Assembly (NCBI RefSeq): GCF_900218015.1
Contig: NZ_UFQQ01000023.1
Location: forward strand, 1-64,000
Origin: Rhodopseudomonas pentothenatexigens
GTDB lineage: Bacteria > Pseudomonadota > Alphaproteobacteria > Rhizobiales > Xanthobacteraceae
Length of the DNA: 64,000 bases
Direction of reading: 5' to 3'
Position numbers and translations under genes: made by a program. Below, in pieces: positions 1-64,000 of this stretch (its first letter is position 1; every line of letters starts with the position of its first letter). The notes beneath the pieces are model-generated. The model was not told the origin of the DNA. It was given only the letters and a program-made list of their open reading frames with translations, and ran no database searches.

Positions 1-75
1 CGATCCCGGACAGAAGCAAGTCACCGGCGACAGGACCACGCAAAAAGGGATTGACTAACCGAGGCCCGTTACAGA

Positions 76-159
76 AGCCCGGGTGAGCGCAGCGACACCC
101 GAGTCTCTTTGCACCGCCGAGATGCTGCCCCCGGATGTCGCTTCGCTCATCCGGGCTAC
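76..159. repeat. Palindromic REP-like repeat, copy 1
   Basis: An 84-base element with complementary ends: it opens with AGCCCGGGTGAGCGCAGCGA and closes with CGCTTCGCTCATCCGGGCTA. The two arms can fold into a long imperfect hairpin around a variable centre. Three more copies lie within the next 1.7 kb (472-556, 1166-1248 and a half copy at 1806-1846). The arms are conserved while the centre and flanks differ, as expected for a dispersed non-autonomous element. No transposase is visible nearby. Confidence 0.8.
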
Positions 160-168
160 GGGACTAGC

Positions 169-441
169 TCAGGACAACGAGTCCCTTCGTTCAAGGGCGC
201 TCGTTAATCGATCGCGCCATTTGATCATATTCCTGCGCCAAGTTTCGTCATACGATCGATCCCGGCGTCTGTCATCGTCATCACTCGCGAATATTATCAG
301 CTCCCGATAAATATCATCCATCAGTCCTTCCATCTCCGGGTCGACTGACCAGCGGAGCGATTTCACGGCATCGACATCAATCTCGCCGCCGCCAATTACC
401 GCATTGAGCGCGATGAGCACTTCTTTGACATCGCAGGTCAT
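169..441 (-). CDS. Small acidic orphan protein, 90 aa
   Basis: I do not recognise this protein. The longer frame runs back into repeat copy 2, so I chose the ATG at 441, which is preceded by a GAGGAAG ribosome binding site. The product starts MTCDVKEVLIALNAVIGGGE and has an acidic middle with a run of four Asp followed by Arg residues, then an Arg-rich end containing RNMIKWRDRL. No signal peptide or membrane segment is seen; it is probably cytoplasmic. It sits between two palindromic repeats and just downstream of hicAB on the same strand. It could be an immunity-like or regulatory small protein, but nothing in the sequence proves a role. Confidence 0.55.
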   Translation of the reverse strand: MTCDVKEVLIALNAVIGGGEIDVDAVKSLRWSVDPEMEGLMDDIYRELIIFASDDDDRRRDRSYDETWRRNMIKWRDRLTSALERRDSLS

Positions 442-471
442 CGAAACCACTTCCTCGGGTCGACAGCAAGC

Positions 472-556
472 GTAGCCCGGATGAGCGCAGCGACACCCGG
501 GAGTCTTCGTGCACCGAGATGCTGCTCCCGGATATCGCATTGCTCATCCGGGCTAC
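472..556. repeat. Palindromic REP-like repeat, copy 2
   Basis: It starts GTAGCCCGGATGAGCGCAGC and ends TTGCTCATCCGGGCTAC, so the outer arms are inverted complements. It shares the GCACCGAGATGCTGCTCCCG centre with copies 1 and 4. It lies between the small orphan gene and hicB and covers the region immediately downstream of hicB, where it could act as a transcript-stabilising or terminating structure. Confidence 0.8.
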
Positions 557-571
557 AGACGATGCGGCTCG

Positions 572-868
572 TCACTCCGCCGCCGCTCGCTCCGCCTGCG
601 GCCGGACGAACGCCACCACGGCATCGGCGGCGTCCGCGACGAACTCCGGGTTGTCGCGCAGCTGCTCGATGCTGCGTGGCTTCGGGATCGGATCGCCGTC
701 GGCACGCAGCAATGCAAGATGACCACCGAGCGCTTCGGCGGCGTTGTCGATCGCCTGTTCGAAGGTGTCGCCGGCCGAGATGCAGCCGGGCACGTCCGGA
801 AAGGCGACGCCGTAGGAGGTGTCGCTGTCCTTGTAGACCAGCGCCAGATAGCCGGATGATGCGCTCAT
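572..868 (-). CDS. hicB: HicB family antitoxin
   Basis: Antitoxin of a type II HicAB toxin-antitoxin pair; HicB neutralises the HicA mRNA interferase and usually autoregulates the operon. The 98-residue protein has the HicB partial RNase H-like fold signature: GYLALVYKDSDTSYGVAFPD followed by VPGCISAGDTFEQAIDNAAE, then a helical C-terminus. The ATG at 868 has a strong AAGGAGGTCC site and its ATGA overlaps the expected stop of hicA, the usual translationally coupled arrangement. A ribbon-helix-helix or HTH C-terminus is not obvious. Because of a frameshift upstream, the same reading frame also continues back into hicA, giving a possible 163-residue HicA-HicB fusion. Confidence 0.85.
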   Translation of the reverse strand: MSASSGYLALVYKDSDTSYGVAFPDVPGCISAGDTFEQAIDNAAEALGGHLALLRADGDPIPKPRSIEQLRDNPEFVADAADAVVAFVRPQAERAAAE

Positions 869-1063
869 CGGACCTCCTTCAGACCTGCCTGCCGATAGAC
901 CGACCGCACGACCTTCGGATGCAAGTCCTTCTTCGGATGCGGGACGGTCACTTTTACCAGCCCTCACCGGATGCTTGAAGTGGTGGTGACTGCCGGTGGC
1001 GCCGACGAACCGCCAGCCATCTGCCTGCAGTTCCTGGATCAGGTCGCGCGAGTCTTTTGGCAT
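865..1063 (-). pseudogene. hicA: HicA family toxin, frameshifted
   Basis: HicA toxins are about 60-residue double-stranded-RNA-binding-fold mRNA interferases. The start encodes MPKDSRDLIQELQADGWRFV then GATGSHHHFKHP, with the catalytic His in the GSHHHFKHP motif. After the codons for RAGK the frame breaks. Dropping one base from the run of four A (952-955, read as T on the plus strand) restores the expected ending VTVPHPKKDLHPKVVRSVYR followed by QAGLKEVR and a TGA overlapping the hicB start. In the sequence as given the frame instead runs into hicB. The catalytic half is intact but the C-terminal half is lost. A sequencing error, a true inactivating mutation or a slippage site are all possible. 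Confidence 0.8.
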
Positions 1064-1165
1064 AGTGGGGCGAGCAACGAGTTGATGAAAGCACCGAGCC
1101 TATGGTCTTTCTCGCTTCGCGCAACGCGACGAAGGACGTAGCAAGGTCGCAGGCCTGGCACGCGC

Positions 1166-1248
1166 AGCCCGGGTGAGCGCAGCGACACCCGGGGCTCTGT
1201 CGCGCCGCCGAAACGCCGCTCCCGGATGTCGCTGCGCTCACCCGGGCT
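1166..1248. repeat. Palindromic REP-like repeat, copy 3
   Basis: It starts AGCCCGGGTGAGCGCAGCGA and ends GCTGCGCTCACCCGGGCT, so the arms are nearly perfect inverted complements. It lies about 100 bases upstream of the hicA start and immediately before a consensus-like promoter at 1263. Confidence 0.8.
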
Positions 1249-1262
1249 CCAGGTCATGCCTC

Positions 1263-1290
1263 TTGACAATATTCCTACAAGGATTATAGT
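1263..1290 (+). promoter_or_regulatory. Consensus-like sigma-70 promoter
   Basis: TTGACA at 1263-1268 is separated by 16 bases from TATAGT at 1285-1290. The box is AT-rich in an otherwise very GC-rich stretch. It points rightward into 500 bases with no convincing gene. It was recognised by eye and is not experimentally supported. Confidence 0.45.
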
Positions 1291-1805
1291 CCGCATCGTC
1301 CTGTCCGTGAGGGGCGCTTCGCGAGGCGTCGTTGAGCGGGACAGATCGTCGGCCGGGAGACCGGCTGGTGAGGGTTTGGCGAAGCTGCGCAGGTGCAGCG
1401 GCGCCGGGCCTGACGCGGCGTCCTGCGCGAGGTGGTTCGCACCCACGTCGTCCGGGAGGCAGAAGGTCGCCGTCCGCCGCTACTATGAGCGGCTGCCCAT
1501 CGCGAGGCTGGACGGGACGGAACGAGGCGGGAGAAATCCCCGTGCTCCCCGCGCCCGGAAGAACGGTCCCGATGCCAAAAGATCGCCGCTGGTGGGCGCG
1601 CCGTGACGGCGATGCGCGATGGATCGCAAGCCATCGCGACAACCACCAATCTGCGCCAAGCGGCGCGCCCCCGCCCCTCGTCGTGACGACGACGGGCGCA
1701 AAGCTCGGGCTCGGCAGAGCCGCGAGATCGCGACGCCGTGGCTGTTTGACAGTGTGATCCCGAAAGCGTGGCGAAGCTCGTCTGAGCGCGCATCCTAGCG
1801 TCGCT
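1291..1805 (+). other. Stretch without a recognisable gene, hairpin-rich
   Basis: No reading frame here has a believable protein or ribosome binding site; all are Arg/Pro/Gly-rich shadow frames. Several inverted repeats stand out: GCCGG/CCGGC around a GAGA tetraloop (1352-1365), GCTGC/GCAGC (1384-1399), and a perfect eight-base stem CGCGATGG/CCATCGCG (1615-1638). CTGTCC at 1301 can pair with GGACAG at 1339. It may be a decayed gene, a larger mobile remnant or a structured RNA downstream of the promoter at 1263. Confidence 0.3.
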
Positions 1806-1846
1806 GAGATGCTGTTCCCGGATCTCGCTTCGCTGATCCGGGCTAC
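1806..1846. repeat. Palindromic REP-like repeat, partial copy 4
   Basis: Only the right half is well conserved: GAGATGCTGTTCCCGGATCT followed by CGCTTCGCTGATCCGGGCTA. The left arm is degenerate. It lies eight bases from the stop codon of the diguanylate cyclase gene, so it may serve as its terminator. Confidence 0.65.
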
Positions 1847-1853
1847 GCGACGA

Positions 1854-3005
1854 CTACATCCCGCAATCGACCGTGCGGTCCCGGCCTGCTGCCTTGGCCT
1901 GGTACAGCCGGCTGTCCGCCAGCTTGTACAGCGCCGCCCAGTCGCCGGCCTCGCGGATCGTCGCCACCCCGAAGCTCGCGGTCACCGACCGCGAGTCCAG
2001 GCCGGGAATGCGGCCCTTGCGGATCGCCTGCCGGAGCCGTTCGGCGCATTCGGTGGCGTCGGCGAGCGATGCGTCCGGCAGGAACACCGCGAACTCCTCG
2101 CCGCCGAGACGGCCGACGAAATCGCCCTTGCGTGCGGTCCTGCGCAGCATCGCACCGATCTCCTGCAGCACGACGTCGCCGACATCGTGACCGAAGCTGT
2201 CGTTGATCGATTTGAAATGGTCGACGTCACACAGGATCAGCGCCGCGCCTTCGGGCGCGCGGCGCATCGGCGCCGCGATCTCCGCCTCGAAGCCGCGGCG
2301 GTTGAGCAGCCCGGTGAGATGGTCGAGGTCGCGTTCGCGGCGCAGATCGTCGATCAGGTCGGACACCGCCGCAGCCAGGATCGCCATCGCCAAGGCGGCG
2401 CCCAGCACCGCGAGCGACAATTGCAGCGTCTGCCAGAACACCGAGTCGGCGAAGACAAGTGGTCCACCCGACGGCGGCGAGGCGCCGACCGTGAACACGG
2501 TGCGGGGAAAGAAGTGCAGCCCGAGCAGCAACAGCGTCCAGAACAGGATGCGGTCGACCACGCGGCCGTGTCTGAGATGCGCAAGCCTCAGCGCGGCGAC
2601 GCACAGCAGCAGTCCGTAGCCGAAATTCTGCACGTAGATGCGCGCGAGCAGACTGCGATCGACGTAGAAGAAGTAGTACAGCGCCAGGCAAAACGCGGCG
2701 AAGATCGCGACATCGATCCAGATGCCGAACGCCCTGCCCGAGCGGATCAGCACGCCTTCGACCGCCGCGATCACGGCGCAGGTGTAGAGCGCGCCCGACA
2801 CCATCGCGTTGAGGCCGGTGTCGCGCGGCCAATAGAGAATCTGACTCGCCGCCCCGAGCGCGAACAGCGCACACGCCGCCGCCAGAAGAGCGAGATAAGG
2901 CCGCCGCCGGTCGTAGCTCCAGGCCGCGAGAAACGCGAGTCCGAACACGCCGATGATGCCTGGCCCGATCAGGGACAACGTAACTCTGACAACCGAACCC
3001 TGCAT
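1854..3005 (-). CDS. Membrane-bound diguanylate cyclase (GGDEF protein)
   Basis: Makes cyclic di-GMP from two GTP. The N-terminal 220 residues contain about seven hydrophobic segments (for example LIGPGIIGVFGLAFLAAW and ILFWTLLLLGL) with no recognised sensor domain. The C-terminal GGDEF domain has DVDHFKSINDSFGHDVGD and the active GGEEF motif (about 301-305), with an RxxD inhibitory site (RKGD) exactly five residues before it. The enzyme should therefore be active and product-inhibited. I chose the ATG at 3005 (383 aa); an in-frame GTG at 3029 would add eight residues. It is monocistronic, separated by 140 bases from the next leftward gene. Confidence 0.88.
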   Translation of the reverse strand: MQGSVVRVTLSLIGPGIIGVFGLAFLAAWSYDRRRPYLALLAAACALFALGAASQILYWPRDTGLNAMVSGALYTCAVIAAVEGVLIRSGRAFGIWIDVAIFAAFCLALYYFFYVDRSLLARIYVQNFGYGLLLCVAALRLAHLRHGRVVDRILFWTLLLLGLHFFPRTVFTVGASPPSGGPLVFADSVFWQTLQLSLAVLGAALAMAILAAAVSDLIDDLRRERDLDHLTGLLNRRGFEAEIAAPMRRAPEGAALILCDVDHFKSINDSFGHDVGDVVLQEIGAMLRRTARKGDFVGRLGGEEFAVFLPDASLADATECAERLRQAIRKGRIPGLDSRSVTASFGVATIREAGDWAALYKLADSRLYQAKAAGRDRTVDCGM

Positions 3006-3149
3006 TTCGAACGCCGCGACCTCGCACACTGAAGCCCGCGTGTTTTGCCTTCATCGGCTGTACGAATCCACCACACACTCGGTGCAATTTTAGCCAAGTG
3101 GAATGGTGCGAGCCCGCGAGCGCATCTGGTCCGAACGGCGGACGTCCGT

Positions 3150-4346
3150 TCAGTGTGCCGCGATCCCGTACATCGGGCCGACGGTTTGCGGCTCGCCGGG
3201 GATCGCGCGGCCTTCGATCAGCACGCTGATCCGCTTGCCGAGAAAGAACGGCGCGCCCCAGACGAACGCGGTCGAGGCCGGCGCTGCGGCGAGCGCGAGG
3301 CGGTCGGACGCGCCGATGCTCGGATTGCGAAGGCGCTCGTAGTTGCCGATCACCAGATCGACCGGGAGCGCTGCCTGATCGCGGCCGATCAGCGTGGCTT
3401 TCGCGGCCGTGTCGGCCGCCGGACAGAAACCGGCGGTCTTGACCCGGCATCTGGGAAGCTCGGCGTCCGGCACGATGTAGGTTTCGGTACCAGAATCGAT
3501 GTAGCTGCCGGCGAACGCCTGTCCCTGATACACCGTGGTGAAACGGCCGTTGTCGCCCAGCAGCAGACGGCGGGCAGGTCCGAGCCGGTTGTTGGCTGCG
3601 GTGCCGACGCCGAAGGTCAGCGTGCCGCTCACCATCCGGTCGCCGCCCGGCGCGCCTTTCGGAAAATCGATCACGACGCCGTTGGCGTGAGCCGGCAGAC
3701 GGGTCACCGGATTGGGCAGGCGATACGCGGCGTCGACCGCTCCGGTCAGCGGCGTGCAGGCGCCGGCATCGCAGCCGTAGTACAGCGGCATCTTGCTGCT
3801 CTGCACGCAGGCCTTGCCGCAATCGGTGGCGTGGATGCCGATGCCGAGCGTGCCGTTCGAGGTCGGTGCCGCGCCGCCGCTGGGGCAGCTGTCGGGCTGT
3901 GGTCCGGCCGCCTCGCCGACCACCTGGATCGGAATGTCCGGCGCCGTCAAGCTGCCGAAACGGACATCGGCGCGCACCACGCCGCCCCAGGCGCGGCTGC
4001 CGACGAAATGCAGGCACTCCGCCAGCGCGCGCCAATCCGGCCCGAGCGCATCGGGCAGACGAAACCCGGCCGGCAGCGCCGACGCCTGCAACCGAAGCCC
4101 GGTCGAGCCGGTGTCGATCATCACGTCGTTCACCGTCGCGCATTGCGAAGTTCCGGGCTTGCACACCGTGACGCTGACCAGCACGCGATTGAATCCGCCG
4201 TGCGGCGGAAAGCCGAGTTTGATCGGCACGACATTGTCGGGCGATGCGCTCGACGACGCCGCAAACGCAAACGGACTGATTGCAATCAGAACCGCGATGA
4301 CGGTCGACGCGGACCGCGAAAATCTCATTCGCTTAGAATTGTTCAT
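3150..4346 (-). CDS. Secreted DUF3443-like aspartic-protease-fold protein
   Basis: A 398-residue exported protein. Residues 1-30 form a signal peptide (SASTVIAVLIAISPFAFA then AS). A pepsin-like motif MIDTGSTGLRL lies at about 76-86 and a second, weaker half-site YIDSGTETYIVPD in the second half, suggesting a two-lobed aspartic protease fold. Several Cys residues (for example CPSGG, CGKACVQ, CDAGAC) suggest disulfides. Similar proteins are annotated as DUF3443, which has no proven function. The gene is divergent from another protein with the same DTGSTG motif, separated by about 110 bases. Protease activity is inference. Confidence 0.7.
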   Translation of the reverse strand: MNNSKRMRFSRSASTVIAVLIAISPFAFAASSSASPDNVVPIKLGFPPHGGFNRVLVSVTVCKPGTSQCATVNDVMIDTGSTGLRLQASALPAGFRLPDALGPDWRALAECLHFVGSRAWGGVVRADVRFGSLTAPDIPIQVVGEAAGPQPDSCPSGGAAPTSNGTLGIGIHATDCGKACVQSSKMPLYYGCDAGACTPLTGAVDAAYRLPNPVTRLPAHANGVVIDFPKGAPGGDRMVSGTLTFGVGTAANNRLGPARRLLLGDNGRFTTVYQGQAFAGSYIDSGTETYIVPDAELPRCRVKTAGFCPAADTAAKATLIGRDQAALPVDLVIGNYERLRNPSIGASDRLALAAAPASTAFVWGAPFFLGKRISVLIEGRAIPGEPQTVGPMYGIAAH

Positions 4347-4458
4347 GGCGTCACTGTGCTCTCGTAAAGCTCTTGCGCGTAGAGCTCTCCTTCAAGCTAC
4401 AGATCATCGATTAAGCGATGGCTGCATCCATGTCTCGATTGCGAGGGAGCGAACGATC

Positions 4459-5553
4459 GTGATCCACCACGACATTGCCAAGACCGTCACCATCAGCGCC
4501 ATGGCGCTGATGGTGGTTTGTCTCGCCCGGCCCGGCCTCGCGCAGCCGCGCTACGAGAACCACGAAGGCGGCACGTATCTCAAGTTCCTCAACGACAGCG
4601 AAACCGGAGACCGGCGCGGCGCGCCGCCGACGCTGCTGATGAGTTTCGGCGGAGACCCGGTGCGCGCGGTGATGGACACCGGCTCGACCGGCATCGTGGT
4701 CGCGGCGTCGAGCATTCCCGACATCGACAGCCTGCGCCAGATCGGACCGGGCACGCTGACCTATTCGAGTTCCGGCCGGATCATGCGCGGCCGCTGGGTC
4801 GAGACCCGCGTCACGATCGGCGGCAGCAACGACCAGAGCGTCACCACCCGGCCGATCGCGGTGCTCGCGGTCGAGCGGATCGACTGCGTGCCGCATCCGC
4901 GCAATTGCGAGCCGAGCGACGCGCCGCGGCACGTCGCGATGATGGGCGTCGGCTTCGCCCGCGAGGGCGATCATCAGAGCCAGAGCACGCCCGACAAAAA
5001 CCCGTTCCTCAATCTGCCCGGCATGGGCACGATGGCGGCGCCCGGCCGCCTGACGCGCGGCTATGTGGTGACCCGCGCCGGCGTCCATGTCGGACTGACC
5101 GCCGCCAACACCCGCGGCAATTATCGCTTCGTCCAGCTGCAGCGCGCCGCGGACGGCCGCGACTGGGGTCCGCTTCCGGCCTGCATCGCGGTGGACGGCG
5201 GCGCGCCCGCCTGCGGCACCGCGCTGATCGATACCGGAGTCTCGGTGATGTATCTGACCGTGCCGGCGGATCGCGCAGCGGATCGCACCCAGGCCGGCGA
5301 GCGAGGCGGCCAGACGCTGGCGCCCGGCACACGGCTGTCGATCCGGTTCGGCGACGCCACGGCCGAGCGCCCGCCGGGCTACGGCTTCGCCACCGGCGAC
5401 ACCGCCAATCCCGCCGCGCCCGAACGGATCGTGCTGGTCGGCGGCGAGAACCGGCCGACCTTCGTCAACACCAGCGTTCACGCCCTGAACGCATTCGACT
5501 ATCTGTTCGATGCCGACGCCGGCGTGGTCGGCTTCCGCATGATCGATCGCTGA
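4459..5553 (+). CDS. Secreted pepsin-like (retropepsin motif) protein
   Basis: A 364-residue exported protein. I chose the GTG at 4459 because a GAGGGAG site lies just upstream and it gives a clean signal peptide ending ARPGLAQ at about residue 29; the open frame extends further upstream without a signal. VMDTGSTGIVV (about 71-81) and ALIDTGVSVMYL in the second half are the two catalytic-Asp-like loops of an aspartic protease fold. Two Cys pairs lie between them (DCVPHPRNCEP, PACIAVDGGAPACG). It is related in architecture to its divergent neighbour at 3150-4346 but diverged in sequence. Substrate and activity are unknown. Confidence 0.7.
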   Translation: MIHHDIAKTVTISAMALMVVCLARPGLAQPRYENHEGGTYLKFLNDSETGDRRGAPPTLLMSFGGDPVRAVMDTGSTGIVVAASSIPDIDSLRQIGPGTLTYSSSGRIMRGRWVETRVTIGGSNDQSVTTRPIAVLAVERIDCVPHPRNCEPSDAPRHVAMMGVGFAREGDHQSQSTPDKNPFLNLPGMGTMAAPGRLTRGYVVTRAGVHVGLTAANTRGNYRFVQLQRAADGRDWGPLPACIAVDGGAPACGTALIDTGVSVMYLTVPADRAADRTQAGERGGQTLAPGTRLSIRFGDATAERPPGYGFATGDTANPAAPERIVLVGGENRPTFVNTSVHALNAFDYLFDADAGVVGFRMIDR

Positions 5554-5561
5554 CGCAGGCG

Positions 5562-5906
5562 TTAGGCTTTCAGCCGCTTCTTGTACGCTTCCGGGTCCAT
5601 GTCGCGGATGTCGACGCTGAGGCTGTGAATGTCGGGGCAGTGCTCGACCAGGGTCTGGCGCAGCGCGACGCTGAGCGTCACCTTCTGCTCCGGCGTCCGG
5701 CCGGCGAGCATGAACACGGCAAGATGCACGAAGCTGTCGCGCTTGCCGGCGAGCAGATAGTCGTCGAAGCCGCGCGCCCGCACCTTGATGTCGGCGGCGT
5801 GCATCACCCCGGTCGCCGCGGCGGTGACGGCGAGCTGCTCGATGATGCGCCCGACGCGGTCGCGGCCTAGATCATCGGCCGAATAGTCCATCACCAGATG
5901 CGGCAT
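5562..5906 (-). CDS. 5-carboxymethyl-2-hydroxymuconate isomerase family protein
   Basis: A tautomerase-superfamily enzyme of 114 residues, the usual CHMI length. It starts MPHLVMDYS; after Met removal Pro1 is the catalytic base of this family. HCPDIHSLSVDIRDMDPEAY near the end is typical. CHMI acts in homoprotocatechuate degradation, but no hpc genes lie nearby, so the substrate is uncertain. The ATG at 5906 has a GGAGGG site. The stop is only eight bases from the convergent neighbour's stop at 5553. It is divergent from the hydrolase at 6098. Confidence 0.8.
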   Translation of the reverse strand: MPHLVMDYSADDLGRDRVGRIIEQLAVTAAATGVMHAADIKVRARGFDDYLLAGKRDSFVHLAVFMLAGRTPEQKVTLSVALRQTLVEHCPDIHSLSVDIRDMDPEAYKKRLKA

Positions 5907-6097
5907 CGTCCCTCCGGTTCGCGTCCGACGGTTTCTGCAGGTGGTCTTTGGCGCCTGCGAGCGCGATCAAGCCCGGGCGGCGGATCGACGCAAGCGCCGC
6001 GGCGCTCATGGCCGTATGCGTAAATGCGATCGACAGGCTGGTCGCCTTGCGGCAAAGCTCGCCGCCAACGAGACGCTGCACGTTCGATGGAGCCACA

Positions 6098-6943
6098 ATG
6101 ACGACCGACCGCCCTGCCGATCCCCGCGCCCGCTGGGCGTATCTGTCGCAGAGCGAGCGCGACGCCGCCTACGATGTCGTCGCCGCGGTGAAGAACAGTG
6201 CCGAACTGAGCGCCGAGCGCAATGCGGCGTCGGCGCAGGCGCGTGCGACTCTGAGATCGGCGCTCGATCTGGCTTACGGCCCGCGCCAGAGCGCCAGGAT
6301 CGATCTGTATCCGGCCGACAGGCCCGACGCGCCCTGCCTGCTGTTCTGGCATGGCGGCTATTGGCAGAAGAATTCGCGCGAGCTGTTCGCCGCCCTGGTC
6401 GAGGGCATCGCCGCGCACGGCTGGTCGGTGGCGATCCCCGGCTATTCGCTGGCGCCCGAGGTGACGCTCACCGAGATCGTTGCCGAGAGCCGCGCCGCGC
6501 TGGATTGGCTCGCCGCGCATGGCGCCGAGCACGGCGTCGCCGGGCCGGTGGTAACCTCGGGCTGGTCCGCCGGCGGCCATCTGGTGGCGATGACGCTGGA
6601 CCATCCGCTGGTCGCAGCCGGCCTGTCGATCGCCGGGGTGTTCGAGCTCGGCCCGCTGCGCGACACCTTCTTGAACGCGGCGCTGCGCCTCACCGATGCC
6701 GAGATCGCAACGCTGTCGCCGCTGCGGCTGCCGCCGGTCGCCAAGCGGCTCGACCTCGCCTACGGCACCCATGAGCTGCCGGCCCTGGTGCTGGACTCGC
6801 TGGATCTGCACGCGCGCCGCGACGCCGCCGGCGCCTCCGGCCGGCTGCTGCCGCTTCCCGGCCACGATCACTTCTCGATCCTGGCCGAGCTGCGCCGCCC
6901 GGACGGCGCTCTGGTGCAGGCCGCCCGCGACCTGCTCGGCTGA
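6098..6943 (+). CDS. Alpha/beta hydrolase, arylformamidase-like
   Basis: A soluble hydrolase of 281 residues. HGGYW forms the oxyanion region typical of kynurenine-formamidase-like and carboxylesterase hydrolases, GWSAGG carries the nucleophile Ser in GxSxG, and GHDHFSI near the end carries the catalytic His. I chose the ATG at 6098 (MTTDRPADP), which has GGAG upstream; the frame is open further upstream without conserved sequence. Forty bases separate it from the quinone oxidoreductase, so the two may be co-transcribed. The exact substrate is not determined by sequence; no kynurenine pathway genes are near. Confidence 0.75.
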   Translation: MTTDRPADPRARWAYLSQSERDAAYDVVAAVKNSAELSAERNAASAQARATLRSALDLAYGPRQSARIDLYPADRPDAPCLLFWHGGYWQKNSRELFAALVEGIAAHGWSVAIPGYSLAPEVTLTEIVAESRAALDWLAAHGAEHGVAGPVVTSGWSAGGHLVAMTLDHPLVAAGLSIAGVFELGPLRDTFLNAALRLTDAEIATLSPLRLPPVAKRLDLAYGTHELPALVLDSLDLHARRDAAGASGRLLPLPGHDHFSILAELRRPDGALVQAARDLLG

Positions 6944-6982
6944 TAGCCCGCCTTTGTCCCATTCCCCGAGAAGGAGCCCGCC

Positions 6983-7984
6983 TTGCCAGATCGTGAGACC
7001 TCGATGAAAGCCGTCGTCGTCGACGACTATGCCGCGATTGACCAGATCGAACTGAAACAGATCGCGCGGCCGGCGGTGACGCCGGGCGCGGTGCGGGTCC
7101 GGGTTCGGGCGGTCGGCATCGGCTTCGTCGACGGCCTCAAGGTCCAGGGCCGCTACCAGACCAAGGATCCGCTGCCGTTCATCCCCGGCACGGAATTCTC
7201 CGGCGTGATCGACGCGGTCGGCGACGGCGTGGCGGACTACGCGGCCGGGCAGATAGTGATGGGCATGGCGCGCTCCGGTGCGCTCGCCGAGTACATCGTG
7301 GTGCCGGCCGAGGCGATCGCGCCGCTGCCGGACGGCGTGTCGCCCGAAGAAGGCGCCTCGTTCCGGGCCAACTACCTGACCGCGTATTACGCGCTGGCCG
7401 AACGCGCCGCGCTGAAGCCGGGCGAGATCCTGCTGGTGCTCGGCGCCGCCGGCGGCGTCGGCACGGCCGCGATCCAGATCGGCAGACTGCTCGGCGCGCG
7501 CGTCATCGCGGCGGCGTCGACGGCGGAGAAGCGCGACTTCGCGCTCGGCCTCGGTGCCGATGCCGCGATCGACTACACCCGGCCGGACTGGCGCGACACG
7601 TTGAAGGCGCTGACCCAGGACCACGGCGTCGACGTCGTGTTCGATCCGGTCGGCGGGCCGGTCGCGGTCGAAGCGTTTCGCTCGATCGCCTGGAACGGCC
7701 GGCACGTCGTCGTCGGATTCGCCGCCGGCAGCATCCCGGCGCTGCCGTTCAACCTGCCGCTGCTCAAAGGCGGCAGCCTGCTCGGCGTCGACCTCGCGCA
7801 ATTGCCGCGGCGCGAGCCCGCTGTGCTGGCGCGCTGCACCGCGGAGCTGTCGCGGCTGCTCGCCACCGGCGCGCTGAAGCCGGCGATCGTCTCGTCATTC
7901 GCACTGGAGGATTTTCGCGCCGCTTTCACCGCCCTCGCCGGCCGCGACGCGCTCGGCAAGGTGGTGGTGCGGATTGGGCCTTAG
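6983..7984 (+). CDS. Quinone oxidoreductase (MDR superfamily)
   Basis: A 333-residue NADPH-dependent medium-chain dehydrogenase/reductase of the zinc-free quinone oxidoreductase type. The N-terminal GroES-like domain includes PFIPGTEFSGVIDAVGDGV; the Rossmann motif VLGAAGGVGTAAIQIGRLLG lies at about 150-170, followed by GADAAIDY. No zinc-ligand Cys cluster is present. I favour the TTG at 6983 because AAGGAG lies seven bases upstream; the ATG at 7004 (MKAVVVDDY) has no site at normal spacing. It probably reduces quinones or enoyl compounds in the cytoplasm. Confidence 0.82.
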   Translation: MPDRETSMKAVVVDDYAAIDQIELKQIARPAVTPGAVRVRVRAVGIGFVDGLKVQGRYQTKDPLPFIPGTEFSGVIDAVGDGVADYAAGQIVMGMARSGALAEYIVVPAEAIAPLPDGVSPEEGASFRANYLTAYYALAERAALKPGEILLVLGAAGGVGTAAIQIGRLLGARVIAAASTAEKRDFALGLGADAAIDYTRPDWRDTLKALTQDHGVDVVFDPVGGPVAVEAFRSIAWNGRHVVVGFAAGSIPALPFNLPLLKGGSLLGVDLAQLPRREPAVLARCTAELSRLLATGALKPAIVSSFALEDFRAAFTALAGRDALGKVVVRIGP

Positions 7985-8063
7985 CTTCCCTAATCTCCCT
8001 CACCGGCACTCTCTGGATGCGTGGGGCTCGACCCGCGCCTCCATCGCGCGCAGGCGCATCGGC

Positions 8064-8230
8064 TTACTTCACCGCCAGCGACGTCCCGACCGTCGCGGCG
8101 TTGTCGCCACCGAGCCGCGGCGCCATCTTCAGACGATGTTCGAGCACCGGCAGCGTCTGCGCGGCCCATTGCTTCAACTCGGGACGTCGCCGTTACTGGC
8201 GCAGCTCTGGAACCGTTCTGTCTGTCCTCG
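8064..8230 (-). pseudogene. C-terminal remnant of a DUF4142 gene
   Basis: Read on the minus strand this encodes PELKQWAAQTLPVLEHRLKM then APRLGGDNAATVGTSLAVK and a TAA at 8064-8066. It matches the end of the intact DUF4142 protein at 24674-25243 (PRLKQWAAQTLPVLQHHLEM). Upstream, RFQSCASNGDVP continues the alignment in a different frame, so at least one base is lost. No N-terminal signal or start remains. The rest of 7985-8327 holds nothing else recognisable. Confidence 0.75.
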
Positions 8231-8327
8231 CAACCCGCGGGCGGGCGCCCGTTCCTCTCTGCGGCATCGGGTGACCGGGCGACGGAAGGCGCGGCCGGCG
8301 CCCCCGACGAAGCGATCGCCGCCGGTC

Positions 8328-9905
8328 TCAGTAGCCGAGCGCGACGCCGTCCTTGCGATGGTCGGAGGCGCCGAGCAGCACGCCACGTGACCGATCGATC
8401 CTGATCGCCTGGCAGCCGCCGATCGCTTGCTCGGTCCAGCGCACGGCGTGGCCGCGGCGCTGCATCTCGTCGTGGATGTCGCGGCCGATCGTGGTCTCGA
8501 GCGTCAGCTCGCCGTCGAAACAGAAGCTGCGCGGGCGCTCGGCCGCGGCCTGAATGTCGAGGCCGAGGTCGAGCACGTTGGACAGGAAGTTGGCGTGCCC
8601 TGCCGCCTGATAATGGCCGCCCATCACGCCGAACGGCATCACCGCCTGATCGCCCTGCATCAACATGCCGGGGATGATCGTATGCATCGGCCGCTTGCCG
8701 GGCGCGAGCGAATTGGGATGGCCGGGCTTGGAGCGGAAGCTCCAGCCGCGATTGTGCAGCAGCACGCCGGAATTGGGCGCGTAGATGCCGCTGCCGAACG
8801 GCGAGAAGATCGAGTTGATCAGCGACACGGCGTTGAGGTCGCGGTCGACCACGGTGACATAGACCGTGTCGCGATGTTCGGTGTCGAGCCACGGCTGCGC
8901 CTCGCCGGCGCGGTCCATCGTGATGCCCTGCCGGATCTTGCCGATCACGGCGTCCGAAAGAAAACGCGCAGGTTCGAGTGGATGGATCGCCGGGTCGCAG
9001 AAATACGCGTCGCGGGTCGCGTACGCCGCCTTGGTCGCCTCCGCGAGCAGATGAATCCGGTCGGCGTCGTTCAGCTTGCCGACGTCGAAGCCTTCGAGCA
9101 CGCGCAGGATCATCAGCGCGGCAAGGCCCTGCCCGTTCGGCGGACATTCCATCACGGTGAAGCCGCGATAGTCGGCCGAGATCGGCGTCACATGTTCGCA
9201 GCGATGCGCCGCGAAATCATCGACGCTGTGCGCGCCGCCGAGCTTCCGCAGCACCGCGACCATCTCTTCGGCAACTTCGCCTTCGTAGAAGCCGGCGCGG
9301 CCCTCGCGTGCGATCTTTCGCAGCGTCGCGCCGAGCCGCGGCTGAGCGCGGACGTCGCCAATCTCGGGCGCACTTCCTCCGGGGAGAAACTGCGCGGCGG
9401 CGTTCGGATCGATTTCGACGCGCGCGCGAAACCGGCGCCAGTCGGACGCCACGCGCGGCGTGACGCAGAAGCCCTGCTCGGCCGCCTCGATCGCCGGCGC
9501 CAGCACCTCGGCCAGCGGCAGGCTGCCGTGGCGCTCGATCAGCGTGCACCAGGCATCGATGGCGCCCGGAACGGTCACAGCCTCGGGCGACGTCGGCGGG
9601 ATGTCACGCGCCTCGCCGCCGGCATATTTCTCAGCGTCGGTGCCGGCCGGGGTGCGGCCGGAACCGTTCAGCCCGATCGGGCGACCGCCGCGCGGCGCGT
9701 ACAAGGCAAAGCAGTCGCCGCCGACGCCGGTCATCTGCGGCTCGACAACGCCCTGGATCGCGACCGCAGCCACCGCGGCGTCGATCGCGTTGCCGCCGCG
9801 CCGCAGGATGTCGACCGCCGCCAGGGTCGCCCGCGGATGCGACGTCGCCGCCATGCCGTTCTGCGCGACCGCGAGCGAGCGGCCGGTCTTGTGAAAATCG
9901 CGCAT
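8328..9905 (-). CDS. ggt: Gamma-glutamyltransferase family protein
   Basis: An Ntn hydrolase that cleaves gamma-glutamyl amide bonds or transfers the glutamyl group. The 525-residue precursor has the usual length. The nucleophile Thr347 sits in [13 protein letters not shown] at the start of the small subunit after self-cleavage; [24 protein letters not shown] and PMHTIIPGM are family motifs. There is no signal peptide, so unlike classical Ggt it should be cytoplasmic. It is the last gene of the leftward peptide-uptake and GABA locus, 84 bases after the ABC ATPase gene, which fits hydrolysis of an imported gamma-glutamyl compound. Confidence 0.9.
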
Positions 9906-9989
9906 CGTTGTTCCCTGTTGGATGTCGTTCGAGGCTATCCGCCGACAGCCCGGACTTTCGCACCGCGCCGGGCCAGCCGGAGCACGCCG

Positions 9990-11648
9990 CTATGCGATCA
10001 TCGCGCCGGGGGCCGGCGCATCGTGCGGCCCGGCGAACAGGCTGCGGCCGGGGATCGCATCCAGCAGCGCGCGGGTGTAGGCGTGCTGCGGCGCGGTGAA
10101 CACCGAGCGGGTGGCGCCCTGCTCGACGATCTCGCCGCGGCGCATCACCACGATGCGGTCGGCAATCTCCGCGGCGACGCGCAGGTCGTGGGTGATGAAC
10201 AGCATCGCCAGGTTCATCTCCTCGCGCAGCTCGGCCAGCAGGTCGAGAATCTGCGCCTGCACCGAGACGTCGAGCGCCGACACCGCCTCGTCCGCCACTA
10301 GCACCATCGGCTTCAACGCGAGCGCCCGGGCGATGCAGATGCGTTGGCGCTGGCCGCCGGAGAACTCGTGCGGATAGCGCTCGGCCGCGCTGGGTTCGAG
10401 ACCGACCCGCGCCAGCAGACGTTTCGCATCAGCGATCGCCTCGGCCGGTGGCACGCCGTAGGCCATCGGCCCGCGTGCGATCGCGTCGCCGACCTTCTGC
10501 CGCGGATCGAGCGCCGCATACGGATCCTGAAACACGATCTGCACCTTGCGGCGCATCGCCCGCAAGCCGCTGCCGTGCAGTTCGAGGAAATCCATGCCGC
10601 CGAATTCGACCGCGCCGGAGTCCGGCTCGATCAGGCGCATGATGATGCGGCCGAGCGTCGACTTGCCGGAGCCGGATTCCCCGACCACCGCGACGGTCTC
10701 GCGCGGACGCAGGCTGAGCGCGACGTCGCGCACCGCCACCACCGTGCGGTGCGGCCGGAACATGCCCTGCGAGGTGACGAAGGTCTTGTTCAGCCCGTGC
10801 GCGTCGAGCAGCGGCTCGCCTTCGAGATGACGGTCGATCTCGGCGCCCGGCCGCGTCCCCGGCACCGCCGCGATCAGCGCCTTGGTGTAGTCGTCCTGCG
10901 GCCGCCGCAGCACCTCGTCGACGCTGCCCTGTTCGACAACCCGGCCGCCCCGCATCACCACCACCCGGTCGGCGATGTCGGCGACCACGCCGAAATCGTG
11001 GGTGATGAACAACACGCCCATGCCGCGCTCGGCCTGCAGCCGGCGGATCAGCGCCAGGATTTGCTTCTGCGTGGTGACGTCGAGCGCGGTGGTCGGCTCG
11101 TCGGCGAGCAGCAGCGCCGGATTGTTGGCCATCGCCATCGCGATCATCACCCGCTGACGCTGGCCGCCGGACAGCTGGAACGGATAGCTGCGGACCAGCG
11201 TCGCCGGCTCGGGCAGCCCGACGGCGGCGACCAGTTCCTGCACCCGCGCATCGAGCTCCGCACGGCTCGGCCGCGGCCTGGCGTGGATCAGGATCGCCTC
11301 GGCGATCTGATCGCCGACACGGGCCAGCGGATTGAGCGCGCTCAGCGGCTCCTGGAAGATCATCGAGATCGCGCCGCCGCGCAGCTCACGCATGGTGTTG
11401 TCGTCGGCGTGCGCGAGATCGGTGCCGCGAAACCGGATCGCGCCCGCGCCGATCGCCAGATTCGGCGGCAGCAGCCCGAGCACCGCATGCGCGGTGATCG
11501 ACTTGCCCGAGCCGGATTCGCCGACCAGACAGACGATCTCGTTACGCCGGACGCTCAGCGACACCTCCGCGACCGCGTGGCTGCGATCACCGCCCCTCGG
11601 CAGCGCCACCGACAGGTTTTCGACGGACAGCAGGATATCGTCGTTCAT
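9990..11648 (-). CDS. Dipeptide/oligopeptide ABC transporter, fused ATP-binding protein (DppDF type)
   Basis: Energises the peptide-type importer. The 552-residue protein contains two complete ABC ATPase domains: Walker A GESGSGKS in each half, signatures LSGGQRQR and FSGGQRQR, and Walker [13 protein letters not shown] and [12 protein letters not shown]. It corresponds to DppD and DppF fused, as in GsiA. The ATG at 11648 overlaps the dppC-like stop by four bases, so it is translationally coupled. The longer open frame upstream is a shadow of the permease gene. Confidence 0.93.
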
Positions 11649-12484
11649 GCGTTGCGCGCCTTTCGCGAGATGCGCGGGTTCAGGGTGTCGTTCAGCCCCT
11701 CGCCGACCAGGTTGATCGCCAGCACCGTCAGCACGATCGCGATGCCCGGAAACACGCTCATCCACCACGCCTGGCGGATCACCGTGCGCGACGCGCCGAT
11801 CATCAGCCCCCACGACATCTGATTGGGATCGCCCAGCCCCATGAAGCTGAGCGCGCTTTCGATCAGGATCGCGGTCGCGATCGTCAGCGAGCCGGTGACG
11901 ATGATCGGCGAGATCGCGTTCGGCAGGATGTGCCGGAGCGCCACCACCATCGGTGCCTGGCCCTGGCACACCGCGGCCTGGACGAATTCGCGGCCGCGCA
12001 GCCGCATGAATTCCGCGCGCGTCAGCCGCGCCAGCGGCGGCCAGCTCACCGCGCCGATCGAAATGATGACGTTGGTCAGCGTCGGCCCGATCGTCGCCAC
12101 GAGAAGGATCGCCAGAATGAAGCCCGGAATGGTCTGGAACAGTTCGGTGATCCGCATCATCAGGTCATCGACCCGGCCGCCGAAATATCCGGCAGTCGCG
12201 CCGATCACCACGCCGATGCACAGCGCCGCCAGCGTCGAGGCCACGCCGATCGTCAGCGACACCCGGGCACCGTAGGCGATCCCGACGGCGACGTTGCGGC
12301 CGAGCATGTCCGAGCCGAGCGGCAATCCTTCGCTCGCCGGCGGCTGGAACGGCGCCCCCACCATCTCCCACGGATCGTCGGGAAAGATCGCCGGCGCGGC
12401 GATCGCCAGCACGATCACGCCGATCAGGATCACCAGGCCGATCACACCGGTCGGATGAGTCAGGAAGGTCTTCACGCGATCCAT
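11645..12484 (-). CDS. Dipeptide/oligopeptide ABC transporter permease (DppC type)
   Basis: Inner-membrane permease, 279 residues. It has an N-terminal membrane segment (GVIGLVILIGVIVLAIAAPAI), the LGSDMLGRNV motif of DppC/OppC proteins and the cytoplasmic coupling loop EFMRLRGREFVQAAVCQG. A BPD_transp_1 core of five further membrane segments follows. ATG at 12484 is preceded by GGAGAG; a GTG three bases earlier is possible. It lies 12 bases after the dppB-like gene. Confidence 0.92.
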   Translation of the reverse strand: MDRVKTFLTHPTGVIGLVILIGVIVLAIAAPAIFPDDPWEMVGAPFQPPASEGLPLGSDMLGRNVAVGIAYGARVSLTIGVASTLAALCIGVVIGATAGYFGGRVDDLMMRITELFQTIPGFILAILLVATIGPTLTNVIISIGAVSWPPLARLTRAEFMRLRGREFVQAAVCQGQAPMVVALRHILPNAISPIIVTGSLTIATAILIESALSFMGLGDPNQMSWGLMIGASRTVIRQAWWMSVFPGIAIVLTVLAINLVGEGLNDTLNPRISRKARNA

Positions 12485-12496
12485 CACACTCTCCGC

Positions 12497-13519
12497 TCAG
12501 GACGCCGCACGCAAGGACACCCGCGGATCGACCACCCGGTAGATCGCGTCGGTGAGAAGATTGAGCCCGATGACGATCACGGACATCACCAGGAAGATGC
12601 CGAGCATCAACGGATAGTCGCGCTGCAGCACCGCGTCGAAGGTCAGCCGGCCGAGACCGGGCCACGCGAACACGGTTTCGATCACCACCGCGCCGCCGAC
12701 CAGCGTGCCGGCCTGCATGCCGGCGACGGTGACCACCGGCAGCACCGCGTTGCGCAGCATGTGCCGCACGATAATCTGGCCGCGTTTCAGCCCCTTGGCC
12801 CGTGCGGTCTTGATGAAGTCCTGGTGCGCGACATCGATCACCGCCGACCGCATCAGCCGCGCATAGATCGCCAGATGCACAGCACCGAGCGAGATCACCG
12901 GCAGCACCATATGGGCGGCGATGTCGCCGGTACGTTCGAGCGGCGTCATCTGGACGCCGATGCTGACGTAGCCGAACGCCGGCAGCCAATCGAGGTGGAC
13001 CGAGAACAACAGCACCAGCATCAGGCCGAGCCAGAACACAGGCATCGCGTAGAGGAACAGCGACACGATGGTCAGCGCAGTATCCGACCATTTGCCGGCC
13101 CGCACCCCGGCCAGCGTGCCGAGCGAAACCCCGACCGCGAGCGAAAGCAGGAACGCGCTGCAGGTGAGGAGCAGCGTCGCCGGCAGCCGCTCCCCGATCA
13201 GCGACAGCACCGAGCGCTGCTGCCGATAAGAATAGCCGAGATCCAGCGTCACGATCCGCTTCAAGTAGATCGCGAGTTGCACCGGGTACGGCTTGTCGAG
13301 GCCGTACTCCGCGCGAAGCTGAGCCAGCATCTGCTCGTCGGCCGATCCGCTCTGCCCTGCCATCACCTGTGCCGGATCGCCGGGTGCGGCGTGAACCAGC
13401 ACGAAGTTGAAGGTGGCGATCACCAGGATCACGGCGATGAACCGCGCCACCCACTGGGCGATCGCTAGTGCGATCGCCACGCCGCGGCTACCGGTGATGG
13501 ACAGGGCCAACGCTCTCAT
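12497..13519 (-). CDS. Dipeptide/oligopeptide ABC transporter permease (DppB type)
   Basis: Inner-membrane permease, 340 residues, about six membrane segments. The DppB/OppB signature is present: HAAPGDPAQVM after the first segment, ERLPATLLLT, and the coupling loop DFIKTARAKGLKRGQIIVRH. The ATG at 13519 overlaps the stop of the binding-protein gene (ATGA), so the start is well fixed although the frame is open far upstream. It pairs with the DppC-type permease downstream. Confidence 0.93.
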   Translation of the reverse strand: MRALALSITGSRGVAIALAIAQWVARFIAVILVIATFNFVLVHAAPGDPAQVMAGQSGSADEQMLAQLRAEYGLDKPYPVQLAIYLKRIVTLDLGYSYRQQRSVLSLIGERLPATLLLTCSAFLLSLAVGVSLGTLAGVRAGKWSDTALTIVSLFLYAMPVFWLGLMLVLLFSVHLDWLPAFGYVSIGVQMTPLERTGDIAAHMVLPVISLGAVHLAIYARLMRSAVIDVAHQDFIKTARAKGLKRGQIIVRHMLRNAVLPVVTVAGMQAGTLVGGAVVIETVFAWPGLGRLTFDAVLQRDYPLMLGIFLVMSVIVIGLNLLTDAIYRVVDPRVSLRAAS

Positions 13520-15105
13520 CCGAACGAAACCGTGCCGAAGGTGTCGTGCACGCCGATCGCGGTGGTCACGACGTTCTTCAACCGCTTGTCCATGAAGTTC
13601 GGATAGTCGATTTCGAGCAGCCAGGCGACCGGCACCTCCTCCACCATGATCTTTTGCAGGGCGCTGTAGTGCTCCTGACGCTTGTCGTCGGACGTTGCGA
13701 CCGCAGCCTCCTCGAACAGCCGATCGACTTCCGGATTGGAATAGCCGCAGGTGTTGGAGAACAGGATGCCCTTGCGGATGTTGGTGGAGACGTAGCTCCG
13801 CGACACGCCGAGCGCCGGATCGCCGAACTGATAGACCGTGGTCGAGGTCATCGAGAAGTCCCAGTTGCTGAACTTCTCGGCCCAGCCGGCGACATCGATT
13901 CCCTGCAGCTGCAGATCGATGCCGACCCGGGCGAGCGACTGCCGCAGGAACTCGGAAGCCCGCTGATGGGTTTCGCCATAGGGCGGCACCAGATAGGGAA
14001 TCGACACCCGCTTGCCGTCGGGGCCCGGCTTCAACCCCATCTCGTCGAGCAGCGCCTTCGCCTTCTCGGGCGAGAAGTCGTAGGCCTTGACGTCCTTTTC
14101 GTAGAACTTCGTCTTCGACGACACCGGACCGGTCGACACCTTGCCGAGACCGAAATAGACCCGGGCGAGCAGCGCCTTGCGGTCGATCGCGTACATCACC
14201 GCCTGCCGGAACCGCTTGTCGTTCATCGGTGCGATCCGGTTGTTCATCTCGAGCCAGGTATGCGGCGCGAAGAACTCGTAGCCCTTGGTGGTCATCGTCA
14301 GGTGCGGCAGCTTCGACAGCCGCGGCACCTCGAACAGTTCGACGTCGGTCCACTGCGTGAGCTGAACCGTGCCCTGCTCCAGCGCCACCGAACGCGAGGC
14401 GGAATCCGGGATCACGCGGTAGATGATCTCGTCGAGAACCGGCTCGTTTGGACGATAATAGCCCTCGTGCCTGACCAGATGGACGTGCGAACCGCGCACC
14501 CATTCTTTCAGCTTGAACGGGCCGGAGCCGATCGCCTTGGCATTGGCCGGATTCTTGCGATAGTCGGTGCCCTCGTAGATGTGCTTCGGCACGATCGGTG
14601 CGGTGGTGCAATCGAACGCGGTGAGGAACGGCGCGAACGGCGTCTTCAGTTTGAACACCACCGTGAGCGGGTCGGGCGCCTCGGCCTTCTCGAGGCGCGA
14701 GAAGGTGTTGCGCGCCCGCGCGTGGTTTTCCATCAGAATCTTGGTGATCGAGAACACCACGTCTTCCGAAGTCAGCGGCGTGCCGTCGTGGAAGGTGATG
14801 TTGGGAAACAGCTTGAACGTGTAGGTCAGCTTGTCGGGCGACACTTCCCAGGACTGCGCCAGGCCCGGCAGCGGCTTGAGATCGAAATCGTAGCGCAGCA
14901 GGCTCTCGTAGATCTTGCCGCCCAAGGTCAGCGTCGGCTGCTGCTGGTTGAGCGCGGTCACCAGGATCGGCGGCTCCGGCTGGATGATGGTGTTGAGGGT
15001 GCCGCCGCGGGTCTGTCCCGCCGCACGGGTGATGCCGAGCGGAATGCCGGAGATGCCGGCCGCGCCGGCGAGCAGGCCGAGCTTGGTGAATTCGCGTCTG
15101 TTCAT
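13516..15105 (-). CDS. Peptide-type ABC transporter substrate-binding protein (SBP family 5)
   Basis: Periplasmic ligand-binding component, 529 residues. The N-terminus MNRREFTKLGLLAGAAGISG is a twin-arginine-type export signal (NRREFTKL). Family 5 motifs follow: GGKIYESLLRYD, LAQSWEVSPDKLTYTFKL and FHDGTPLTSEDVVFSI. It sits first in the transporter part of the locus, 78 bases downstream of the ThDP enzyme gene. The ligand is not visible from sequence; family 5 includes di- and oligopeptides, glutathione, opines and other compounds. The context argues for a peptide-like or N-acylated GABA precursor. Confidence 0.92.
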   Translation of the reverse strand: MNRREFTKLGLLAGAAGISGIPLGITRAAGQTRGGTLNTIIQPEPPILVTALNQQQPTLTLGGKIYESLLRYDFDLKPLPGLAQSWEVSPDKLTYTFKLFPNITFHDGTPLTSEDVVFSITKILMENHARARNTFSRLEKAEAPDPLTVVFKLKTPFAPFLTAFDCTTAPIVPKHIYEGTDYRKNPANAKAIGSGPFKLKEWVRGSHVHLVRHEGYYRPNEPVLDEIIYRVIPDSASRSVALEQGTVQLTQWTDVELFEVPRLSKLPHLTMTTKGYEFFAPHTWLEMNNRIAPMNDKRFRQAVMYAIDRKALLARVYFGLGKVSTGPVSSKTKFYEKDVKAYDFSPEKAKALLDEMGLKPGPDGKRVSIPYLVPPYGETHQRASEFLRQSLARVGIDLQLQGIDVAGWAEKFSNWDFSMTSTTVYQFGDPALGVSRSYVSTNIRKGILFSNTCGYSNPEVDRLFEEAAVATSDDKRQEHYSALQKIMVEEVPVAWLLEIDYPNFMDKRLKNVVTTAIGVHDTFGTVSFG

Positions 15106-15183
15106 GGGATCCCCCGCGTTACGAGAAGTTGAACTGGTCGATCGTTCAGGATGTTGATGATTGAGGCGAAGGTGGTCCGTGCA

Positions 15184-16767
15184 TCAGACCATCGCCTCGA
15201 TGAGATACGGACCTCGGCGCGCGAGCGCGGCGTCGAGCGCGCGCGAAAACTCCGACACCGTCGTGACCCGGCTGGCCTCGACGCCGAGCCCCGCGGCCAG
15301 CTTGGTCCAGCCGAGCTCGGGCTGATCGAGCTGCAGCATCCGCTGCGCATTGCGTCCCGGCGTCTGCGCGCCGACCTTACTCATCTCGCCCCACAATGTG
15401 GCGTAGGAGCGGTTCGAGAACACGATCGTCAGAACGTCGAGGTTCTCCCGAGCGTGGGTCCACAGCCCCTGCACCGTGTACATGCCGCTGCCGTCGGCCT
15501 GCAGGTTGATCACCTTGCGGCCGGGGCACGCGACCGCAGCGCCCGCGGCCATCGGAATGCCGATCCCGATCGCTCCGCCGGTGATCTGCAGATAATCGTG
15601 CGCCGGTGCGTCGTAGGACAGCTCGAAGAACCCCGACGACGTCAGCGCCTCGTCGCAGATGATCGCCTGCTCCGGCAGCCGCGCCGCGACCAGACGGTTC
15701 ACCGCATCCACGCTGAGAGCGCCGCCGCTGGTCGGCACAGCGGTCGCGGCCGGAACATCCGATATCCGCTCGACTTGGGCGCCCGCTTCGTCCGCCAGCC
15801 ACTCCAGCGCCTGCACCAGATCCTGATCGGGCCCCGCCAATCGCACGATCTCGCAGGACGGCGGCGCGAGCCGGCCGGGCCGGTTCGGATAGGCGAAGAA
15901 CGCCACCGGCTCCTTGGCGCCGATCAGCACCAGCATGTCGGTGTCGCGCAGCAATGCGCCGCCGCCATCGTGCGTCATCGGCAGCTTGGCGATCGGCGCC
16001 CGGCCGCGGCCACGCTCGATCCGGCCGTTGGTGCCCTGCGCATAGATCTCCACGCCGGTCGCGCGACGGATGCTGTCGGCGATCCACAGCGGTCGCTCGC
16101 GCAACGCGGCGCCGGTGAGCAGCAACACCACCTTGCGCTTGGCGCGGATCGCGGCGCCGATGCGGGCGACGGTCTCCTGCTCCAGTGGCGTCTGCGGCAG
16201 TCGTTTGCCGTGAGCGAGATCCGAACCGTAGACGTGTTCGTTCCACGCCATGTCGGCGGGCAGGATCAGCGTCGAGATGCCGGGCGCCATGCTCTGTGCC
16301 CAGGCTTCCGCGACGTCGTGATCGATCCGCGACGGGTCGCCGATCCGCCTGACCCAGCGCGACATCGGACGCGCCAGCGAGTCGATGTCGCTGGTCAGCG
16401 GCGAATCCAGCGGCAGGTGCTCGACCGCGTGGTCGCCGACGATGTTGATCATCGGCGAATGCGCGCGCCTAGCGTTGTGCATGTTCGCCAGGCCATTGGC
16501 GAGGCCGGGGCCGAGATGCAGCAGCGTCGCCGCCGGTTTGTCGCGCATCCGGGCGTAGCCGTCGGCGGCGCCGGTGACGACGCCCTCGAACAGGCCCAGG
16601 ATGCACCGCATCCGCGGCTGACGATCGAGCGCCGCGACGAAGTGCATCTCCGAGGTTCCGGGATTGGCGAAACACACGTCGACGTCGTGGGCCAGCAGCG
16701 CGTCGCACAGCCGGTCGGCCCCGGTCATCGATTGCGTGGCGGAGGTCGACACGGCTGCGATCGCCAT
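15184..16767 (-). CDS. Thiamine diphosphate enzyme, acetolactate synthase large-subunit-like
   Basis: A 527-residue ThDP-dependent enzyme of the IlvB/benzoylformate decarboxylase group. The N-terminal pyrimidine domain has the activating Glu61 in GLFEGVVTGAADGYARM. The C-terminal domain has the ThDP/Mg site LQADGSGMYTVQGLWT with NRSY downstream (a GDG-to-ADG change in the first motif position). The ATG at 16767 overlaps the upstream stop (TGATG) and has GAGGAAG upstream. No regulatory small subunit is present, so branched-chain biosynthesis is unlikely. In this context it may decarboxylate or ligate a 2-oxo acid, but the substrate is unknown. Confidence 0.8.
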   Translation of the reverse strand: MAIAAVSTSATQSMTGADRLCDALLAHDVDVCFANPGTSEMHFVAALDRQPRMRCILGLFEGVVTGAADGYARMRDKPAATLLHLGPGLANGLANMHNARRAHSPMINIVGDHAVEHLPLDSPLTSDIDSLARPMSRWVRRIGDPSRIDHDVAEAWAQSMAPGISTLILPADMAWNEHVYGSDLAHGKRLPQTPLEQETVARIGAAIRAKRKVVLLLTGAALRERPLWIADSIRRATGVEIYAQGTNGRIERGRGRAPIAKLPMTHDGGGALLRDTDMLVLIGAKEPVAFFAYPNRPGRLAPPSCEIVRLAGPDQDLVQALEWLADEAGAQVERISDVPAATAVPTSGGALSVDAVNRLVAARLPEQAIICDEALTSSGFFELSYDAPAHDYLQITGGAIGIGIPMAAGAAVACPGRKVINLQADGSGMYTVQGLWTHARENLDVLTIVFSNRSYATLWGEMSKVGAQTPGRNAQRMLQLDQPELGWTKLAAGLGVEASRVTTVSEFSRALDAALARRGPYLIEAMV

Positions 16768-18065
16768 CACAGCTTCCTCAGCCCGCACCACTCGGCGACG
16801 AACAGCGCAATGCTCAGCGTCGTCTTGCGCAGGCTTTCGAGATCGATGCGTTCGTTGAACGCGTGCGGTCCCTCGCCGTAGGGGCCGTAGCACAGCGCCG
16901 GGATGCCGTAGTCGACCGAATAGTAGCGGGTGTCGTTGACGGCGGTCGACAGCCGCGCATCCAGCGGCGCCTTGAAGGCGGCCTGGTGCGCGATGCTGAG
17001 TGCCGCTTCGGCGGCTCCCCCCGGTTCGCAGACCGCCGGGTCGGCCTTGAATCCGCTCCAGACCAGCTCGGCCGGATTTTCCGACAGGAACGCGTCGCTG
17101 GCCTGCGCTTCGGCGAGGCATTGTTCGATGCCACGCATCGCCTGCTCGGGCGTGTCACCCGTGAGCAGGCCGAGCCGGCAGTCCAGCTCGCACCAGGCGG
17201 CAGTGGAGCTCGCCCAGTCGCCGCCCTTGATAAGGCCGACGTTGAACTTGATCGGGTTCTTGACCTGCCCGAACCACGGATCGCGCACCGCCTGGGCATT
17301 GAGCTTCTTGGTGTACTCCTCGAAGGCGCGGATCAGGTGCATCGCGGACAGGATGGCGCTGGTACCGGTCTCCGAATAAGCGACATGCACGGGCGTGCCG
17401 CGCACCCGCAGCCGGAACCAGACTGCACCGACCTGCGCGCGCGTCAGGGTGTGGCCGGTCGGCTCCGGGATCAGGCAGGCATCGGCACGATAGCCGCGCA
17501 TCAGGGTCGAGAGCGCGCCGTTGCCGGTGCTCTCCTCTTCGGTCACGGTCTCCAGATGCACCCGCGCGTCCGGCGCGTAGCCGGCGGCGCGGATCGCATC
17601 GAGCGCGAAGATCATCGCCGACACGCCGGCCTTCATGTCCTGCGCGCCGCGGCCGATCATCCAGCCGTCGCGCACCGTGGCGGCGAACGGCGGATCGCTC
17701 CACAGGTCGACCGGCCCTTCCGGCACGACGTCGATGTGACCCTGCAGGATCAGGCTGCGGCCCTTGCCGTCGCTGTCCGCGGTCGCGACCACCTGCATCG
17801 ATCCGGCCGGATCGATGTCGTCCATCGGCGCAGCCTTGGGATGGCTGGCGATATCGACGTCGGCGAGACTGAAGGTGTCGACCTTGTAACCACGATCGGC
17901 GAATTGCTGCGCCAGCCATTCCTGCTGCGGCGCTTCCTCACCTCGCAGGCTGCGGAACTGAACCATGCGCTGGAGAAACGCGACCTGATCGTCGAAATTG
18001 CGATCGACGGCGGCACGCAGGCTGTCGGCGATCGACTCCGACTTGGTCATAGTATCAGTCGCCAC
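16767..18065 (-). CDS. M20 family amidohydrolase (ArgE/DapE type)
   Basis: A 432-residue zinc-dependent deacylase. Metal ligands are His110 and Asp112 in GHIDVVPEG, Asp143 in GRGAQDMKAG, and the TEEE segment at 175-178. The usual dimerisation lid follows (GTPVHVAYSETGT). The GTG start at 18065 is chosen because GGGAGA lies seven bases upstream; an ATG at 18050 is an alternative. It is translationally coupled to the ThDP gene. It should hydrolyse an N-acyl amino acid or peptide; with gabT and gabD next door, release of GABA or glutamate from an N-acyl form is a reasonable inference. Confidence 0.87.
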   Translation of the reverse strand: MATDTMTKSESIADSLRAAVDRNFDDQVAFLQRMVQFRSLRGEEAPQQEWLAQQFADRGYKVDTFSLADVDIASHPKAAPMDDIDPAGSMQVVATADSDGKGRSLILQGHIDVVPEGPVDLWSDPPFAATVRDGWMIGRGAQDMKAGVSAMIFALDAIRAAGYAPDARVHLETVTEEESTGNGALSTLMRGYRADACLIPEPTGHTLTRAQVGAVWFRLRVRGTPVHVAYSETGTSAILSAMHLIRAFEEYTKKLNAQAVRDPWFGQVKNPIKFNVGLIKGGDWASSTAAWCELDCRLGLLTGDTPEQAMRGIEQCLAEAQASDAFLSENPAELVWSGFKADPAVCEPGGAAEAALSIAHQAAFKAPLDARLSTAVNDTRYYSVDYGIPALCYGPYGEGPHAFNERIDLESLRKTTLSIALFVAEWCGLRKL

Positions 18066-18116
18066 GTTTCAGTCTCCCTTCGATTTGCAGATCGGCTTGT
18101 TCGAGATCGCGGCCCG

Positions 18117-19568
18117 TCAGCGGTCGAGGCCTCCGAGCAGGATGTATTTGGTCTCGACGTATTCCTCGATGCCGTGGCGCGATCCTTCGCGGCCGAGGCC
18201 GGATTGCTTGACGCCGCCGAACGGCACCACGTCGGCGCCGAGCAGCGCCGAATTGACGCCGACCATCCCGGACTCCAGCGCTTCGGCGACCCTGAACACC
18301 CGCCCGAGGTCGCGCGCATAGAAGTAAGCCGCCAGTCCGAACGGCGAGTCGTTGGCCTGCGCGATCACGTCGGCCTCGTCGCTGAAGCGATACACCGGCG
18401 CGACCGGACCGAAGGTCTCCTCGCGCGTGACGACCATGTCGGCCGTCACTCCGGTGACGACGGTCGGCTCGAAGAACGTGCGGCCCAGCGCATGACGCTT
18501 GCCGCCGAGCACGATCTTGGCGCCCTTGGCGACGGCGTCGGCGAGATGATGCTCGACCTTGGCGACCGCCTCCTTGGTGATCAGCGGGCCCTGGGTGACG
18601 CCGTCCTCGAGGCCGTTGCCGACCCGCAGCGTGGCGACCTTCGCGGCGAGCTTCTCGACGAACGCGTCGTAGATTCCGTCCTGCGCGTAAATGCGGTTGG
18701 CGCAGACGCAGGTCTGCCCCATGTTGCGAAACTTCGAAGCGATCACGCCGTCGACCGCGGCGTCGAGGTCGGCATCGTCGAACACGATGAACGGCGCGTT
18801 GCCGCCGAGTTCGAGCCCGACCTTCTTCACCGTCGAGGCCGCCTGGCGCATCAGGATCTTGCCGACCTCGGTCGAGCCGGTGAAGCTGATCGCCCGCACC
18901 GTCGGATGCTCGGTCCAGGCCTTGCCGATCGCCGGCGCGTCGCCGGTGATGATATTGAGCACGCCGGGCGGAAAGCCGGCGCGCTGCGCCAGCACGCCGA
19001 GCGCGAGCGCCGTGAACGGCGTCTCCGGTGCGGGCTTGATCACCACGGTGCAACCGGCGGCCAGCGCCGGCGCCACCTTGCGGGTGATCATCGCGGCGGG
19101 AAAATTCCACGGCGAGATTGCCGCGACGACGCCGACCGGCTGCCGGATCACCATCGTTCTGGAGTCGGCACGGTGTGCCGGAATCGTCTCGCCGTAGATC
19201 CGCCGAGCCTCCTCGGCATAGAACTCGACGAACGACGCCGCATAGTCGATCTCGCCGAGCGCTTCGGCGAGCGGCTTGCCCTGTTCTGACGTCAGCAGCC
19301 TTGCGAGGTCGTCGCGGTGGGCGATGATCTGGTCGAACCAGGCGCGCAGCATCGTCGCGCGCTCCTTCGCCAGCATCTTCGACCACTGCCGGAACGCGAG
19401 GCCGGCGGCACGAACCGCTTCCTCGGCTTCGTCCGCACCGAACCGCGGCACCGCACCGATGCGCTCGCCGGTCGCGGGGTTGAACACCGCGTCGACGGCC
19501 TCACCACACCACTTGCCGCCGATCAGGCAGCGCTCGGCCAACAGGCCGGGATCACTCGGCATCAGCAT
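18117..19568 (-). CDS. gabD: Succinate-semialdehyde dehydrogenase (NAD(P)+)
   Basis: Oxidises succinate semialdehyde to succinate, the last step of GABA breakdown. The 483-residue protein has ALDH landmarks: PWNFPAAM, GSTEVGK for cofactor binding, catalytic Glu253 in LELGGNAPFIVFDDADLD, and catalytic Cys287 in NMGQTCVCANR (a Cys two residues later, as in GabD). The C-terminal PFGGVKQSGLGREGS motif is typical. It lies between gabT (36-base gap) and the M20 gene (51-base gap). Confidence 0.93.
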   Translation of the reverse strand: MLMPSDPGLLAERCLIGGKWCGEAVDAVFNPATGERIGAVPRFGADEAEEAVRAAGLAFRQWSKMLAKERATMLRAWFDQIIAHRDDLARLLTSEQGKPLAEALGEIDYAASFVEFYAEEARRIYGETIPAHRADSRTMVIRQPVGVVAAISPWNFPAAMITRKVAPALAAGCTVVIKPAPETPFTALALGVLAQRAGFPPGVLNIITGDAPAIGKAWTEHPTVRAISFTGSTEVGKILMRQAASTVKKVGLELGGNAPFIVFDDADLDAAVDGVIASKFRNMGQTCVCANRIYAQDGIYDAFVEKLAAKVATLRVGNGLEDGVTQGPLITKEAVAKVEHHLADAVAKGAKIVLGGKRHALGRTFFEPTVVTGVTADMVVTREETFGPVAPVYRFSDEADVIAQANDSPFGLAAYFYARDLGRVFRVAEALESGMVGVNSALLGADVVPFGGVKQSGLGREGSRHGIEEYVETKYILLGGLDR

Positions 19569-19604
19569 CTCGATTAGTCCCGTTTCGACGCACGCGCGCC
19601 AGCA

Positions 19605-20879
19605 CTACGCGGCAAGGCAACGCTCCAAGATGGCCAAGCCTTCGTCGACGATGGCATCCGACGCCGTCAGCGGCACCAGGATGCGAATGGTGTTGGCCGC
19701 GGTGCCGCACGACAGCAGGATCAGGCCGCTCTCGTAGGCCAGGCGCGTCACCCGCTTGGTCGTCTCAGCATCCGGTTCGTTGCCGCTGCGCTGCTTCAGA
19801 ATGTCGAACGCGACCATCGCACCGGGCCCGCGCGCAACCGAGGTCGGCACCAGCGTGTTCGACAGCGCGAAGCGGTCGATGGCGCTGCGCAGCCGTTCGC
19901 CGATCTGGTTCGACCGCGCGATCAGGTTCTCCTGCTCGAACACGTCGAGCACCGCGAGCGCGGCGGCGCAGGCCAGCGGATTGCCCGCATAGGTCCCGCC
20001 GAGTCCGCCCGGCTCGGCCGCATCCATGATCGCGGCCCGGCCGATCACGCCGGACAGCGGCATGCCGCCGGCGAGGCTCTTGGCGACGCACACGATGTCC
20101 GCCTGGACGTCGTAGTGCTCCATCGCGAACATCTTGCCGGTGCGGCCGAAGCCGGTCTGCACTTCGTCGGCGATCAGCACGATGCCGTTCTCGTCGCAGA
20201 TCCGGCGCAGGCCGCGCATTAATTCCGGCGGCGCCTGATGGAAACCGCCCTCGCCCTGCACCGGCTCGATGATGATCGCCGCGACCTGCGAGGCGTCGAT
20301 GTCGGCCTTGAAGATGAAGGACACGCAGCGCAATGCGTCTTCGACGGTGACATCGCCGCCGGCCACGGGGAACGGCGCATGCCACACGCCGGGCAGCGGC
20401 GGGCCGAGCGCCTTCTTGTAGGGGATCACCTTGCCGGTCATCGCGGATGCGAACGCGGTGCGGCCATGAAAGCCGCCGGTGAAGGCGATCACGCCGCTGC
20501 GGCCGGTCGCCGCGCGCGCGATCTTGACGGCGTTTTCGGTAGCTTCCGCACCGGTGCTGAGCAGAATGGATTTCAACGGGCCGTTGATCGGCGCCAGAGC
20601 ATTCAGCCGCTCCGCGAGCTGGATATAGCCTTCGTAAGGAAGTACTTGGAAGCAGGTGTGGGTGAATCGATCCAACTGATCGCGGATCGCCGCGACGACG
20701 CGCGGATGGCAATGCCCCGTGTTGAGCACGGCGATGCCGCCGGCGAAGTCGATGTAGCGCTTGCCCTCGACGTCCCAGATCTCACTGTTCAGCGCCCGCT
20801 CGGCGAAAATCGGCGTCGCCTGGCTGACACCTCTCACGACGGCAGACTGCCTGCGTGCCAGCAACTCACTATTCGTCAT
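19605..20879 (-). CDS. gabT: 4-aminobutyrate aminotransferase
   Basis: A class III PLP-dependent aminotransferase of 424 residues that moves the amino group of GABA to 2-oxoglutarate, giving succinate semialdehyde. [15 protein letters not shown] binds the cofactor phosphate, [17 protein letters not shown] carries the PLP Asp, and Lys267 in CVAKSLAGG forms the Schiff base. It is the first structural gene of the leftward locus; direct repeats at 20963-20990 lie in its upstream region, next to the LysR gene. Related class III enzymes use other omega-amino acids, so specificity is inferred from gabD. Confidence 0.92.
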
Positions 20880-20962
20880 CAGCTCTCTCCCGAACTGATG
20901 GCCAAGCTAGAGCAGCAATCACGACAATCAATCAGCTTGTAAGTTCGCTCTGGTGACTTGCA

Positions 20963-20990
20963 TGCACCAATCAATGGTCGCTGCACCAAT
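20963..20990. promoter_or_regulatory. Direct repeat, candidate LysR binding region upstream of gabT
   Basis: TGCACCAAT occurs twice (20963-20971 and 20982-20990), 19 bases apart, with an ACCA/TGGT inverted pair between them. They lie in the 197-base gap between the LysR gene and gabT. Spacing of about two helical turns suits a multimeric regulator. Confidence 0.4.
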
Positions 20991-21076
20991 GCGGGCAAAT
21001 GCTGGTGATTTGTTGGGCGATCTGCTCGTCCGGCAGACAGCGCGACGTCGCATTCGCGCCAGTCGCTGCCGGCGAC

Positions 21077-21967
21077 CTAACGCTCCGCCAGGACCCGCTT
21101 GAGCCAGTTGCGCAGTGCGACGATCTCCGGATCGCCCCATCGCTGCTTCAGCGCGACGAGCTGATATGTCTCCATATAGACCGACGAACTGATCACCTCG
21201 ACCAGCGCGCCGGAGCGCAGGTCGTCGTCGACCAGTACCTCGTTGCCGAGCGCGACCCCCTGGCCGAGCCGCGCCGCTTCGATCGCCAAATGGGCGTGCC
21301 ACAGCCGCTGGCCGCGCAATGGCGGCAGGTCGTCGAGCCCGGCGAGTTCGAACCACCGCGCCCATTGCTCGGTGGATTCTTCATGGATGAGTGCGATCTT
21401 GGACAGGTCGTCGAGGCTGCGGATCGCCGGGTAGCGCGCCAGATAGGCCGGGCTGGCCACCGGAAAGACCCGCGGCCGCACCAGCGCTTCGGCGATCAGC
21501 GACCCGCGCGAGTCGACGGTGTCGGCGTAGACGATCTCGGCGTCCGCCTCGCCGCGCGCCAGATCCGGATGCGTCAGCGTCGGCTGCAGATTCACCTCCC
21601 AGTTGCGCGGCGGTCCGGTCAACTCGGGCAGCCGGGAGAGCAACAGGCGGTTGGCGATTCCAGGAATGCACCAGATGTTCAGCGTCGGCAGCGACGACGG
21701 TCGCGCACTCATCGTGGCGCGGGCGATAATGTCGAACGCCTGCGAGATCTGCGCATGAAAGCTCGCCCCGGCGTCGGTCAGCATCACACCCCGACCTTCG
21801 CCGCGCACCAGCGCGACGCCGAGCGTCTTCTGCAGGTTCTGCAAATGACGTGATACCACGGTGTGGCTGACCGCGAGTTCGTCGCCGGCGGCGCGCACGC
21901 TGCCGGTGCGCCCGACGGCCTCGAAGGCACGCAGCGCGATCAGCGACGGCAATCGGCGACGCGTCAT
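21077..21967 (-). CDS. LysR family transcriptional regulator, GcvA-like
   Basis: A 296-residue regulator. The N-terminal winged HTH reads LPSLIALRAFEAVGRTGSVR then AAGDELAVSHTVVSRHLQNL; the C-terminal substrate-binding domain starts near TLNIWCIPGIANRLLLSRL. The pattern of starting with SLIALRAFEAV matches the GcvA subgroup. ATG at 21967 (MTRRRLP) is preferred; a TTG two codons earlier is possible and no strong ribosome site is seen. It is encoded just upstream of gabT in the same direction and probably controls the whole catabolic locus in response to its substrate. Confidence 0.87.
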   Translation of the reverse strand: MTRRRLPSLIALRAFEAVGRTGSVRAAGDELAVSHTVVSRHLQNLQKTLGVALVRGEGRGVMLTDAGASFHAQISQAFDIIARATMSARPSSLPTLNIWCIPGIANRLLLSRLPELTGPPRNWEVNLQPTLTHPDLARGEADAEIVYADTVDSRGSLIAEALVRPRVFPVASPAYLARYPAIRSLDDLSKIALIHEESTEQWARWFELAGLDDLPPLRGQRLWHAHLAIEAARLGQGVALGNEVLVDDDLRSGALVEVISSSVYMETYQLVALKQRWGDPEIVALRNWLKRVLAER

Positions 21968-22250
21968 GACCAATTCGACACCGGATCAGGAAAGCGGCAC
22001 GCTCGCACTTTAGCTCCTTGTCGTGGATACGCCGGGCCAGGCTCAGTCATGTCCCGAACGTGAGGCCGGCTGAAAATTTCGCTCTTGTCGCACGCATCCG
22101 CAACCGTCACAAATGCGTAACGCTCCCTATCCGCCGCGAATGGTCGATCGGCCGTCCGGCATTCGCATCGATTTTGAACGATCGCAAACACGGCCGGCTC
22201 GTTTCGCGGAACGGGCCGGCCGCCCCGAACGATCGAAGGAGAACGACGGG

Positions 22251-24545
22251 ATGAACGACGGCTGGAGCTCGCACAGTTCGCATTGGGGCGCTTTCTCGGC
22301 ACGCTGGGACGGCCGCGGCGTCGAGATCGCGCCGGATCCTGGCGACCCGGCGCCGTCGCCGATCCTGGGCAATTTCACCGACACGTTGCGCCATAGAGCG
22401 CGCATCGAGCGTCCGATGGTGCGGCGTAGCTGGCTTGAGAAAACCGGCGAGCCTCGCGCGTTTGATGGCGCGTTCGTCGAGTTGCCATGGGACGAAGTGC
22501 TGGACCTGCTCGCCGCCGAACTGTCCCGCGTACATACCAGCTACGGCGCCGATGCGATCTACGGCGGCTCCTACGGCTGGGCCAGCGCCGGCCGCTTTCA
22601 TCACGCGCAAAGCCAGATCCATCGGTTTCTCAACGTCGCCTTCGGCGGCTACGTCCGTTCCGTCAACAGCTACAGCGCCGGTGCCTCCGCGGTGATCCTG
22701 CCGCACGTCCTCGGGTCGTTCGAGGCGTTGTCGCGTCGTAACGTGACCTGGGATCAGATCAGTGAGCATACCGATCTGGTGCTGGCCTTCGGCGGTATGG
22801 CGCTGAAGAACTCGATGGTCGCGAGCGGCGGCATCAGCCGCCACATCGAGCGCGACGCCATGCGCAAGGCTGCGCAGCGCGGCACGCGATTCTATTGCGT
22901 CAGCCCGCTCCGCGACGATCTGCCCGAACAGGCCGACGCGACCTGGCTTCCGATAAAGGTCGGCACCGACGTCGCCTTGATGCTCGGGCTGGCGCACAGC
23001 CTGGTGACCGAAGGCCTGCACGATCGAGGTTTCCTGGCGCGCTACTGCACCGGCTACGAGCTGTTCGAACGTTATCTGCTCGGCATCGACGATGGTCAGC
23101 CGAAACATGCCGGATGGGCATCGGAGATCACCGGCATGCCGGCGGCCGACATCGTCGCGCTCGCCCGCAGGCTGCCGCAGGGTCGCACCTTGATCACGGT
23201 GTCGCATTCGCTGCAGCGCGCGCAACACGGCGAGCAGCCGGTGTGGATGGGCGCCGTGCTGGCCGCGATGCTCGGACAGATCGGACTACCCGGCGGCGGT
23301 TACAACTACGCGCTGGGGGCGCTCGGACACACCGGCCGTCGGGTCAACGCCGTTCCGATCCCGACCATGCCGCAGGGCCGCAACGGCGTCGATGCGTTCA
23401 TTCCCGTGGCGCGGATCAGCGACATGCTGCTCAATCCGGGCCGGCCGTTCGACTACAACGGACGGACACTGACCTACCCCGATATCAAGTTGGTGTATTG
23501 GGCCGGCGGCAATCCGTTTCATCATCATCAGGACATCAACCGGCTGCGGCGCGCCTTCAACGTGCCGCAGACCATCGTGGTCCATGAAACCGCCTGGACT
23601 CCGACCGCGCGATTTTCCGACATCGTGCTGCCGGCGACGATGACGCTGGAACGCGACGATATCGGCGCCGCCGCGACCGATCCCCGGCTGATCGCGATGC
23701 GCAAGGTGGCGCCGCCGGTCGGCGAGGCGCGGGACGATTTCGAGATCTTCTCGGCGCTGGCGCGGCGCCTCGGCGTCGAACAGGCCTTCACCGAAGGCCG
23801 GGACAGCCGGCAATGGATGGAGCATCTGTACGAGACCACCCGCCAGGCGCTCGCCGCCCGGGGCTGGGATGCGCCGGACTTCGCCGAGTTCTGGCGTCGC
23901 GGCGAGTTGGCGCTGCCGTCCGAACCCGACGACGGCGGCTTGCTGCGCGCCTTCCGCAACGACCCGGAAGCTCACAAGCTGCCGACGCCGAGCGGCAAGA
24001 TCGAAATCTTCTCCGAGACCATCGCCGGATTCGACTACGCAGATTGCCCCGGCCATCCGACCTGGCTGCCTTGCACCGAGCCGCCGACGCCGCGCTACGC
24101 CTTGACGCTGATCGCCAATCAGCCGGCGACAAGGCTACACAGCCAGCTCGACTTCGGCCGGCACAGCCAGTCGAGCAAAATCGCAGGTCGCGAGGTCGCC
24201 CGCCTCAATCCTGTCGACGCGGAGGCGCGCGGCATCGCCGATGGCGACATCATCCGCCTGTTCAACGACCGCGGCGCCTGCCTGGCGGCCGCGGCGATAT
24301 CGGATCGGGTTGCGGAGGGCGTGGTACACCTGCCGACCGGCGCCTGGTACGATCCGGCGGCCGGCGATGCGGACGCGCCGTTGTGCGTCCACGGCAACCC
24401 GAACGTGCTGACGCGGGACGTCGGCACGTCGCGGCTGGCGCAGGGCTGCACCGGTCAGGTCACCATCGTCGCGTGCGAGAAGTACACCGGCCCGCTACCG
24501 CCGATCCTGGCCTACGAGCCACCGACGCCGGTAGCGCAGCGCTGA
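22251..24545 (+). CDS. bisC: Molybdopterin oxidoreductase, biotin/DMSO sulfoxide reductase type
   Basis: A 764-residue bis-MGD enzyme of the DMSO reductase family. It starts at the ATG at 22251, nine bases after AAGGAG; upstream in-frame sequence has no coding character. There is no twin-arginine signal and no N-terminal 4Fe-4S Cys motif, as in cytoplasmic BisC. Ser142 in NSYSAGAS is the expected Mo ligand. Other landmarks are WAGGNPFHHHQDINRL, HETAWTPTARFSDIVLP and a C-terminal TRLHSQLDFGRHSQ. BisC reduces biotin or methionine sulfoxides; TMAO/DMSO reductases are related. It is monocistronic. Confidence 0.85.
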   Translation: MNDGWSSHSSHWGAFSARWDGRGVEIAPDPGDPAPSPILGNFTDTLRHRARIERPMVRRSWLEKTGEPRAFDGAFVELPWDEVLDLLAAELSRVHTSYGADAIYGGSYGWASAGRFHHAQSQIHRFLNVAFGGYVRSVNSYSAGASAVILPHVLGSFEALSRRNVTWDQISEHTDLVLAFGGMALKNSMVASGGISRHIERDAMRKAAQRGTRFYCVSPLRDDLPEQADATWLPIKVGTDVALMLGLAHSLVTEGLHDRGFLARYCTGYELFERYLLGIDDGQPKHAGWASEITGMPAADIVALARRLPQGRTLITVSHSLQRAQHGEQPVWMGAVLAAMLGQIGLPGGGYNYALGALGHTGRRVNAVPIPTMPQGRNGVDAFIPVARISDMLLNPGRPFDYNGRTLTYPDIKLVYWAGGNPFHHHQDINRLRRAFNVPQTIVVHETAWTPTARFSDIVLPATMTLERDDIGAAATDPRLIAMRKVAPPVGEARDDFEIFSALARRLGVEQAFTEGRDSRQWMEHLYETTRQALAARGWDAPDFAEFWRRGELALPSEPDDGGLLRAFRNDPEAHKLPTPSGKIEIFSETIAGFDYADCPGHPTWLPCTEPPTPRYALTLIANQPATRLHSQLDFGRHSQSSKIAGREVARLNPVDAEARGIADGDIIRLFNDRGACLAAAAISDRVAEGVVHLPTGAWYDPAAGDADAPLCVHGNPNVLTRDVGTSRLAQGCTGQVTIVACEKYTGPLPPILAYEPPTPVAQR

Positions 24546-24673
24546 TTCCCCTCAGGGCTCCGTCTGGGCGGTCGAACGCCCTGCGGCGACCCCGGCAATC
24601 GCCCACTCGAGTCGCAGCGCAGCCACGAAGCGGCGGCGGCGCCGAGCGTCTCGATGCAAGCTGCCGCCGACGC

Positions 24674-25243
24674 TTACTTCGCGGCCGGAGCCGTTCCGAC
24701 GGTTGGCGCGCCGGCCTGCGACGGGCCGAGCTTCTGTGCCATCTCAAGATGGTGCTGGAGCACGGGAAGGGTCTGCGCCGCCCACTGCTTCAGTCGCGGC
24801 AGGTCGCCGTTGTTGGCATAGCCCTCGAACAACGCCACCGCGTCCTGGTGAGCCTGCACCTGCTGCGCCGCGTAGGTCGCGACGAACTGCTCACCATCGG
24901 TGCCGTTCAGCTTGTCCAGCATCGCCTGATGCTTGCGATCGAGCTGGCTCGGCAGATCCACGCTGAAGGAGCGCTCGATCATGATCCGCCTGAGATCGGC
25001 CGACGTTTTGCCGTGATCCTGCAGCATCTGATTGGCGAACTGCTTCTGCGCGTCGCTGCCCCTCGCCAACGCCAGCCGCGCCGACGCGATCTCGAACAGA
25101 TCCGAGATCGCCACCTGCTTGACGAAACTCGCGCTCGACGCACTGAGCGACTGGACGGCCCCGCCCGCCTTCTGCTGCGCCGTCTGGGCGACGACAGGAG
25201 TGGCGAGCAACAGACCGCTCAGCACGATGACGGCGCTCTTCAT
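24674..25243 (-). CDS. DUF4142 domain exported protein
   Basis: A 189-residue protein with a signal peptide (MKSAVIVLSGLLLATPVVAQ) followed by a four-helix-type DUF4142 domain: FVKQVAISDLFEIASARLAL, HGKTSADLRRI and AHQDAVALFEGYANNGDLPR. DUF4142 proteins are periplasmic, ferritin-like in predicted fold and without proven function. A decayed copy of its C-terminus lies at 8064-8230. The gene is convergent with bisC, 128 bases away, and monocistronic. Confidence 0.85.
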   Translation of the reverse strand: MKSAVIVLSGLLLATPVVAQTAQQKAGGAVQSLSASSASFVKQVAISDLFEIASARLALARGSDAQKQFANQMLQDHGKTSADLRRIMIERSFSVDLPSQLDRKHQAMLDKLNGTDGEQFVATYAAQQVQAHQDAVALFEGYANNGDLPRLKQWAAQTLPVLQHHLEMAQKLGPSQAGAPTVGTAPAAK

Positions 25244-25417
25244 CTCGATCTCTCCTCATCCAGGTCCGATGCGATCATGAGCGTGCAGGCGAATATGCCT
25301 GCGCCCGCAACCGACCGAACTCGGAGAGAAAGCGGTCGTTCCTCGAAGCGCCGGCGGGCGTCGATCCGCCGAATGAGCGACACCCACAAGTGGATACCGC
25401 CCTGCTCTGTCGCCGTA

Positions 25418-26806
25418 TCAGGCCGGCAGCGGGTGCCGGACGAAGGGCCCGAGCCCGGCGTCACAGCGCTGCGGACCGCGAACCACTTTCGCTCGAGGGT
25501 CGGCAGAGACCTCGGCGACGACACTGTCCGGCTCCGCTTCGGCGAGATCGGCCAGTTGCGCGAGCCCGACAAACGCATCCAGAGCGCAGGGCTCGTCGGC
25601 CTCCGTCAACACCACCCAGGTCTCACCATCACCGCCCATCCGCGGATCGATCTCGTCACCGTCGCACAACACCACTTCGAGCCGGGCGAAGCCGCCGGAG
25701 TCGGCGGCGAATGCCGATGCGATCGCCTCGATCGCCGTGCAGGCGTCTGCAACCGGGGCGTCGGCCTCCTGGCGGATTGCGACGGTGACCGGCCGCCGGC
25801 ACGGATCGGGGCTCTGCATGATCAGCACCGGCTCCGGCTGCTGCGGCCGCCCGAACCGATGCGCGGCGGGGGGCCGACTGATTTGCAGTTCGGAGCTCCC
25901 TCGGGGCAGCGATGGTGGCACCCGGACCACGGCACCCTGAATCATCGGGTCGCTCTCGCAATAGCTCCGGGGCAACCAGACGGTCTCCAACTGTCGCTGA
26001 GCCGACGTGACGATCCAGGCCTGATCGAACACGTAGCTCTCCGGCAACGCCGGGAATCCGGCGTTGAGGCGCCGCCACACCTTGAACAGCGCCGCGGTCG
26101 CCGCGCTCGGCCGGAACGCCATCACCCGGGTATCGATGATCCCGTCGGCGCGGCGGTGAAAGGCGACATCGTATTCCAGCGCCTGCGGCAGCATCGGCAA
26201 CTCCTTGACCGCAGCTTCCGGATCGATCCACAACACCGGACGATCCGTGCGCTGGAGCTGCCGCCAGATCATGTCGATCTTCGCCGCGCAGCCGAACACC
26301 TCCGCCGGCTCCGACGGCAACGTCTCGACGACCGCATCAAGGCCCAGCCGCGCGATATCGGCACTCAGTCCCCTCCGGCGTTGGTCCAATGCCGCGGCAG
26401 GCCCCGCGCAGGACACGATCAGCACGCCGTCCCGCCGATACACACCGGTCGGCAGCGCCACCGGCTCCCGGCCGCCCCACCACAATTGATGCGGCGCCTC
26501 CGCATGATCGGCGCCGATCAGCCCGTGGGTTTCGAACCGCGCCTTGACAGCATCGAACGCCGGATGCTCCGCGCCCGCCACAACCACGACCGCCGAGGAA
26601 TCGAGCGAGCCGGCCAAGGCCTCGGCCCGCACCGCGTTGAGTGGCTCCAGCACCATCACCAGCGCTCCGGGCGGCACCGTCGTCGTGGTCCTGTCCCATA
26701 TCACCATCGCGGTCCGACACTCGGCGAGCTGACGGAGACGCGCACACTGCGCCTCACCCAGTCGCGGCATCGCGGAGCAGGAGGCGAACTCATCGAACCG
26801 GATCAT
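25418..26806 (-). CDS. Uncharacterised protein, possible glycosyltransferase fold
   Basis: A 462-residue soluble protein that I cannot assign firmly. I chose ATG at 26806 (MIRFDEFASC), preceded by AAAGG. Residues 190-285 resemble the core of nucleotide-diphospho-sugar transferases: a hydrophobic strand and acidic motif VLWIDPEAAV (191-200), then VMAFRPSAATAALFKVWRRL, then FDQAWIV (260-266). The N-terminal 130 residues and the C-terminus match nothing I know. It is divergent from the ECF sigma gene that heads the flagellar block, so flagellin modification is one possibility. The function is inference only. Confidence 0.45.
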   Translation of the reverse strand: MIRFDEFASCSAMPRLGEAQCARLRQLAECRTAMVIWDRTTTTVPPGALVMVLEPLNAVRAEALAGSLDSSAVVVVAGAEHPAFDAVKARFETHGLIGADHAEAPHQLWWGGREPVALPTGVYRRDGVLIVSCAGPAAALDQRRRGLSADIARLGLDAVVETLPSEPAEVFGCAAKIDMIWRQLQRTDRPVLWIDPEAAVKELPMLPQALEYDVAFHRRADGIIDTRVMAFRPSAATAALFKVWRRLNAGFPALPESYVFDQAWIVTSAQRQLETVWLPRSYCESDPMIQGAVVRVPPSLPRGSSELQISRPPAAHRFGRPQQPEPVLIMQSPDPCRRPVTVAIRQEADAPVADACTAIEAIASAFAADSGGFARLEVVLCDGDEIDPRMGGDGETWVVLTEADEPCALDAFVGLAQLADLAEAEPDSVVAEVSADPRAKVVRGPQRCDAGLGPFVRHPLPA

Positions 26807-27103
26807 CGTCGGACCTTTCAGCCTGTGTCGACAGTGGTACGGCCGAGCGGGCGTTTCCGGGCGCACGATCGCGCTGCCGTACGTCGTGAGTGGACCTCCA
26901 CTCCTCGTTCTGTCACCGGATTTGTCGCCATGTTTCCAATCGTTGCTACTCCTGCGCTGAGCGCGGCTTGCACGCGTTTGACCGCGCCAGAATGCATGGC
27001 TGGTAGTTCGTATTAACTATCGATCGATGCAACTGCGATAGCGTCGACGATGCCCGAATCGGAAACTGCTGCCGAGTGCATGAGCGTCACGAGTATCACA
27101 TGA

Positions 27104-27119
27104 TGGCATCTACGTGGCG
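27104..27119 (+). promoter_or_regulatory. Weak sigma-54-like promoter
   Basis: TGGCATCTACGTGGCG has the GG-N10-GC spacing of a -24/-12 promoter and a good -24 half (TGGCA), but the -12 half is TGGC instead of TTGC. It points toward the flagellar block about 285 bases upstream of the sigma gene start. It could be chance. Confidence 0.25.
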
Positions 27120-27250
27120 CAGTCGCACCATCGGATCGCGCGCGAAATCCGATCGATATCAACGAGGCAGACTATCTGCACGTCGAGAGCGGGGCGCCGG
27201 TCGGCGACACGGCAGCCGGTTCGTCATGCCCCCGGCTCGGCAACTTCTCA

Positions 27251-27279
27251 TCGGCAAATATTGCCGCCCGGTCGGCAAA
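27251..27279. promoter_or_regulatory. Repeated TCGGCAAA motif with inverted partner
   Basis: CGGCAAATATTGCCG (27252-27266) is a perfect inverted repeat with a three-base centre. TCGGCAAA recurs at 27272. The arrangement is reminiscent of Caulobacter ftr elements bound by FlbD near sigma-54 flagellar promoters; that link is from memory of the motif and is unproven here. Confidence 0.35.
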
Positions 27280-27404
27280 ATCTTCCACTTAAGCCTTTGG
27301 TCAATCGAGCAAATTTCATCGCCTGATTTCTCGGGCCGGCGCGTATCAACCGTCGAAGCCGCGCACAGCATCACATGCTCGGCACAACGGGTCGGGAGAT
27401 AGGA

Positions 27405-28061
27405 ATGGCCTATGCGCTCGATATCAGCTCTCCGGTCGAGGCCGCATCGTTGATGACCGCGCCTGCACTGGACGCGTCGATCGCGCCCGCGCGTCCGCGC
27501 GACGAAGACGACGAACTGCTCGATCGACTCGCCAACGACGACGAAGGGGCATTTCGCTGTCTGGTCGAACGTCACATCGACCGTGCCTTCAGCGTCGCAC
27601 TCCGGATCCTCGGCAATCGCGACGATGCCGAAGACGTCGTGCAGGATACCATGCTGAAAGTCTGGACGCGGCGCGGACAGTGGGAGCACGGCCGCGCCAA
27701 GTTCTCGACCTGGCTGTATCGCGTCGTTACCAATCGCTGCATCGACCTGCATCGCCAGCCGCGCACCGATAATGTCGACGCCGTGCCCGAGCCCGCCGAC
27801 ACCCAGCCCGACGCGGTCTCGACGATCCAGCGCGACGAAGTCACCATCCTGCTGGAGCGCGCGATGCAGCAGCTCCCCGAACAGCAGCGGGTCGCGGTGA
27901 TCCTTTCGTACCACGAGAACATGAGCAATCGCGAGATCGCCGACGTGATGGAGACCACGGTGTCCGCGGTGGAATCGTTGCTCAAGCGTGGCCGACAGCA
28001 ACTACGCGATCTGCTTCGGCGGAACGAACGCGACATTCGGCACATCTTCACCGATTGCTAA
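27405..28061 (+). CDS. RNA polymerase sigma factor, ECF type
   Basis: A 218-residue sigma-70 family protein with only regions 2 and 4. Region 2 reads LVERHIDRAFSVALRILGNR then DDAEDVVQDTMLKVW; region 4 reads LPEQQRVAVILSYHENMSNR then EIADVMETTVSAVESLLKRG. An N-terminal extension of about 45 residues is unusual. ATG at 27405 follows GGGAGATAGGA; an ATG ten codons earlier has no such site. It is the first gene of the flagellar block, 142 bases before fliC. Typical ECF partners are anti-sigma proteins; the small protein at 31308 is a distant candidate. Confidence 0.88.
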   Translation: MAYALDISSPVEAASLMTAPALDASIAPARPRDEDDELLDRLANDDEGAFRCLVERHIDRAFSVALRILGNRDDAEDVVQDTMLKVWTRRGQWEHGRAKFSTWLYRVVTNRCIDLHRQPRTDNVDAVPEPADTQPDAVSTIQRDEVTILLERAMQQLPEQQRVAVILSYHENMSNREIADVMETTVSAVESLLKRGRQQLRDLLRRNERDIRHIFTDC

Positions 28062-28109
28062 CCATAACTCGTCCGCCGTCACCGCCGTCCGCCTGATCGG
28101 CGGGAGTCC

Positions 28110-28129
28110 GTCCGTTGTACGCAGCGGAC
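28110..28129 (+). promoter_or_regulatory. Hairpin in the flagellin leader
   Basis: GTCCGTTG (28110-28117) and CAGCGGAC (28122-28129) form an eight-pair stem with one G-U pair around a TACG loop, in the 142-base gap before fliC. It could stabilise or regulate flagellin mRNA, or end transcription from the sigma gene. Confidence 0.35.
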
Positions 28130-28203
28130 GAGGGACGCCCCGCGTCCGGGATTGGTCCCCGACAGGCGGCAGGCGCCGCCGCATCATTCGAAGGAGCGAG
28201 CAG

Positions 28204-29019
28204 ATGCCCGTCATCTCCACCAACACAGCCGCCAACACCGCGGTCCGTTTCCTCAACGTCAACTCCGCCCAGGAGTCGAGCTCGCTGGCCAAGCTGTCGA
28301 GCGGTTCGCGGATCAACAAGGCCTCCGACGACGCCGCAGGCCTCGCGATTTCGACCCGGATCTCCTCCGACATCACCACGTTGCAGCAGGCCGCCACCAA
28401 CGCCTCGCAGGCGACCTCGATCCTGCAGACCGCCGACGGCGGCGCCTCCAACATCAGCGACATCCTGGCGCGCATGAAGTCGCTGGCGACCCAGGCGTCG
28501 TCCGGCAACGTCACCGACGACAGCCGCGGCTACATCCAGTCGGAATTCTCGCAGCTGATCTCGCAGATCGACAGCATCGCCAGCGGCACCCGCTACAGCG
28601 GCACCAGCCTGCTCAACGGCGACTTCACCACCACCACGATCATGGTCGGCACCTCGACGACCGACACGATCTCGGTGTCGCTGAGTGACCTGACCTCGGC
28701 GACGCTGGCCGTCGGTACCCTCGACGTGTCGACCCAAGCCGGTGCGACGACCGCCCTGACCGCGCTCGACGCCGCGATCGACACCGTGTCCTCGGCGCGG
28801 GCTTCGATCGGTGCGCTGGAGTCGCGCTTCAACTTCTCGTCGGACTCGATCTCGACCCAATCGGAAAACCTCGAAGCCGCCAACTCGGCGATCGCCGACG
28901 TCGACATCGCGTCCGAGCAGGCCAAGCTGGCCTCGGCCGAGGTCAAGGTGCAGGCCGCGGTCGCCGCGGAATCCGCAGCCAACCAGATGCCGCAGTATCT
29001 GCTCAAGCTGCTCGGCTGA
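28204..29019 (+). CDS. fliC: Flagellin
   Basis: Filament subunit, 271 residues, at the short end of the family. The N-terminal D0/D1 part is conserved (INTNTAAN-like start ISTNTAANTAVRFLNVNSAQ, then LSSGSRINKASDDAAGLAIS). The C-terminal D1/D0 part is also conserved (ALESRFNFSSDSISTQSENL, then ADVDIASEQAKLASAEVKVQ). The variable D2/D3 domain is almost absent. ATG at 28204 follows GAAGGAGCG; the frame is open further upstream in the leader. A strong hairpin follows the stop. FliS, the usual chaperone, is encoded two genes downstream. Confidence 0.95.
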   Translation: MPVISTNTAANTAVRFLNVNSAQESSSLAKLSSGSRINKASDDAAGLAISTRISSDITTLQQAATNASQATSILQTADGGASNISDILARMKSLATQASSGNVTDDSRGYIQSEFSQLISQIDSIASGTRYSGTSLLNGDFTTTTIMVGTSTTDTISVSLSDLTSATLAVGTLDVSTQAGATTALTALDAAIDTVSSARASIGALESRFNFSSDSISTQSENLEAANSAIADVDIASEQAKLASAEVKVQAAVAAESAANQMPQYLLKLLG

Positions 29020-29039
29020 TCGACCTTTCACCACGGAAA

Positions 29040-29062
29040 GCGGACCGCCCGGCGCGGTCCGC
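29040..29062 (+). terminator. Intrinsic terminator or attenuator after fliC
   Basis: GCGGACCGC (29040-29048) and GCGGTCCGC (29054-29062) form a perfect nine-base stem with a CCGGC loop, followed by TTCACTTC. It lies 21 bases after the flagellin stop and before the fliD ribosome site. It would let flagellin be made in excess over the cap protein. Confidence 0.7.
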
Positions 29063-29086
29063 TTCACTTCAGCGGAGCCTTAGCGC

Positions 29087-30781
29087 ATGACGTCCGTCAG
29101 CAGCAGCACCAGCAGTGCTTCTTCGATCGCCAACTCCGCCACCGTCACCACCACCGGCACCAGCAATTCGACCAGCATCAACTGGGACACGCTGATCGAA
29201 GCCTCCGTCGCTTCCAAGACCGCGCGGGCGGACAGCATCGAAACCAAGATCACCGCCAACGAGGCGAAGGTCTCCGCCTATCAGGAACTCCAGGGCCTGC
29301 TGGACACGCTGGCCACCAACACCGAGACTCTGGCCAGCTCGGTCATCAATTCGCTGTCCGGCAGCGCGTTCGCCGCGCGCGCCGCCACCATCAGCACAAC
29401 CGGCGACGTATCCGCCAGTTCGGTGCTGTCGATGTCGATCGACGACGGCGCGGTGACCGGCGATCACACGCTGACCATCACCCAGGTCGCGACCGCCCAC
29501 AAGGTGCTCGGCACCAGCGTCGCCGACAAGACCGAAGCGCTCGGCTACAGCGGCGTGTTTTCGATCGGCGTCGAAGGCGGAGACAGCGTCGACATCAGCG
29601 TCACCGACGGCATGTCGCTGGCCGACATCGCCAGCGCGATCAACGCCCAGAGCTCGACCACCAATGTCCAGGCCTCGGTGATCCAGGTGTCGAGCACCAG
29701 CTACGAATTGCTGCTTTCCGCCTCGGTCGACAATGCCACGATCGAGACCAGTTCCGTCTCCGGCACCGACATCATGACCGCCCTCGGGATCACCGACGAT
29801 TCCGGCGAATTCACCAACGAGGTGCAGCAGCCGCAGCCGGCGATCATCACCCTCGACGGCATCACGATCAGCCGCGACACCAACGATATCGACGACGTGC
29901 TGGACGGCGTCACTTTCAATCTGCTCCAAGCCACCCCGAGCGGATCGTCGATCAGTTTCGACATCGAGCCGGACGCCGACACCATCGTCGCGGCCGTCGA
30001 GCAGTTCGTCACCGACTACAACGCGGTGCGCGAATTCATCATCGGACAACAAGCGACCAGTAGCGACGGCACCGCAAGCGACGATGCCGTGCTGTTCGGC
30101 GACAGCACGCTGCGCGATCTGATGACCCAGATCTCGGCGGCACTGAACACCACGGTCGGCGGGTTGTCGCTGGCCGATCTCGGCCTGACGTTCGACAGCA
30201 ACAATGAACTGTCGCTGGACAGTTCGACGCTGACCTCCACGCTGTCGAGCGACCTCGACGGCGTGATCGCGCTCCTGAGCACGCAATTGACACCGTCGTC
30301 GAGCAGCCTGAGCGTGGTCAATACCAACGTCTCGCCGCCCTCCTCGTTCACGCTCGACATCGAGGTCGACAGCAGCGGCGCCCTGAGCTCGGTCTCGGTG
30401 AACGGCGACAGCAGCCTGTTCACCATCAGCGGCAAGTCGATCATCGGCGCCGCCGGCACCGACTACGCCGGCATCGCGTTCACCTTCCGGGGCACCAGCT
30501 CGGAATCGATCACCGTGACGGCCTCGACCGGCATCGCCGCGATGTTGACCTCGATCGCCGAGAACGCCTCCGACACCACGTCGGGCAGCCTGCAGACCTT
30601 GATCAGCGATCTCCAGACCCAGAATGCCACCCTGCAGGAACGTGCCGACACCATCAACTCCGCGGCGGCCACCTTCGAAGAGAACCTCCGGCTTCGCTAC
30701 GCGAAATACCAGGCGGCGATCGAATCCGCGAACTCGACGCTGGACTACCTCAAAGCCCTCCTCAACGCCGACAGCGACTGA
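29087..30781 (+). CDS. fliD: Flagellar filament cap protein (HAP2)
   Basis: FliD caps the growing filament and assists flagellin assembly outside the cell. The 564-residue protein begins with a Ser/Thr-rich stretch, then the FliD_N region around NWDTLIEASVASKTARADSI and coiled SIETKITANEAKVSAYQELQ. It ends with the FliD_C helix TLQERADTINSAAATFEENL before RLRYAKYQAAIESANSTLDY. It is more divergent and Ser/Thr-richer than enterobacterial FliD, and longer than the usual 450-500 residues. ATG at 29087 has CGGAG upstream. It is two bases from fliS. Confidence 0.88.
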   Translation: MTSVSSSTSSASSIANSATVTTTGTSNSTSINWDTLIEASVASKTARADSIETKITANEAKVSAYQELQGLLDTLATNTETLASSVINSLSGSAFAARAATISTTGDVSASSVLSMSIDDGAVTGDHTLTITQVATAHKVLGTSVADKTEALGYSGVFSIGVEGGDSVDISVTDGMSLADIASAINAQSSTTNVQASVIQVSSTSYELLLSASVDNATIETSSVSGTDIMTALGITDDSGEFTNEVQQPQPAIITLDGITISRDTNDIDDVLDGVTFNLLQATPSGSSISFDIEPDADTIVAAVEQFVTDYNAVREFIIGQQATSSDGTASDDAVLFGDSTLRDLMTQISAALNTTVGGLSLADLGLTFDSNNELSLDSSTLTSTLSSDLDGVIALLSTQLTPSSSSLSVVNTNVSPPSSFTLDIEVDSSGALSSVSVNGDSSLFTISGKSIIGAAGTDYAGIAFTFRGTSSESITVTASTGIAAMLTSIAENASDTTSGSLQTLISDLQTQNATLQERADTINSAAATFEENLRLRYAKYQAAIESANSTLDYLKALLNADSD

Positions 30782-30783
30782 TC

Positions 30784-31188
30784 ATGGCCTATCCGAACAC
30801 ACATCTAGCGACCCAGCTCTACCAGCGTGCCGCGGTGACGGTTCCGCCGCTGCAGGCGGTGATCATGCTGATCGACGGGGCGATCTTGTCGCTGCGCCGA
30901 TCGATGCTCGCGGTGGAACAGCGGCGGTTCGAGGACGGCCACGCCCATCTGATGCGGTCGGTCACGATCCTGCGCGGACTGAGCCATCATCTCGACCTGA
31001 GCCGCGGCTCGGCGGTGGGAGAACGGCTGTTCAGCGCCTATCACGCGCTGATCATGGCCAGTCTGACCTCCTACGGCAGACCCGACGCCCAGTCGCGCTA
31101 CGATCGGATCATCGCCGGCCTCACCGAGCTTCGCGATGCGTGGCGTGCGGTGGCCGCCGGAACCGACAGGACGCCGCCGCGGCGATGA
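30784..31188 (+). CDS. fliS: Flagellin export chaperone
   Basis: Cytoplasmic chaperone that binds the C-terminal helix of flagellin and prevents early polymerisation. The 134-residue protein has the usual all-helical pattern, with the N-terminal YQRAAV segment and LIDGAILSLRRSMLAVEQRR. The gene follows fliD after two bases, the standard order. The C-terminus ends in a basic tail (TDRTPPRR). Confidence 0.85.
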   Translation: MAYPNTHLATQLYQRAAVTVPPLQAVIMLIDGAILSLRRSMLAVEQRRFEDGHAHLMRSVTILRGLSHHLDLSRGSAVGERLFSAYHALIMASLTSYGRPDAQSRYDRIIAGLTELRDAWRAVAAGTDRTPPRR

Positions 31189-31307
31189 CGCCGCCGCACG
31201 GCAAACTTTCCTCGCGGCGCGGCTTGCTTAAGCTTCCGTCAATGGCGACATGCTAAATCTCTGCAGATTGGCGACCCGAAGCGGTCGCACACCCTCCCCA
31301 GAACGGG

Positions 31308-31604
31308 ATGCAGATGATGGACGCCGCAGATTTCCAAAATCTGCTCGATCGACTTGGCGATGATCTGTCGTGCTGGCCCGACCAGCAACGACGCGACGCC
31401 GAATTGCTGTTGCGCGATTCAGAGGACGCCCGCGCCGCGTTCGCCGAGGCCCAGCGGCTGCGCCGGCTACTGAGCCCCTCGCCCGTCAACACACCGGACG
31501 GTCTGGTCGACCGGATCATGGCGCGCGTGCGCCGCGACCGCAGTGATCCCGCCGCGCCCTCGGATGCGCCGCTGCCGCGCGGCCGCGATCGCGACCCAAG
31601 CTGA
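31308..31604 (+). CDS. Small acidic/helical protein, possible sigma-associated factor
   Basis: A 98-residue soluble protein: FQNLLDRLGDDLSCWPDQQR then RDAELLLRDSEDARAAFAEA. This LDRLGxDLSxWP pattern is seen in small alphaproteobacterial proteins that often sit beside ECF sigma factor genes. Whether it acts as an anti-sigma or membrane-less partner of the ECF protein at 27405 is inference. The C-terminal 25 residues are basic and low-complexity. ATG codons at 31308, 31314 and 31317 are all possible. It lies 119 bases after fliS. Confidence 0.6.
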   Translation: MQMMDAADFQNLLDRLGDDLSCWPDQQRRDAELLLRDSEDARAAFAEAQRLRRLLSPSPVNTPDGLVDRIMARVRRDRSDPAAPSDAPLPRGRDRDPS

Positions 31605-31752
31605 TTGCTCCCAGAATTCCCGCCCGAACCGAGTTCTGATCAGGTCGAAACCGCGGCGCGGTGAGGCGCCGCACGCGTCGCCGCGCCGATCACCGCTGCG
31701 CGTATTTTCTTCGCGGCCGCGGCGCAGAAACCCTGCCTGAAATCCCGCGCCG

Positions 31753-31775
31753 ACCCGTTTCAATCTCGAACGGGT
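31753..31775. terminator. Inverted repeat after the small protein gene
   Basis: ACCCGTT (31753-31759) and AACGGGT (31769-31775) are perfect complements around a nine-base loop. It lies 149 bases after the stop at 31604 and 68 bases before flgD. No T-run follows, so it may be an operator instead of a terminator. Confidence 0.3.
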
Positions 31776-31806
31776 TCACCAACCACGACATCAACTGATT
31801 GCCGAT

Positions 31807-31823
31807 CCGGCACTGCGTGCCGG
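31807..31823 (+). promoter_or_regulatory. Hairpin immediately upstream of flgD
   Basis: CCGGCAC (31807-31813) and GTGCCGG (31817-31823) form a perfect seven-base stem with a three-base loop, ending about eight bases before the CGGAG ribosome site of flgD. It could affect flgD translation. Confidence 0.35.
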
Positions 31824-31842
31824 TGCGCGCCGGAGCTTTGCC

Positions 31843-32511
31843 ATGAGCGTCGCTGCCACCACGTCGTCCGCGTATGCGGCCACGAGCGCTACCACGACAT
31901 TGTCGTCGACCGCCTCGTCGACGCTGACGTCGACCGACTTTCTCACCCTGCTCGTGACCGAGCTGCAGAACCAGAATCCGCTGGAGCCGACCGACACCAA
32001 CGACTTCATTTCGCAGCTGACCTCCTACGCGAATTTCGAGCAGCAGCAGACGCTGAACAGCAATCTCAGTTCGCTGACGACGTCGTTCAACAGCCTGCTG
32101 ACGCTGAACGCGTCGAACTACATCGGCCAGACGGTCACCGCCAAGGCCGACTCCGCGACGCTGGAGGACGGCTCGATCAGCTTCGGCTACTCGCTGAATT
32201 CGGCGGCGTCGAAGGTCAAGCTCGAGATCTCGGACTCCTCCGGCAACGTCGTCTGGTCCGGCAGCGGCACCACCTCGGCCGGCACCAACAGCTTCACCTG
32301 GGACGGTACCACGACGTCCGGCACCCAGCTCGCCGACGGCGGCACCTACTCGCTGGCAGTCACCGCCACCGATTCCTCCGGCAACTCGGTCTACGGCTAC
32401 ACCACGGTCACCGGCACCGTCACCGGGATCGACAGCTCGTCCGGCACCGCGATGCTGAAGATCGGCGACACCTCGCTCGCCGTTTCCAGCGTGGTCGGCG
32501 TCACCTCGTAA
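31843..32511 (+). CDS. flgD: Flagellar hook assembly protein (hook cap)
   Basis: Scaffold at the tip of the growing hook, needed for FlgE assembly. The 222-residue protein has the conserved N-terminal motif DFLTLLVTELQNQNPLEPTD followed by TNDFISQLTSYANFEQQQ, then the FlgD tudor/Ig-like part with SGTQLADGGTYSLAVTATDS. A Ser/Thr-rich N-terminal 30 residues is probably the export signal region. It is 18 bases before flgE. Confidence 0.92.
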   Translation: MSVAATTSSAYAATSATTTLSSTASSTLTSTDFLTLLVTELQNQNPLEPTDTNDFISQLTSYANFEQQQTLNSNLSSLTTSFNSLLTLNASNYIGQTVTAKADSATLEDGSISFGYSLNSAASKVKLEISDSSGNVVWSGSGTTSAGTNSFTWDGTTTSGTQLADGGTYSLAVTATDSSGNSVYGYTTVTGTVTGIDSSSGTAMLKIGDTSLAVSSVVGVTS

Positions 32512-32529
32512 GCAGTTCGGAGTCTCGAG

Positions 32530-33798
32530 ATGAGCTTGACCGGAGCCCTGTCCTCTGCGATTTCCGCCCTCAACGCGCAGAGCCAGTCGCTGGCGATGAT
32601 CAGCGACAACATCGCCAATTCCCAGACCGTCGGCTACAAGACCACGTCGGCGTCGTTCAGCCAGTTGGTCACCGCGTCGTCCGGTGCCAGCACCTATTCG
32701 TCCGGCGGCGTCACGGTGTTGGCCAGGTCCAACATCACGACGCAGGGGCTGCTGACCACCACCACCTCCTCGACCGATATCGGCATTTCCGGCAACGGGT
32801 TCTTTCCGGTGACGACGGCGGTCGCGGGCGGCACCACGCTGTACACCCGCAGCGGATCGTTCACGCTCGACAACAGCGGCTATCTGGTCAACGCCTCCGG
32901 CGCCTATCTGCTCGGCTGGCGTACCGACGCCGACGGCAACGTGGTCGGCGGCGCCAGCGCCGACACGCTGGTGCCGATCGACACCAGCGTCGCCGCCACC
33001 AGCGGCAGCGCGACCACGACCACCACCGTCGCCGCCAATCTTCCGGCCGACGCCGAACTGAACGACACCTTCACCACGTCGATGTCGCTGTACGACTCGC
33101 TCGGCACCGCCAACTCGATGCAGATCACCTGGACCAAGACCGCGGAGAACAGCTGGACGGCGACCTTCGCCAATCCGACGCTCGCCTCGGATACGTCGAC
33201 CACGACCGGAACGGTGTCGGGCTCGATCGCCATCACCTTCAACAGTGACGGTTCGCTGGCCAGCACCAACCCGAGCCCGGCGACGATCGGTGTAACCGGC
33301 TGGACCAACGGCGCGGCCGACAGTGTCATCACCATGGATCTCGGCACCGCGGGCGGCACCGACGGTCTCACCCAATACTCGTCCGGCGCCACAACGCCCG
33401 CCGTCGACCTCACCGGCATCGAATCCGACGGCATGGCCTACGGCAAGCTGTCGAGCATCGCGATCGGCGACGACGGCGCGGTCAGTGCGACCTACTCCAA
33501 CGGCAAGACCATCACGATCTACAAGGTCCCGGTCGCCACCTTCGCGGCGGCCGACCAGCTCGAGGCCAAGGACAACGGCATGTATGCCGCGACCCTGGCG
33601 TCGGGGACCGCCGTGGTTCAGCTTTCCGGGACCAACGGCGCCGGCAGCATCGAGGGCGGCGTGCTGGAAGCTTCGACATCCGATACCAACACCGAATTCA
33701 GCAACATGATCTCGGCGCAGCAGGCGTATTCGGCGGCGTCGCAGGTGATCTCGGCAGTCAACGAGATGTTCGACACGCTGATCTCGGCGATGAGGTAA
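32530..33798 (+). CDS. flgE: Flagellar hook protein
   Basis: Hook subunit, 422 residues. The rod/hook N-terminal motif is clear: LSSAISALNAQSQSLAMISD then NIANSQTVGYKTT. Middle FlgE domain motifs include ISGNGFFPVTTA and FTLDNSGYLVNASGAYLLGW. The C-terminal coiled region reads SNMISAQQAYSAASQVISAV. GGAG lies eight bases upstream of the ATG at 32530. Exported by the flagellar type III apparatus and capped by FlgD, encoded just upstream. Confidence 0.95.
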   Translation: MSLTGALSSAISALNAQSQSLAMISDNIANSQTVGYKTTSASFSQLVTASSGASTYSSGGVTVLARSNITTQGLLTTTTSSTDIGISGNGFFPVTTAVAGGTTLYTRSGSFTLDNSGYLVNASGAYLLGWRTDADGNVVGGASADTLVPIDTSVAATSGSATTTTTVAANLPADAELNDTFTTSMSLYDSLGTANSMQITWTKTAENSWTATFANPTLASDTSTTTGTVSGSIAITFNSDGSLASTNPSPATIGVTGWTNGAADSVITMDLGTAGGTDGLTQYSSGATTPAVDLTGIESDGMAYGKLSSIAIGDDGAVSATYSNGKTITIYKVPVATFAAADQLEAKDNGMYAATLASGTAVVQLSGTNGAGSIEGGVLEASTSDTNTEFSNMISAQQAYSAASQVISAVNEMFDTLISAMR

Positions 33799-33801
33799 GG
33801 C

Positions 33802-34083
33802 ATGTTCGCGCGGGACACCGACGACCAATTACTGCGACGGCTGCGCCGCGCCGCCGCGGCCGCTAATGCGACGACACGGCGCGACGACCGTCGCCGGCTG
33901 CTGGCGCTGGAGAGCGAGATCAGCGCACTGCGCGCCGCCGTGATCGCGCGCCGCGACCGGGTGCTGGCCGAGATCGCCGGCGCCCGCACCCGATCCGGCG
34001 CGGTGACCGCCTATGCCCGCTGTGCGGCGCTGGCGCCACGGACAGCCGCACGACCGACAACCGCCAAGACAGCGAGGACGTGA
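33802..34083 (+). CDS. Small Arg-rich helical protein in the flagellar operon
   Basis: A 93-residue basic protein I do not recognise. It is predicted helical (DDQLLRRLRRAAAAANATTR, then RRRLLALESEISALRAAVIA), with a low-complexity Ala/Arg/Thr tail. GAGGTAAGG precedes the ATG and overlaps the flgE end, so translation is probably coupled. The next gene starts one base after its stop. Position between flgE and flgK suggests a structural accessory or chaperone partner. Confidence 0.6.
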   Translation: MFARDTDDQLLRRLRRAAAAANATTRRDDRRRLLALESEISALRAAVIARRDRVLAEIAGARTRSGAVTAYARCAALAPRTAARPTTAKTART

Positions 34084-34084
34084 C

Positions 34085-34540
34085 ATGACGCCGGATCGAG
34101 CACGGCAGACGAGCGACGCAGAGAGCGCGCAACGAATCGAGGAACTGATCGAGCTGATCGACGCCCTGATCGACGTGATCGCCGCCGAAAACACCGCACT
34201 CGCCATCGGTCTGCCGGCATCGCAGTCGCGCCACACCGAGGTGAAGACGCGGCTCGCCGAGTACTTCGAGCTGTGGGTCGGCGAGGTTTCGGCGCGGCGC
34301 GTCCGGCTGCCGGCGAACAATGCGGCGCTGCAGGCGAAGTTCACCGCCCGGATCGAATGCCTGCGGGAGTCGATGGACGAGAATTTGATCCGGCTGCGCG
34401 CCGCGATCGAAGCCAGCCAGCGCCGCATCGAGACGGTGATGTCCGCGATCCGCGAGCAGATGGCCGGCGCGTCGCCCTACGGGGCCGGCGGCCGCATCGT
34501 CCAGCGCAGCGCCTCCAGCGGCACCAGCATCCGGGCCTGA
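34085..34540 (+). CDS. Putative FlgN-type hook-filament junction chaperone
   Basis: A 151-residue helical protein: ESAQRIEELIELIDALIDVI then AAENTALAIGLPASQSRHTE, and a second helix region LQAKFTARIECLRESMDENL. FlgN chaperones for FlgK and FlgL have this size, an early LxxLIxxE helix and a helical C-terminus, and are encoded close to flgK. The assignment rests on size, helices and the position 21 bases before flgK, not on a clear sequence motif. ATG at 34085 is chosen; upstream frame overlaps the previous gene. Confidence 0.5.
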   Translation: MTPDRARQTSDAESAQRIEELIELIDALIDVIAAENTALAIGLPASQSRHTEVKTRLAEYFELWVGEVSARRVRLPANNAALQAKFTARIECLRESMDENLIRLRAAIEASQRRIETVMSAIREQMAGASPYGAGGRIVQRSASSGTSIRA

Positions 34541-34561
34541 GGCTCCGACGGTGAGGTCGAC

Positions 34562-36325
34562 GTGTCGCTGAACATCGCCAGAAGCATCGCACTCAGCAGC
34601 CTGATGACGACGCAGGTGCAGATCAGCGTCACCTCGTCGAACATCTCCAACGCCTCCACCACGGGCTATACGGTCAAGACCGCGAACCAGGCGTCCACCG
34701 TCACCGGCGGCGTCGGCACCGGGACCACCATCACCGGCATCACCAGCAACGTCGACAAGCTGCTCTTGAAATCGCTGGTCCAGGCGACGTCGGCACTCGG
34801 ATCGGCGACCACCACCAACAGCTATTTGGATCAGTTGCAGGCGCTGTACGGCACCAGCAGCGACAGTTCCAACACCTCGCTCGCCGACACCCTGACGACG
34901 TTGGAGCAGGCGTTGTCGTCGCTGAGCAGCGATCCGAGCAGTTCGTCGCTGAAGGCCAACGTCATCAGTGCGCTGGACACGCTGGCCACGCAGCTCCGCG
35001 ACACCTCGAACGGCATCCAGGATCTGCGCAGCGACGCCGACCAGTCGATCGACGACGCGGTCGACGACGTCAACGAGCAACTGAATCTGATCGCCGGCCT
35101 CAACGCCCAGATCAAGCTCGCCGCCGCCTCCGGCCAGGCCACCGGCGATCTCGAAGACCAGCGCAACAATGCGGTGCAACAGATCGCCAGCCAGATGAAC
35201 GTCAGCTACTTCATCTCGTCGAGCGGCGATATGCAGATCTACACCGGATCGGGGCAGGCGCTGCTCGACAGCGCGGTGCACGAATTGTCGTACACGCCGG
35301 CGTCGACGGTGACCTCCTCCACCACCTACAGCGCATCGTCGACCGGCGGGTTCTCCGGCATCACCGTCGACGGCGTCGACGTCACCGGGCAGATCTCGTC
35401 CGGATCGATCGGCGCGCTGATCACGTTGCGCGACACCACGCTGCCGGCGGCCCAGGCGCAGCTCGATCAGCTCGCCACCGAACTGGCCGACAGCATCAAC
35501 GCGGCGTCGAATCTCGGCACCGCTCTGCCGCCGAAATCGACGCTGACCGGCACCACCGCGGTCACGTCGTCGACGGCCCTGAACGGCACCGGAACGGTGC
35601 GGATCGCGGTGACCGATCAGAACGGGGCGCTGGTCAGTTCCGGCGACCTCGACCTCTCCGGCTATGCGACGGTCGGCGATCTGGTCGGCGCGATCAACGG
35701 CATCTCCGGCCTGTCGGCTTCGATCGACTCCTCGGGCCACGTCGTGATCGCGGCCTCGAGCGCGAGCAACGGCATCGCGATCTCCAATATCACCGGATCG
35801 GTCGGCGACGACAGCCTCGGCCTGTCCGACTTCCTCGGCCTCAACGACGTCGTGACCGCGACCAGCGCCTCCGACTTCAAGGTCGCATCCGATCTCCTCG
35901 CCGACTCCTCGAAGCTGCCGACCTCGTCGCTGTCGTCCGCCTCGAGCCTGACGACCGGCGATACGGTGCTGAGCGCCGGCTCCTCCACCGTCACCGACGC
36001 GCTGTATACGGCGCTCACCGGATCAACCAGCTTCGCGGCGGTGGGCGGGCTCGGAGCCAGCGCCAGCTCGTTCGCCGATTACGCGGCGGAGATCATCGCC
36101 CACGTCGCCACCATCGCCAGCACGGCGGAGGACGCCTACACCGCCAAGCAGACCACGCAGTCGACGCTGTCGAGCGCGCTGTCGTCGCAGAGCGGCGTCA
36201 ACGTCGACGAGGAGACCGCCAAGCTCAGCAATCTGCAGAACCAGTATGCCGCGGCCGCGCAACTGATCCAGGCGATCAACGAGATGTTCGAATCGCTGCT
36301 CTCCGCAGTGCAAAGCGCCGGCTGA
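34562..36325 (+). CDS. flgK: Flagellar hook-associated protein 1
   Basis: First junction protein between hook and filament, 587 residues. The start NIARSIALSSLMTTQVQISV then TSSNISNASTTGYTVKTANQ is the FlgK N-terminal rod-like motif. The D-domain motif DDVNEQLNLIAGLNAQIKLA then DLEDQRNNAVQQIA is typical. The C-terminus SGVNVDEETAKLSNLQNQYA then QAINEMFESLLSAV is diagnostic. The start codon is GTG at 34562. It is 11 bases before flgL. Confidence 0.94.
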   Translation: MSLNIARSIALSSLMTTQVQISVTSSNISNASTTGYTVKTANQASTVTGGVGTGTTITGITSNVDKLLLKSLVQATSALGSATTTNSYLDQLQALYGTSSDSSNTSLADTLTTLEQALSSLSSDPSSSSLKANVISALDTLATQLRDTSNGIQDLRSDADQSIDDAVDDVNEQLNLIAGLNAQIKLAAASGQATGDLEDQRNNAVQQIASQMNVSYFISSSGDMQIYTGSGQALLDSAVHELSYTPASTVTSSTTYSASSTGGFSGITVDGVDVTGQISSGSIGALITLRDTTLPAAQAQLDQLATELADSINAASNLGTALPPKSTLTGTTAVTSSTALNGTGTVRIAVTDQNGALVSSGDLDLSGYATVGDLVGAINGISGLSASIDSSGHVVIAASSASNGIAISNITGSVGDDSLGLSDFLGLNDVVTATSASDFKVASDLLADSSKLPTSSLSSASSLTTGDTVLSAGSSTVTDALYTALTGSTSFAAVGGLGASASSFADYAAEIIAHVATIASTAEDAYTAKQTTQSTLSSALSSQSGVNVDEETAKLSNLQNQYAAAAQLIQAINEMFESLLSAVQSAG

Positions 36326-36336
36326 GGAGAGCGCCA

Positions 36337-37248
36337 ATGACGATGCGCGTCGCCACCTTCGCTTCCAGCCAGCAGATGATCGCCGCCGCGCTCAAGAGCC
36401 AGGCGACGATGACCGCGATGCAGATGCAGGAGGCGTCCGGCGTCGTTTCCACCGATTTCGGCGGTTACGGATCGGGAGCCAAGCAGGTCGTCAACCTGCA
36501 GGTGTCGGTCGCCCGCGCCCAGACCTACATCGACACCGCGACTCAGGCCGGCAGCAAGATCGAGGTGATGTATGCGTCGGTGAATTCGATTGCCGACCTG
36601 CTGTCGAGCTTCCGCAGCACGTTGACGGCGGCGAGCAACACCGCCAGCACGGATTCATCCAGCGTGATCCAATCCGCGCAGGACGCGCTGGAGCAGATGG
36701 CAGCGCTGCTCAACAGCAAATACGGCGCGCAATACCTGTTCGGCGGTGCCCGCACCGATACCGCCCCGGTCGATATCTCCAGCGCGACCTACCCGGCCGC
36801 GACCACGCCGTCCAGCCCCGACACCTCGTACTATCGGGGGGACGACGAGCTGGCGTCGGCGCGGGTCTCGGACACCCAGACGGTGACCTACGGCGTCACC
36901 GCGGACGATCCGGCGTTCGAGCAGGCGCTACGGGCGATGAACCTGATCGCCAACGCGTCGTCGCTGTCGTCCGACACGCTCGAGGAGGCGCTCGATCTGG
37001 TCACCAGCGCGACCGATGCGATCGGCACCGTGCAGAGCCGGATCTCCAATTCGGCGGCGTCGATCGAGCGCGCCAGCACGGTCCAATCCGATTATCAATC
37101 GTTCGCGCAGTCGCTGGCCACCGATCTGACCAGCGTCGACGTCGCCGCCGTCACCGCCGCGCTGTCGACCTACCAGGCGCAGCTCACCGCCTCGTATTCG
37201 GCGATCGCGACGATCCAGAGCCTCCATCTCAGCAACTACCTGAAGTGA
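36337..37248 (+). CDS. flgL: Flagellar hook-associated protein 3
   Basis: Second junction protein, 303 residues. Flagellin-like N-terminus with coiled region TAMQMQEASGVVSTDFGGYG; middle QDALEQMAALLNSKYGAQYL followed by FGGARTDTAPVD is a strong FlgL motif. The C-terminal helix LSTYQAQLTASYSAIATIQS then LHLSNYL is conserved. GAGGAG precedes the ATG at 36337. It is the last gene of the rightward flagellar block; no clear T-rich terminator follows. Confidence 0.93.
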   Translation: MTMRVATFASSQQMIAAALKSQATMTAMQMQEASGVVSTDFGGYGSGAKQVVNLQVSVARAQTYIDTATQAGSKIEVMYASVNSIADLLSSFRSTLTAASNTASTDSSSVIQSAQDALEQMAALLNSKYGAQYLFGGARTDTAPVDISSATYPAATTPSSPDTSYYRGDDELASARVSDTQTVTYGVTADDPAFEQALRAMNLIANASSLSSDTLEEALDLVTSATDAIGTVQSRISNSAASIERASTVQSDYQSFAQSLATDLTSVDVAAVTAALSTYQAQLTASYSAIATIQSLHLSNYLK

Positions 37249-37299
37249 ATCGGAACGACGCAGGCGGTCCAGGCCGGAACATCCTGGGTCGCCGGGCCA

Positions 37300-37887
37300 T
37301 CATCGCCGCAGCCGCGCGCCCGGAGGCTCCAGCACCACCTCTTTGAGGTCGTCGCCGGCCAGCACCACGACGGCGAATTTCAGCCGGCCCTTCTCCACCC
37401 GCAATTCGCCGAGCACGGCGCGACCGCGGGTCGAGCGTTCGGCAACCGCCACCGCATCCGACATTCCAGGACCGATCGCCTGCAGCACCGCGAGCTGGCG
37501 CCGTTCGTCCGCTCCGGCCTGCGCCGGCACCGAGTCCGGCGGCTCGCTCGCCGCCGCGCCCGACATACCGGAGACGACACTCGCCCACACCTGCCCGTCG
37601 CGCGCCGTCCTGACCCGATACACCAGCTCGTTCATCACCACGTCGGTCTCGATCCGCAGGCTCTTGGTCCCCGGGTGGAGCTTCTCGGCGATCGTGATCG
37701 CCTGTCCGGGTGACACCGGCGCAGCGCGGACCAGTTCAAGCTTACGTGCCAATGCCAGGTCGGCGGACGCAACGTCCCCCGGGACTTGCTCGAGACCGGG
37801 CATCGGCGCGTCGATGTCGCGGGCGGCGGACGATGGCTGCGTCAGCAGAACCAGAACAACGCCGGCGGCAGTGAATGCAGTTCGCAT
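37300..37887 (-). CDS. Exported protein with two PepSY-like repeats
   Basis: A 195-residue periplasmic protein. ATG at 37887 (MRTAFTAAGVVLVLLTQPSS then AARD) gives a signal peptide and has GGAG upstream; the longer frame is not coding in character. Two repeats of helix plus beta hairpin resemble PepSY: AITIAEKLHPGTKSLRIETD followed by LVYRVRTARDGQVWASVVSG, and AVAVAERSTRGRAVLGELRV followed by LKFAVVVLAGDDLKEVVLEP. PepSY domains are often peptidase-inhibitory or signal-binding. It is convergent with flgL and lies in its own transcription unit. Confidence 0.7.
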   Translation of the reverse strand: MRTAFTAAGVVLVLLTQPSSAARDIDAPMPGLEQVPGDVASADLALARKLELVRAAPVSPGQAITIAEKLHPGTKSLRIETDVVMNELVYRVRTARDGQVWASVVSGMSGAAASEPPDSVPAQAGADERRQLAVLQAIGPGMSDAVAVAERSTRGRAVLGELRVEKGRLKFAVVVLAGDDLKEVVLEPPGARLRR

Positions 37888-38170
37888 CGATCGGCTCCAC
37901 GGATCCGGCCGCCTAACGGCACCACCGCCGGCGCTTCGAAAGAAGCGGCCGATCGCGTGGGGCGGCATGCGATCGGCCGCACGGGGCTTACGGACAGCGT
38001 GGGAGTACGGCGATCCGCAAACCGCGAGGCGCTGGGGCGCCATAACGATACGGTACCAGTTCGTTTCGTTTTGTCAATCGGACTGTCCCGGATCGGCCGG
38101 CGCGGGGTTCGGAACGATGGATGCGCAAGCGCGGCGTTGGCGGCCGTCCACCGCCGGAGCCCGCTCCCTG

Positions 38171-38854
38171 TCAGCTCGGGCGAATGCCGGTCAGGAAAAG
38201 TCGGACGGCCAGGCGAAGCTGCCGGTCGCGGTTCTTCTGGTCGATCGGAATTCCGAACATCGTCAACCGGGTCAGCGGACCGACCACGATGTTGAGAAAG
38301 GTTTCGGCCGCCACCGTGGCGTCGAGGACCTGCACCAGCCCCTGCTCGTTGAGATGATCGAACAGGTGCGCCAGCGTCGAGACCGCGCGCCCCCAGCCTT
38401 CCTCGTGGGCGAGCCTGGCCAGATCGGGAAAGTTCGCCGCCTGAAACGACAGCGTGCGCATGATCGCGGTCACTTCCGGTGTCGTCCCGATGTCCTGGAC
38501 CTGCCGGCCGATCCCCACGAACCAGGCCTCGAGCGATACGCTCGACGGATTGGTCCGACGCTCCTCGACGCCCTGCGACAATGGCGCCAGCCAGCGTCCG
38601 ATTTCGCGGCGAAGCGCGGCCTCGAACAGCCCACGCTTGTCGGTATACCGGGAATACACGGTCAGCTTGGAGACACGCGCCTCCTCGGCCACAGCATCGA
38701 TCGTGGTGGCGTCGAATCCCCGCTCCATGAACAGGCGAGTGGCGACGTCGAGCAGCCGAAGATCGCGCTGAAGAGCGGCGGTTCGGGTCGGGCGTCCTCC
38801 GCGAGATTTGGCAGCGCGCGCTTTTGCAGCGGTCTTCTTCGCTGCGGATTTCAT
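38171..38854 (-). CDS. TetR family transcriptional regulator
   Basis: A 227-residue repressor. A Lys/Ala/Arg-rich tail of about 25 residues precedes the HTH: LLDVATRLFMERGFDATTID then AVAEEARVSKLTVYSRYTDK. This matches AcrR-type proteins. The ligand-binding C-terminus is variable. I chose ATG at 38854 because GGAGA lies 11 bases upstream; ATG at 38872 and TTG at 38881 are in-frame alternatives. Its target is not evident; the divergent gene at 39138 is the only neighbour on that side. The gap 38882-39137 holds an ATAAC/GTTAT inverted repeat (39033-39047) and no recognisable gene. Confidence 0.85.
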   Translation of the reverse strand: MKSAAKKTAAKARAAKSRGGRPTRTAALQRDLRLLDVATRLFMERGFDATTIDAVAEEARVSKLTVYSRYTDKRGLFEAALRREIGRWLAPLSQGVEERRTNPSSVSLEAWFVGIGRQVQDIGTTPEVTAIMRTLSFQAANFPDLARLAHEEGWGRAVSTLAHLFDHLNEQGLVQVLDATVAAETFLNIVVGPLTRLTMFGIPIDQKNRDRQLRLAVRLFLTGIRPS

Positions 38855-39137
38855 CGTTCGGGTTGTCTCCATTTGCGACAATCTGCGGCATTATACCCTT
38901 GTCCGGCATCCAAGCCATGCCGGGTGCGGATGTTCCATTGGATAAGCCGTACGACTTCATACCCGCCGCACGGCTCGAGCATGTCATCGCCTGAATGTCC
39001 CCGCTGTCCGGGAACTCCCCATCGACATCGGCATAACAGAACGTTATCGTTCCATTTAGTGACTGCGTCGGAATATCCCGGAAGGCGGCGTACCCTGGTG
39101 CCCCGCCCGTCCCTGCCCAGCCGAAAGCGCGAACGAC

Positions 39138-39731
39138 ATGGATGCAAGCGTCAGCACGTGTGACGAAGTGGTTTGGATCAAGCGCAAGCGCGACGAGATC
39201 GACATGCTCGTATCGTCGCTGCACGGATGGGCGGCGCATCTGGACGACGACGGCCGAATCCAGGCGCATCGCACCGTCGCCGAACTGCTCTCCATCCGCA
39301 CCGTGTTCGCCGAGCGACTGGACGCGCTGTCGTCGCGGCGTGCCATCCCGCCGGAGATCGCCGAAGTCACCGTTGCCCGGTTGTCGAAAGAGTGGAGCAA
39401 GGCGCACGGCGAAATCCGCTCGTTCCTGCTGGCCCGATCGGACGGCGTTTCCGAGCCCCGCCAGGATCCCACCGAGGTCACGACCAGTAGCAAGGCGGCG
39501 ATCGAAGCTGCGCTGAGCAAGCTCCAGGAGGAATCCCAGGCGCAGGTCGACCAGGCCAAGCGTGAACTCGATGAAATCGTCGGGCGGATCGCCTCCGAAC
39601 AGGTCAGGCTCGGAACGTTCTCGACCGCCAGCGACAAGGCGCTGAAGTCGATCAAGGCGCACTTCGAAAAGACGCGACAGCTGCACGAGCGAACGTGGCA
39701 GAGTATCGCTGCGATCGTCAGCGAGATGTGA
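39138..39731 (+). CDS. Coiled-coil protein of unknown function
   Basis: A 197-residue soluble, charged, helical protein that I do not recognise. It begins MDASVSTCDEVVWIKRKRDE and has long heptad-like stretches (AAIEALSKLQEES-type segment at about 118-150 and VGRIASEQVRLGTFSTASDK). There is no signal peptide or membrane segment. It is divergent from the TetR gene and followed by a good terminator, so it is probably a single-gene unit. The codon usage looks native. Confidence 0.6.
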   Translation: MDASVSTCDEVVWIKRKRDEIDMLVSSLHGWAAHLDDDGRIQAHRTVAELLSIRTVFAERLDALSSRRAIPPEIAEVTVARLSKEWSKAHGEIRSFLLARSDGVSEPRQDPTEVTTSSKAAIEAALSKLQEESQAQVDQAKRELDEIVGRIASEQVRLGTFSTASDKALKSIKAHFEKTRQLHERTWQSIAAIVSEM

Positions 39732-39805
39732 TCACGGCGGACGCCTGCGACGATCCGCAGGTGTCGCGGCGCATCCCATCGATAGTTTCAGCCATGACGT
39801 GACAG

Positions 39806-39824
39806 GTCCGCCAGACGGACTTTT
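39806..39824 (+). terminator. Intrinsic terminator after the coiled-coil gene
   Basis: GTCCG (39806-39810) and CGGAC (39816-39820) pair around a CCAGA loop and are followed by TTTT. It lies 75 bases after the stop at 39731 and between two convergent genes. Confidence 0.55.
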
Positions 39825-39845
39825 CGTCGCGGCTTTCGCCGGCCC

Positions 39846-40253
39846 TCACCCGCCGTCGGGCATCCGCTTGGCCTTGGCACCCGCGTCGGCACCGTCGGCG
39901 CGCCTCGGATAGGTCGCCCACTCTCCCCCGTCCGCAGGCCGCGGCAGGCTCTTGTGCAGACTGCGGCTGCGCAGCAAATACGCCTTGGCGATCATATGGG
40001 CGGCGATCGGCGCGGTCAGGAACAGGAACACCGAGATCATCAGTTCGTGCAGCGACGCTGCACCGCGCAGCAGCGCGAAGTACAGCATCGAGGCGATCAG
40101 CAGCGATCCGATCCCGAGCGTGGTCGATTTGGTCGGCGCATGCAGGCGGCGCATCAGATCCGGCAGCTTCACCAGGCCGAACGACCCGACCAGCAGGAAG
40201 AAGGCGCCGATCAGGATCAGCGCGGAGACCAGGATTTCGCTCGCCCAGATCAT
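39846..40253 (-). CDS. mnhG: Na+(K+)/H+ antiporter subunit G
   Basis: Small membrane subunit of the multi-subunit Mrp/Mnh/Pha monovalent cation/proton antiporter, 135 residues. Three membrane segments are visible (ILVSALILIGAFFLLVGSFG, LGIGSLLIASMLYFALL and MISVFLFLTAPIAAHMIAKA); the loop LPDLMRRLHAPTKSTTLG is the MnhG signature. The C-terminal 30 residues form a charged, low-complexity tail longer than usual. It is the last gene of the operon, four bases after mnhF. Confidence 0.92.
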   Translation of the reverse strand: MIWASEILVSALILIGAFFLLVGSFGLVKLPDLMRRLHAPTKSTTLGIGSLLIASMLYFALLRGAASLHELMISVFLFLTAPIAAHMIAKAYLLRSRSLHKSLPRPADGGEWATYPRRADGADAGAKAKRMPDGG

Positions 40254-40257
40254 CGCC

Positions 40258-40527
40258 CTACTCGATCACATTACCGCGCAGCAGATACTTGCAGAACGCG
40301 ATGGTCGTCAGAAAGCCGACCGCCACGAACAGCAGCGCCACTTCGAAATACAGGGTAGTCCCGAACCAGATTCCGATCACCACCACCAGGCCGATGGTGT
40401 TGATCACCAGCGTGTCGAGCGCCAGGATGCGGTCGAGCACGTCCGGTCCCTTGGCGAGCCGGTACAGGTTGAGCAGCGCCGACACCGCAATGGCGCCGAT
40501 CGCGACCAGGCACGCCGTCTGGATCAT
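40258..40527 (-). CDS. mnhF: Na+(K+)/H+ antiporter subunit F
   Basis: An 89-residue membrane subunit with three hydrophobic segments. The signature RLAKGPDVLDRILALDTLVI is present. The ATG at 40527 overlaps the mnhE stop by four bases (ATGA). Part of the same six-gene antiporter operon; the F subunit is required for complex assembly in studied Mrp systems. Confidence 0.92.
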   Translation of the reverse strand: MIQTACLVAIGAIAVSALLNLYRLAKGPDVLDRILALDTLVINTIGLVVVIGIWFGTTLYFEVALLFVAVGFLTTIAFCKYLLRGNVIE

Positions 40528-41012
40528 CCGAAGATCTCCTTCAGTCGTCGTTCGTAGCGGCTCTTGATCCGGCTCACGACCTCGTCCGGATCGGTGGTGT
40601 GCAGGCAGTGCACCAGGATGGCGCTGCCGTCGGCCGACAGGTCGGCGCTGACCGTTCCCGGCGTCATGGTGATGGTCCCCGCCAGCAGCACAATCGCCTC
40701 GCGCGAGGTGATGTCCAACGGGATCACCACGAACTGCGCCCGCAGGCTGGCGTTGGAACGCAGCAGCACCCAATACGCCACCTGAACGTTGGAGACGACG
40801 ATGTCCCACAGCACCACCGCCGCGTAGCCGATCAACTTGTGCGGCCGCCGCAGCACGGGGCGGGACGGCCAATACGGGCTGGTGAGCAGCGGCACCACGA
40901 GTCCAAGCAGCAGCCCGAACACCACGCTGCCGAGCGACATCGAATTGATCAACGCGATCCAGACCACGGTGATCACCAGCGACAGCGCAGGATGTGGCAG
41001 CAGCCTGGTCAC
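40524..41012 (-). CDS. mnhE: Na+(K+)/H+ antiporter subunit E
   Basis: A 162-residue subunit. N-terminal membrane segments (LSLVITVVWIALINSM, VVFGLLLGLVVPLL) are followed by a cytoplasmic domain with the signature LAGTITMTPGTVSADLSADG. The start is GTG at 41012, overlapping the mnhD stop as GTGA; the longer frame upstream is a shadow of mnhD. Confidence 0.92.
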   Translation of the reverse strand: MTRLLPHPALSLVITVVWIALINSMSLGSVVFGLLLGLVVPLLTSPYWPSRPVLRRPHKLIGYAAVVLWDIVVSNVQVAYWVLLRSNASLRAQFVVIPLDITSREAIVLLAGTITMTPGTVSADLSADGSAILVHCLHTTDPDEVVSRIKSRYERRLKEIFG

Positions 41013-42550
41013 GGTCGCATCCTCCCCGACTGCGCCACCGCGGTGGGGTTGACCGCGTCGACATAAGCTCCGACGTCGAGCGTCTGCCGCGCCGTCGCGG
41101 TGAGCTCGCGGTCGAGCGGGCCGGCGAACAGCGCCAGCAACACGGTCGCGGCGAGCAGAGCGGCCACCACCACGGCCGGCACCGTGATCGATGCCGCCGC
41201 CGCGCCGTGTGCGGGCGCCGGACGCCGGGGGTCGGCCTTCCAGAACAGCGTGCTGCCGGCACGCGCGAACCCGACGATCACCAGAAGGCTGGAGCCCAGC
41301 AGCACCGTCCAGCTCGCGGTTCCAAGCGGCGCGCTCCAGGTCGCGTTCAGGATCAGCAGCTTGCCGACGAAGCCCGACAACGGCGGCATGCCGGTCATCG
41401 CGATCGCCGCGGCGAAGAACAGCGCGGCGAGCAGCGGCAGCCGCGGCGATGCCGGCGCCGCGACCAGCCGGTCGCCGTGGCGACCGCGCTCCGCCACGAT
41501 CAGATCGGCGATCAGGAACAGCGCTGCGCCGCTCAAAGTGCTGTGCAGCAGGTAGTACAGGCCGGCCGAGAACCCGGCCTGGTCGAACAGGCCGATCGCC
41601 AGCAGCAGCGATCCCATCGACCACACGATCGAGAAGCCGACCGTGGCGAGCAGAGTCGTGCTTCCCAGCACGCCGATCGCGCCCAGCACCAGCGTCGCCA
41701 GCGCCGCCGGCATCAGCCACGGCGCAGCGATGTCGGCCGCCGCGCCGGCTCCGGCTCCGAACACCACGGTGTAGATCCGAATGATCGAATACGCGCCGAC
41801 CTTGGTCATCATCATGAACAGCGCCGCCACCGGCCCGGCCGCTGCGGCATAGGCAGACGGCAGCCACCATTGCAGCGGCACCAGCGCGGCCTTCAGCGCG
41901 AACACCAGCAACAGCAGCAGCGCCCCGACCCGCAGCAAGGCCTCGTCACCGGCGGCGACGTTGCCGACCTTGCTGGCCAGATCGGCGATGTTGAGCGTGC
42001 CGGTCACGGCGTAGATCAGCCCGACCGCGAACAGAAACAGCGTCGATCCGACCAGATTGATCGCGACGTAGAGGAAGCCGGCGCGCATCCGTCGCTCGCC
42101 GCCGCCGTGCAGCAGCAGCCCGTAGGACGCGATCAACATGATCTCGAAGAACACGAACAGGTTGAAGACGTCGCCGGTGAGAAACGCTCCGTTCAGCCCC
42201 ATCACCTGAAACTGGAACAGCGGATGAAAGTGGCGGCCGCGTCGATCCCACCCGGCCAGCGCGTAGATCACCACCGCCACGGCGAGCAACGCGGTGAGCA
42301 GCAGCATCGTCGCCGACAAACGGTCGAGCACCAGCACGATGCCGAACGGCGCCGGCCAGTCCCCCAGCCGGTAGCTCACCGGAGGGCCGCCGGCCGCCTC
42401 GACATACAGCCAGGCGGCGATGCCGAGCGACAGCACCGCAGCGCCGACCGAAACGGCCCGCTGGCCGGCGAGATCGTGGCGCATCGCCAGGATCAGGAAC
42501 GCCGCGACCACGGCAGGCACCAGGATCGGCGCGATGATCCAGTCGCTCAT
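41009..42550 (-). CDS. mnhD: Na+(K+)/H+ antiporter subunit D
   Basis: A 513-residue membrane protein homologous to complex I subunits NuoM/NuoN, with about 14 membrane segments. The proton-channel region includes TGDVFNLFVFFEIMLIASYG and ALFMMMTKVGAYSIIRIYTV with the conserved Lys, and LALKAALVPLQWWLPSAYAA-type segment VFALKAALVPLQWWLPSAYA. It overlaps mnhC (stop beyond its ATG at 42550) and mnhE by four bases each. Confidence 0.94.
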   Translation of the reverse strand: MSDWIIAPILVPAVVAAFLILAMRHDLAGQRAVSVGAAVLSLGIAAWLYVEAAGGPPVSYRLGDWPAPFGIVLVLDRLSATMLLLTALLAVAVVIYALAGWDRRGRHFHPLFQFQVMGLNGAFLTGDVFNLFVFFEIMLIASYGLLLHGGGERRMRAGFLYVAINLVGSTLFLFAVGLIYAVTGTLNIADLASKVGNVAAGDEALLRVGALLLLLVFALKAALVPLQWWLPSAYAAAAGPVAALFMMMTKVGAYSIIRIYTVVFGAGAGAAADIAAPWLMPAALATLVLGAIGVLGSTTLLATVGFSIVWSMGSLLLAIGLFDQAGFSAGLYYLLHSTLSGAALFLIADLIVAERGRHGDRLVAAPASPRLPLLAALFFAAAIAMTGMPPLSGFVGKLLILNATWSAPLGTASWTVLLGSSLLVIVGFARAGSTLFWKADPRRPAPAHGAAAASITVPAVVVAALLAATVLLALFAGPLDRELTATARQTLDVGAYVDAVNPTAVAQSGRMRP

Positions 42551-42915
42551 CGATCCGCTCCCGGCGGGTGAAGGTCGCGATGCTGGTCGGCCGCCGCGCT
42601 GGTCTCGACCCGCTCGGTGCCGGTCTCGAGAAAGCCGCGGAGCGCCAGCACCACCACCAGCGCGGTCATGCCGAACGAAATCACGATCGCGGTGAGCACC
42701 AGCGCCTGCGGCAGCGGATCGGTGTAGCCGGCCGCTCCGCTGCCGATGATCGGCGCCCGATCGATCGCCAGCCGCCCCATCGCGAACAGGAACAGGTTGA
42801 CCGCATAGGTCAGGAAGGTGGTGCCGATGATCACCGGGAAGCTGTGCCGGGACAGCACCAGGTACAGGCCGACCATCGTCAGTACACCGATTGCGCTCGC
42901 GACCAGCAGCTCCAT
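42547..42915 (-). CDS. mnhC: Na+(K+)/H+ antiporter subunit C
   Basis: A 122-residue NuoK-like subunit with three membrane segments. The signature LTYAVNLFLFAMGRL and LPQALVLTAIVISFGMTALV matches MnhC. The ATG at 42915 is one base after the mnhA stop. The C-terminal 20 residues are hydrophilic and overlap the mnhD start by four bases. Confidence 0.93.
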   Translation of the reverse strand: MELLVASAIGVLTMVGLYLVLSRHSFPVIIGTTFLTYAVNLFLFAMGRLAIDRAPIIGSGAAGYTDPLPQALVLTAIVISFGMTALVVVLALRGFLETGTERVETSAAADQHRDLHPPGADR

Positions 42916-42916
42916 C

Positions 42917-45793
42917 TCAGCTCTCCGCAGGTGCGGCTGCTGGCGCCGTCGGCCGCGCCGCGGCTCGCGGCGGGAATGGAATGTCGGACGGACCTTCCGG
43001 CACCGGTCTGCGGTCGGCGCGGTATTCGACACGCGAGATCTGCGACAACGACAGGAAGACGGTGCCGACCACGGCAAGAAACACGCCGACGTCGAACAAC
43101 AGGGCTGTGGCGAGTTCGACCTCGCCGATCAGCGGGACCGGGACGTAGACGAAGTAGCTGGTCAGGAACGGCCGGCCGAACAAGAAGGCGCCGATGCCGG
43201 TGGCGGCAGCGATCAGCACGCCGGCGCCGAGCAGGCGATGCCCGTCGATATGGCGCTGCTCGGAGCTCCAGGCATAGCCGCTCGCCATGAACTGCATGAT
43301 GATCGCGGTGGCGACCACGAGGCCGGCGATGAAGCCGCCGCCGGGCTGGTTGTGACCGCGCAGGAAGATGTAGATGCCGACGGTGATCGCCAGCGGCAGC
43401 AGCACGCGGGTGGCCACCACCAGCATCAGCGGGTGCGCGTCGCCGGATTCGAGCCGTTGCCGCATCTTGTCCAGGCGCCGTGCCGCCGCGCCTTCGAACG
43501 CGCTGCTGAGCAGCGCGAAGATCACCAGCGCGGCGATGCACAGCACGATGATCTCGCCGAACGTGTCGAAGCCGCGGAAGTCGACCAGGATGACGTTGAC
43601 CACGTTGGTGCCGCCACCGCTCGGCTTGGATTCGGCGAGATGGAAGTCGGAGATCGAAGCGCCGTCGCGGGTCATCACCGCGAACGCCAGCCCCGCCGCC
43701 GCCAAACCGCCGACAGCGGCAATCACTGCGTTGATCCATTTGCGGACCGAGCTGGTCTCCGGCGGGGTGATCTTCGGCAGCAGATTGAGCGCGAGCAGCA
43801 GCAGGATGGTGGTCACCACCTCGACCGAGATCTGGGTCAGCGCGAGATCGGGCGCGGAGAACTGCATGAAGGTGAGCGAAACGATCAGTCCGACCACGCT
43901 CGACAGGATCAGCGTCACCAGGCGGTGGACGTGAAACGCCATCACGCCGAGACTCGCCACCACCAGCAGCGCCCATCCCACCGCTGCCGGCAGGTTGATC
44001 GGCAGCATCGCCCGACCACCGGCGGCGTGATTGCCGCCGGTGAAGCCGACTGCGCCGACCACCAGCACGGTCAGGATGATCGCCGCAAGATAGCGCGGCA
44101 GCGATTCGCCATGCAGCCTGCGGACGATCCAGCGCGCCGCGCGGGCGCTGGCTGCGATCGTGACCTCGAACATCGTCTTGGCCTCGGGGCGCGGCAGCAG
44201 GCCGCGCAGCCTGTCGAGCGGAGCATGCGCCCACAGCAGCAGAAGACCGCCGGCCAGCGCGATCACGCTCATCAGCAGCGGCAGCGTCAGCCCGTGCCAG
44301 ATCGCCAGCGGCTCGAACCGCAGCGGCATCGGGCCGACCACCGCCTGCGCGGTGCGCTGGACCAGCCCGCCGGCGACGAACTGCGGCCACAGCCCGATCG
44401 CCAGCACCGGCACCACCAGAGCCGCGACCGGCGCCCACAGTCCGACCGACGGATCGTGCGGCGTGCCGGCGGCATAGGTGTGGCGCCGGCCGAGATAGGT
44501 CGCGAACGCCAGCCGCGCCGAATACGCCGCCGACAGCAGGGCCCCGACCGTCGCCGCGACCGGGACGATCCAGGCCTGTCCCATCGCCTCGGTGTCGACC
44601 GCGGCCTGAAGCATCATCTCCTTCGACAGAAAGCCGTTGAACAGCGGCACGCCGGCCATCGCAGCGGCGGCGATCAGCGCAAGCACCGCCGAGATCGGCA
44701 TCACCCGCAGCAAACCGCCGAGCCGGCGAATGTCGCGGACGCCGGTCTCGTGGTCGACGATGCCGGCGCTCATGAACAGCGCCGCCTTGAAGGTGGCGTG
44801 ATTGAGAATATGGAAAACGCAGGCGATCACTGCGTATTCGGTGCCGAAGCCGAGCAGCATCACCATCAGGCCGAGATGGCTGACCGTCGAATGCGCCAGG
44901 ATCGCCTTGAGGTCGGTCTTGAACAACGCGATCCAGGCGCCGACCAGCATCGTCACCAGCCCGGTGGCGGTGACGATCGCGAACCACCAGTCGGTGCCGG
45001 CGAGCACCGGCCACAGCCGCGCCAGCAGGAATACCCCGGCCTTCACCATCGTGGCGGAGTGTAGATAGGCCGACACCGGCGTCGGCGCCGCCATCGCGTG
45101 CGGCAGCCAGAAATGAAACGGAAACTGCGCCGATTTGGTGAAGGCGGCGCCGAGCACCAGCAGCAGGATCGGGACGTACAGCGGCGATGCCTTGACCACG
45201 TCGCCGCGCTGCAGGATCTCGGTCAGCTGATACGAGCCGGCGGCCTGCCCGAGCAGCAGCATGCCGGCCATCAGCAGCAGCCCGCCGCCGCCCGTCACCA
45301 CCAGCGCCATCCGCGCGCCCTGTCGTGCCTCCGGCGTGTGGTACCAATAGCCGATCAGCAGGAACGAACTGAGGCTGGTCAGCTCCCAGAACACCGTCAG
45401 CAGCAGCACGTTGTCGCTGATCACGATGCCGAGCATCGCGCCTTGAAACAGCAGCAGGAAGGCGAAGAACCGTCCCGGCGAGTCGTCGCGCCCGAGATAG
45501 AAGCCGGCATAGACGACGACCAGCACGCCGATGATCAGGATCAATGCGGCGAAGAACAGGCCGAGGCCGTCGAGGAAGAACCGGAACGACAGGCCGAGCC
45601 CCGGCACCCAGTCGCCGCCGCTGCGGATCGTCGCCCCGTCGAACACCGCGGGCGCACTGGCCATCAGCAGCGCCAGCGACGCCAGACTGACCGCGACGGT
45701 CACCGCGGTACACAGGTTCCGGCCGGAGCGGACGGCGAGCGGCGGCAGGACCGCACCGGCCAGCGGAATCAGAGCGATCAGGGCAAGATGCAT
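42917..45793 (-). CDS. mnhA: Na+(K+)/H+ antiporter subunit A, fused A-B form
   Basis: Large membrane subunit, 958 residues. The N-terminal 500 residues are NuoL-like (FFAALILIIGVLVVVYAGFY, LTVFWELTSLSSFLLIGYWY, LPHAMAAPTPVSAYLHSATM, LAHSTVSHLGLMVMLLGFGT). The C-terminal part includes an MnhB domain (LLPLAITVGIYIFLRGHNQP then GGGFIAGLVVATAIIMQFMA), so no separate mnhB gene is needed. This fused A-B arrangement is the group 2 Mrp type of rhizobia (PhaAB) and pseudomonads. ATG at 45793. The complex supports pH and Na+ or K+ homeostasis. Confidence 0.94.
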   Translation of the reverse strand: MHLALIALIPLAGAVLPPLAVRSGRNLCTAVTVAVSLASLALLMASAPAVFDGATIRSGGDWVPGLGLSFRFFLDGLGLFFAALILIIGVLVVVYAGFYLGRDDSPGRFFAFLLLFQGAMLGIVISDNVLLLTVFWELTSLSSFLLIGYWYHTPEARQGARMALVVTGGGGLLLMAGMLLLGQAAGSYQLTEILQRGDVVKASPLYVPILLLVLGAAFTKSAQFPFHFWLPHAMAAPTPVSAYLHSATMVKAGVFLLARLWPVLAGTDWWFAIVTATGLVTMLVGAWIALFKTDLKAILAHSTVSHLGLMVMLLGFGTEYAVIACVFHILNHATFKAALFMSAGIVDHETGVRDIRRLGGLLRVMPISAVLALIAAAAMAGVPLFNGFLSKEMMLQAAVDTEAMGQAWIVPVAATVGALLSAAYSARLAFATYLGRRHTYAAGTPHDPSVGLWAPVAALVVPVLAIGLWPQFVAGGLVQRTAQAVVGPMPLRFEPLAIWHGLTLPLLMSVIALAGGLLLLWAHAPLDRLRGLLPRPEAKTMFEVTIAASARAARWIVRRLHGESLPRYLAAIILTVLVVGAVGFTGGNHAAGGRAMLPINLPAAVGWALLVVASLGVMAFHVHRLVTLILSSVVGLIVSLTFMQFSAPDLALTQISVEVVTTILLLLALNLLPKITPPETSSVRKWINAVIAAVGGLAAAGLAFAVMTRDGASISDFHLAESKPSGGGTNVVNVILVDFRGFDTFGEIIVLCIAALVIFALLSSAFEGAAARRLDKMRQRLESGDAHPLMLVVATRVLLPLAITVGIYIFLRGHNQPGGGFIAGLVVATAIIMQFMASGYAWSSEQRHIDGHRLLGAGVLIAAATGIGAFLFGRPFLTSYFVYVPVPLIGEVELATALLFDVGVFLAVVGTVFLSLSQISRVEYRADRRPVPEGPSDIPFPPRAAARPTAPAAAPAES

Positions 45794-45948
45794 CGGCGCC
45801 GATCCTCGCGATGTCAGGCGTCGGCTCGGAGATCGCCCGGCACCACCCCGTCGTCAATGCAGCATGCAGCGTACAGTGTCGATCCGATCGATAGCAATGA
45901 ACCATACCCCCGGCGGTGTCACCGAGAGCTCGACGGTGTCCCATCGAA

Positions 45949-45969
45949 GCGATGATCCGGCATCATCGC
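45949..45969 (-). terminator. Hairpin between the stress protein and antiporter genes
   Basis: GCGATGAT (45949-45956) and ATCATCGC (45962-45969) form a perfect eight-base stem with a CCGGC loop, 57 bases downstream of the leftward universal stress gene. No T-run follows. The rest of the 232-base gap 45794-46025 should contain the antiporter promoter. Confidence 0.4.
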
Positions 45970-46025
45970 CGCCCTCGGACGCGATCGGAACGCGGCATAT
46001 GGGCGCGGTCGGCCCGATGCGCGCC

Positions 46026-46865
46026 TCAGTGATACAAAAACAGGGCACACGGCGGATTCGCGACCAGCTCATCCGTGGTCGAACCGAACAACGCCTCGCG
46101 GAACCCGCGGCGCCCGTAGGCGCCCATCACCAGGGTGCCGACCTTGCGATCGGCGACCATCAGCCGGATCGCTTCCGACGGCTCGACGCCGGAGGCGAGC
46201 GGACGGGAGTCCGACTGGTAGCCGTGAACCCGCAGATACGATGCTGCAGCCGCACAATTGCGTGCGGCAGCCTCCTCGTTCCGATCGACCGCCGCGACCA
46301 CGATCCGCTGATCGGCGCCGAGGCCGAGCAGCACGAACATCTGCAGCGCGCGCATCGCCGCGATGCTGCCGTCGTAAGCGATCAGCACCTCCTCGCCCTC
46401 CGGCAACGCATCCGGACAGACGATCATCGGCCGCGGCGTCCGCAGCAGCAGCTTCGCCAGCACCTCCGACAGCGGCTCGTCGAGGTCGCCGCCGTAGCCG
46501 GTGTCGTGACCGGCCACGACCAGATCCCGGGTCTCGCTGGCGAGCTGGAAGGCGTCGAGCGGATCGCCCTCGAACGCCAGCCATTCGAACGCGAGGCCGC
46601 GGCCCCTGCATTCCTGCTCGAACGCCTCGTGCAGGCGTTGCTGCGCGTCCTCCGCCTGGCGTTTCAGCTCCTGCTCGAGCTGGGCCTGATAGGCCGAGGT
46701 CCCGATCCCGCCGAGCATCGGGGTTTCGATCGTCGAGGGATCGAGCCCGGCGAGCCCTGCCAATTCTGTCCCGGTCCGCTGCACCAGGTTGAACGCATAG
46801 CGCCGCGCCGCGACCGACGAGGCGGTCTGACCGAGCAGGATCAAGGTGCGTTTGAGCATGGACAT
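46026..46865 (-). CDS. Tandem universal stress protein
   Basis: A 279-residue cytoplasmic protein with two UspA folds. The C-terminal domain has the ATP-binding motif GAYGRRGFREALFGSTTDEL. The N-terminal domain is degenerate, with VVAGHDTGYGGDLDEPLSEV in place of the G-2x-G-9x-G(S/T) loop. ATG at 46865 is preceded by GGGAGAG; the longer frame is not supported. It lies 157 bases downstream of cyoD in the same direction and upstream of the antiporter operon, so it may belong to a stress or respiration regulon. Confidence 0.88.
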   Translation of the reverse strand: MSMLKRTLILLGQTASSVAARRYAFNLVQRTGTELAGLAGLDPSTIETPMLGGIGTSAYQAQLEQELKRQAEDAQQRLHEAFEQECRGRGLAFEWLAFEGDPLDAFQLASETRDLVVAGHDTGYGGDLDEPLSEVLAKLLLRTPRPMIVCPDALPEGEEVLIAYDGSIAAMRALQMFVLLGLGADQRIVVAAVDRNEEAAARNCAAAASYLRVHGYQSDSRPLASGVEPSEAIRLMVADRKVGTLVMGAYGRRGFREALFGSTTDELVANPPCALFLYH

Positions 46866-47022
46866 CCGACTCTCCCGTGTCGCTGCGTGCCCATCGCGCA
46901 TGATCACCGCAACGAAGGCTCGCCGGCGGAACATGCCTTGCGGATCGCGCTCGCACCACGTCGATCGGCGATCGGTTGGGCGGCATTGTGTCGCGCGGGC
47001 GTGGATGCGAACGGCAGCCCCG

Positions 47023-47418
47023 TCACCCGCCCGTCCGCATGAAGTGCTCCATCGGCATCATGTTGTGATTGAGGTGACCCATGATCCAGATCGAACCGCC
47101 GACCACCAGCAGCACGATCAGGCTGCCGAAAGCCAGCGCCATGACGTTGTTGGTATTGTCCGGCCCCGTAGTGATGTGCAGGAAGAACACCAGCTGAACA
47201 CCCATCTGGGCGATCGCCAGCACCGCGATCGCCACCGGAATGCTCGGCTGCCACACCAGGTCGGTGCCGGCGACGAAGAACGAGGCTGCGGTGAGCAGCA
47301 CCGACAGCCCGAGCCCGGCACCATAGCCGAGCAGCCGCGGGCCGATGCGAACTTCTTCCTCGTCGCCGGGCGCGACATCGTATGGCTCGCCGTCGCGGCC
47401 GGTTCGCTGCTCACTCAT
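47023..47418 (-). CDS. cyoD: Cytochrome o ubiquinol oxidase subunit IV
   Basis: A 131-residue membrane subunit with three membrane segments: LGLSVLLTAASFFVAG, PVAIAVLAIAQMGVQLVFFL with HI after it, and ALAFGSLIVLLVVGGSIWIM. These are typical of CyoD. The ATG at 47418 overlaps the cyoC stop by four bases. The hydrophilic N-terminus is longer than in E. coli. No cyoE (haem O synthase) follows; it must be elsewhere. Confidence 0.92.
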   Translation of the reverse strand: MSEQRTGRDGEPYDVAPGDEEEVRIGPRLLGYGAGLGLSVLLTAASFFVAGTDLVWQPSIPVAIAVLAIAQMGVQLVFFLHITTGPDNTNNVMALAFGSLIVLLVVGGSIWIMGHLNHNMMPMEHFMRTGG

Positions 47419-48065
47419 GTGCCGCTCCCCAGGAGATAGACCATCGAGAAGATCGCCACCCAGATGATGTCGAGCGCGTGCCAGAACAGCGAGAAGCACA
47501 GCAGCCGCCGGCAGATGTCGGCGCGAAAGCCCTTGGCGAACACCTGCGCCATCATGATGAGCAGCCACAGCACGCCCACCGTCACATGCAGCCCGTGGCA
47601 CCCCACCAGCGTGAAGAACGCCGACAGGAACGCGCTGCGAGTCGGCCCGGCCCCCTGCTCCACCAGGCCGGTGAACTCGCGCAGCTCCAAGCCGAGAAAG
47701 GCGACGCCGAGCAGCCCGGTCACCGCCATCGCCGCCTGAAACCAGCGCTGGCTGCCGACCGCGGCGGCAATGCTCGCCAACCCGCAGGTGAAGCTCGACA
47801 GCAGCAGGCAGCCGGTCTCGACCGCGACATTGCGCAGATCGAACAATTGCGCGCCGCCCGGCCCGCCGGCGGTCGCCCCCGCCAGCACCGCGTAGCTGGC
47901 GAAGAAACAGGCGAACATCACGATGTCGGACAGCAGGAAGATCCAGAAGCCGTAGCCGACCACGATCCGCTTCGGCGCCGGTCCTTCGTGGCCGACGCCT
48001 GCGGATTGCAGCCCACGCAAATGATGCGGGTCGGCCTGGCCGTGGGACAGCGAGACCTCGGTCAT
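47415..48065 (-). CDS. cyoC: Cytochrome o ubiquinol oxidase subunit III
   Basis: A 216-residue membrane protein with five hydrophobic segments. Motifs: [53 protein letters not shown] and [20 protein letters not shown]. The ATG at 48065 overlaps the cyoB stop (ATGA). The longer frame is a shadow of cyoB. Confidence 0.93.
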
Positions 48066-50065
48066 GGCGTCCGCCCCGCCGCGTCGAGCGCCGCGCGCCG
48101 CGCAGCGATGTTGGCGCCGTCGATCCGCGCGACCTCTGCCGCCGGGATGACGTATTCGTCGCGGTCGCGCCAGGCGAACACCATGAAGGTGGCGAACGCT
48201 CCGATTCCGCCGAGCACGACCATCCACCAGATGTGCCAGACCATCGCGAAGCCCATCACCGTGGCGAAAAACGCGCAGACGAAGCCGGTCGGCGAATTCC
48301 GCGGCATCTCGATGTCGCGATAGTCCCGCTTGCGGGTTTCGAGGCCGTGCTGCTGCGCCTTGCGCTTGGTGGCCCAATACGCGTCCTCGCCGGAAACGTC
48401 GGGATCGACCGCAAAGTTGAACACCGGTGGCGGCGACGACGTCGCCCATTCCAGCGACCGCCCGTCCCAGGGATCGCCGGTGAGGTCGCGCAGCTCGTCG
48501 CGACGGCGGATGCTGACCACGAACTGCACGATCTGCAGCACGACGCCGGTCGCGATGATCGCGGTGCCGATCCCCGCCACGATCATCCACGGATGCCAGG
48601 CCGCGACGTCGTAGTGCTGCAGACGGCGGGTCATGCCGAGCAGGCCGGCGACGTACAGCGGCATGAAGGTGACGTAGAATCCGACCAGGGTGAACCAGAA
48701 CGCCGCCTGGCCGAGCCCCTCGTGCAGCCGGAAGCCGAACGCCTTGGGAAACCAGTAGGTGTAGCCCGCGAACGCGCCGAACAGCACGCCGCCGATGATG
48801 ACGTTGTGGAAGTGGGCGACCAGGAACAGGCTGTTGTGAAGCTGGAAATCCGCGGGCGGCACCGCGACCAGGACGCCGGTGAGTCCGCCGATGATGAAGG
48901 TGACCATGAAGCCGACCGCCCACAGCATCGGCGTCGCGAACCGGATCCGCCCGCCGTACATCGTGAACAGCCAGTTGTAGATCTTCACCCCGGTCGGCAC
49001 CGCGATGATCATGCTGGCGATGCCGAACACCGCGTTGACTGTGGCGCCGGCGCCCATCGTGAAGAAGTGGTGCAACCACACCATGAATGAAATAATGCAG
49101 ATCGCCATCGTCGCCAGCACCATCGAGCGGTAGCCGAACAGCGGCTTGCCCGAGAAGGTCGACACCACTTCGGAGAACACCCCGAATGCCGGCAGCACCA
49201 TGATGTAGACCTCCGGATGGCCCCAGGCCCAGATCAGGTTCATGAACATCATCATGTTGCCGCCGGCTTCGTTGGTGAAGAAATGGAAGCCGAGATAACG
49301 GTCGAGCAGCAGCATCGCCAAGGTCGCGGTCAGGATCGGAAACGCGGCGACGATCAGCAGGCTGGAGGCCAGCGTGGTCCAGCAGAACATCGGCATCCGC
49401 AAATAGGTCATGCCGCGCGTGCGCAGCTTCAGCACTGTGGTGACCAGATTGATCCCCGCCAGCAGCGTGCCCAGCCCGGAGATCTGCAGCGCCCAGGCGT
49501 AGTAGTCGACGCCGACGCCGGGCGAGTAGCTGAGCTCGGACAGCGGCGGAAACGGCAGCCAGCCGGTGCGGGCGAATTCGCCGACCACCAGCGACAGGTT
49601 GACCAGCAGCGCCCCGCTCGCAGTCAGCCAGAAGCCGACCGAATTCAGCGTCGGAAACGCGACGTCGCGCACCCCGAGCTGCAGCGGCACGATCAGGTTC
49701 ATCAGGCCGATCACGAACGGCATCGCGACGAAGAAGATCATGATCGTGCCGTGCGCGGAGAAGATCTGGTTGTAGTGTTCCGGCGGCAGATAGCCGGGCG
49801 ACTGGAAGGCGATCGCCTGCTGGGTGCGCATCATCATCGCGTCGGTTCCGCCGCGCAGCAGCATCACCATCGCGAGCAGCACGTACATCACGCCGATCCG
49901 CTTGTGGTCGACGCTGGTGATCCACTCGCGCCACAGATAAGGCACGTAGCCCTTGATCAAGGCCGACAGCAGCGTAGCGAGGATCGCCGCCATCACGATG
50001 GCGGCGGCGATCAGCGGGATTGGCTGATCGATCGGAATGGCCGACCAGTCGAGCTTGCCGAGCAT
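48062..50065 (-). CDS. cyoB: Cytochrome o ubiquinol oxidase subunit I
   Basis: Catalytic haem-copper subunit, 667 residues. The binuclear centre is clear: [20 protein letters not shown] carries the Cu His and the cross-linked Tyr, [10 protein letters not shown] the two further Cu His, and [20 protein letters not shown] the haem His ligands. The low-spin haem His lies in [20 protein letters not shown]. It starts at ATG 50065 with GGGGAG ten bases upstream; a TTG at 50083 is an alternative. It overlaps the end of cyoA by 55 bases in another frame. It reduces O2 with quinol electrons and pumps protons. Confidence 0.96.
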
Positions 50066-50904
50066 ATCGCGTTGGCTCCCCAATTCGCCTCGATGTACGA
50101 CTGTGCGCCCTCACCGGCCGGCCGCGGCCCCGGCTGCGGCGGGATCTGCTGCGTACTGATCGCGTGAAACAGCAGCGGATCGGCGAGCCGGTAGGCCGGC
50201 GTGCCGTTCACCGGCGCCTGCTTCATCAGATCTTTGTAGCTGTCGGCATTCAGCTCACGGCCGCTGGACGCGGTCTTGGCGACCCATTCCGGGAACGCGA
50301 TCGGCGACACCACGTGCACCGGGAACATCATGTCGGGAAACCCGTCACCACTGAAATGCGACGACAGCCCGCGCAGCTCGCCCTCGCTGTCGGCCCGCAG
50401 ATTGAGCCGCGTCACCATGCCGTTCATGGTGTAGATCATGCTGCCGAGCTGCGGGATGAAGAACGCGTTCATCACGCTCGCCGAGGTCAGTTCGAACTTG
50501 AGCGAGGCGCCGACCGGCACGGTCAGCGTGTTGATGGTGGCGATGCGCTGATCCGGGTAGATGAACAGCCACTTCCAATCCATCGACACCACCTGGATCC
50601 GGATCGGACTGCCGGTGCCTTCGACCGGCCTTGCGGGGTCGAGCCGGTGCGCGCCGATCCAGGTCACACCGCCGAGCAGGATGATGGTCAGCAACGGGAT
50701 CGACCACACCACCAGCTCGATCCGTCCGGAATAGGTGAAGTCCGGGCGATGCTTGGCGCGCGGATTGGATTCCCGAAACCAGAAGGCAAACGCGAGGATT
50801 GCGACGATCGTCGGCACGACGATCGCGAGCATGATCACGACGGAATCGATCAGGATCGACGAGTTCCCGTACGCGACCGGACCTTTGGGATCGAGGATAT
50901 TCAT
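50011..50904 (-). CDS. cyoA: Cytochrome o ubiquinol oxidase subunit II
   Basis: Subunit with two membrane helices ([40 protein letters not shown]) and a periplasmic cupredoxin domain with [20 protein letters not shown] and [20 protein letters not shown]. The Cu-A ligands are absent, as expected for quinol oxidases. The best start is ATG at 50904 ([13 protein letters not shown], 297 aa). Enterobacterial CyoA has a lipoprotein signal ending in Cys just before the same NxxLDPKG sequence; here a Cys codon sits directly before the ATG but no hydrophobic signal precedes it. The start is therefore uncertain. Confidence 0.88.
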
Positions 50905-51092
50905 GCAAGCGACTTGACCGCGTGGCGGTGGATGCCACGTGGCTCGGCAACTTTCGGCGCCTGCAGCGGTTCCTAATTTCGAACCGAGCAGACCTACCGA
51001 TCGCCGAATCACGGAACACCGGCCGTTCGCCGCCGTTGAAAGCATGCGTGCAGAGCCGCGCACGACCTTCCCCAAGGCTTCGAGGTGAACCG

Positions 51093-51914
51093 ATGTGCCG
51101 CTGGCTGGCATACCGCGGAGAAGAAACATCGTTCGACAGCTACGTCACCGAACCCGTCCACTCTCTGATCAATCAGAGCCTGCGCGCGCGGGAGTCCGCC
51201 GGCAGCACCAATGGCGACGGATTCGGCCTCGGTTGGTACGGGGTCCATCCCGAACCCGGGCTGTATCGCGAGACCAGGCCGGCATGGTCCGATGAAAACC
51301 TGCGCTATCTCTGCCGGCACCTGCAGTCGCCCATGTTCTTCGCCCACGTGCGTGCCGCCACCGGAACCGCGGTGACCCGGCAGAACTGTCACCCGTTCGC
51401 CTGCGGTCGCTGGCTGTTCATGCACAACGGATTCATCGGAAGCTGGAGCCGGCTGCGTCGCAAGGTGGAAGCGATGATTCCCGACGAGCTGTATCCGTCA
51501 CGCGTCGGCACCACCGACTCCGAGGCGGTGTTCCTGGCGATGATGGGGCAGGATCTCGATCTCGATCCGATTCGCGCGGCGCAGCGCGTGATACGCGCGC
51601 TGTGCGAACTGGTCGACGAAGACGGATTGCGGGAGCGGATGCGTTTCACCTCGGCGCTCGCGAACGGCCAGGATCTCTATGCCTTCCGTTTCGCCCACAA
51701 CGACACCGCGAACACGCTGTATTATCGCGAGGACGGACCGCTGGTGGTGGCCTCCGAGCCGTTCGACACCGAGCAGCACTGGTCTGAAGTACCAGCCGAC
51801 CACGTGCTGATTTCACGCCCCGGTCTTCCGGTCGAAATCCGCCCCTTCATGCCGGACCGGGGGATTGTGACGCAGGAACTCAAGGTTGCTCAAAATGTTG
51901 TCGAGCGAGCTTAA
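51093..51914 (+). CDS. Class II glutamine amidotransferase (YafJ/EgtC-like)
   Basis: A 273-residue Ntn hydrolase consisting of a single glutaminase domain. It starts MCRWLAYRGE; Cys2 becomes the N-terminal nucleophile. FAHVRAATG (about 83-91) and FMHNGFIGSW (about 109-118) are substrate-binding motifs, and GTTDSEAVF follows. GAGGTGA precedes the ATG at 51093; the upstream frame overlaps the cyoA promoter region. It is first of three rightward genes with only 29 bases to the next. Stand-alone proteins of this type include EgtC, which hydrolyses a gamma-glutamyl amide in ergothioneine synthesis. The substrate here is unknown. Confidence 0.85.
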   Translation: MCRWLAYRGEETSFDSYVTEPVHSLINQSLRARESAGSTNGDGFGLGWYGVHPEPGLYRETRPAWSDENLRYLCRHLQSPMFFAHVRAATGTAVTRQNCHPFACGRWLFMHNGFIGSWSRLRRKVEAMIPDELYPSRVGTTDSEAVFLAMMGQDLDLDPIRAAQRVIRALCELVDEDGLRERMRFTSALANGQDLYAFRFAHNDTANTLYYREDGPLVVASEPFDTEQHWSEVPADHVLISRPGLPVEIRPFMPDRGIVTQELKVAQNVVERA

Positions 51915-51943
51915 AAGATCGGCAACGGAGGCCCCGAAGAAAG

Positions 51944-53713
51944 ATGTGTGGAATCTGCGGAGAGATCCGCACACGTGGCGAGCCCTCGATCTCGTCGTTG
52001 AAAGCCGTCACCGGCGCGATGCGGAAGCGCGGTCCCGATTCCGAGGGATTGTTCGCACAAGACCACATGGCGTTCGGCCACCGCCGACTGAGCATTCTCG
52101 ATCTGGCTCCCGCCGCGCAACAGCCGATGATCGACAGCGAACTCGGCCTCGGCATCGTCTTCAACGGATGCATTTATAATTTCCGCGAACTGCGCGACGA
52201 CCTGACCCGGCGCGGCTATCGGTTCTTTTCGCAGGGCGACACCGAGGTCATCCTCAAGAGCTATCATGCCTGGGGCGCCGACTGCGTCGCAAGGTTCAAG
52301 GGCATGTTCGCCTTCGCGCTGTGGGAGCGCGACAGCGGCCGCGTCGTGCTGGCGCGGGACCGCCTCGGCATCAAGCCGCTGTACTACGTCGATGGCCCCG
52401 ACTCTTTCCGCTTCGCCTCCGATCTGCCCGCCTTGCTGGCGGGCGGTGGTGTCGACACCTCGCTCGATCCGGTCGGGCTGCATCACTTCTTCAGCTTCCA
52501 TGGCGCCGTGCCGCCGCCGCGCACCATTCTGCGCGGCGTGAAGAAGCTGGAGCCCGCCACCATCCTGACGCTGGAGCCGGACGGCTCCAAGACGACCCGG
52601 CGCTATTGGAGTTTTGCGGTCGGCGCCCGGCGCGACGATCGGGCAATGACCGAACAGGAATGGACCGAAGCCGTCACCGAGGCGATGCTGACCGCGGTCG
52701 ATCGTCGCCGCGTCGCCGACGTCCCGGTCGGTGTGCTGCTGTCCGGCGGACTGGACTCCTCGCTGATCGTCGCGCTGCTCGCCCGGCTCGGTCATGCCGA
52801 CGTCAAGACCTTCGCCATCGGCTTCGACAGCGTCGGCGGCCACAGCGGCGACGAATTCCATTATTCCGACCTGGTGGCGAAGCACTTCTCCACCGCGCAC
52901 GAGCAGATCCGGATCGACGGCCGCGAGGCGCTGCAGCATTTGCCGGATGCGATCCGGGCGATGTCGGAGCCGATGGTCAGTCACGACGCAGTCGCTTTCT
53001 ATCTGTTGTCGCGCGAGGTCGCCAAGCGCGTCACGGTGGTGCAAAGCGGCCAGGGCGCCGACGAGGTGTTCGGCGGCTATAGCTGGTATCCTTCGCTGCT
53101 GACGGCAAACAATGCCTCCGACCAGTATCGCGAGGTGTATTTCGACTGGAAGCATTCCGACATCGCCAGGCTGCTGACGCCGGATTTCGAGGCCGACGAC
53201 TATAGTTCGGAATTCGTCGAGAGTTTCTTCGATCGGACCTCGGCGAGTTCGCCGGTCGACAAGGCGCTGCAGATCGACGCCGAGATCATGATGGTCGACG
53301 ATCCGGTCAAGCGGGTCGACAACATGACCATGGCTCACGGCCTGGAAGCGCGGGTGCCGTTTCTCGACCACGAGGTCGTCGAGCTCGCCGCCCGGCTCCC
53401 CACTTCGCTGAAGCTCGGCGATGGTGGCAAGTACATCCTGAAGAAGGCCGCCCGGGCCTTGCTGCCCGCCGAAGTGATCGACCGGCCGAAGGGCTATTTC
53501 CCGGTGCCGGCGCTGCGGCATCTGCGCGGCGAATTCCTCGACTATGTTCGCGATGTCCTGTCCTCCTCCGCCGCACGCAGCCGCGGTCTGTATCGATCCG
53601 AATTCATCGATCACATGCTCGATCATCCCGAAGCAGAAATGAGCCCGAAAGGTCATTCGCGGCTGTGGCAGGCCGCCCTTCTCGAAGCCTGGTTGCAGAC
53701 CCATGCCGTTTGA
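51944..53713 (+). CDS. Asparagine synthetase-like amidotransferase
   Basis: A 589-residue glutamine-hydrolysing ATP-dependent amidotransferase. The glutaminase domain starts MCGICGEI with nucleophile Cys2 and has RGPDSEG and FNGCIYNFRELR (Gly-Asn variant with Cys at the usual Glu position of NGEIYN). The synthetase domain has the ATP pyrophosphatase loop LLSGGLDSS (265-273) and VQSGQGADEVFGGY. It resembles AsnB paralogues linked to N-acetylglutaminylglutamine amide synthesis rather than true asparagine synthetase. It overlaps the downstream ligase gene by 11 bases, so the two are translationally coupled and probably act in one pathway. Confidence 0.87.
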   Translation: MCGICGEIRTRGEPSISSLKAVTGAMRKRGPDSEGLFAQDHMAFGHRRLSILDLAPAAQQPMIDSELGLGIVFNGCIYNFRELRDDLTRRGYRFFSQGDTEVILKSYHAWGADCVARFKGMFAFALWERDSGRVVLARDRLGIKPLYYVDGPDSFRFASDLPALLAGGGVDTSLDPVGLHHFFSFHGAVPPPRTILRGVKKLEPATILTLEPDGSKTTRRYWSFAVGARRDDRAMTEQEWTEAVTEAMLTAVDRRRVADVPVGVLLSGGLDSSLIVALLARLGHADVKTFAIGFDSVGGHSGDEFHYSDLVAKHFSTAHEQIRIDGREALQHLPDAIRAMSEPMVSHDAVAFYLLSREVAKRVTVVQSGQGADEVFGGYSWYPSLLTANNASDQYREVYFDWKHSDIARLLTPDFEADDYSSEFVESFFDRTSASSPVDKALQIDAEIMMVDDPVKRVDNMTMAHGLEARVPFLDHEVVELAARLPTSLKLGDGGKYILKKAARALLPAEVIDRPKGYFPVPALRHLRGEFLDYVRDVLSSSAARSRGLYRSEFIDHMLDHPEAEMSPKGHSRLWQAALLEAWLQTHAV

Positions 53714-54935
53714 TCAGAAGATTCTCGACAAGCTGCGGCTCAATCTGAGCGCCAATCAGCAGCACCTGGTGATCCGGTCGGCGATCGGCATCGACGCCAA
53801 TGCCGCCTATTCGTTCGGCATCGAAGAGGAGTATTTCCTCGCCGACGCCGAGACCTTCGAGGTCGCGATGCAGACGCCGAACGGCCTGTTCGAGAGCGCA
53901 AGCTGGTCGACCGGCGGCCAAGCGATGCGCGAGATGCTGCAGGCGCAGATCGAAGTCGCCAGCAATGTCCATGTCGATCCCAGCGATGCGCGGGAAGAAC
54001 TGCGCTTCCTGCGGGGCGAGGTGGCGGCTGCGGCGGCCCAGCACGGCCTGGTGATCATGGCGAGCGCCACCCATCCGACCGCATCGTGGCGGTTTTCCAA
54101 GCCGAGCCCGAAGCCGCGCTATGAGGAGATGATCGAGGATCTGCGCACGATCGGCCATCGCAACATGCTGTGCGGGATGCACGTTCATGTGCAGATTCCG
54201 CCGCATGCCGAGCGCGTCGCAGTGATGCGTGCGATGATCCCGTATCTGCCGCTGTTCATCGCGTTGGCGACCTCGTCGCCGTTCTGGAACGGCAAGGAGA
54301 CCGGCCTGCGCGGCTATCGCCTCGCCGCCTACGACGAATTACCCCGCACCGGCCTGCCGGAATTGTTCACCACTCAGGCCGAATACGACGCCTATGTCGA
54401 AGCGCTGGTCCGGTCCGGCGTGATGCCGAACGAGAGCTACGTGTGGTGGGCGCTGCGGCCGTCGCTCCGCCATCCGACGCTCGAACTGCGCGCGCCGGAC
54501 GTGTGCACACGCCTCGAGGACGCGGTGCTGATCGCGTCGTTGTATCGGGGCCTCATCAAGTATCTCTGCGAGCATCCCGATTCGGCCCAGAAGGTCGGCA
54601 ACGTCGAGCGCGCGATCGCGGTCGAGAACAAATGGCGCGCTCAGCGCTATGGCACCGACTGCATCTTCGTGTCGAAGGATGGACCGATCGAGATCCGCGA
54701 ATTTCTCGACCAGGTGATCGCACGGGTGCTTCCCGGCGCAGAGGCCCTGGGCTGCGCCGCCGAGGTCGAAGGCTGCCGCACCATTCTGGACCGCGGCAGC
54801 TCGGCCGATGCTCAGCTTCGGGCCTATCGCGACTCCGGCGGCGACCTCAGTGCGGTGACGCGTTGGATTGCGCGCCAGACCCTCGGGGAGAGCTCCGCCC
54901 CCTCCGCGCGCGGACCTGCCGAACGGGTCCAGTAA
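53703..54935 (+). CDS. GCS2-type carboxylate-amine ligase (YbdK/EgtA-like)
   Basis: A 410-residue ATP-dependent ligase of the glutamate-cysteine ligase type 2 family, forming amide bonds between a carboxylate (often the gamma-carboxylate of glutamate) and an amine. GIEEEYF (39-45) binds metal-ATP, CGMHVHVQIP (157-166) carries conserved His residues, and SLRHPTLELRAPDVC and IEIREFLDQVIAR follow. Length fits YbdK proteins (about 370-400). It starts inside the end of the upstream gene. Third gene of the amidotransferase cassette; convergent with the RND pump gene 33 bases on. The substrates cannot be read from sequence. Confidence 0.87.
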   Translation: MPFDQKILDKLRLNLSANQQHLVIRSAIGIDANAAYSFGIEEEYFLADAETFEVAMQTPNGLFESASWSTGGQAMREMLQAQIEVASNVHVDPSDAREELRFLRGEVAAAAAQHGLVIMASATHPTASWRFSKPSPKPRYEEMIEDLRTIGHRNMLCGMHVHVQIPPHAERVAVMRAMIPYLPLFIALATSSPFWNGKETGLRGYRLAAYDELPRTGLPELFTTQAEYDAYVEALVRSGVMPNESYVWWALRPSLRHPTLELRAPDVCTRLEDAVLIASLYRGLIKYLCEHPDSAQKVGNVERAIAVENKWRAQRYGTDCIFVSKDGPIEIREFLDQVIARVLPGAEALGCAAEVEGCRTILDRGSSADAQLRAYRDSGGDLSAVTRWIARQTLGESSAPSARGPAERVQ

Positions 54936-54968
54936 CGTTCTGCGGCCTCCAGCCCCGGCCGGGTCGCA

Positions 54969-57900
54969 TTACGGATGCGACCCCACCGCGGTCTGTCGCG
55001 GTTCCGGCTCGTGGGAGGCCGGCGCCAACGGCGCGGCGTGGTCGACCGTTCCTTCGCCGTGCTGCGTCAGCGGCCGGTTGCCGCTGAGCGCACGCAGCAG
55101 CACGTAGAACATCGGCGTGAAGAAGATGCCGAACGCCGTGACCCCGATCATGCCGGCGAACACCGCAACGCCCATCGCGTGCCGCATCTCCGAGCCGGCG
55201 CCGGTGGACGTCACCAGCGGCACCACGCCCATGATGAAGGCCATCGAGGTCATCAGGATCGGCCGCAGTCGCAGCCGGCTGGCCTCGATCGCGGCCTCGA
55301 TCGGCTTTCGCCCGGCGAATTCCAGCTCTCGCGCGAATTCCACGATCAGGATGGCGTTCTTGGCCGACAGGCCGACCAGGACGATCAGGCCGATCTGGGT
55401 GAAGACGTTGTTGTCGCCCTTGCTGATCCAGACGCCGAACATCGCAGCGAGCAGCCCCATCGGCACGATCATGATGATCGACAGCGGCAACGTCAGGCTC
55501 TCGTACTGTGCGGCGAGCACCAGGAACACCAGCAGCAGCGCCACCGGAAACACGATCATCGACGAGTTGCCGGCGATGATCTCCTGGTAGGTCAGCTCGG
55601 TCCATTCGTACGAGGTGCCTTTCGGCAGCGTCTCCTTGGCGACGCGGTCGATCGCGGCCTGCGCCTGCCCGGTCGAAAAGCCGGGCGCGGCGCCGCCGCT
55701 GATATCTGCGGTGAGAAAGCCGTTGTAGCGCATCGCCCGCTCCGGCCCGGCGCTTTCCTTGACCCGCAGCAGCGTCGACAGCGGGATCATCTCGCCGGTG
55801 TCCGAGCGCACCTTGAGCTGGCCGATGTCGTCCGCCCGCGCCCTGAACTTGGCGTCGGCCTGCACCCGCACCGAATAGGTGCGGCCGAATTTGTTGAAAT
55901 CGTTGACGTAGAGCGAGCCGAGATAGATCTGCATGGTCTCGAAGATCGAGGTCACCGGCACGTTGAGCTGCCGCGCTTTGGTACGATCGACGTCGGCATA
56001 GAGCTGCGGCACGTTGATCTGGTAGCTGGTGAACAGCCCGGCCAGTTCCTTCTGCGCACTCGCCTTGGCGACGAACGCCTTGGTGGCATCGTTGAGGGCC
56101 TCGTAACCCAGCCCGGCGCGATCCTCGATCTGCAGCTTGAAGCCGCCGATGGTGCCGAGCCCGGCGACCGGCGGCGGCGGGAACATCGCGATGAACGCAT
56201 CCTGGATGCCGGCGAACTTCTTGTTCAGCGATAGCGCGATTGCGTTGCCGCTGAGCGACTTGTCCTTGCGTTCGGCGAAGTCCTTCAGCCCGATGAAGAC
56301 GATGCCGGAATTCGACGAGTTGGTGAAGCCGTTGATCGACAAGCCGGGAAACTGGATCGAATTCTCGACCCCCGGCTCCTGCTGGGCGATCTCGCCCATC
56401 CGGCGGATCACCTCCTCGGTGCGGTCCAGCGTGGCGCCGTCCGGGAGCTGCGCGAAGCCGACCAGATATTGCTTGTCCTGCCCCGGCACGAAGCCGCCGG
56501 GCACGGCCTGGAACAACCAGAAGGTGGCGCCGACCAGCAGCAGATACACGGTCATGCCGAGCGCGCGGCGCGACACCACCCGCCTGACGCCGCCGCCATA
56601 GGCTTCCGAGCTGCGGCTGAAGAAGCGGTTGAAGCGGACGAAAAACCAGCCGAGCGTCTTGTCCATCAGCTTGGTCAGCGCATCCTTCGGCGCGTCGTGT
56701 CCCTTCAGCAGCAGCGCGGCCAGCGCCGGAGACAGCGTCAGCGAGTTGAATGCGGAGATCACCGTCGAGATCGCCACCGTCAGCGCGAACTGCTTGTAGA
56801 ACTGTCCGGTCAGACCGGTGATGAAGGCCAGCGGCACGAACACCGCGACCAGCACCAGCGCGATCGCAATGATCGGCCCGGTGACCTCGCGCATCGCCTG
56901 ATAGGCCGCGTCCTTCGGCTCGAGCCCGCGCTCGATGTTGCGTTCGACGTTTTCGACGACCACGATGGCATCGTCGACCACGATGCCGATCGCCAGCACC
57001 AGCCCGAACAAGGTCAGTGCATTGATCGAGAATCCGAACACGTGCATCACCGCGAAGGTGCCGATCACCGACACCGGCACCGCGATCAGCGGAATGATCG
57101 AGGCCCGCCAGGTCTGCAGGAACAGGATCACCACCAGCACCACCAGGGCGATCGCTTCCAGCAGGGTGTGGATCACCGCCTCGATCGAGGCGCGGACGAA
57201 CTGTGTCGGATCGTAGACGATGTCGTAGGAGACGCCGTCCGGCATGTTCTGTTTCAGCTCCTTCATCGTCGCGCGGACGTTGTCGGAGATCTGAATCGCG
57301 TTGGAGCCCGGCGACTGGAAGATCGGGATCGCCACCGCGGACTTGTTGTTGAGCAGCGAGCGCAGCGCGTAGTCGGCGGCACCGAGCTCGATCCGCGCGA
57401 CATCGCGCAGCCGCACCACTTCGCCATTGTCGCCGTTCTTGACGATGATCTCGCCGAATTCCTCTTCGGTCTGCAGCCGGCCCTGAGCATTGACCGAGAG
57501 CTGAAGGTCAAGCCCAGGTTCGCCCGGCGAACTGCCGACCTGCCCGGCCGCGGCCTGAACGTTCTGGGCCCGGATTTCCCGCACCACGTCGGCCGGGGAC
57601 AGACCGCGCTCGGCGACCTTCTGCGGATCGAGCCAAATCCGCATCGAATAGTCGCCGGAACCGAACAACTGCACCTGGCCGACGCCCGGAATCCGCGCCA
57701 GCCGATCCTTGACGTTGAGCACCGCGTAGTTGCGCAGATACGTCATGTCGTAGCGGTCGTTCGGCGACATCAGATGCACCACCATGGTCAGGTCGGGTGC
57801 ACTCTTGATGGTGGTGATGCCGAGCGCGCGAACCTCCGCCGGCAGCCGCGGCTCGGCCTGCGAGACGCGGTTCTGCACCAGTTGTTGCGCCTTGTCGGGG

Positions 57901-58202
57901 TCGGTGCCGAGACGGAAGGTGACGTTGAGGGTCATCTTGCCGTCGGTGGTCGCCTGGCTGCTCATGTACAGCATATTCTCGACGCCGTTGATCTGCTCCT
58001 CGATCGGCGTCGACACCGTCTCGGCAATGACCCTGGGATTCGCGCCGGGATATTGCGCCGACACCACGATGGTCGGCGGCGCGACCTCCGGATATTCGGA
58101 GATCGGCAGCACCGGCATCGACAACAGGCCGGCGAGGAAGATCAATGCCGACAGCACGCCGGCGAAGATCGGGCGATCGATGAAGAACTTGGAGAAATTC
58201 AT
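54969..58202 (-). CDS. RND family multidrug efflux transporter (HAE1, AcrB/MexB-like)
   Basis: Inner-membrane proton-driven exporter, 1077 residues. N-terminus FSKFFIDRPIFAGVLSALIF is typical of HAE1 pumps. The proton relay Asp pair lies in GIVVDDAIVVVENVERN in TM4; the second half repeats the topology with GLSAKNAILIVEFARELE and its Lys. The periplasmic domain includes GLSPADVVREIRAQNVQ and GGFVPGQDKQYLVGFAQLPD. It is co-directional with the adaptor gene 129 bases upstream; no outer-membrane channel gene is in the window, so it presumably uses a shared TolC-like protein. Confidence 0.95.
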   Translation of the reverse strand: MNFSKFFIDRPIFAGVLSALIFLAGLLSMPVLPISEYPEVAPPTIVVSAQYPGANPRVIAETVSTPIEEQINGVENMLYMSSQATTDGKMTLNVTFRLGTDPDKAQQLVQNRVSQAEPRLPAEVRALGITTIKSAPDLTMVVHLMSPNDRYDMTYLRNYAVLNVKDRLARIPGVGQVQLFGSGDYSMRIWLDPQKVAERGLSPADVVREIRAQNVQAAAGQVGSSPGEPGLDLQLSVNAQGRLQTEEEFGEIIVKNGDNGEVVRLRDVARIELGAADYALRSLLNNKSAVAIPIFQSPGSNAIQISDNVRATMKELKQNMPDGVSYDIVYDPTQFVRASIEAVIHTLLEAIALVVLVVILFLQTWRASIIPLIAVPVSVIGTFAVMHVFGFSINALTLFGLVLAIGIVVDDAIVVVENVERNIERGLEPKDAAYQAMREVTGPIIAIALVLVAVFVPLAFITGLTGQFYKQFALTVAISTVISAFNSLTLSPALAALLLKGHDAPKDALTKLMDKTLGWFFVRFNRFFSRSSEAYGGGVRRVVSRRALGMTVYLLLVGATFWLFQAVPGGFVPGQDKQYLVGFAQLPDGATLDRTEEVIRRMGEIAQQEPGVENSIQFPGLSINGFTNSSNSGIVFIGLKDFAERKDKSLSGNAIALSLNKKFAGIQDAFIAMFPPPPVAGLGTIGGFKLQIEDRAGLGYEALNDATKAFVAKASAQKELAGLFTSYQINVPQLYADVDRTKARQLNVPVTSIFETMQIYLGSLYVNDFNKFGRTYSVRVQADAKFRARADDIGQLKVRSDTGEMIPLSTLLRVKESAGPERAMRYNGFLTADISGGAAPGFSTGQAQAAIDRVAKETLPKGTSYEWTELTYQEIIAGNSSMIVFPVALLLVFLVLAAQYESLTLPLSIIMIVPMGLLAAMFGVWISKGDNNVFTQIGLIVLVGLSAKNAILIVEFARELEFAGRKPIEAAIEASRLRLRPILMTSMAFIMGVVPLVTSTGAGSEMRHAMGVAVFAGMIGVTAFGIFFTPMFYVLLRALSGNRPLTQHGEGTVDHAAPLAPASHEPEPRQTAVGSHP

Positions 58203-58331
58203 GGCTGTGGTCCGCCGGTTCGCTCGCGCGCGAGCGCAATGATGCCTGCACGGCGGACGGGAGGTCTGCCGCGTGATTGTCTACCGAAAACAATGAGGTG
58301 CGGACCCGCCGTGGCGGCGGGGCCGCAGCGG

Positions 58332-59531
58332 TTAGTTCTGAGCCACCGTTTTGTTGGGATCGGCGGCATCCATCGCCACCGTCTCCGGCTTGATGGTGAC
58401 GCCGGGCCGGACCCGTTGCAGCCCGTTGACGACGATGCGCTCGCCGGCCTTCAAGCCGGACGCCACCACCCGCAGGCCGTCGACCGAGGCCCCCAGCGTC
58501 ACTTCGCGATACTGCGCGTGGTTCTCGGCATCGACCACCATCACGAATTTCTTGTTCTGGTCGGTGCCGACCGCGCGCTCGCTGACCAGCAGCGCAGGCT
58601 CGGGCTTCGGCTGCCCCATCGACAGCCGCGCGAACTGGCCCGGCATCAGCCGGCCGTCGGCATTGTCGAACACCGCGCGCACCCGCACCGTGCCGGAGCG
58701 CGGATCGACCTGATTGTCGATGAACTGCATCTTGCCCTTCACCGGCGCTCCGCCGGCGATCGTCGTCATCTCGACCGGAATCCGTTCGATCGCACCCGGC
58801 GTGTTCTCGTCGGCAAGCGTCTTCAGCGCGCGGGTCACCACCTGCTCGTCGGCATTGAAGCTGGCATAGATCGGGTTGACCGAGACCAGCGTGGTCAGCA
58901 GCGGCGAACTCGGGCCGGCGGCAATCAGGTTGCCGACCGTGATCTCCACCTTGCCGACCCGGCCGGACACCGGAGCGCGGATCTCGGTGTAGCTGAGATT
59001 GAGCTCTGCGGTCTTCAGCGCCGCTTCGGCGGATTTCAGGTTCGCCTCGGCCTCACGATAGGCGTTGAGGCGGTTGTCGACCTCGCGCTGGGTGATGCTG
59101 GAACTGGAGAGCTGTTGGCTGCGTTCGACATCCGCCTTGGTGAAGACGACGCGCGCGCGAGCAGCCGACAGCTGCGCCTGGGCGCGATCGACCTCGGCGG
59201 CATACAGCGACGGATCGATCCGGACCAAGAGGTCGCCCTTGTTGACCAGCGCGCCCTCCCTGAACTGGATCTCCTGGACGGCACCGGCGACCCGCGAGCG
59301 GATCTCGACCCGCTCGATCGCCTCGAGACGCCCGGAGAACTCGTCGGACGGCGTCGTGGCCTTGGTCTGGACCAGCGCCACCGACACCGGCACGGCGGCG
59401 GGCGCCGCCGCTGTGGGTTCCGCCTGGGCGGCCCCGGTGCGCTCCATCAGCGCAGCGCCGCCGGCCAACGCGATCGAAACCGCAATCATTCCCGCGCCGA
59501 GCGCAGTCTTTCGAGCGAGTGGAGTAGCCAT
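58332..59531 (-). CDS. RND efflux periplasmic adaptor (membrane fusion protein)
   Basis: A 399-residue adaptor linking the pump to an outer-membrane channel. It has an N-terminal membrane anchor (ALGAGMIAVSIALAGGAALM) without a lipobox Cys, the lipoyl half-motifs EIRSRVAGAVQEIQFREGAL and LSYTEIRAPVSGRVGKVEIT, a helical hairpin between them, and the beta-barrel region NPIYASFNADEQVV. The first gene of the efflux operon, divergent from the TetR gene; the promoter region between carries two operators. Confidence 0.94.
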   Translation of the reverse strand: MATPLARKTALGAGMIAVSIALAGGAALMERTGAAQAEPTAAAPAAVPVSVALVQTKATTPSDEFSGRLEAIERVEIRSRVAGAVQEIQFREGALVNKGDLLVRIDPSLYAAEVDRAQAQLSAARARVVFTKADVERSQQLSSSSITQREVDNRLNAYREAEANLKSAEAALKTAELNLSYTEIRAPVSGRVGKVEITVGNLIAAGPSSPLLTTLVSVNPIYASFNADEQVVTRALKTLADENTPGAIERIPVEMTTIAGGAPVKGKMQFIDNQVDPRSGTVRVRAVFDNADGRLMPGQFARLSMGQPKPEPALLVSERAVGTDQNKKFVMVVDAENHAQYREVTLGASVDGLRVVASGLKAGERIVVNGLQRVRPGVTIKPETVAMDAADPNKTVAQN

Positions 59532-59648
59532 CGCGAATCCTATTTGATCAGGTAAGCTTGTAAAAAGCCCAGCAGATTCAGTAACTCGTCCGTACAGCGG
59601 GATGGTGACGACCGAATATCATCATACCACGCTGCAGCGCACATATCC

Positions 59649-59662
59649 ATACCGTCTGGTAT
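59649..59662. promoter_or_regulatory. TetR operator 1 (adaptor side)
   Basis: ATACCGTCTGGTAT is a perfect inverted repeat with a four-base centre (TACC-N4-GGTA core). On the minus strand it follows TTGACA (59684-59689), overlapping the region just after a -10-like TCTATA, so a bound repressor would block the pump operon promoter. Confidence 0.7.
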
Positions 59663-59672
59663 AGATGGACTA

Positions 59673-59701
59673 TCGACATCCACTGTCAAGAGACTTATCT
59701 A
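59673..59701 (+). promoter_or_regulatory. Candidate promoter of the TetR gene
   Basis: TCGACA (59673-59678) and TATCTA (59696-59701) are 17 bases apart and point toward the tetR start at 59733. The -10 box overlaps operator 2, which predicts autorepression. Confidence 0.45.
59684..59689 (-). promoter_or_regulatory. Candidate -35 box of the RND operon
   Basis: On the minus strand this reads TTGACA. Eighteen bases further, TCTATA is a possible -10 box that abuts operator 1. Divergent promoters interleaved with two operators is the usual layout for TetR-controlled efflux genes. Confidence 0.4.
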
Positions 59702-59712
59702 CCGCTTGGTAG
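59699..59712. promoter_or_regulatory. TetR operator 2 (repressor side)
   Basis: CTACCGCTTGGTAG is a perfect inverted repeat with the same TACC-N4-GGTA core as operator 1, 50 bases away (about five helical turns). It lies 21 bases before the tetR start codon. Confidence 0.7.
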
Positions 59713-59732
59713 AAATCTCTGGAGATTCAGCC

Positions 59733-60320
59733 ATGGCCCTGGGACGCCCCCGCGAATTCGACGTCGACGCAGCGCTCGACCTCGCTTTGCATGTGTTCTG
59801 GCGCAAGGGGTACGAAGGCACCTCGATGGCGGACCTCACCGAGGCGATGGGGATCACCAAGCCGAGCCTGTATGCGGCGTTCGGCAACAAGGAAGATCTG
59901 TTCCGGAAAGCGCTCGATCGCTACGTCGACGGCCCCGGCGGCTACTATCAGGCAGGCCTGCAGAAGCCGACCGCGCGCGAGGTCGTCGAGCACATCCTGT
60001 ACGGTGCGGTCGATGCGATGACCGATCCAGGAAACCCCGGCTGCCTCGCCGTACAAGGCGCACTGTGCTGCGGCGAAGCCGCCGAGACCATCAAGCAGGA
60101 ACTGGCGGCGCGCCGCGCCAAGGGCGAGCAGGACCTGCACGACCGTCTGGCCCGTGCGATCGCCGAAGGCGATCTGCCATCCGGCACCGATGCCGGGGAC
60201 CTCGCCCGCTACGTGTCGGCGATCCTGCAAGGCATAGCGGTGCAGGCGGCAGGCGGCGCCTCCTCCGATCAGTTGCGCAAGCTGGCCGACATGGCCCTGC
60301 GGAACTGGCCGCCGGTGTGA
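59733..60320 (+). CDS. TetR family repressor of the RND operon
   Basis: A 195-residue repressor. HTH: MALGRPREFDVDAALDLALH, then FWRKGYEGTSMADLTEAMGI and TKPSLYAAFGNKEDLF. The C-terminal ligand domain carries a CLAVQGALCCGEAAE segment with several Cys. ATG at 59733 has GGAG eight bases upstream; an earlier in-frame start lacks it. The gene is divergent from the efflux adaptor and the intervening DNA contains two matching operators, so local repression of both units is a strong inference. Confidence 0.9.
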   Translation: MALGRPREFDVDAALDLALHVFWRKGYEGTSMADLTEAMGITKPSLYAAFGNKEDLFRKALDRYVDGPGGYYQAGLQKPTAREVVEHILYGAVDAMTDPGNPGCLAVQGALCCGEAAETIKQELAARRAKGEQDLHDRLARAIAEGDLPSGTDAGDLARYVSAILQGIAVQAAGGASSDQLRKLADMALRNWPPV

Positions 60321-60438
60321 CGCCGCGACGATCGCGGGCCGCCGGCCACAAACATTTCGTTAAGGATACGGCGACCCGATTACCAACATTGCGCGCAGTT
60401 GCCATCGCTTATTAGGAACTGCGAGCGATGTTGCGCGC

Positions 60439-61608
60439 ATGCGCTTCCCGCCATTGTCCCGCTCCCTGCACGCCGACCCACGCATTCGCCGCGAGTTGGT
60501 CGAACTGCTCTACACGTCGCTGCCGCAGGTGATGGCGATCGGCGTGACCTCGGTCACGGGCGCGGCGACCTTGACGCTGCTCGGCGGCGATCCCGGCTAC
60601 GCTGTGATCTCGGTGTTCATCCTGGTCACCGCCACCGCACGCGTGGTCTCGTTGATGCGCTACAAGGCGCGGGCCGACCAGTTCTCCGACGCCGACGTGG
60701 TGCGCTGGGAGCGGCTGTACGGCGCCGGCGCGACCGCGTTCGGCCTCGCGCTGGGCGCGCTGTCGTTTCGCGCGCTGCAGCTCGGTGACGCGCCGGGCGC
60801 CTGGATCGCGTTCGGCCTGTCGATGTCGTACTGCGTCGGGATGGTGTCGCGCGCGGCGATCCGGCCGTGGATCATCCTCACCGCGGCTGCGGCGCTGCTG
60901 GCGCCGACGATCATCGCCGGCGTGATGCGCCCGGAGCTGGCCTACAAGATCGGGGCCGGCATGCTGGTGCTGTTCTGGCTGACGCTGCGCGAAGCCTCCA
61001 AGCATCTCAGCGCGGCGTTCACCGAGCGGCTCGAAGCCAAGCACCGGCTGGCGCGTCAGGCCACCCACGATTTCCTCACCGGTCTGCCGAACCGCGCCGG
61101 CTTCCTGCAGGCGCTCGCGAACTCCCGCGGCAGCTTCACCGTGATCGCCATCGACCTCGACGGCTTCAAGCCGATCAACGACCGCCACGGCCATCACGCC
61201 GGCGACGATCTGTTGCGGCAGGTCGCGGAGCGGCTGACCGCCTGCGCCGGCGCCGACGGCATTGCCGCGCGGTTCGGCGGCGACGAGTTCATGCTGCTGA
61301 AGCCGGTCGCCGCCGCGGAGCCCGGCCGTGACGAAGCGCTGGCGCTGGCCCGCCGCGCGGTGTTCGATCTGTCGATGCCGTTCGTGCTGTCCGATCTGCC
61401 GGTATGCATCGGTGCCAGCGCCGGAATCGCCGTGAGCGGTACGGCCCTCACCGATGGTTCGACCGCGCAATTCCTGGAGCGGGTCGACCGCGCACTCTAC
61501 GCCGCCAAACGCGCCGGCGGCGGTTGCGCCTGGGCGGACGACGCCGACGAAAAACGGCCAGGCTGCGACGGCGGCGGCAGTGCGCTCCCCAGCCCGGCGG
61601 CGGCCTGA
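60439..61608 (+). CDS. Membrane diguanylate cyclase without inhibitory site
   Basis: A 389-residue GGDEF protein. Residues 20-185 contain about five to six membrane segments with no known sensor domain. The catalytic domain has DFLTGLPNRAGF, AIDLDGFKPINDRHGHHAGD and GGDEF (280-284), so it should make cyclic di-GMP. The RxxD inhibitory site five residues upstream is absent (GADG instead), which would remove product inhibition. The C-terminal 30 residues are low-complexity. ATG at 60439. It stands 118 bases after tetR and is probably independent. Confidence 0.86.
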   Translation: MRFPPLSRSLHADPRIRRELVELLYTSLPQVMAIGVTSVTGAATLTLLGGDPGYAVISVFILVTATARVVSLMRYKARADQFSDADVVRWERLYGAGATAFGLALGALSFRALQLGDAPGAWIAFGLSMSYCVGMVSRAAIRPWIILTAAAALLAPTIIAGVMRPELAYKIGAGMLVLFWLTLREASKHLSAAFTERLEAKHRLARQATHDFLTGLPNRAGFLQALANSRGSFTVIAIDLDGFKPINDRHGHHAGDDLLRQVAERLTACAGADGIAARFGGDEFMLLKPVAAAEPGRDEALALARRAVFDLSMPFVLSDLPVCIGASAGIAVSGTALTDGSTAQFLERVDRALYAAKRAGGGCAWADDADEKRPGCDGGGSALPSPAAA

Positions 61609-61700
61609 CGCCGCGACCTGCGGCAACCCGAGACCGAGCCGGCGCCCGTCGGATCGCAACGCTGGACCAAAACCTCGGCGCCGCCGCCGGATCGTGACGA

Positions 61701-62105
61701 TCAGGTCTTGGGCGCCGCCGCCTTGGGTGCGGCGGCCGGCCTGGGCGCCGCCGCCGGCTTGTCCGCAAAGCCGTTGTAGCAGGCGAGCCGCTCGTCCTCT
61801 TCCTTGACCTGGCGACAATCCGCCGCGGTCTTGGCGGGCTTTGATTTGGCGCCAGCCTTGGTCGGTTTGGGCGGATGGATCGCATCGAAGCAGTCCAGCC
61901 GCTCCTTGGTGGCGTCCTCGATCTCCAGACACGCCTTCATGCGGTCCGCGACCGAAGGCCTGCCCGCCGCCTTGTCGCCCTTCGGCTTGATCTGCACCAG
62001 CGGCCGGTCGCCGACCATCGGTGCCGCACCGGAGGCCGGTGCGTTGCTCTGCGCCAGCGCCGCGCTCGAAGCCAGCAGCGCGGCAAGTACCACGATCGTT
62101 CTCAT
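61701..62105 (-). CDS. Small exported protein with two Cys-RLxC motifs
   Basis: A 134-residue protein starting at ATG 62105 with a clear signal peptide (RTIVVLAALLASSAALAQ). Two similar units follow: MKACLEIEDATKERLDCFDA and DCRQVKEEDERLACYNGF, each with a Cys pair around an acidic helix. Such C-x(10-12)-RLxC(F/Y) motifs occur in many small periplasmic proteins and probably form disulfides. The rest is Ala/Pro/Lys-rich linker and tail. No function is known. Confidence 0.75.
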   Translation of the reverse strand: MRTIVVLAALLASSAALAQSNAPASGAAPMVGDRPLVQIKPKGDKAAGRPSVADRMKACLEIEDATKERLDCFDAIHPPKPTKAGAKSKPAKTAADCRQVKEEDERLACYNGFADKPAAAPRPAAAPKAAAPKT

Positions 62106-62321
62106 CGAAATCCCCGTCCCTTGCCCCGAGCCGCAAACGGCGACGCCGGTGCGGCAACAATCCTCAAACCGAAGCAGCCAGATGCCGTCAAGCCGGCCGG
62201 CTGCCGCAGCCTGTCCAGCGCTCAGCACGGCGTTGGGAATGCGGCGGGTTTGGGGCAAGCTCGTCCTCCTCCCCAATTGCGACCGCTGGCCAGATCGCTC
62301 CCTGCACGCTACAGCAAACCG

Positions 62322-62558
62322 ATGAGATGGTTACTGATCGCCTTCGCGGTCGCGCTGCCGGTGACGACCGCTGCCGAGCCGCGCAGGTCGGCGCCGCCGC
62401 CCCCGCGTGTCGAGCAAAACACTCCGCTGCCGCGCAATTTGAGCGTGAGGCGCACTCCCTGCGCCGATTTCGGCCCCGGCTTCGTCCAGCTTGAAGGCAG
62501 CTCGACCTGCGTCAGAGTCGGCGGCAGCATCAGCGTCGGCGCCGGCGTGCGCCGCTGA
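62322..62558 (+). CDS. Small exported protein resembling a porin N-terminus
   Basis: A 78-residue protein: signal peptide MRWLLIAFAVALPVTTAAEP, a Pro-rich linker, then PCADFGPGFVQLEGSSTCVR before VGGSISVGAGVRR. The Cys-x2-FGxGFxxLxGxxTCxxxGG pattern is the start of alphaproteobacterial porins (Cys pair and first strand), but the barrel is missing. It may be a genuine mini-protein found beside porin-containing genomes or a truncated porin. There is no strong ribosome site. The next gene starts 45 bases downstream. Confidence 0.55.
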   Translation: MRWLLIAFAVALPVTTAAEPRRSAPPPPRVEQNTPLPRNLSVRRTPCADFGPGFVQLEGSSTCVRVGGSISVGAGVRR

Positions 62559-62603
62559 TCCTCGGAGCCGCCCGTACTGGAACCCACCGGCCAATACCGG
62601 ATT

Positions 62604-63254
62604 ATGGGTCCTATGACGATTTTGCGACAATCAACCCCGCACGTGTCGCCGGCTCCGCGGCACCCCGCCTTGCACTTCGCCCCGCTCGCCGGGCTGACGC
62701 TGCTGCTGGCGGCCCCCGGACTTGCCATCCAGTTCGGACTGCTGCCGTTCGAATACCGGATGGGCGCGCTGATTACCGTGTCGGCGCTGTGCGTCGGGCT
62801 GTGCCTGTGGGCAGGGTTCTCGTTGAAGGAGCTCGGTTTCGGCCGCCCGCATCAGTGGCGTCACTGGCTCGGGGCGCTCGCCGTCACCAGCCTGATCTCC
62901 GCCATCATGCTGCTGCAGAGCCGGCTGTTCAGCTTCGATGCCCAACCGCCGGCCTGGCTCAGTTTCGCGCCGTTCTACGTCCTGGTCTCGAGCCCGTGCC
63001 AGGAGGTGGTGTGCCGCTCGATCCCGAAGCTGATCACCGACCGGATGCGCCACGGCGGCTGGGCCTACGTGCTGTATTCGGCGGCGCTGTTCTCGCTGAT
63101 CCACCTCTGCTACGGCGACCCGGCGCTGCTGCTCAACACCTTCCTGCTCGGCGTGGTGTGGGGCTTCGTGTACTGGCGCACCCTGAACATCTGGCCGCTG
63201 ATCGCTTCGCACGCCGTGGTCGGCACCCTGGCATTCTCGCTCGGGCTGGCCTGA
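62604..63254 (+). CDS. CPBP (Abi) family membrane protein, variant active site
   Basis: A 216-residue membrane protein with about six hydrophobic segments, of the CAAX protease/bacteriocin-processing type. The three family motifs are recognisable: CQEVVCRSI (canonical EExxxR, here Gln-Glu), FSLIHLCYGD (FxxxH) and ASHAVVG (His in the last motif). The Gln in place of the first Glu may affect activity. ATG at 62604 or 62613. No processing substrate is evident nearby. Confidence 0.7.
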   Translation: MGPMTILRQSTPHVSPAPRHPALHFAPLAGLTLLLAAPGLAIQFGLLPFEYRMGALITVSALCVGLCLWAGFSLKELGFGRPHQWRHWLGALAVTSLISAIMLLQSRLFSFDAQPPAWLSFAPFYVLVSSPCQEVVCRSIPKLITDRMRHGGWAYVLYSAALFSLIHLCYGDPALLLNTFLLGVVWGFVYWRTLNIWPLIASHAVVGTLAFSLGLA

Positions 63255-63260
63255 CCGGCG

Positions 63261-64000
63261 TCAGATCTCGAGCTGGGTGCCGAGCTCGACCACGCGATCG
63301 GTCGGAATCTTGAAGAACGTCGTCGCCCTTGTCGCGTTCAGCGTCATGAAGGTGAACAGCCGCTCGCGCCACAGCGCCATCCCCGGATTGAGGCTCGGCA
63401 CGTAGGTTTCGCGGCTGAGAAAGAACGAGGTCGACATCATGTTGAACTCGTGGCCGAACTGTTTGCACAGCGCGAGCGCGGCCGGGACGTCCGGGGTCTG
63501 CATGAAGCCGTAGCGGATCACCAGACGATGGAAGCCGTCGCCGATGTCGGTCATGTGCACGCGCTCGCTGTCCGGAACGTAGGGCGTTTCCGCGGTGGTC
63601 ACCGTCGTCAGGATGACGCGCTGATGGACGGTCTGGTTGTGCTTGAGATTGTGCAGCAGCGCCGGCGGCACGCCGTCGGTGGCGGCGGTGAGAAACACCG
63701 CGGTGCCCCTCGCCCGCGACACGTTCGGCCCCAGCGCACGCAACACCACGTCGAGCGGCACCGACTGCTTCTTCAACTGCTTGCGCACCAGGGCGCGGCC
63801 GCGGCGCCAGGTCGTCAGCACGGTGAAGGAGATGAAGCCGATGAACAGCGGGAACCAGCCGCCCTGCGCCACCTTGATGATGTTGGCGGCGAAGTAAGCG
63901 AAGTCGAGCAGCAGCAGCGTGCCGATCACCACCACCACCAGGATCCGATTCCAGCGCCACAGCAGGGCCGCCACGAACGCCACCAGAATGGTGTCGATCA
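63261..64000 (-). CDS. kup: Low-affinity potassium uptake protein Kup, C-terminal part
   Basis: Partial gene: the 5' part lies beyond the window end. The visible 246 residues start inside the last membrane helices ([40 protein letters not shown]) and continue into the cytoplasmic domain with [20 protein letters not shown] and the Kup signature [31 protein letters not shown] near the end is also typical. Kup imports K+ with protons. It is convergent with the CPBP gene, six bases away. Confidence 0.93.

Follow-up and report, generated by a model that had tools for sequence, protein, structure and literature searches.

An Operon of an AsnO-Type Amidotransferase, an EgtC-Like Hydrolase and a GCS2 Ligase in a Rhodopseudomonas-Like Genome Without the NAGGN Synthetase

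A Rhodopseudomonas-like genome carries three intact genes, here called GAT, ASN and LIG, packed into a tight operon. A search of this whole genome with TIGR03103 found no NAGGN synthetase (Ngg; best match 22.6 bits, cut-off 569), which bears out an earlier reading, made from the sequence only, that the usual acetyltransferase/ligase partner is absent. We consider it close to, though somewhat short of, an even chance that the three genes are a synthetase-free relative of the NAGGN amidation module, in which LIG, ASN and GAT would act in this order through the reactions proposed below.

Structure of the operon

The window, i.e., the whole stretch of 64,000 nucleotides that was analysed, carries the three genes on the + strand, and the translations and coordinates agree with the sequence-only reading in the genes and their motifs, the single operon, the 29-base gap and the 11-base overlap. 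GAT (51093..51914, 273 aa) belongs to the EgtC-like class II (Ntn) enzymes, as a stand-alone glutamine amidotransferase or gamma-glutamyl amidohydrolase, with Cys2 and the MHNGF motif in its translation. It matches Pfam GATase_4 at 72.5 bits and stays below the cut-off of the EgtC equivalog TIGR03442 (192.2 bits, cut-off 218.65). Its nearest solved chain is 3mdn_A (E 3.4e-66), and the positions conserved across 84 homologues (in 97% of them or more) include C2, R87, N112, G113 and D142. ASN (51944..53713, 589 aa) is an AsnO-type glutamine-hydrolysing amidotransferase that starts with MCG, contains SGGLDSS and passes TIGR03104, the NAGGN amidotransferase model, at 942.4 bits (cut-off 570.1); the protein also passes the asparagine synthase model TIGR01536 (444 bits, cut-off 267.1), at a score far below the one for TIGR03104. 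Among 97 ASN homologues, 18 of 21 motif positions, whose residues we take to have the functional roles assigned to them, are identical in all 97, one in 96 and one in 93, and the last is G or A in 96. LIG (53703..54935, 410 aa) is a YbdK-type GCS2 carboxylate-amine ligase with the motif GIEEEYF. It passes NF010039/PRK13515 (492.9 bits, cut-off 371) and TIGR02050 (284.9 bits, cut-off 176.4) and remains far from the EgtA equivalog TIGR03444 (18.9 bits, cut-off 370.8); its nearest solved chains are 1tt4 and YbdK 1r8g, and its AlphaFold model is weak (mean pLDDT 61.8, residues 1-30 below 50).

By inspection, GAGGTGA lies upstream of GAT, and the gap between GAT and ASN (51915..51943) contains GGAGG, resembling a ribosome-binding site, at 51927-51931 upstream of ASN, which in turn overlaps LIG. 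The scan for promoters found none against 0.8 expected, terminator-like sites were as frequent as expected (2 against 2.1), no Rfam match was present in 44000-60000, and the flanking frame at 50014-50892 had no Pfam match.

Absence of the NAGGN synthetase and presence of GAT

TIGR03104 was present in 30 of 150 genomes, including the one studied here. Ngg occurred in 13 of the 30, by coordinates always adjoining the TIGR03104 gene, and the remaining 17, our genome among them, were without it. GAT was found in all 17 Ngg-free genomes versus one of the 13 Ngg-bearing ones, an association with Fisher values of 1.5e-7 overall, 3e-8 within the family (f1) and 6e-5 outside the genus, calculated with no correction for relatedness. 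LIG was likewise present in all 17, which weighs little given how common this gene is throughout the family, and its co-occurrence with Ngg-free ASN was thus rejected as evidence. Among 17 further genomes tested by name, the seven that have the full trio, six of Bradyrhizobium and one of Rhodopseudomonas, were also without Ngg.

In the class sample, with our genome excluded, Ngg adjoined the TIGR03104 gene in 21 of 22 TIGR03104 genomes; the single Ngg-free one (G406) carries GAT-ASN-LIG, and three of the 21 Ngg-bearing genomes have GAT in an unlinked position. Neither GAT nor LIG was present in the local stretch at six of nine Ngg-less TIGR03104 loci of the phylum sample, in which the absence of Ngg in seven genomes was judged from the local stretch only. 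The presence of asnO in the absence of the genes for NAGGN synthesis is also reported for Aquabacter in one study (PMC11059613). Since the trio recurs without the synthetase for the known substrate of ASN, it probably makes a small amidated molecule different from the NAGGN-type product.

Distribution, linkage and gene order

In comparison with six congener loci, the three genes have dN/dS values of 0.07-0.32, indicating purifying selection. In the genus sample (16 genomes, ours included), GAT, ASN and LIG were all present in seven and all missing from nine at the thresholds used, four of these nine giving LIG matches of only E about 5e-4 to 9e-4. The three-gene set is thus not a product of chance, given this all-or-none pattern and the dN/dS values. 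The same pattern speaks against ASN being an ordinary asparagine synthetase with GAT and LIG as unrelated neighbours, a reading to which the TIGR01536 score of ASN and the TIGR03104-type proteins of other genomes without nearby Ngg, GAT or LIG (L231, L236-L240) would lend themselves, but which we consider improbable, as nine congeners manage without ASN and the three genes recur linked amid different flanks.

The joint occurrence of the genes in other genomes, a check set beforehand, was indeed found: they are linked in Nitrobacteraceae/Xanthobacteraceae, with varying gene orders and subsets, and outside these in a distant order belonging to this class, where GAT-ASN-LIG is present at 37, 49 and 29% identity, respectively. 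No flanking gene family within up to four genes per side was shared between any of the nine cassette lineages, except one found at both L061 and G089. The linkage of the three genes is therefore well supported.

On the other hand, the association is not as strict as a fixed cassette of three genes would be. Two-gene arrangements were found as GAT-LIG, ASN-GAT, LIG-GAT and ASN-LIG, the three genes lie apart in four of the 17 Ngg-free genomes (G029, G038, G077 and G082), and the local stretch around 52 of 65 GAT loci had neither ASN nor LIG. GAT relatives also occur on plasmids (30 records in one listing, 28 in another), and in the three such loci inspected the annotation shows neither ASN nor LIG next to GAT; one of them belongs to Sinorhizobium meliloti, for which AsnO and Ngg are described in PMC8070244. 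Around eight GAT loci from outside the family, whose neighbouring genes were listed in view of ergothioneine clusters, no common partner was seen. The sequence-only reading of these genes as one cassette is partly supported, by the linked unit, the missing synthetase and the scores of GAT below the EgtC and of LIG far below the EgtA cut-off.

ASN is dispensable in some lineages: four Bradyrhizobium-type loci have GAT-LIG without it, and in G034 the gene has an internal deletion. These ASN-free pairs, the deletion and the LIG-GAT pair at L061 are what would be expected if GAT and LIG were a pair adding and removing gamma-glutamyl groups in thiol or amine metabolism, similar to EgtA/EgtC or involving gamma-glutamylcysteine, with ASN as an optional member. 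YbdK, reportedly shown by Lehmann et al. 2004 to have gamma-glutamyl:cysteine ligase activity, would fit such a role as well. The failure of GAT and LIG to reach the EgtC and EgtA cut-offs and the recurrent ASN-GAT pairs without a linked LIG argue against it, and we regard this explanation as unlikely.

Phylogeny of ASN and the ligases

The family ASN sequences form a clade of 24 rows with support of 100 and zero Ngg-linked rows. Only four of the 218 positions that are conserved both in the family cassette ASN and in the Ngg-linked AsnO separate the two, within the range among Ngg-linked AsnO clades themselves (3/216, 13/245 and 27/284). This similarity would agree with a product that is still NAGGN or a near copy of it, ASN keeping its NAGGN-amidating role and LIG, together with an unlinked acetyltransferase, replacing Ngg as the dipeptide maker. 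The layout, parallel to the NAGGN trio of ligase, amidotransferase and hydrolase at L158, points in the same direction, as does a GNAT acetyltransferase that G038 and G082, both Ngg-free, have tail to tail with GAT. Against it, zero GNAT domains were present among the Pfam-scanned flanking genes of the window cassette and of L038, L041 and L053, and a Gln-Gln alpha-peptide is not the obvious outcome of GCS2 ligases, which usually activate the gamma-carboxylate of glutamate (PMC2588565). The low number of separating positions is also no proof of like function, because solitary Ngg-less ASN differ from Ngg-linked AsnO at just 7 of 188 positions too, and the distant cassette ASN differ at 19 of 216 from the latter and at 36 of 243 from the family cassette ASN. 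Overall, we judge retention of the NAGGN product to have a rather low probability.

The family cassette LIGs form a single clade (support 99), and the ligases of the distant order look like another GCS2 subfamily. In all 23 cassette-type ligases listed, the predicted start is 33-44 codons upstream of the G[IV]E[EIL]E motif, and none has an ATG 5-8 codons ahead of it, as 20 of the 21 solitary ligases listed do. An N-terminal extension, which contains a conserved block in the alignment, thus appears to mark cassette ligases and to be absent from solitary ones; in LIG it would cover the 38 aa before GIEEE (53703..53816, + strand, from the predicted start codon). The idea that the two distant cassettes had been assembled by convergence, which seemed likely from a quick ASN tree, was dropped, because the likelihood improved when both sets of ASN were constrained to group together (p-AU 0.635) and one GAT clade was not rejected (p-AU 0.0955).

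Proposed pathway and relation to known systems

Like the NAGGN module (asnO-ngg-M42 peptidase; TIGR03104, TIGR03103 and TIGR03106), the operon has an amidotransferase of this family, its motif residues agreeing, and follows the logic of an adjoining ligase, amidotransferase and hydrolase. In contrast to that module, it belongs to a genome with no Ngg, and a GCS2 ligase takes the place of Ngg and an EgtC-like hydrolase that of the M42 peptidase; by tblastn, no relative of the M42 protein of L158 was present in 43001-62000 of the window or in 29 other loci examined. With the ergothioneine pair EgtA/EgtC, the operon has in common a GCS2-type ligase and a class II Ntn amidohydrolase for gamma-glutamyl amides, but both scores lie below the respective equivalog cut-offs, an AsnO-type enzyme is added, and no Egt-type gene was found among the flanking window genes scanned. 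LIG passes the models of the YbdK/PRK13515 carboxylate-amine ligases, from which the family cassette members differ by their own clade and longer N-terminus. None of the publications listed by the literature searches describes the GAT-ASN-LIG set, and the amidoligase survey said to have been made by Iyer et al. 2009 might contain such a set. The accessible portions of PMC2922099 and PMC2588565 do not describe it.

In the synthetase-free relative of the NAGGN module that we propose, LIG, with its GCS2 fold, would use ATP to activate a gamma-carboxylate, most likely that of glutamate, and would join it to an amine to form a gamma-glutamyl-type amide. ASN would amidate a carboxylate of this conjugate with ammonia from glutamine, as AsnO amidates NAGG in NAGGN synthesis (PMC8070244). 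GAT would hydrolyse the gamma-glutamyl amide, either as the final removal of the gamma-glutamyl group (protect, amidate, deprotect) or in recycling of the product; removal of the glutamyl group is the role of EgtC (PMC9103826). We infer these three reactions and their order from the protein families, and the product may be an amidated amino acid or dipeptide, a small molecule that perhaps serves as a stress solute.

More speculatively, and in our view with less than an even chance by a clear distance, the genes could encode an undescribed pathway in which the GCS2 ligase attaches gamma-glutamate as a cap to an amino acid or amine, the AsnO-type enzyme amidates the carboxylate and the EgtC-like hydrolase uncaps it. 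Rhodopseudomonas, several Bradyrhizobium and a distant order within this class would then make a new C-amidated metabolite, and the clade would be wrongly called "N-acetylglutaminylglutamine amidotransferase". AsnO-type amidotransferases fall into two sets according to whether the NAGGN synthetase accompanies them, and recurring partners can now be named for one synthetase-free group. This implies that the automatic name, NAGGN amidotransferase, may mispredict metabolism in some of the Nitrobacteraceae and Xanthobacteraceae, in which the operon would represent a compact and testable path to an amidated metabolite.

The three genes and their family assignments

Three genes in the window encode an EgtC-like class II amidotransferase (GAT, 51093-51914), an AsnO-type amidotransferase (ASN, 51944-53713) and a YbdK-type GCS2 ligase (LIG, 53703-54935), and the three reading frames, the 29-base gap and the 11-base overlap given by a sequence-only reading all match. 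The genome (5.38 Mb, 69 contigs, rated 100% complete) holds the window in contig C49. In a Pfam scan of the flanking genes, the cassette is bordered on one side by a Mrp-type antiporter subunit, Usp, COX4 and COX1, and on the other by AcrB, HlyD, TetR and GGDEF proteins. Purifying selection acts on GAT, ASN and LIG, with dN/dS values of 0.07-0.32 against six congener loci. Elsewhere in the window, ARAGORN called a tRNA-Ala at 41399-41487 on the reverse strand, within a long same-strand reading frame, and this call is probably spurious.

ASN scored 942.4 bits against TIGR03104 (cut-off 570.1) and also passed TIGR01536. GAT reached 192.2 bits against the EgtC model TIGR03442, under the cut-off of 218.65, and is thus EgtC-like, yet not EgtC by this score. 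LIG exceeded the cut-offs of NF010039/PRK13515 and TIGR02050, while scoring 18.9 against the EgtA model (cut-off 370.8).

GAT accompanies ASN in genomes without the synthetase

The usual partner of AsnO-type amidotransferases is the NAGGN synthetase Ngg (TIGR03103). That this partner is absent had been claimed from the sequence and was borne out by a profile search of the genome, in which no TIGR03103 match rose above 22.6 bits. Among 150 genomes, this one included, TIGR03104 was found in 30 (E <= 1e-150) and TIGR03103 in 13 (E <= 1e-60), all 13 TIGR03103 genes adjoining TIGR03104 on the same strand by coordinates; at this threshold TIGR03103 was absent from the other 17 TIGR03104 genomes. GAT (E <= 1e-40) occurred in 17/17 TIGR03104 genomes without Ngg versus 1/13 with Ngg (G101, 41% identity; Fisher test 1.5e-7, uncorrected for kinship). 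With the two Ngg-bearing family genomes entered as lacking ASN, the difference was also seen, again uncorrected for kinship, within the family (17/17 versus 21/73; 90 genomes, 38 with GAT; 3e-8) and outside the genus (10/10 versus 21/64; 6e-5). LIG was likewise present in all 17 Ngg-free genomes, which carries little weight because LIG is widespread (117 of 150 genomes at E <= 0.001, many of the matches weak). Ngg was found in one of 17 GAT-locus genomes checked, Pseudovibrio exalbescens, whose GAT has neither ASN nor LIG nearby, and was not found in the six Bradyrhizobium genomes and one Rhodopseudomonas genome among them that carry the full trio.

Linkage in the genus and family

In the genus sample (16 genomes, including this one), all three genes were present in seven and none in nine at the thresholds used. 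The synteny search proposed by the sequence-only reading upheld its grouping in part: GAT-ASN-LIG are linked in this order at six Bradyrhizobium loci, but other family genomes hold pairs or scattered genes. The arrangements comprise GAT-LIG without ASN (four Bradyrhizobium-type loci), ASN-GAT (genomes G028, G033, G074, Pseudolabrys and G030, the last on the contig of locus L067), LIG-GAT (L061), ASN-LIG-GAT (G089, its ASN truncated where the contig stops) and ASN-LIG (G019, whose GAT is on a separate contig, and G1021, judged on its local stretch), and the genes are scattered in G029, G038, G077 and G082. Among nine cassette lineages, compared over at most four genes per side and fewer where contigs are short, flanking gene families were shared only once (L061 and G089), and passive synteny therefore does not explain the linkage. 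Neighbouring genes were called with a simple script, which missed the window's GAT and suits neighbours rather than exact starts.

In G034, ASN (L190, 4668-5528, reverse strand) carries a large internal deletion: its frame keeps the first three codons and resumes near ASN residue 305, without the glutaminase domain and the SGGLDSS loop, and the GAT and LIG frames on either side are open. The unlinked ASN of G029 (L148, 3813-8043) and of G082 (L154, 6199-9340) adjoins a protein with amino-acid-kinase and PUA domains (Pfam), presumably glutamate 5-kinase-like; in L148 it also follows an OBG-type GTPase. In the Ngg-free genomes G038 and G082, a GNAT acetyltransferase (L161, 7555-8058; L162, 7335-7823) lies tail to tail with GAT, with neither ASN nor LIG nearby.

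Distribution beyond the family

In a class-wide sample, TIGR03104 was detected in 23/387 genomes, one of them (G439) partial and under cut-off. Excluding the window's genome, TIGR03103 was over cut-off and adjoined TIGR03104 in 21 of 22; GAT was present, unlinked, in three of these 21 Ngg-bearing genomes. In the remaining genome, G406, GAT, ASN and LIG follow the gene order of the window (37, 49 and 29% identity). Within the taxonomic order of G406, TIGR03104 occurred in 5/216 genomes, where G640 has the same trio, G594 GAT-ASN and G577 Ngg, and the local stretch examined in G614 showed no Ngg, GAT or LIG.

TIGR03104 was found in 45/397 genomes of the phylum sample; leaving out G1041, an Ngg relative lay in the local stretch in 35 and in none of the other nine. 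These nine loci differ in their partners (the trio in G000 and G406, ASN-LIG in G1021, neither GAT nor LIG in the local stretch of six), and TIGR03104 therefore spans more than one kind of system. At loci L221, L231 and L236-L240, TIGR03104-type proteins lack an Ngg relative in the local stretch and have other partners or none; a RimK-type ligase frame adjoins L221 and an AstE/AspA-type frame L238. For these proteins the TIGR03104 equivalog name over-reaches.

A GAT relative (47% identity) lies on pSymB of Sinorhizobium meliloti (L249, 5001-5816), with no ASN or LIG annotated adjoining. In Streptomyces omiyaensis (L083, 10001-13367), a GCS2 ligase (30% identical) lies 1.4 kb downstream of GAT, with one small frame between.

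Phylogeny and conserved residues

All trees were quick searches with SH-aLRT supports. Synthetase-free family ASN form one clade (24 rows, support 100) containing no Ngg-linked row, and the two Ngg-linked family genomes group among Ngg-linked rows. The distant ASN group is possibly, though not certainly, the sister of this clade. Family cassette LIG group in a single clade (21 rows, support 99) separate from solitary ligases, and distant ligases score highest on another GCS2 subfamily, just below cut-off (396.8 versus 409). With a few rows such as L021 and L029 left out, an ATG stands 5-8 codons ahead of the G[IV]E[EIL]E motif in 20/21 solitary ligases (exception L025) versus 0/23 cassette-type ligases, whose starts lie 33-44 codons ahead of it.

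Among 21 ASN motif positions in 97 rows, 18 are identical in all, one in 96 and one in 93, and the last has either G or A in 96. Family cassette ASN are separated from Ngg-linked AsnO at 4/218 positions conserved in both groups and from the rhizobial Ngg clade at 12/250; Ngg-linked clades differ from each other at 3/216 to 27/284. Two controls caution against reading too much into these counts: just 7/188 positions set solitary ASN that lack Ngg apart from Ngg-linked AsnO, and distant cassette ASN differ at 19/216 from Ngg-linked AsnO and at 36/243 from family cassette ASN.

Proposed activities and standing

According to earlier work, a carboxylate, usually the glutamate gamma-carboxylate, is activated by GCS2-fold ligases for coupling to an amine (PMC2588565), N-acetylglutaminylglutamine is made by Ngg and then amidated by AsnO (PMC8070244), and EgtC takes a glutamyl residue off an intermediate (PMC9103826). 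Combining these precedents yields a scheme in which LIG would perform ligation, ASN amidation and GAT gamma-glutamyl hydrolysis, its step order, substrates and product all being inferred. GAT and LIG persist without ASN in some lineages, which suggests that ligase and hydrolase run a separate cycle, to which amidation is an added step.

One paper (PMC11059613) reports asnO as present and NAGGN synthesis genes as absent in Aquabacter. The literature searched, which took in only a minority of subscription papers, yielded no account of these three genes as a set. The grouping of GAT, ASN and LIG is real and recurs, as a form of a known amidation module without its synthetase.
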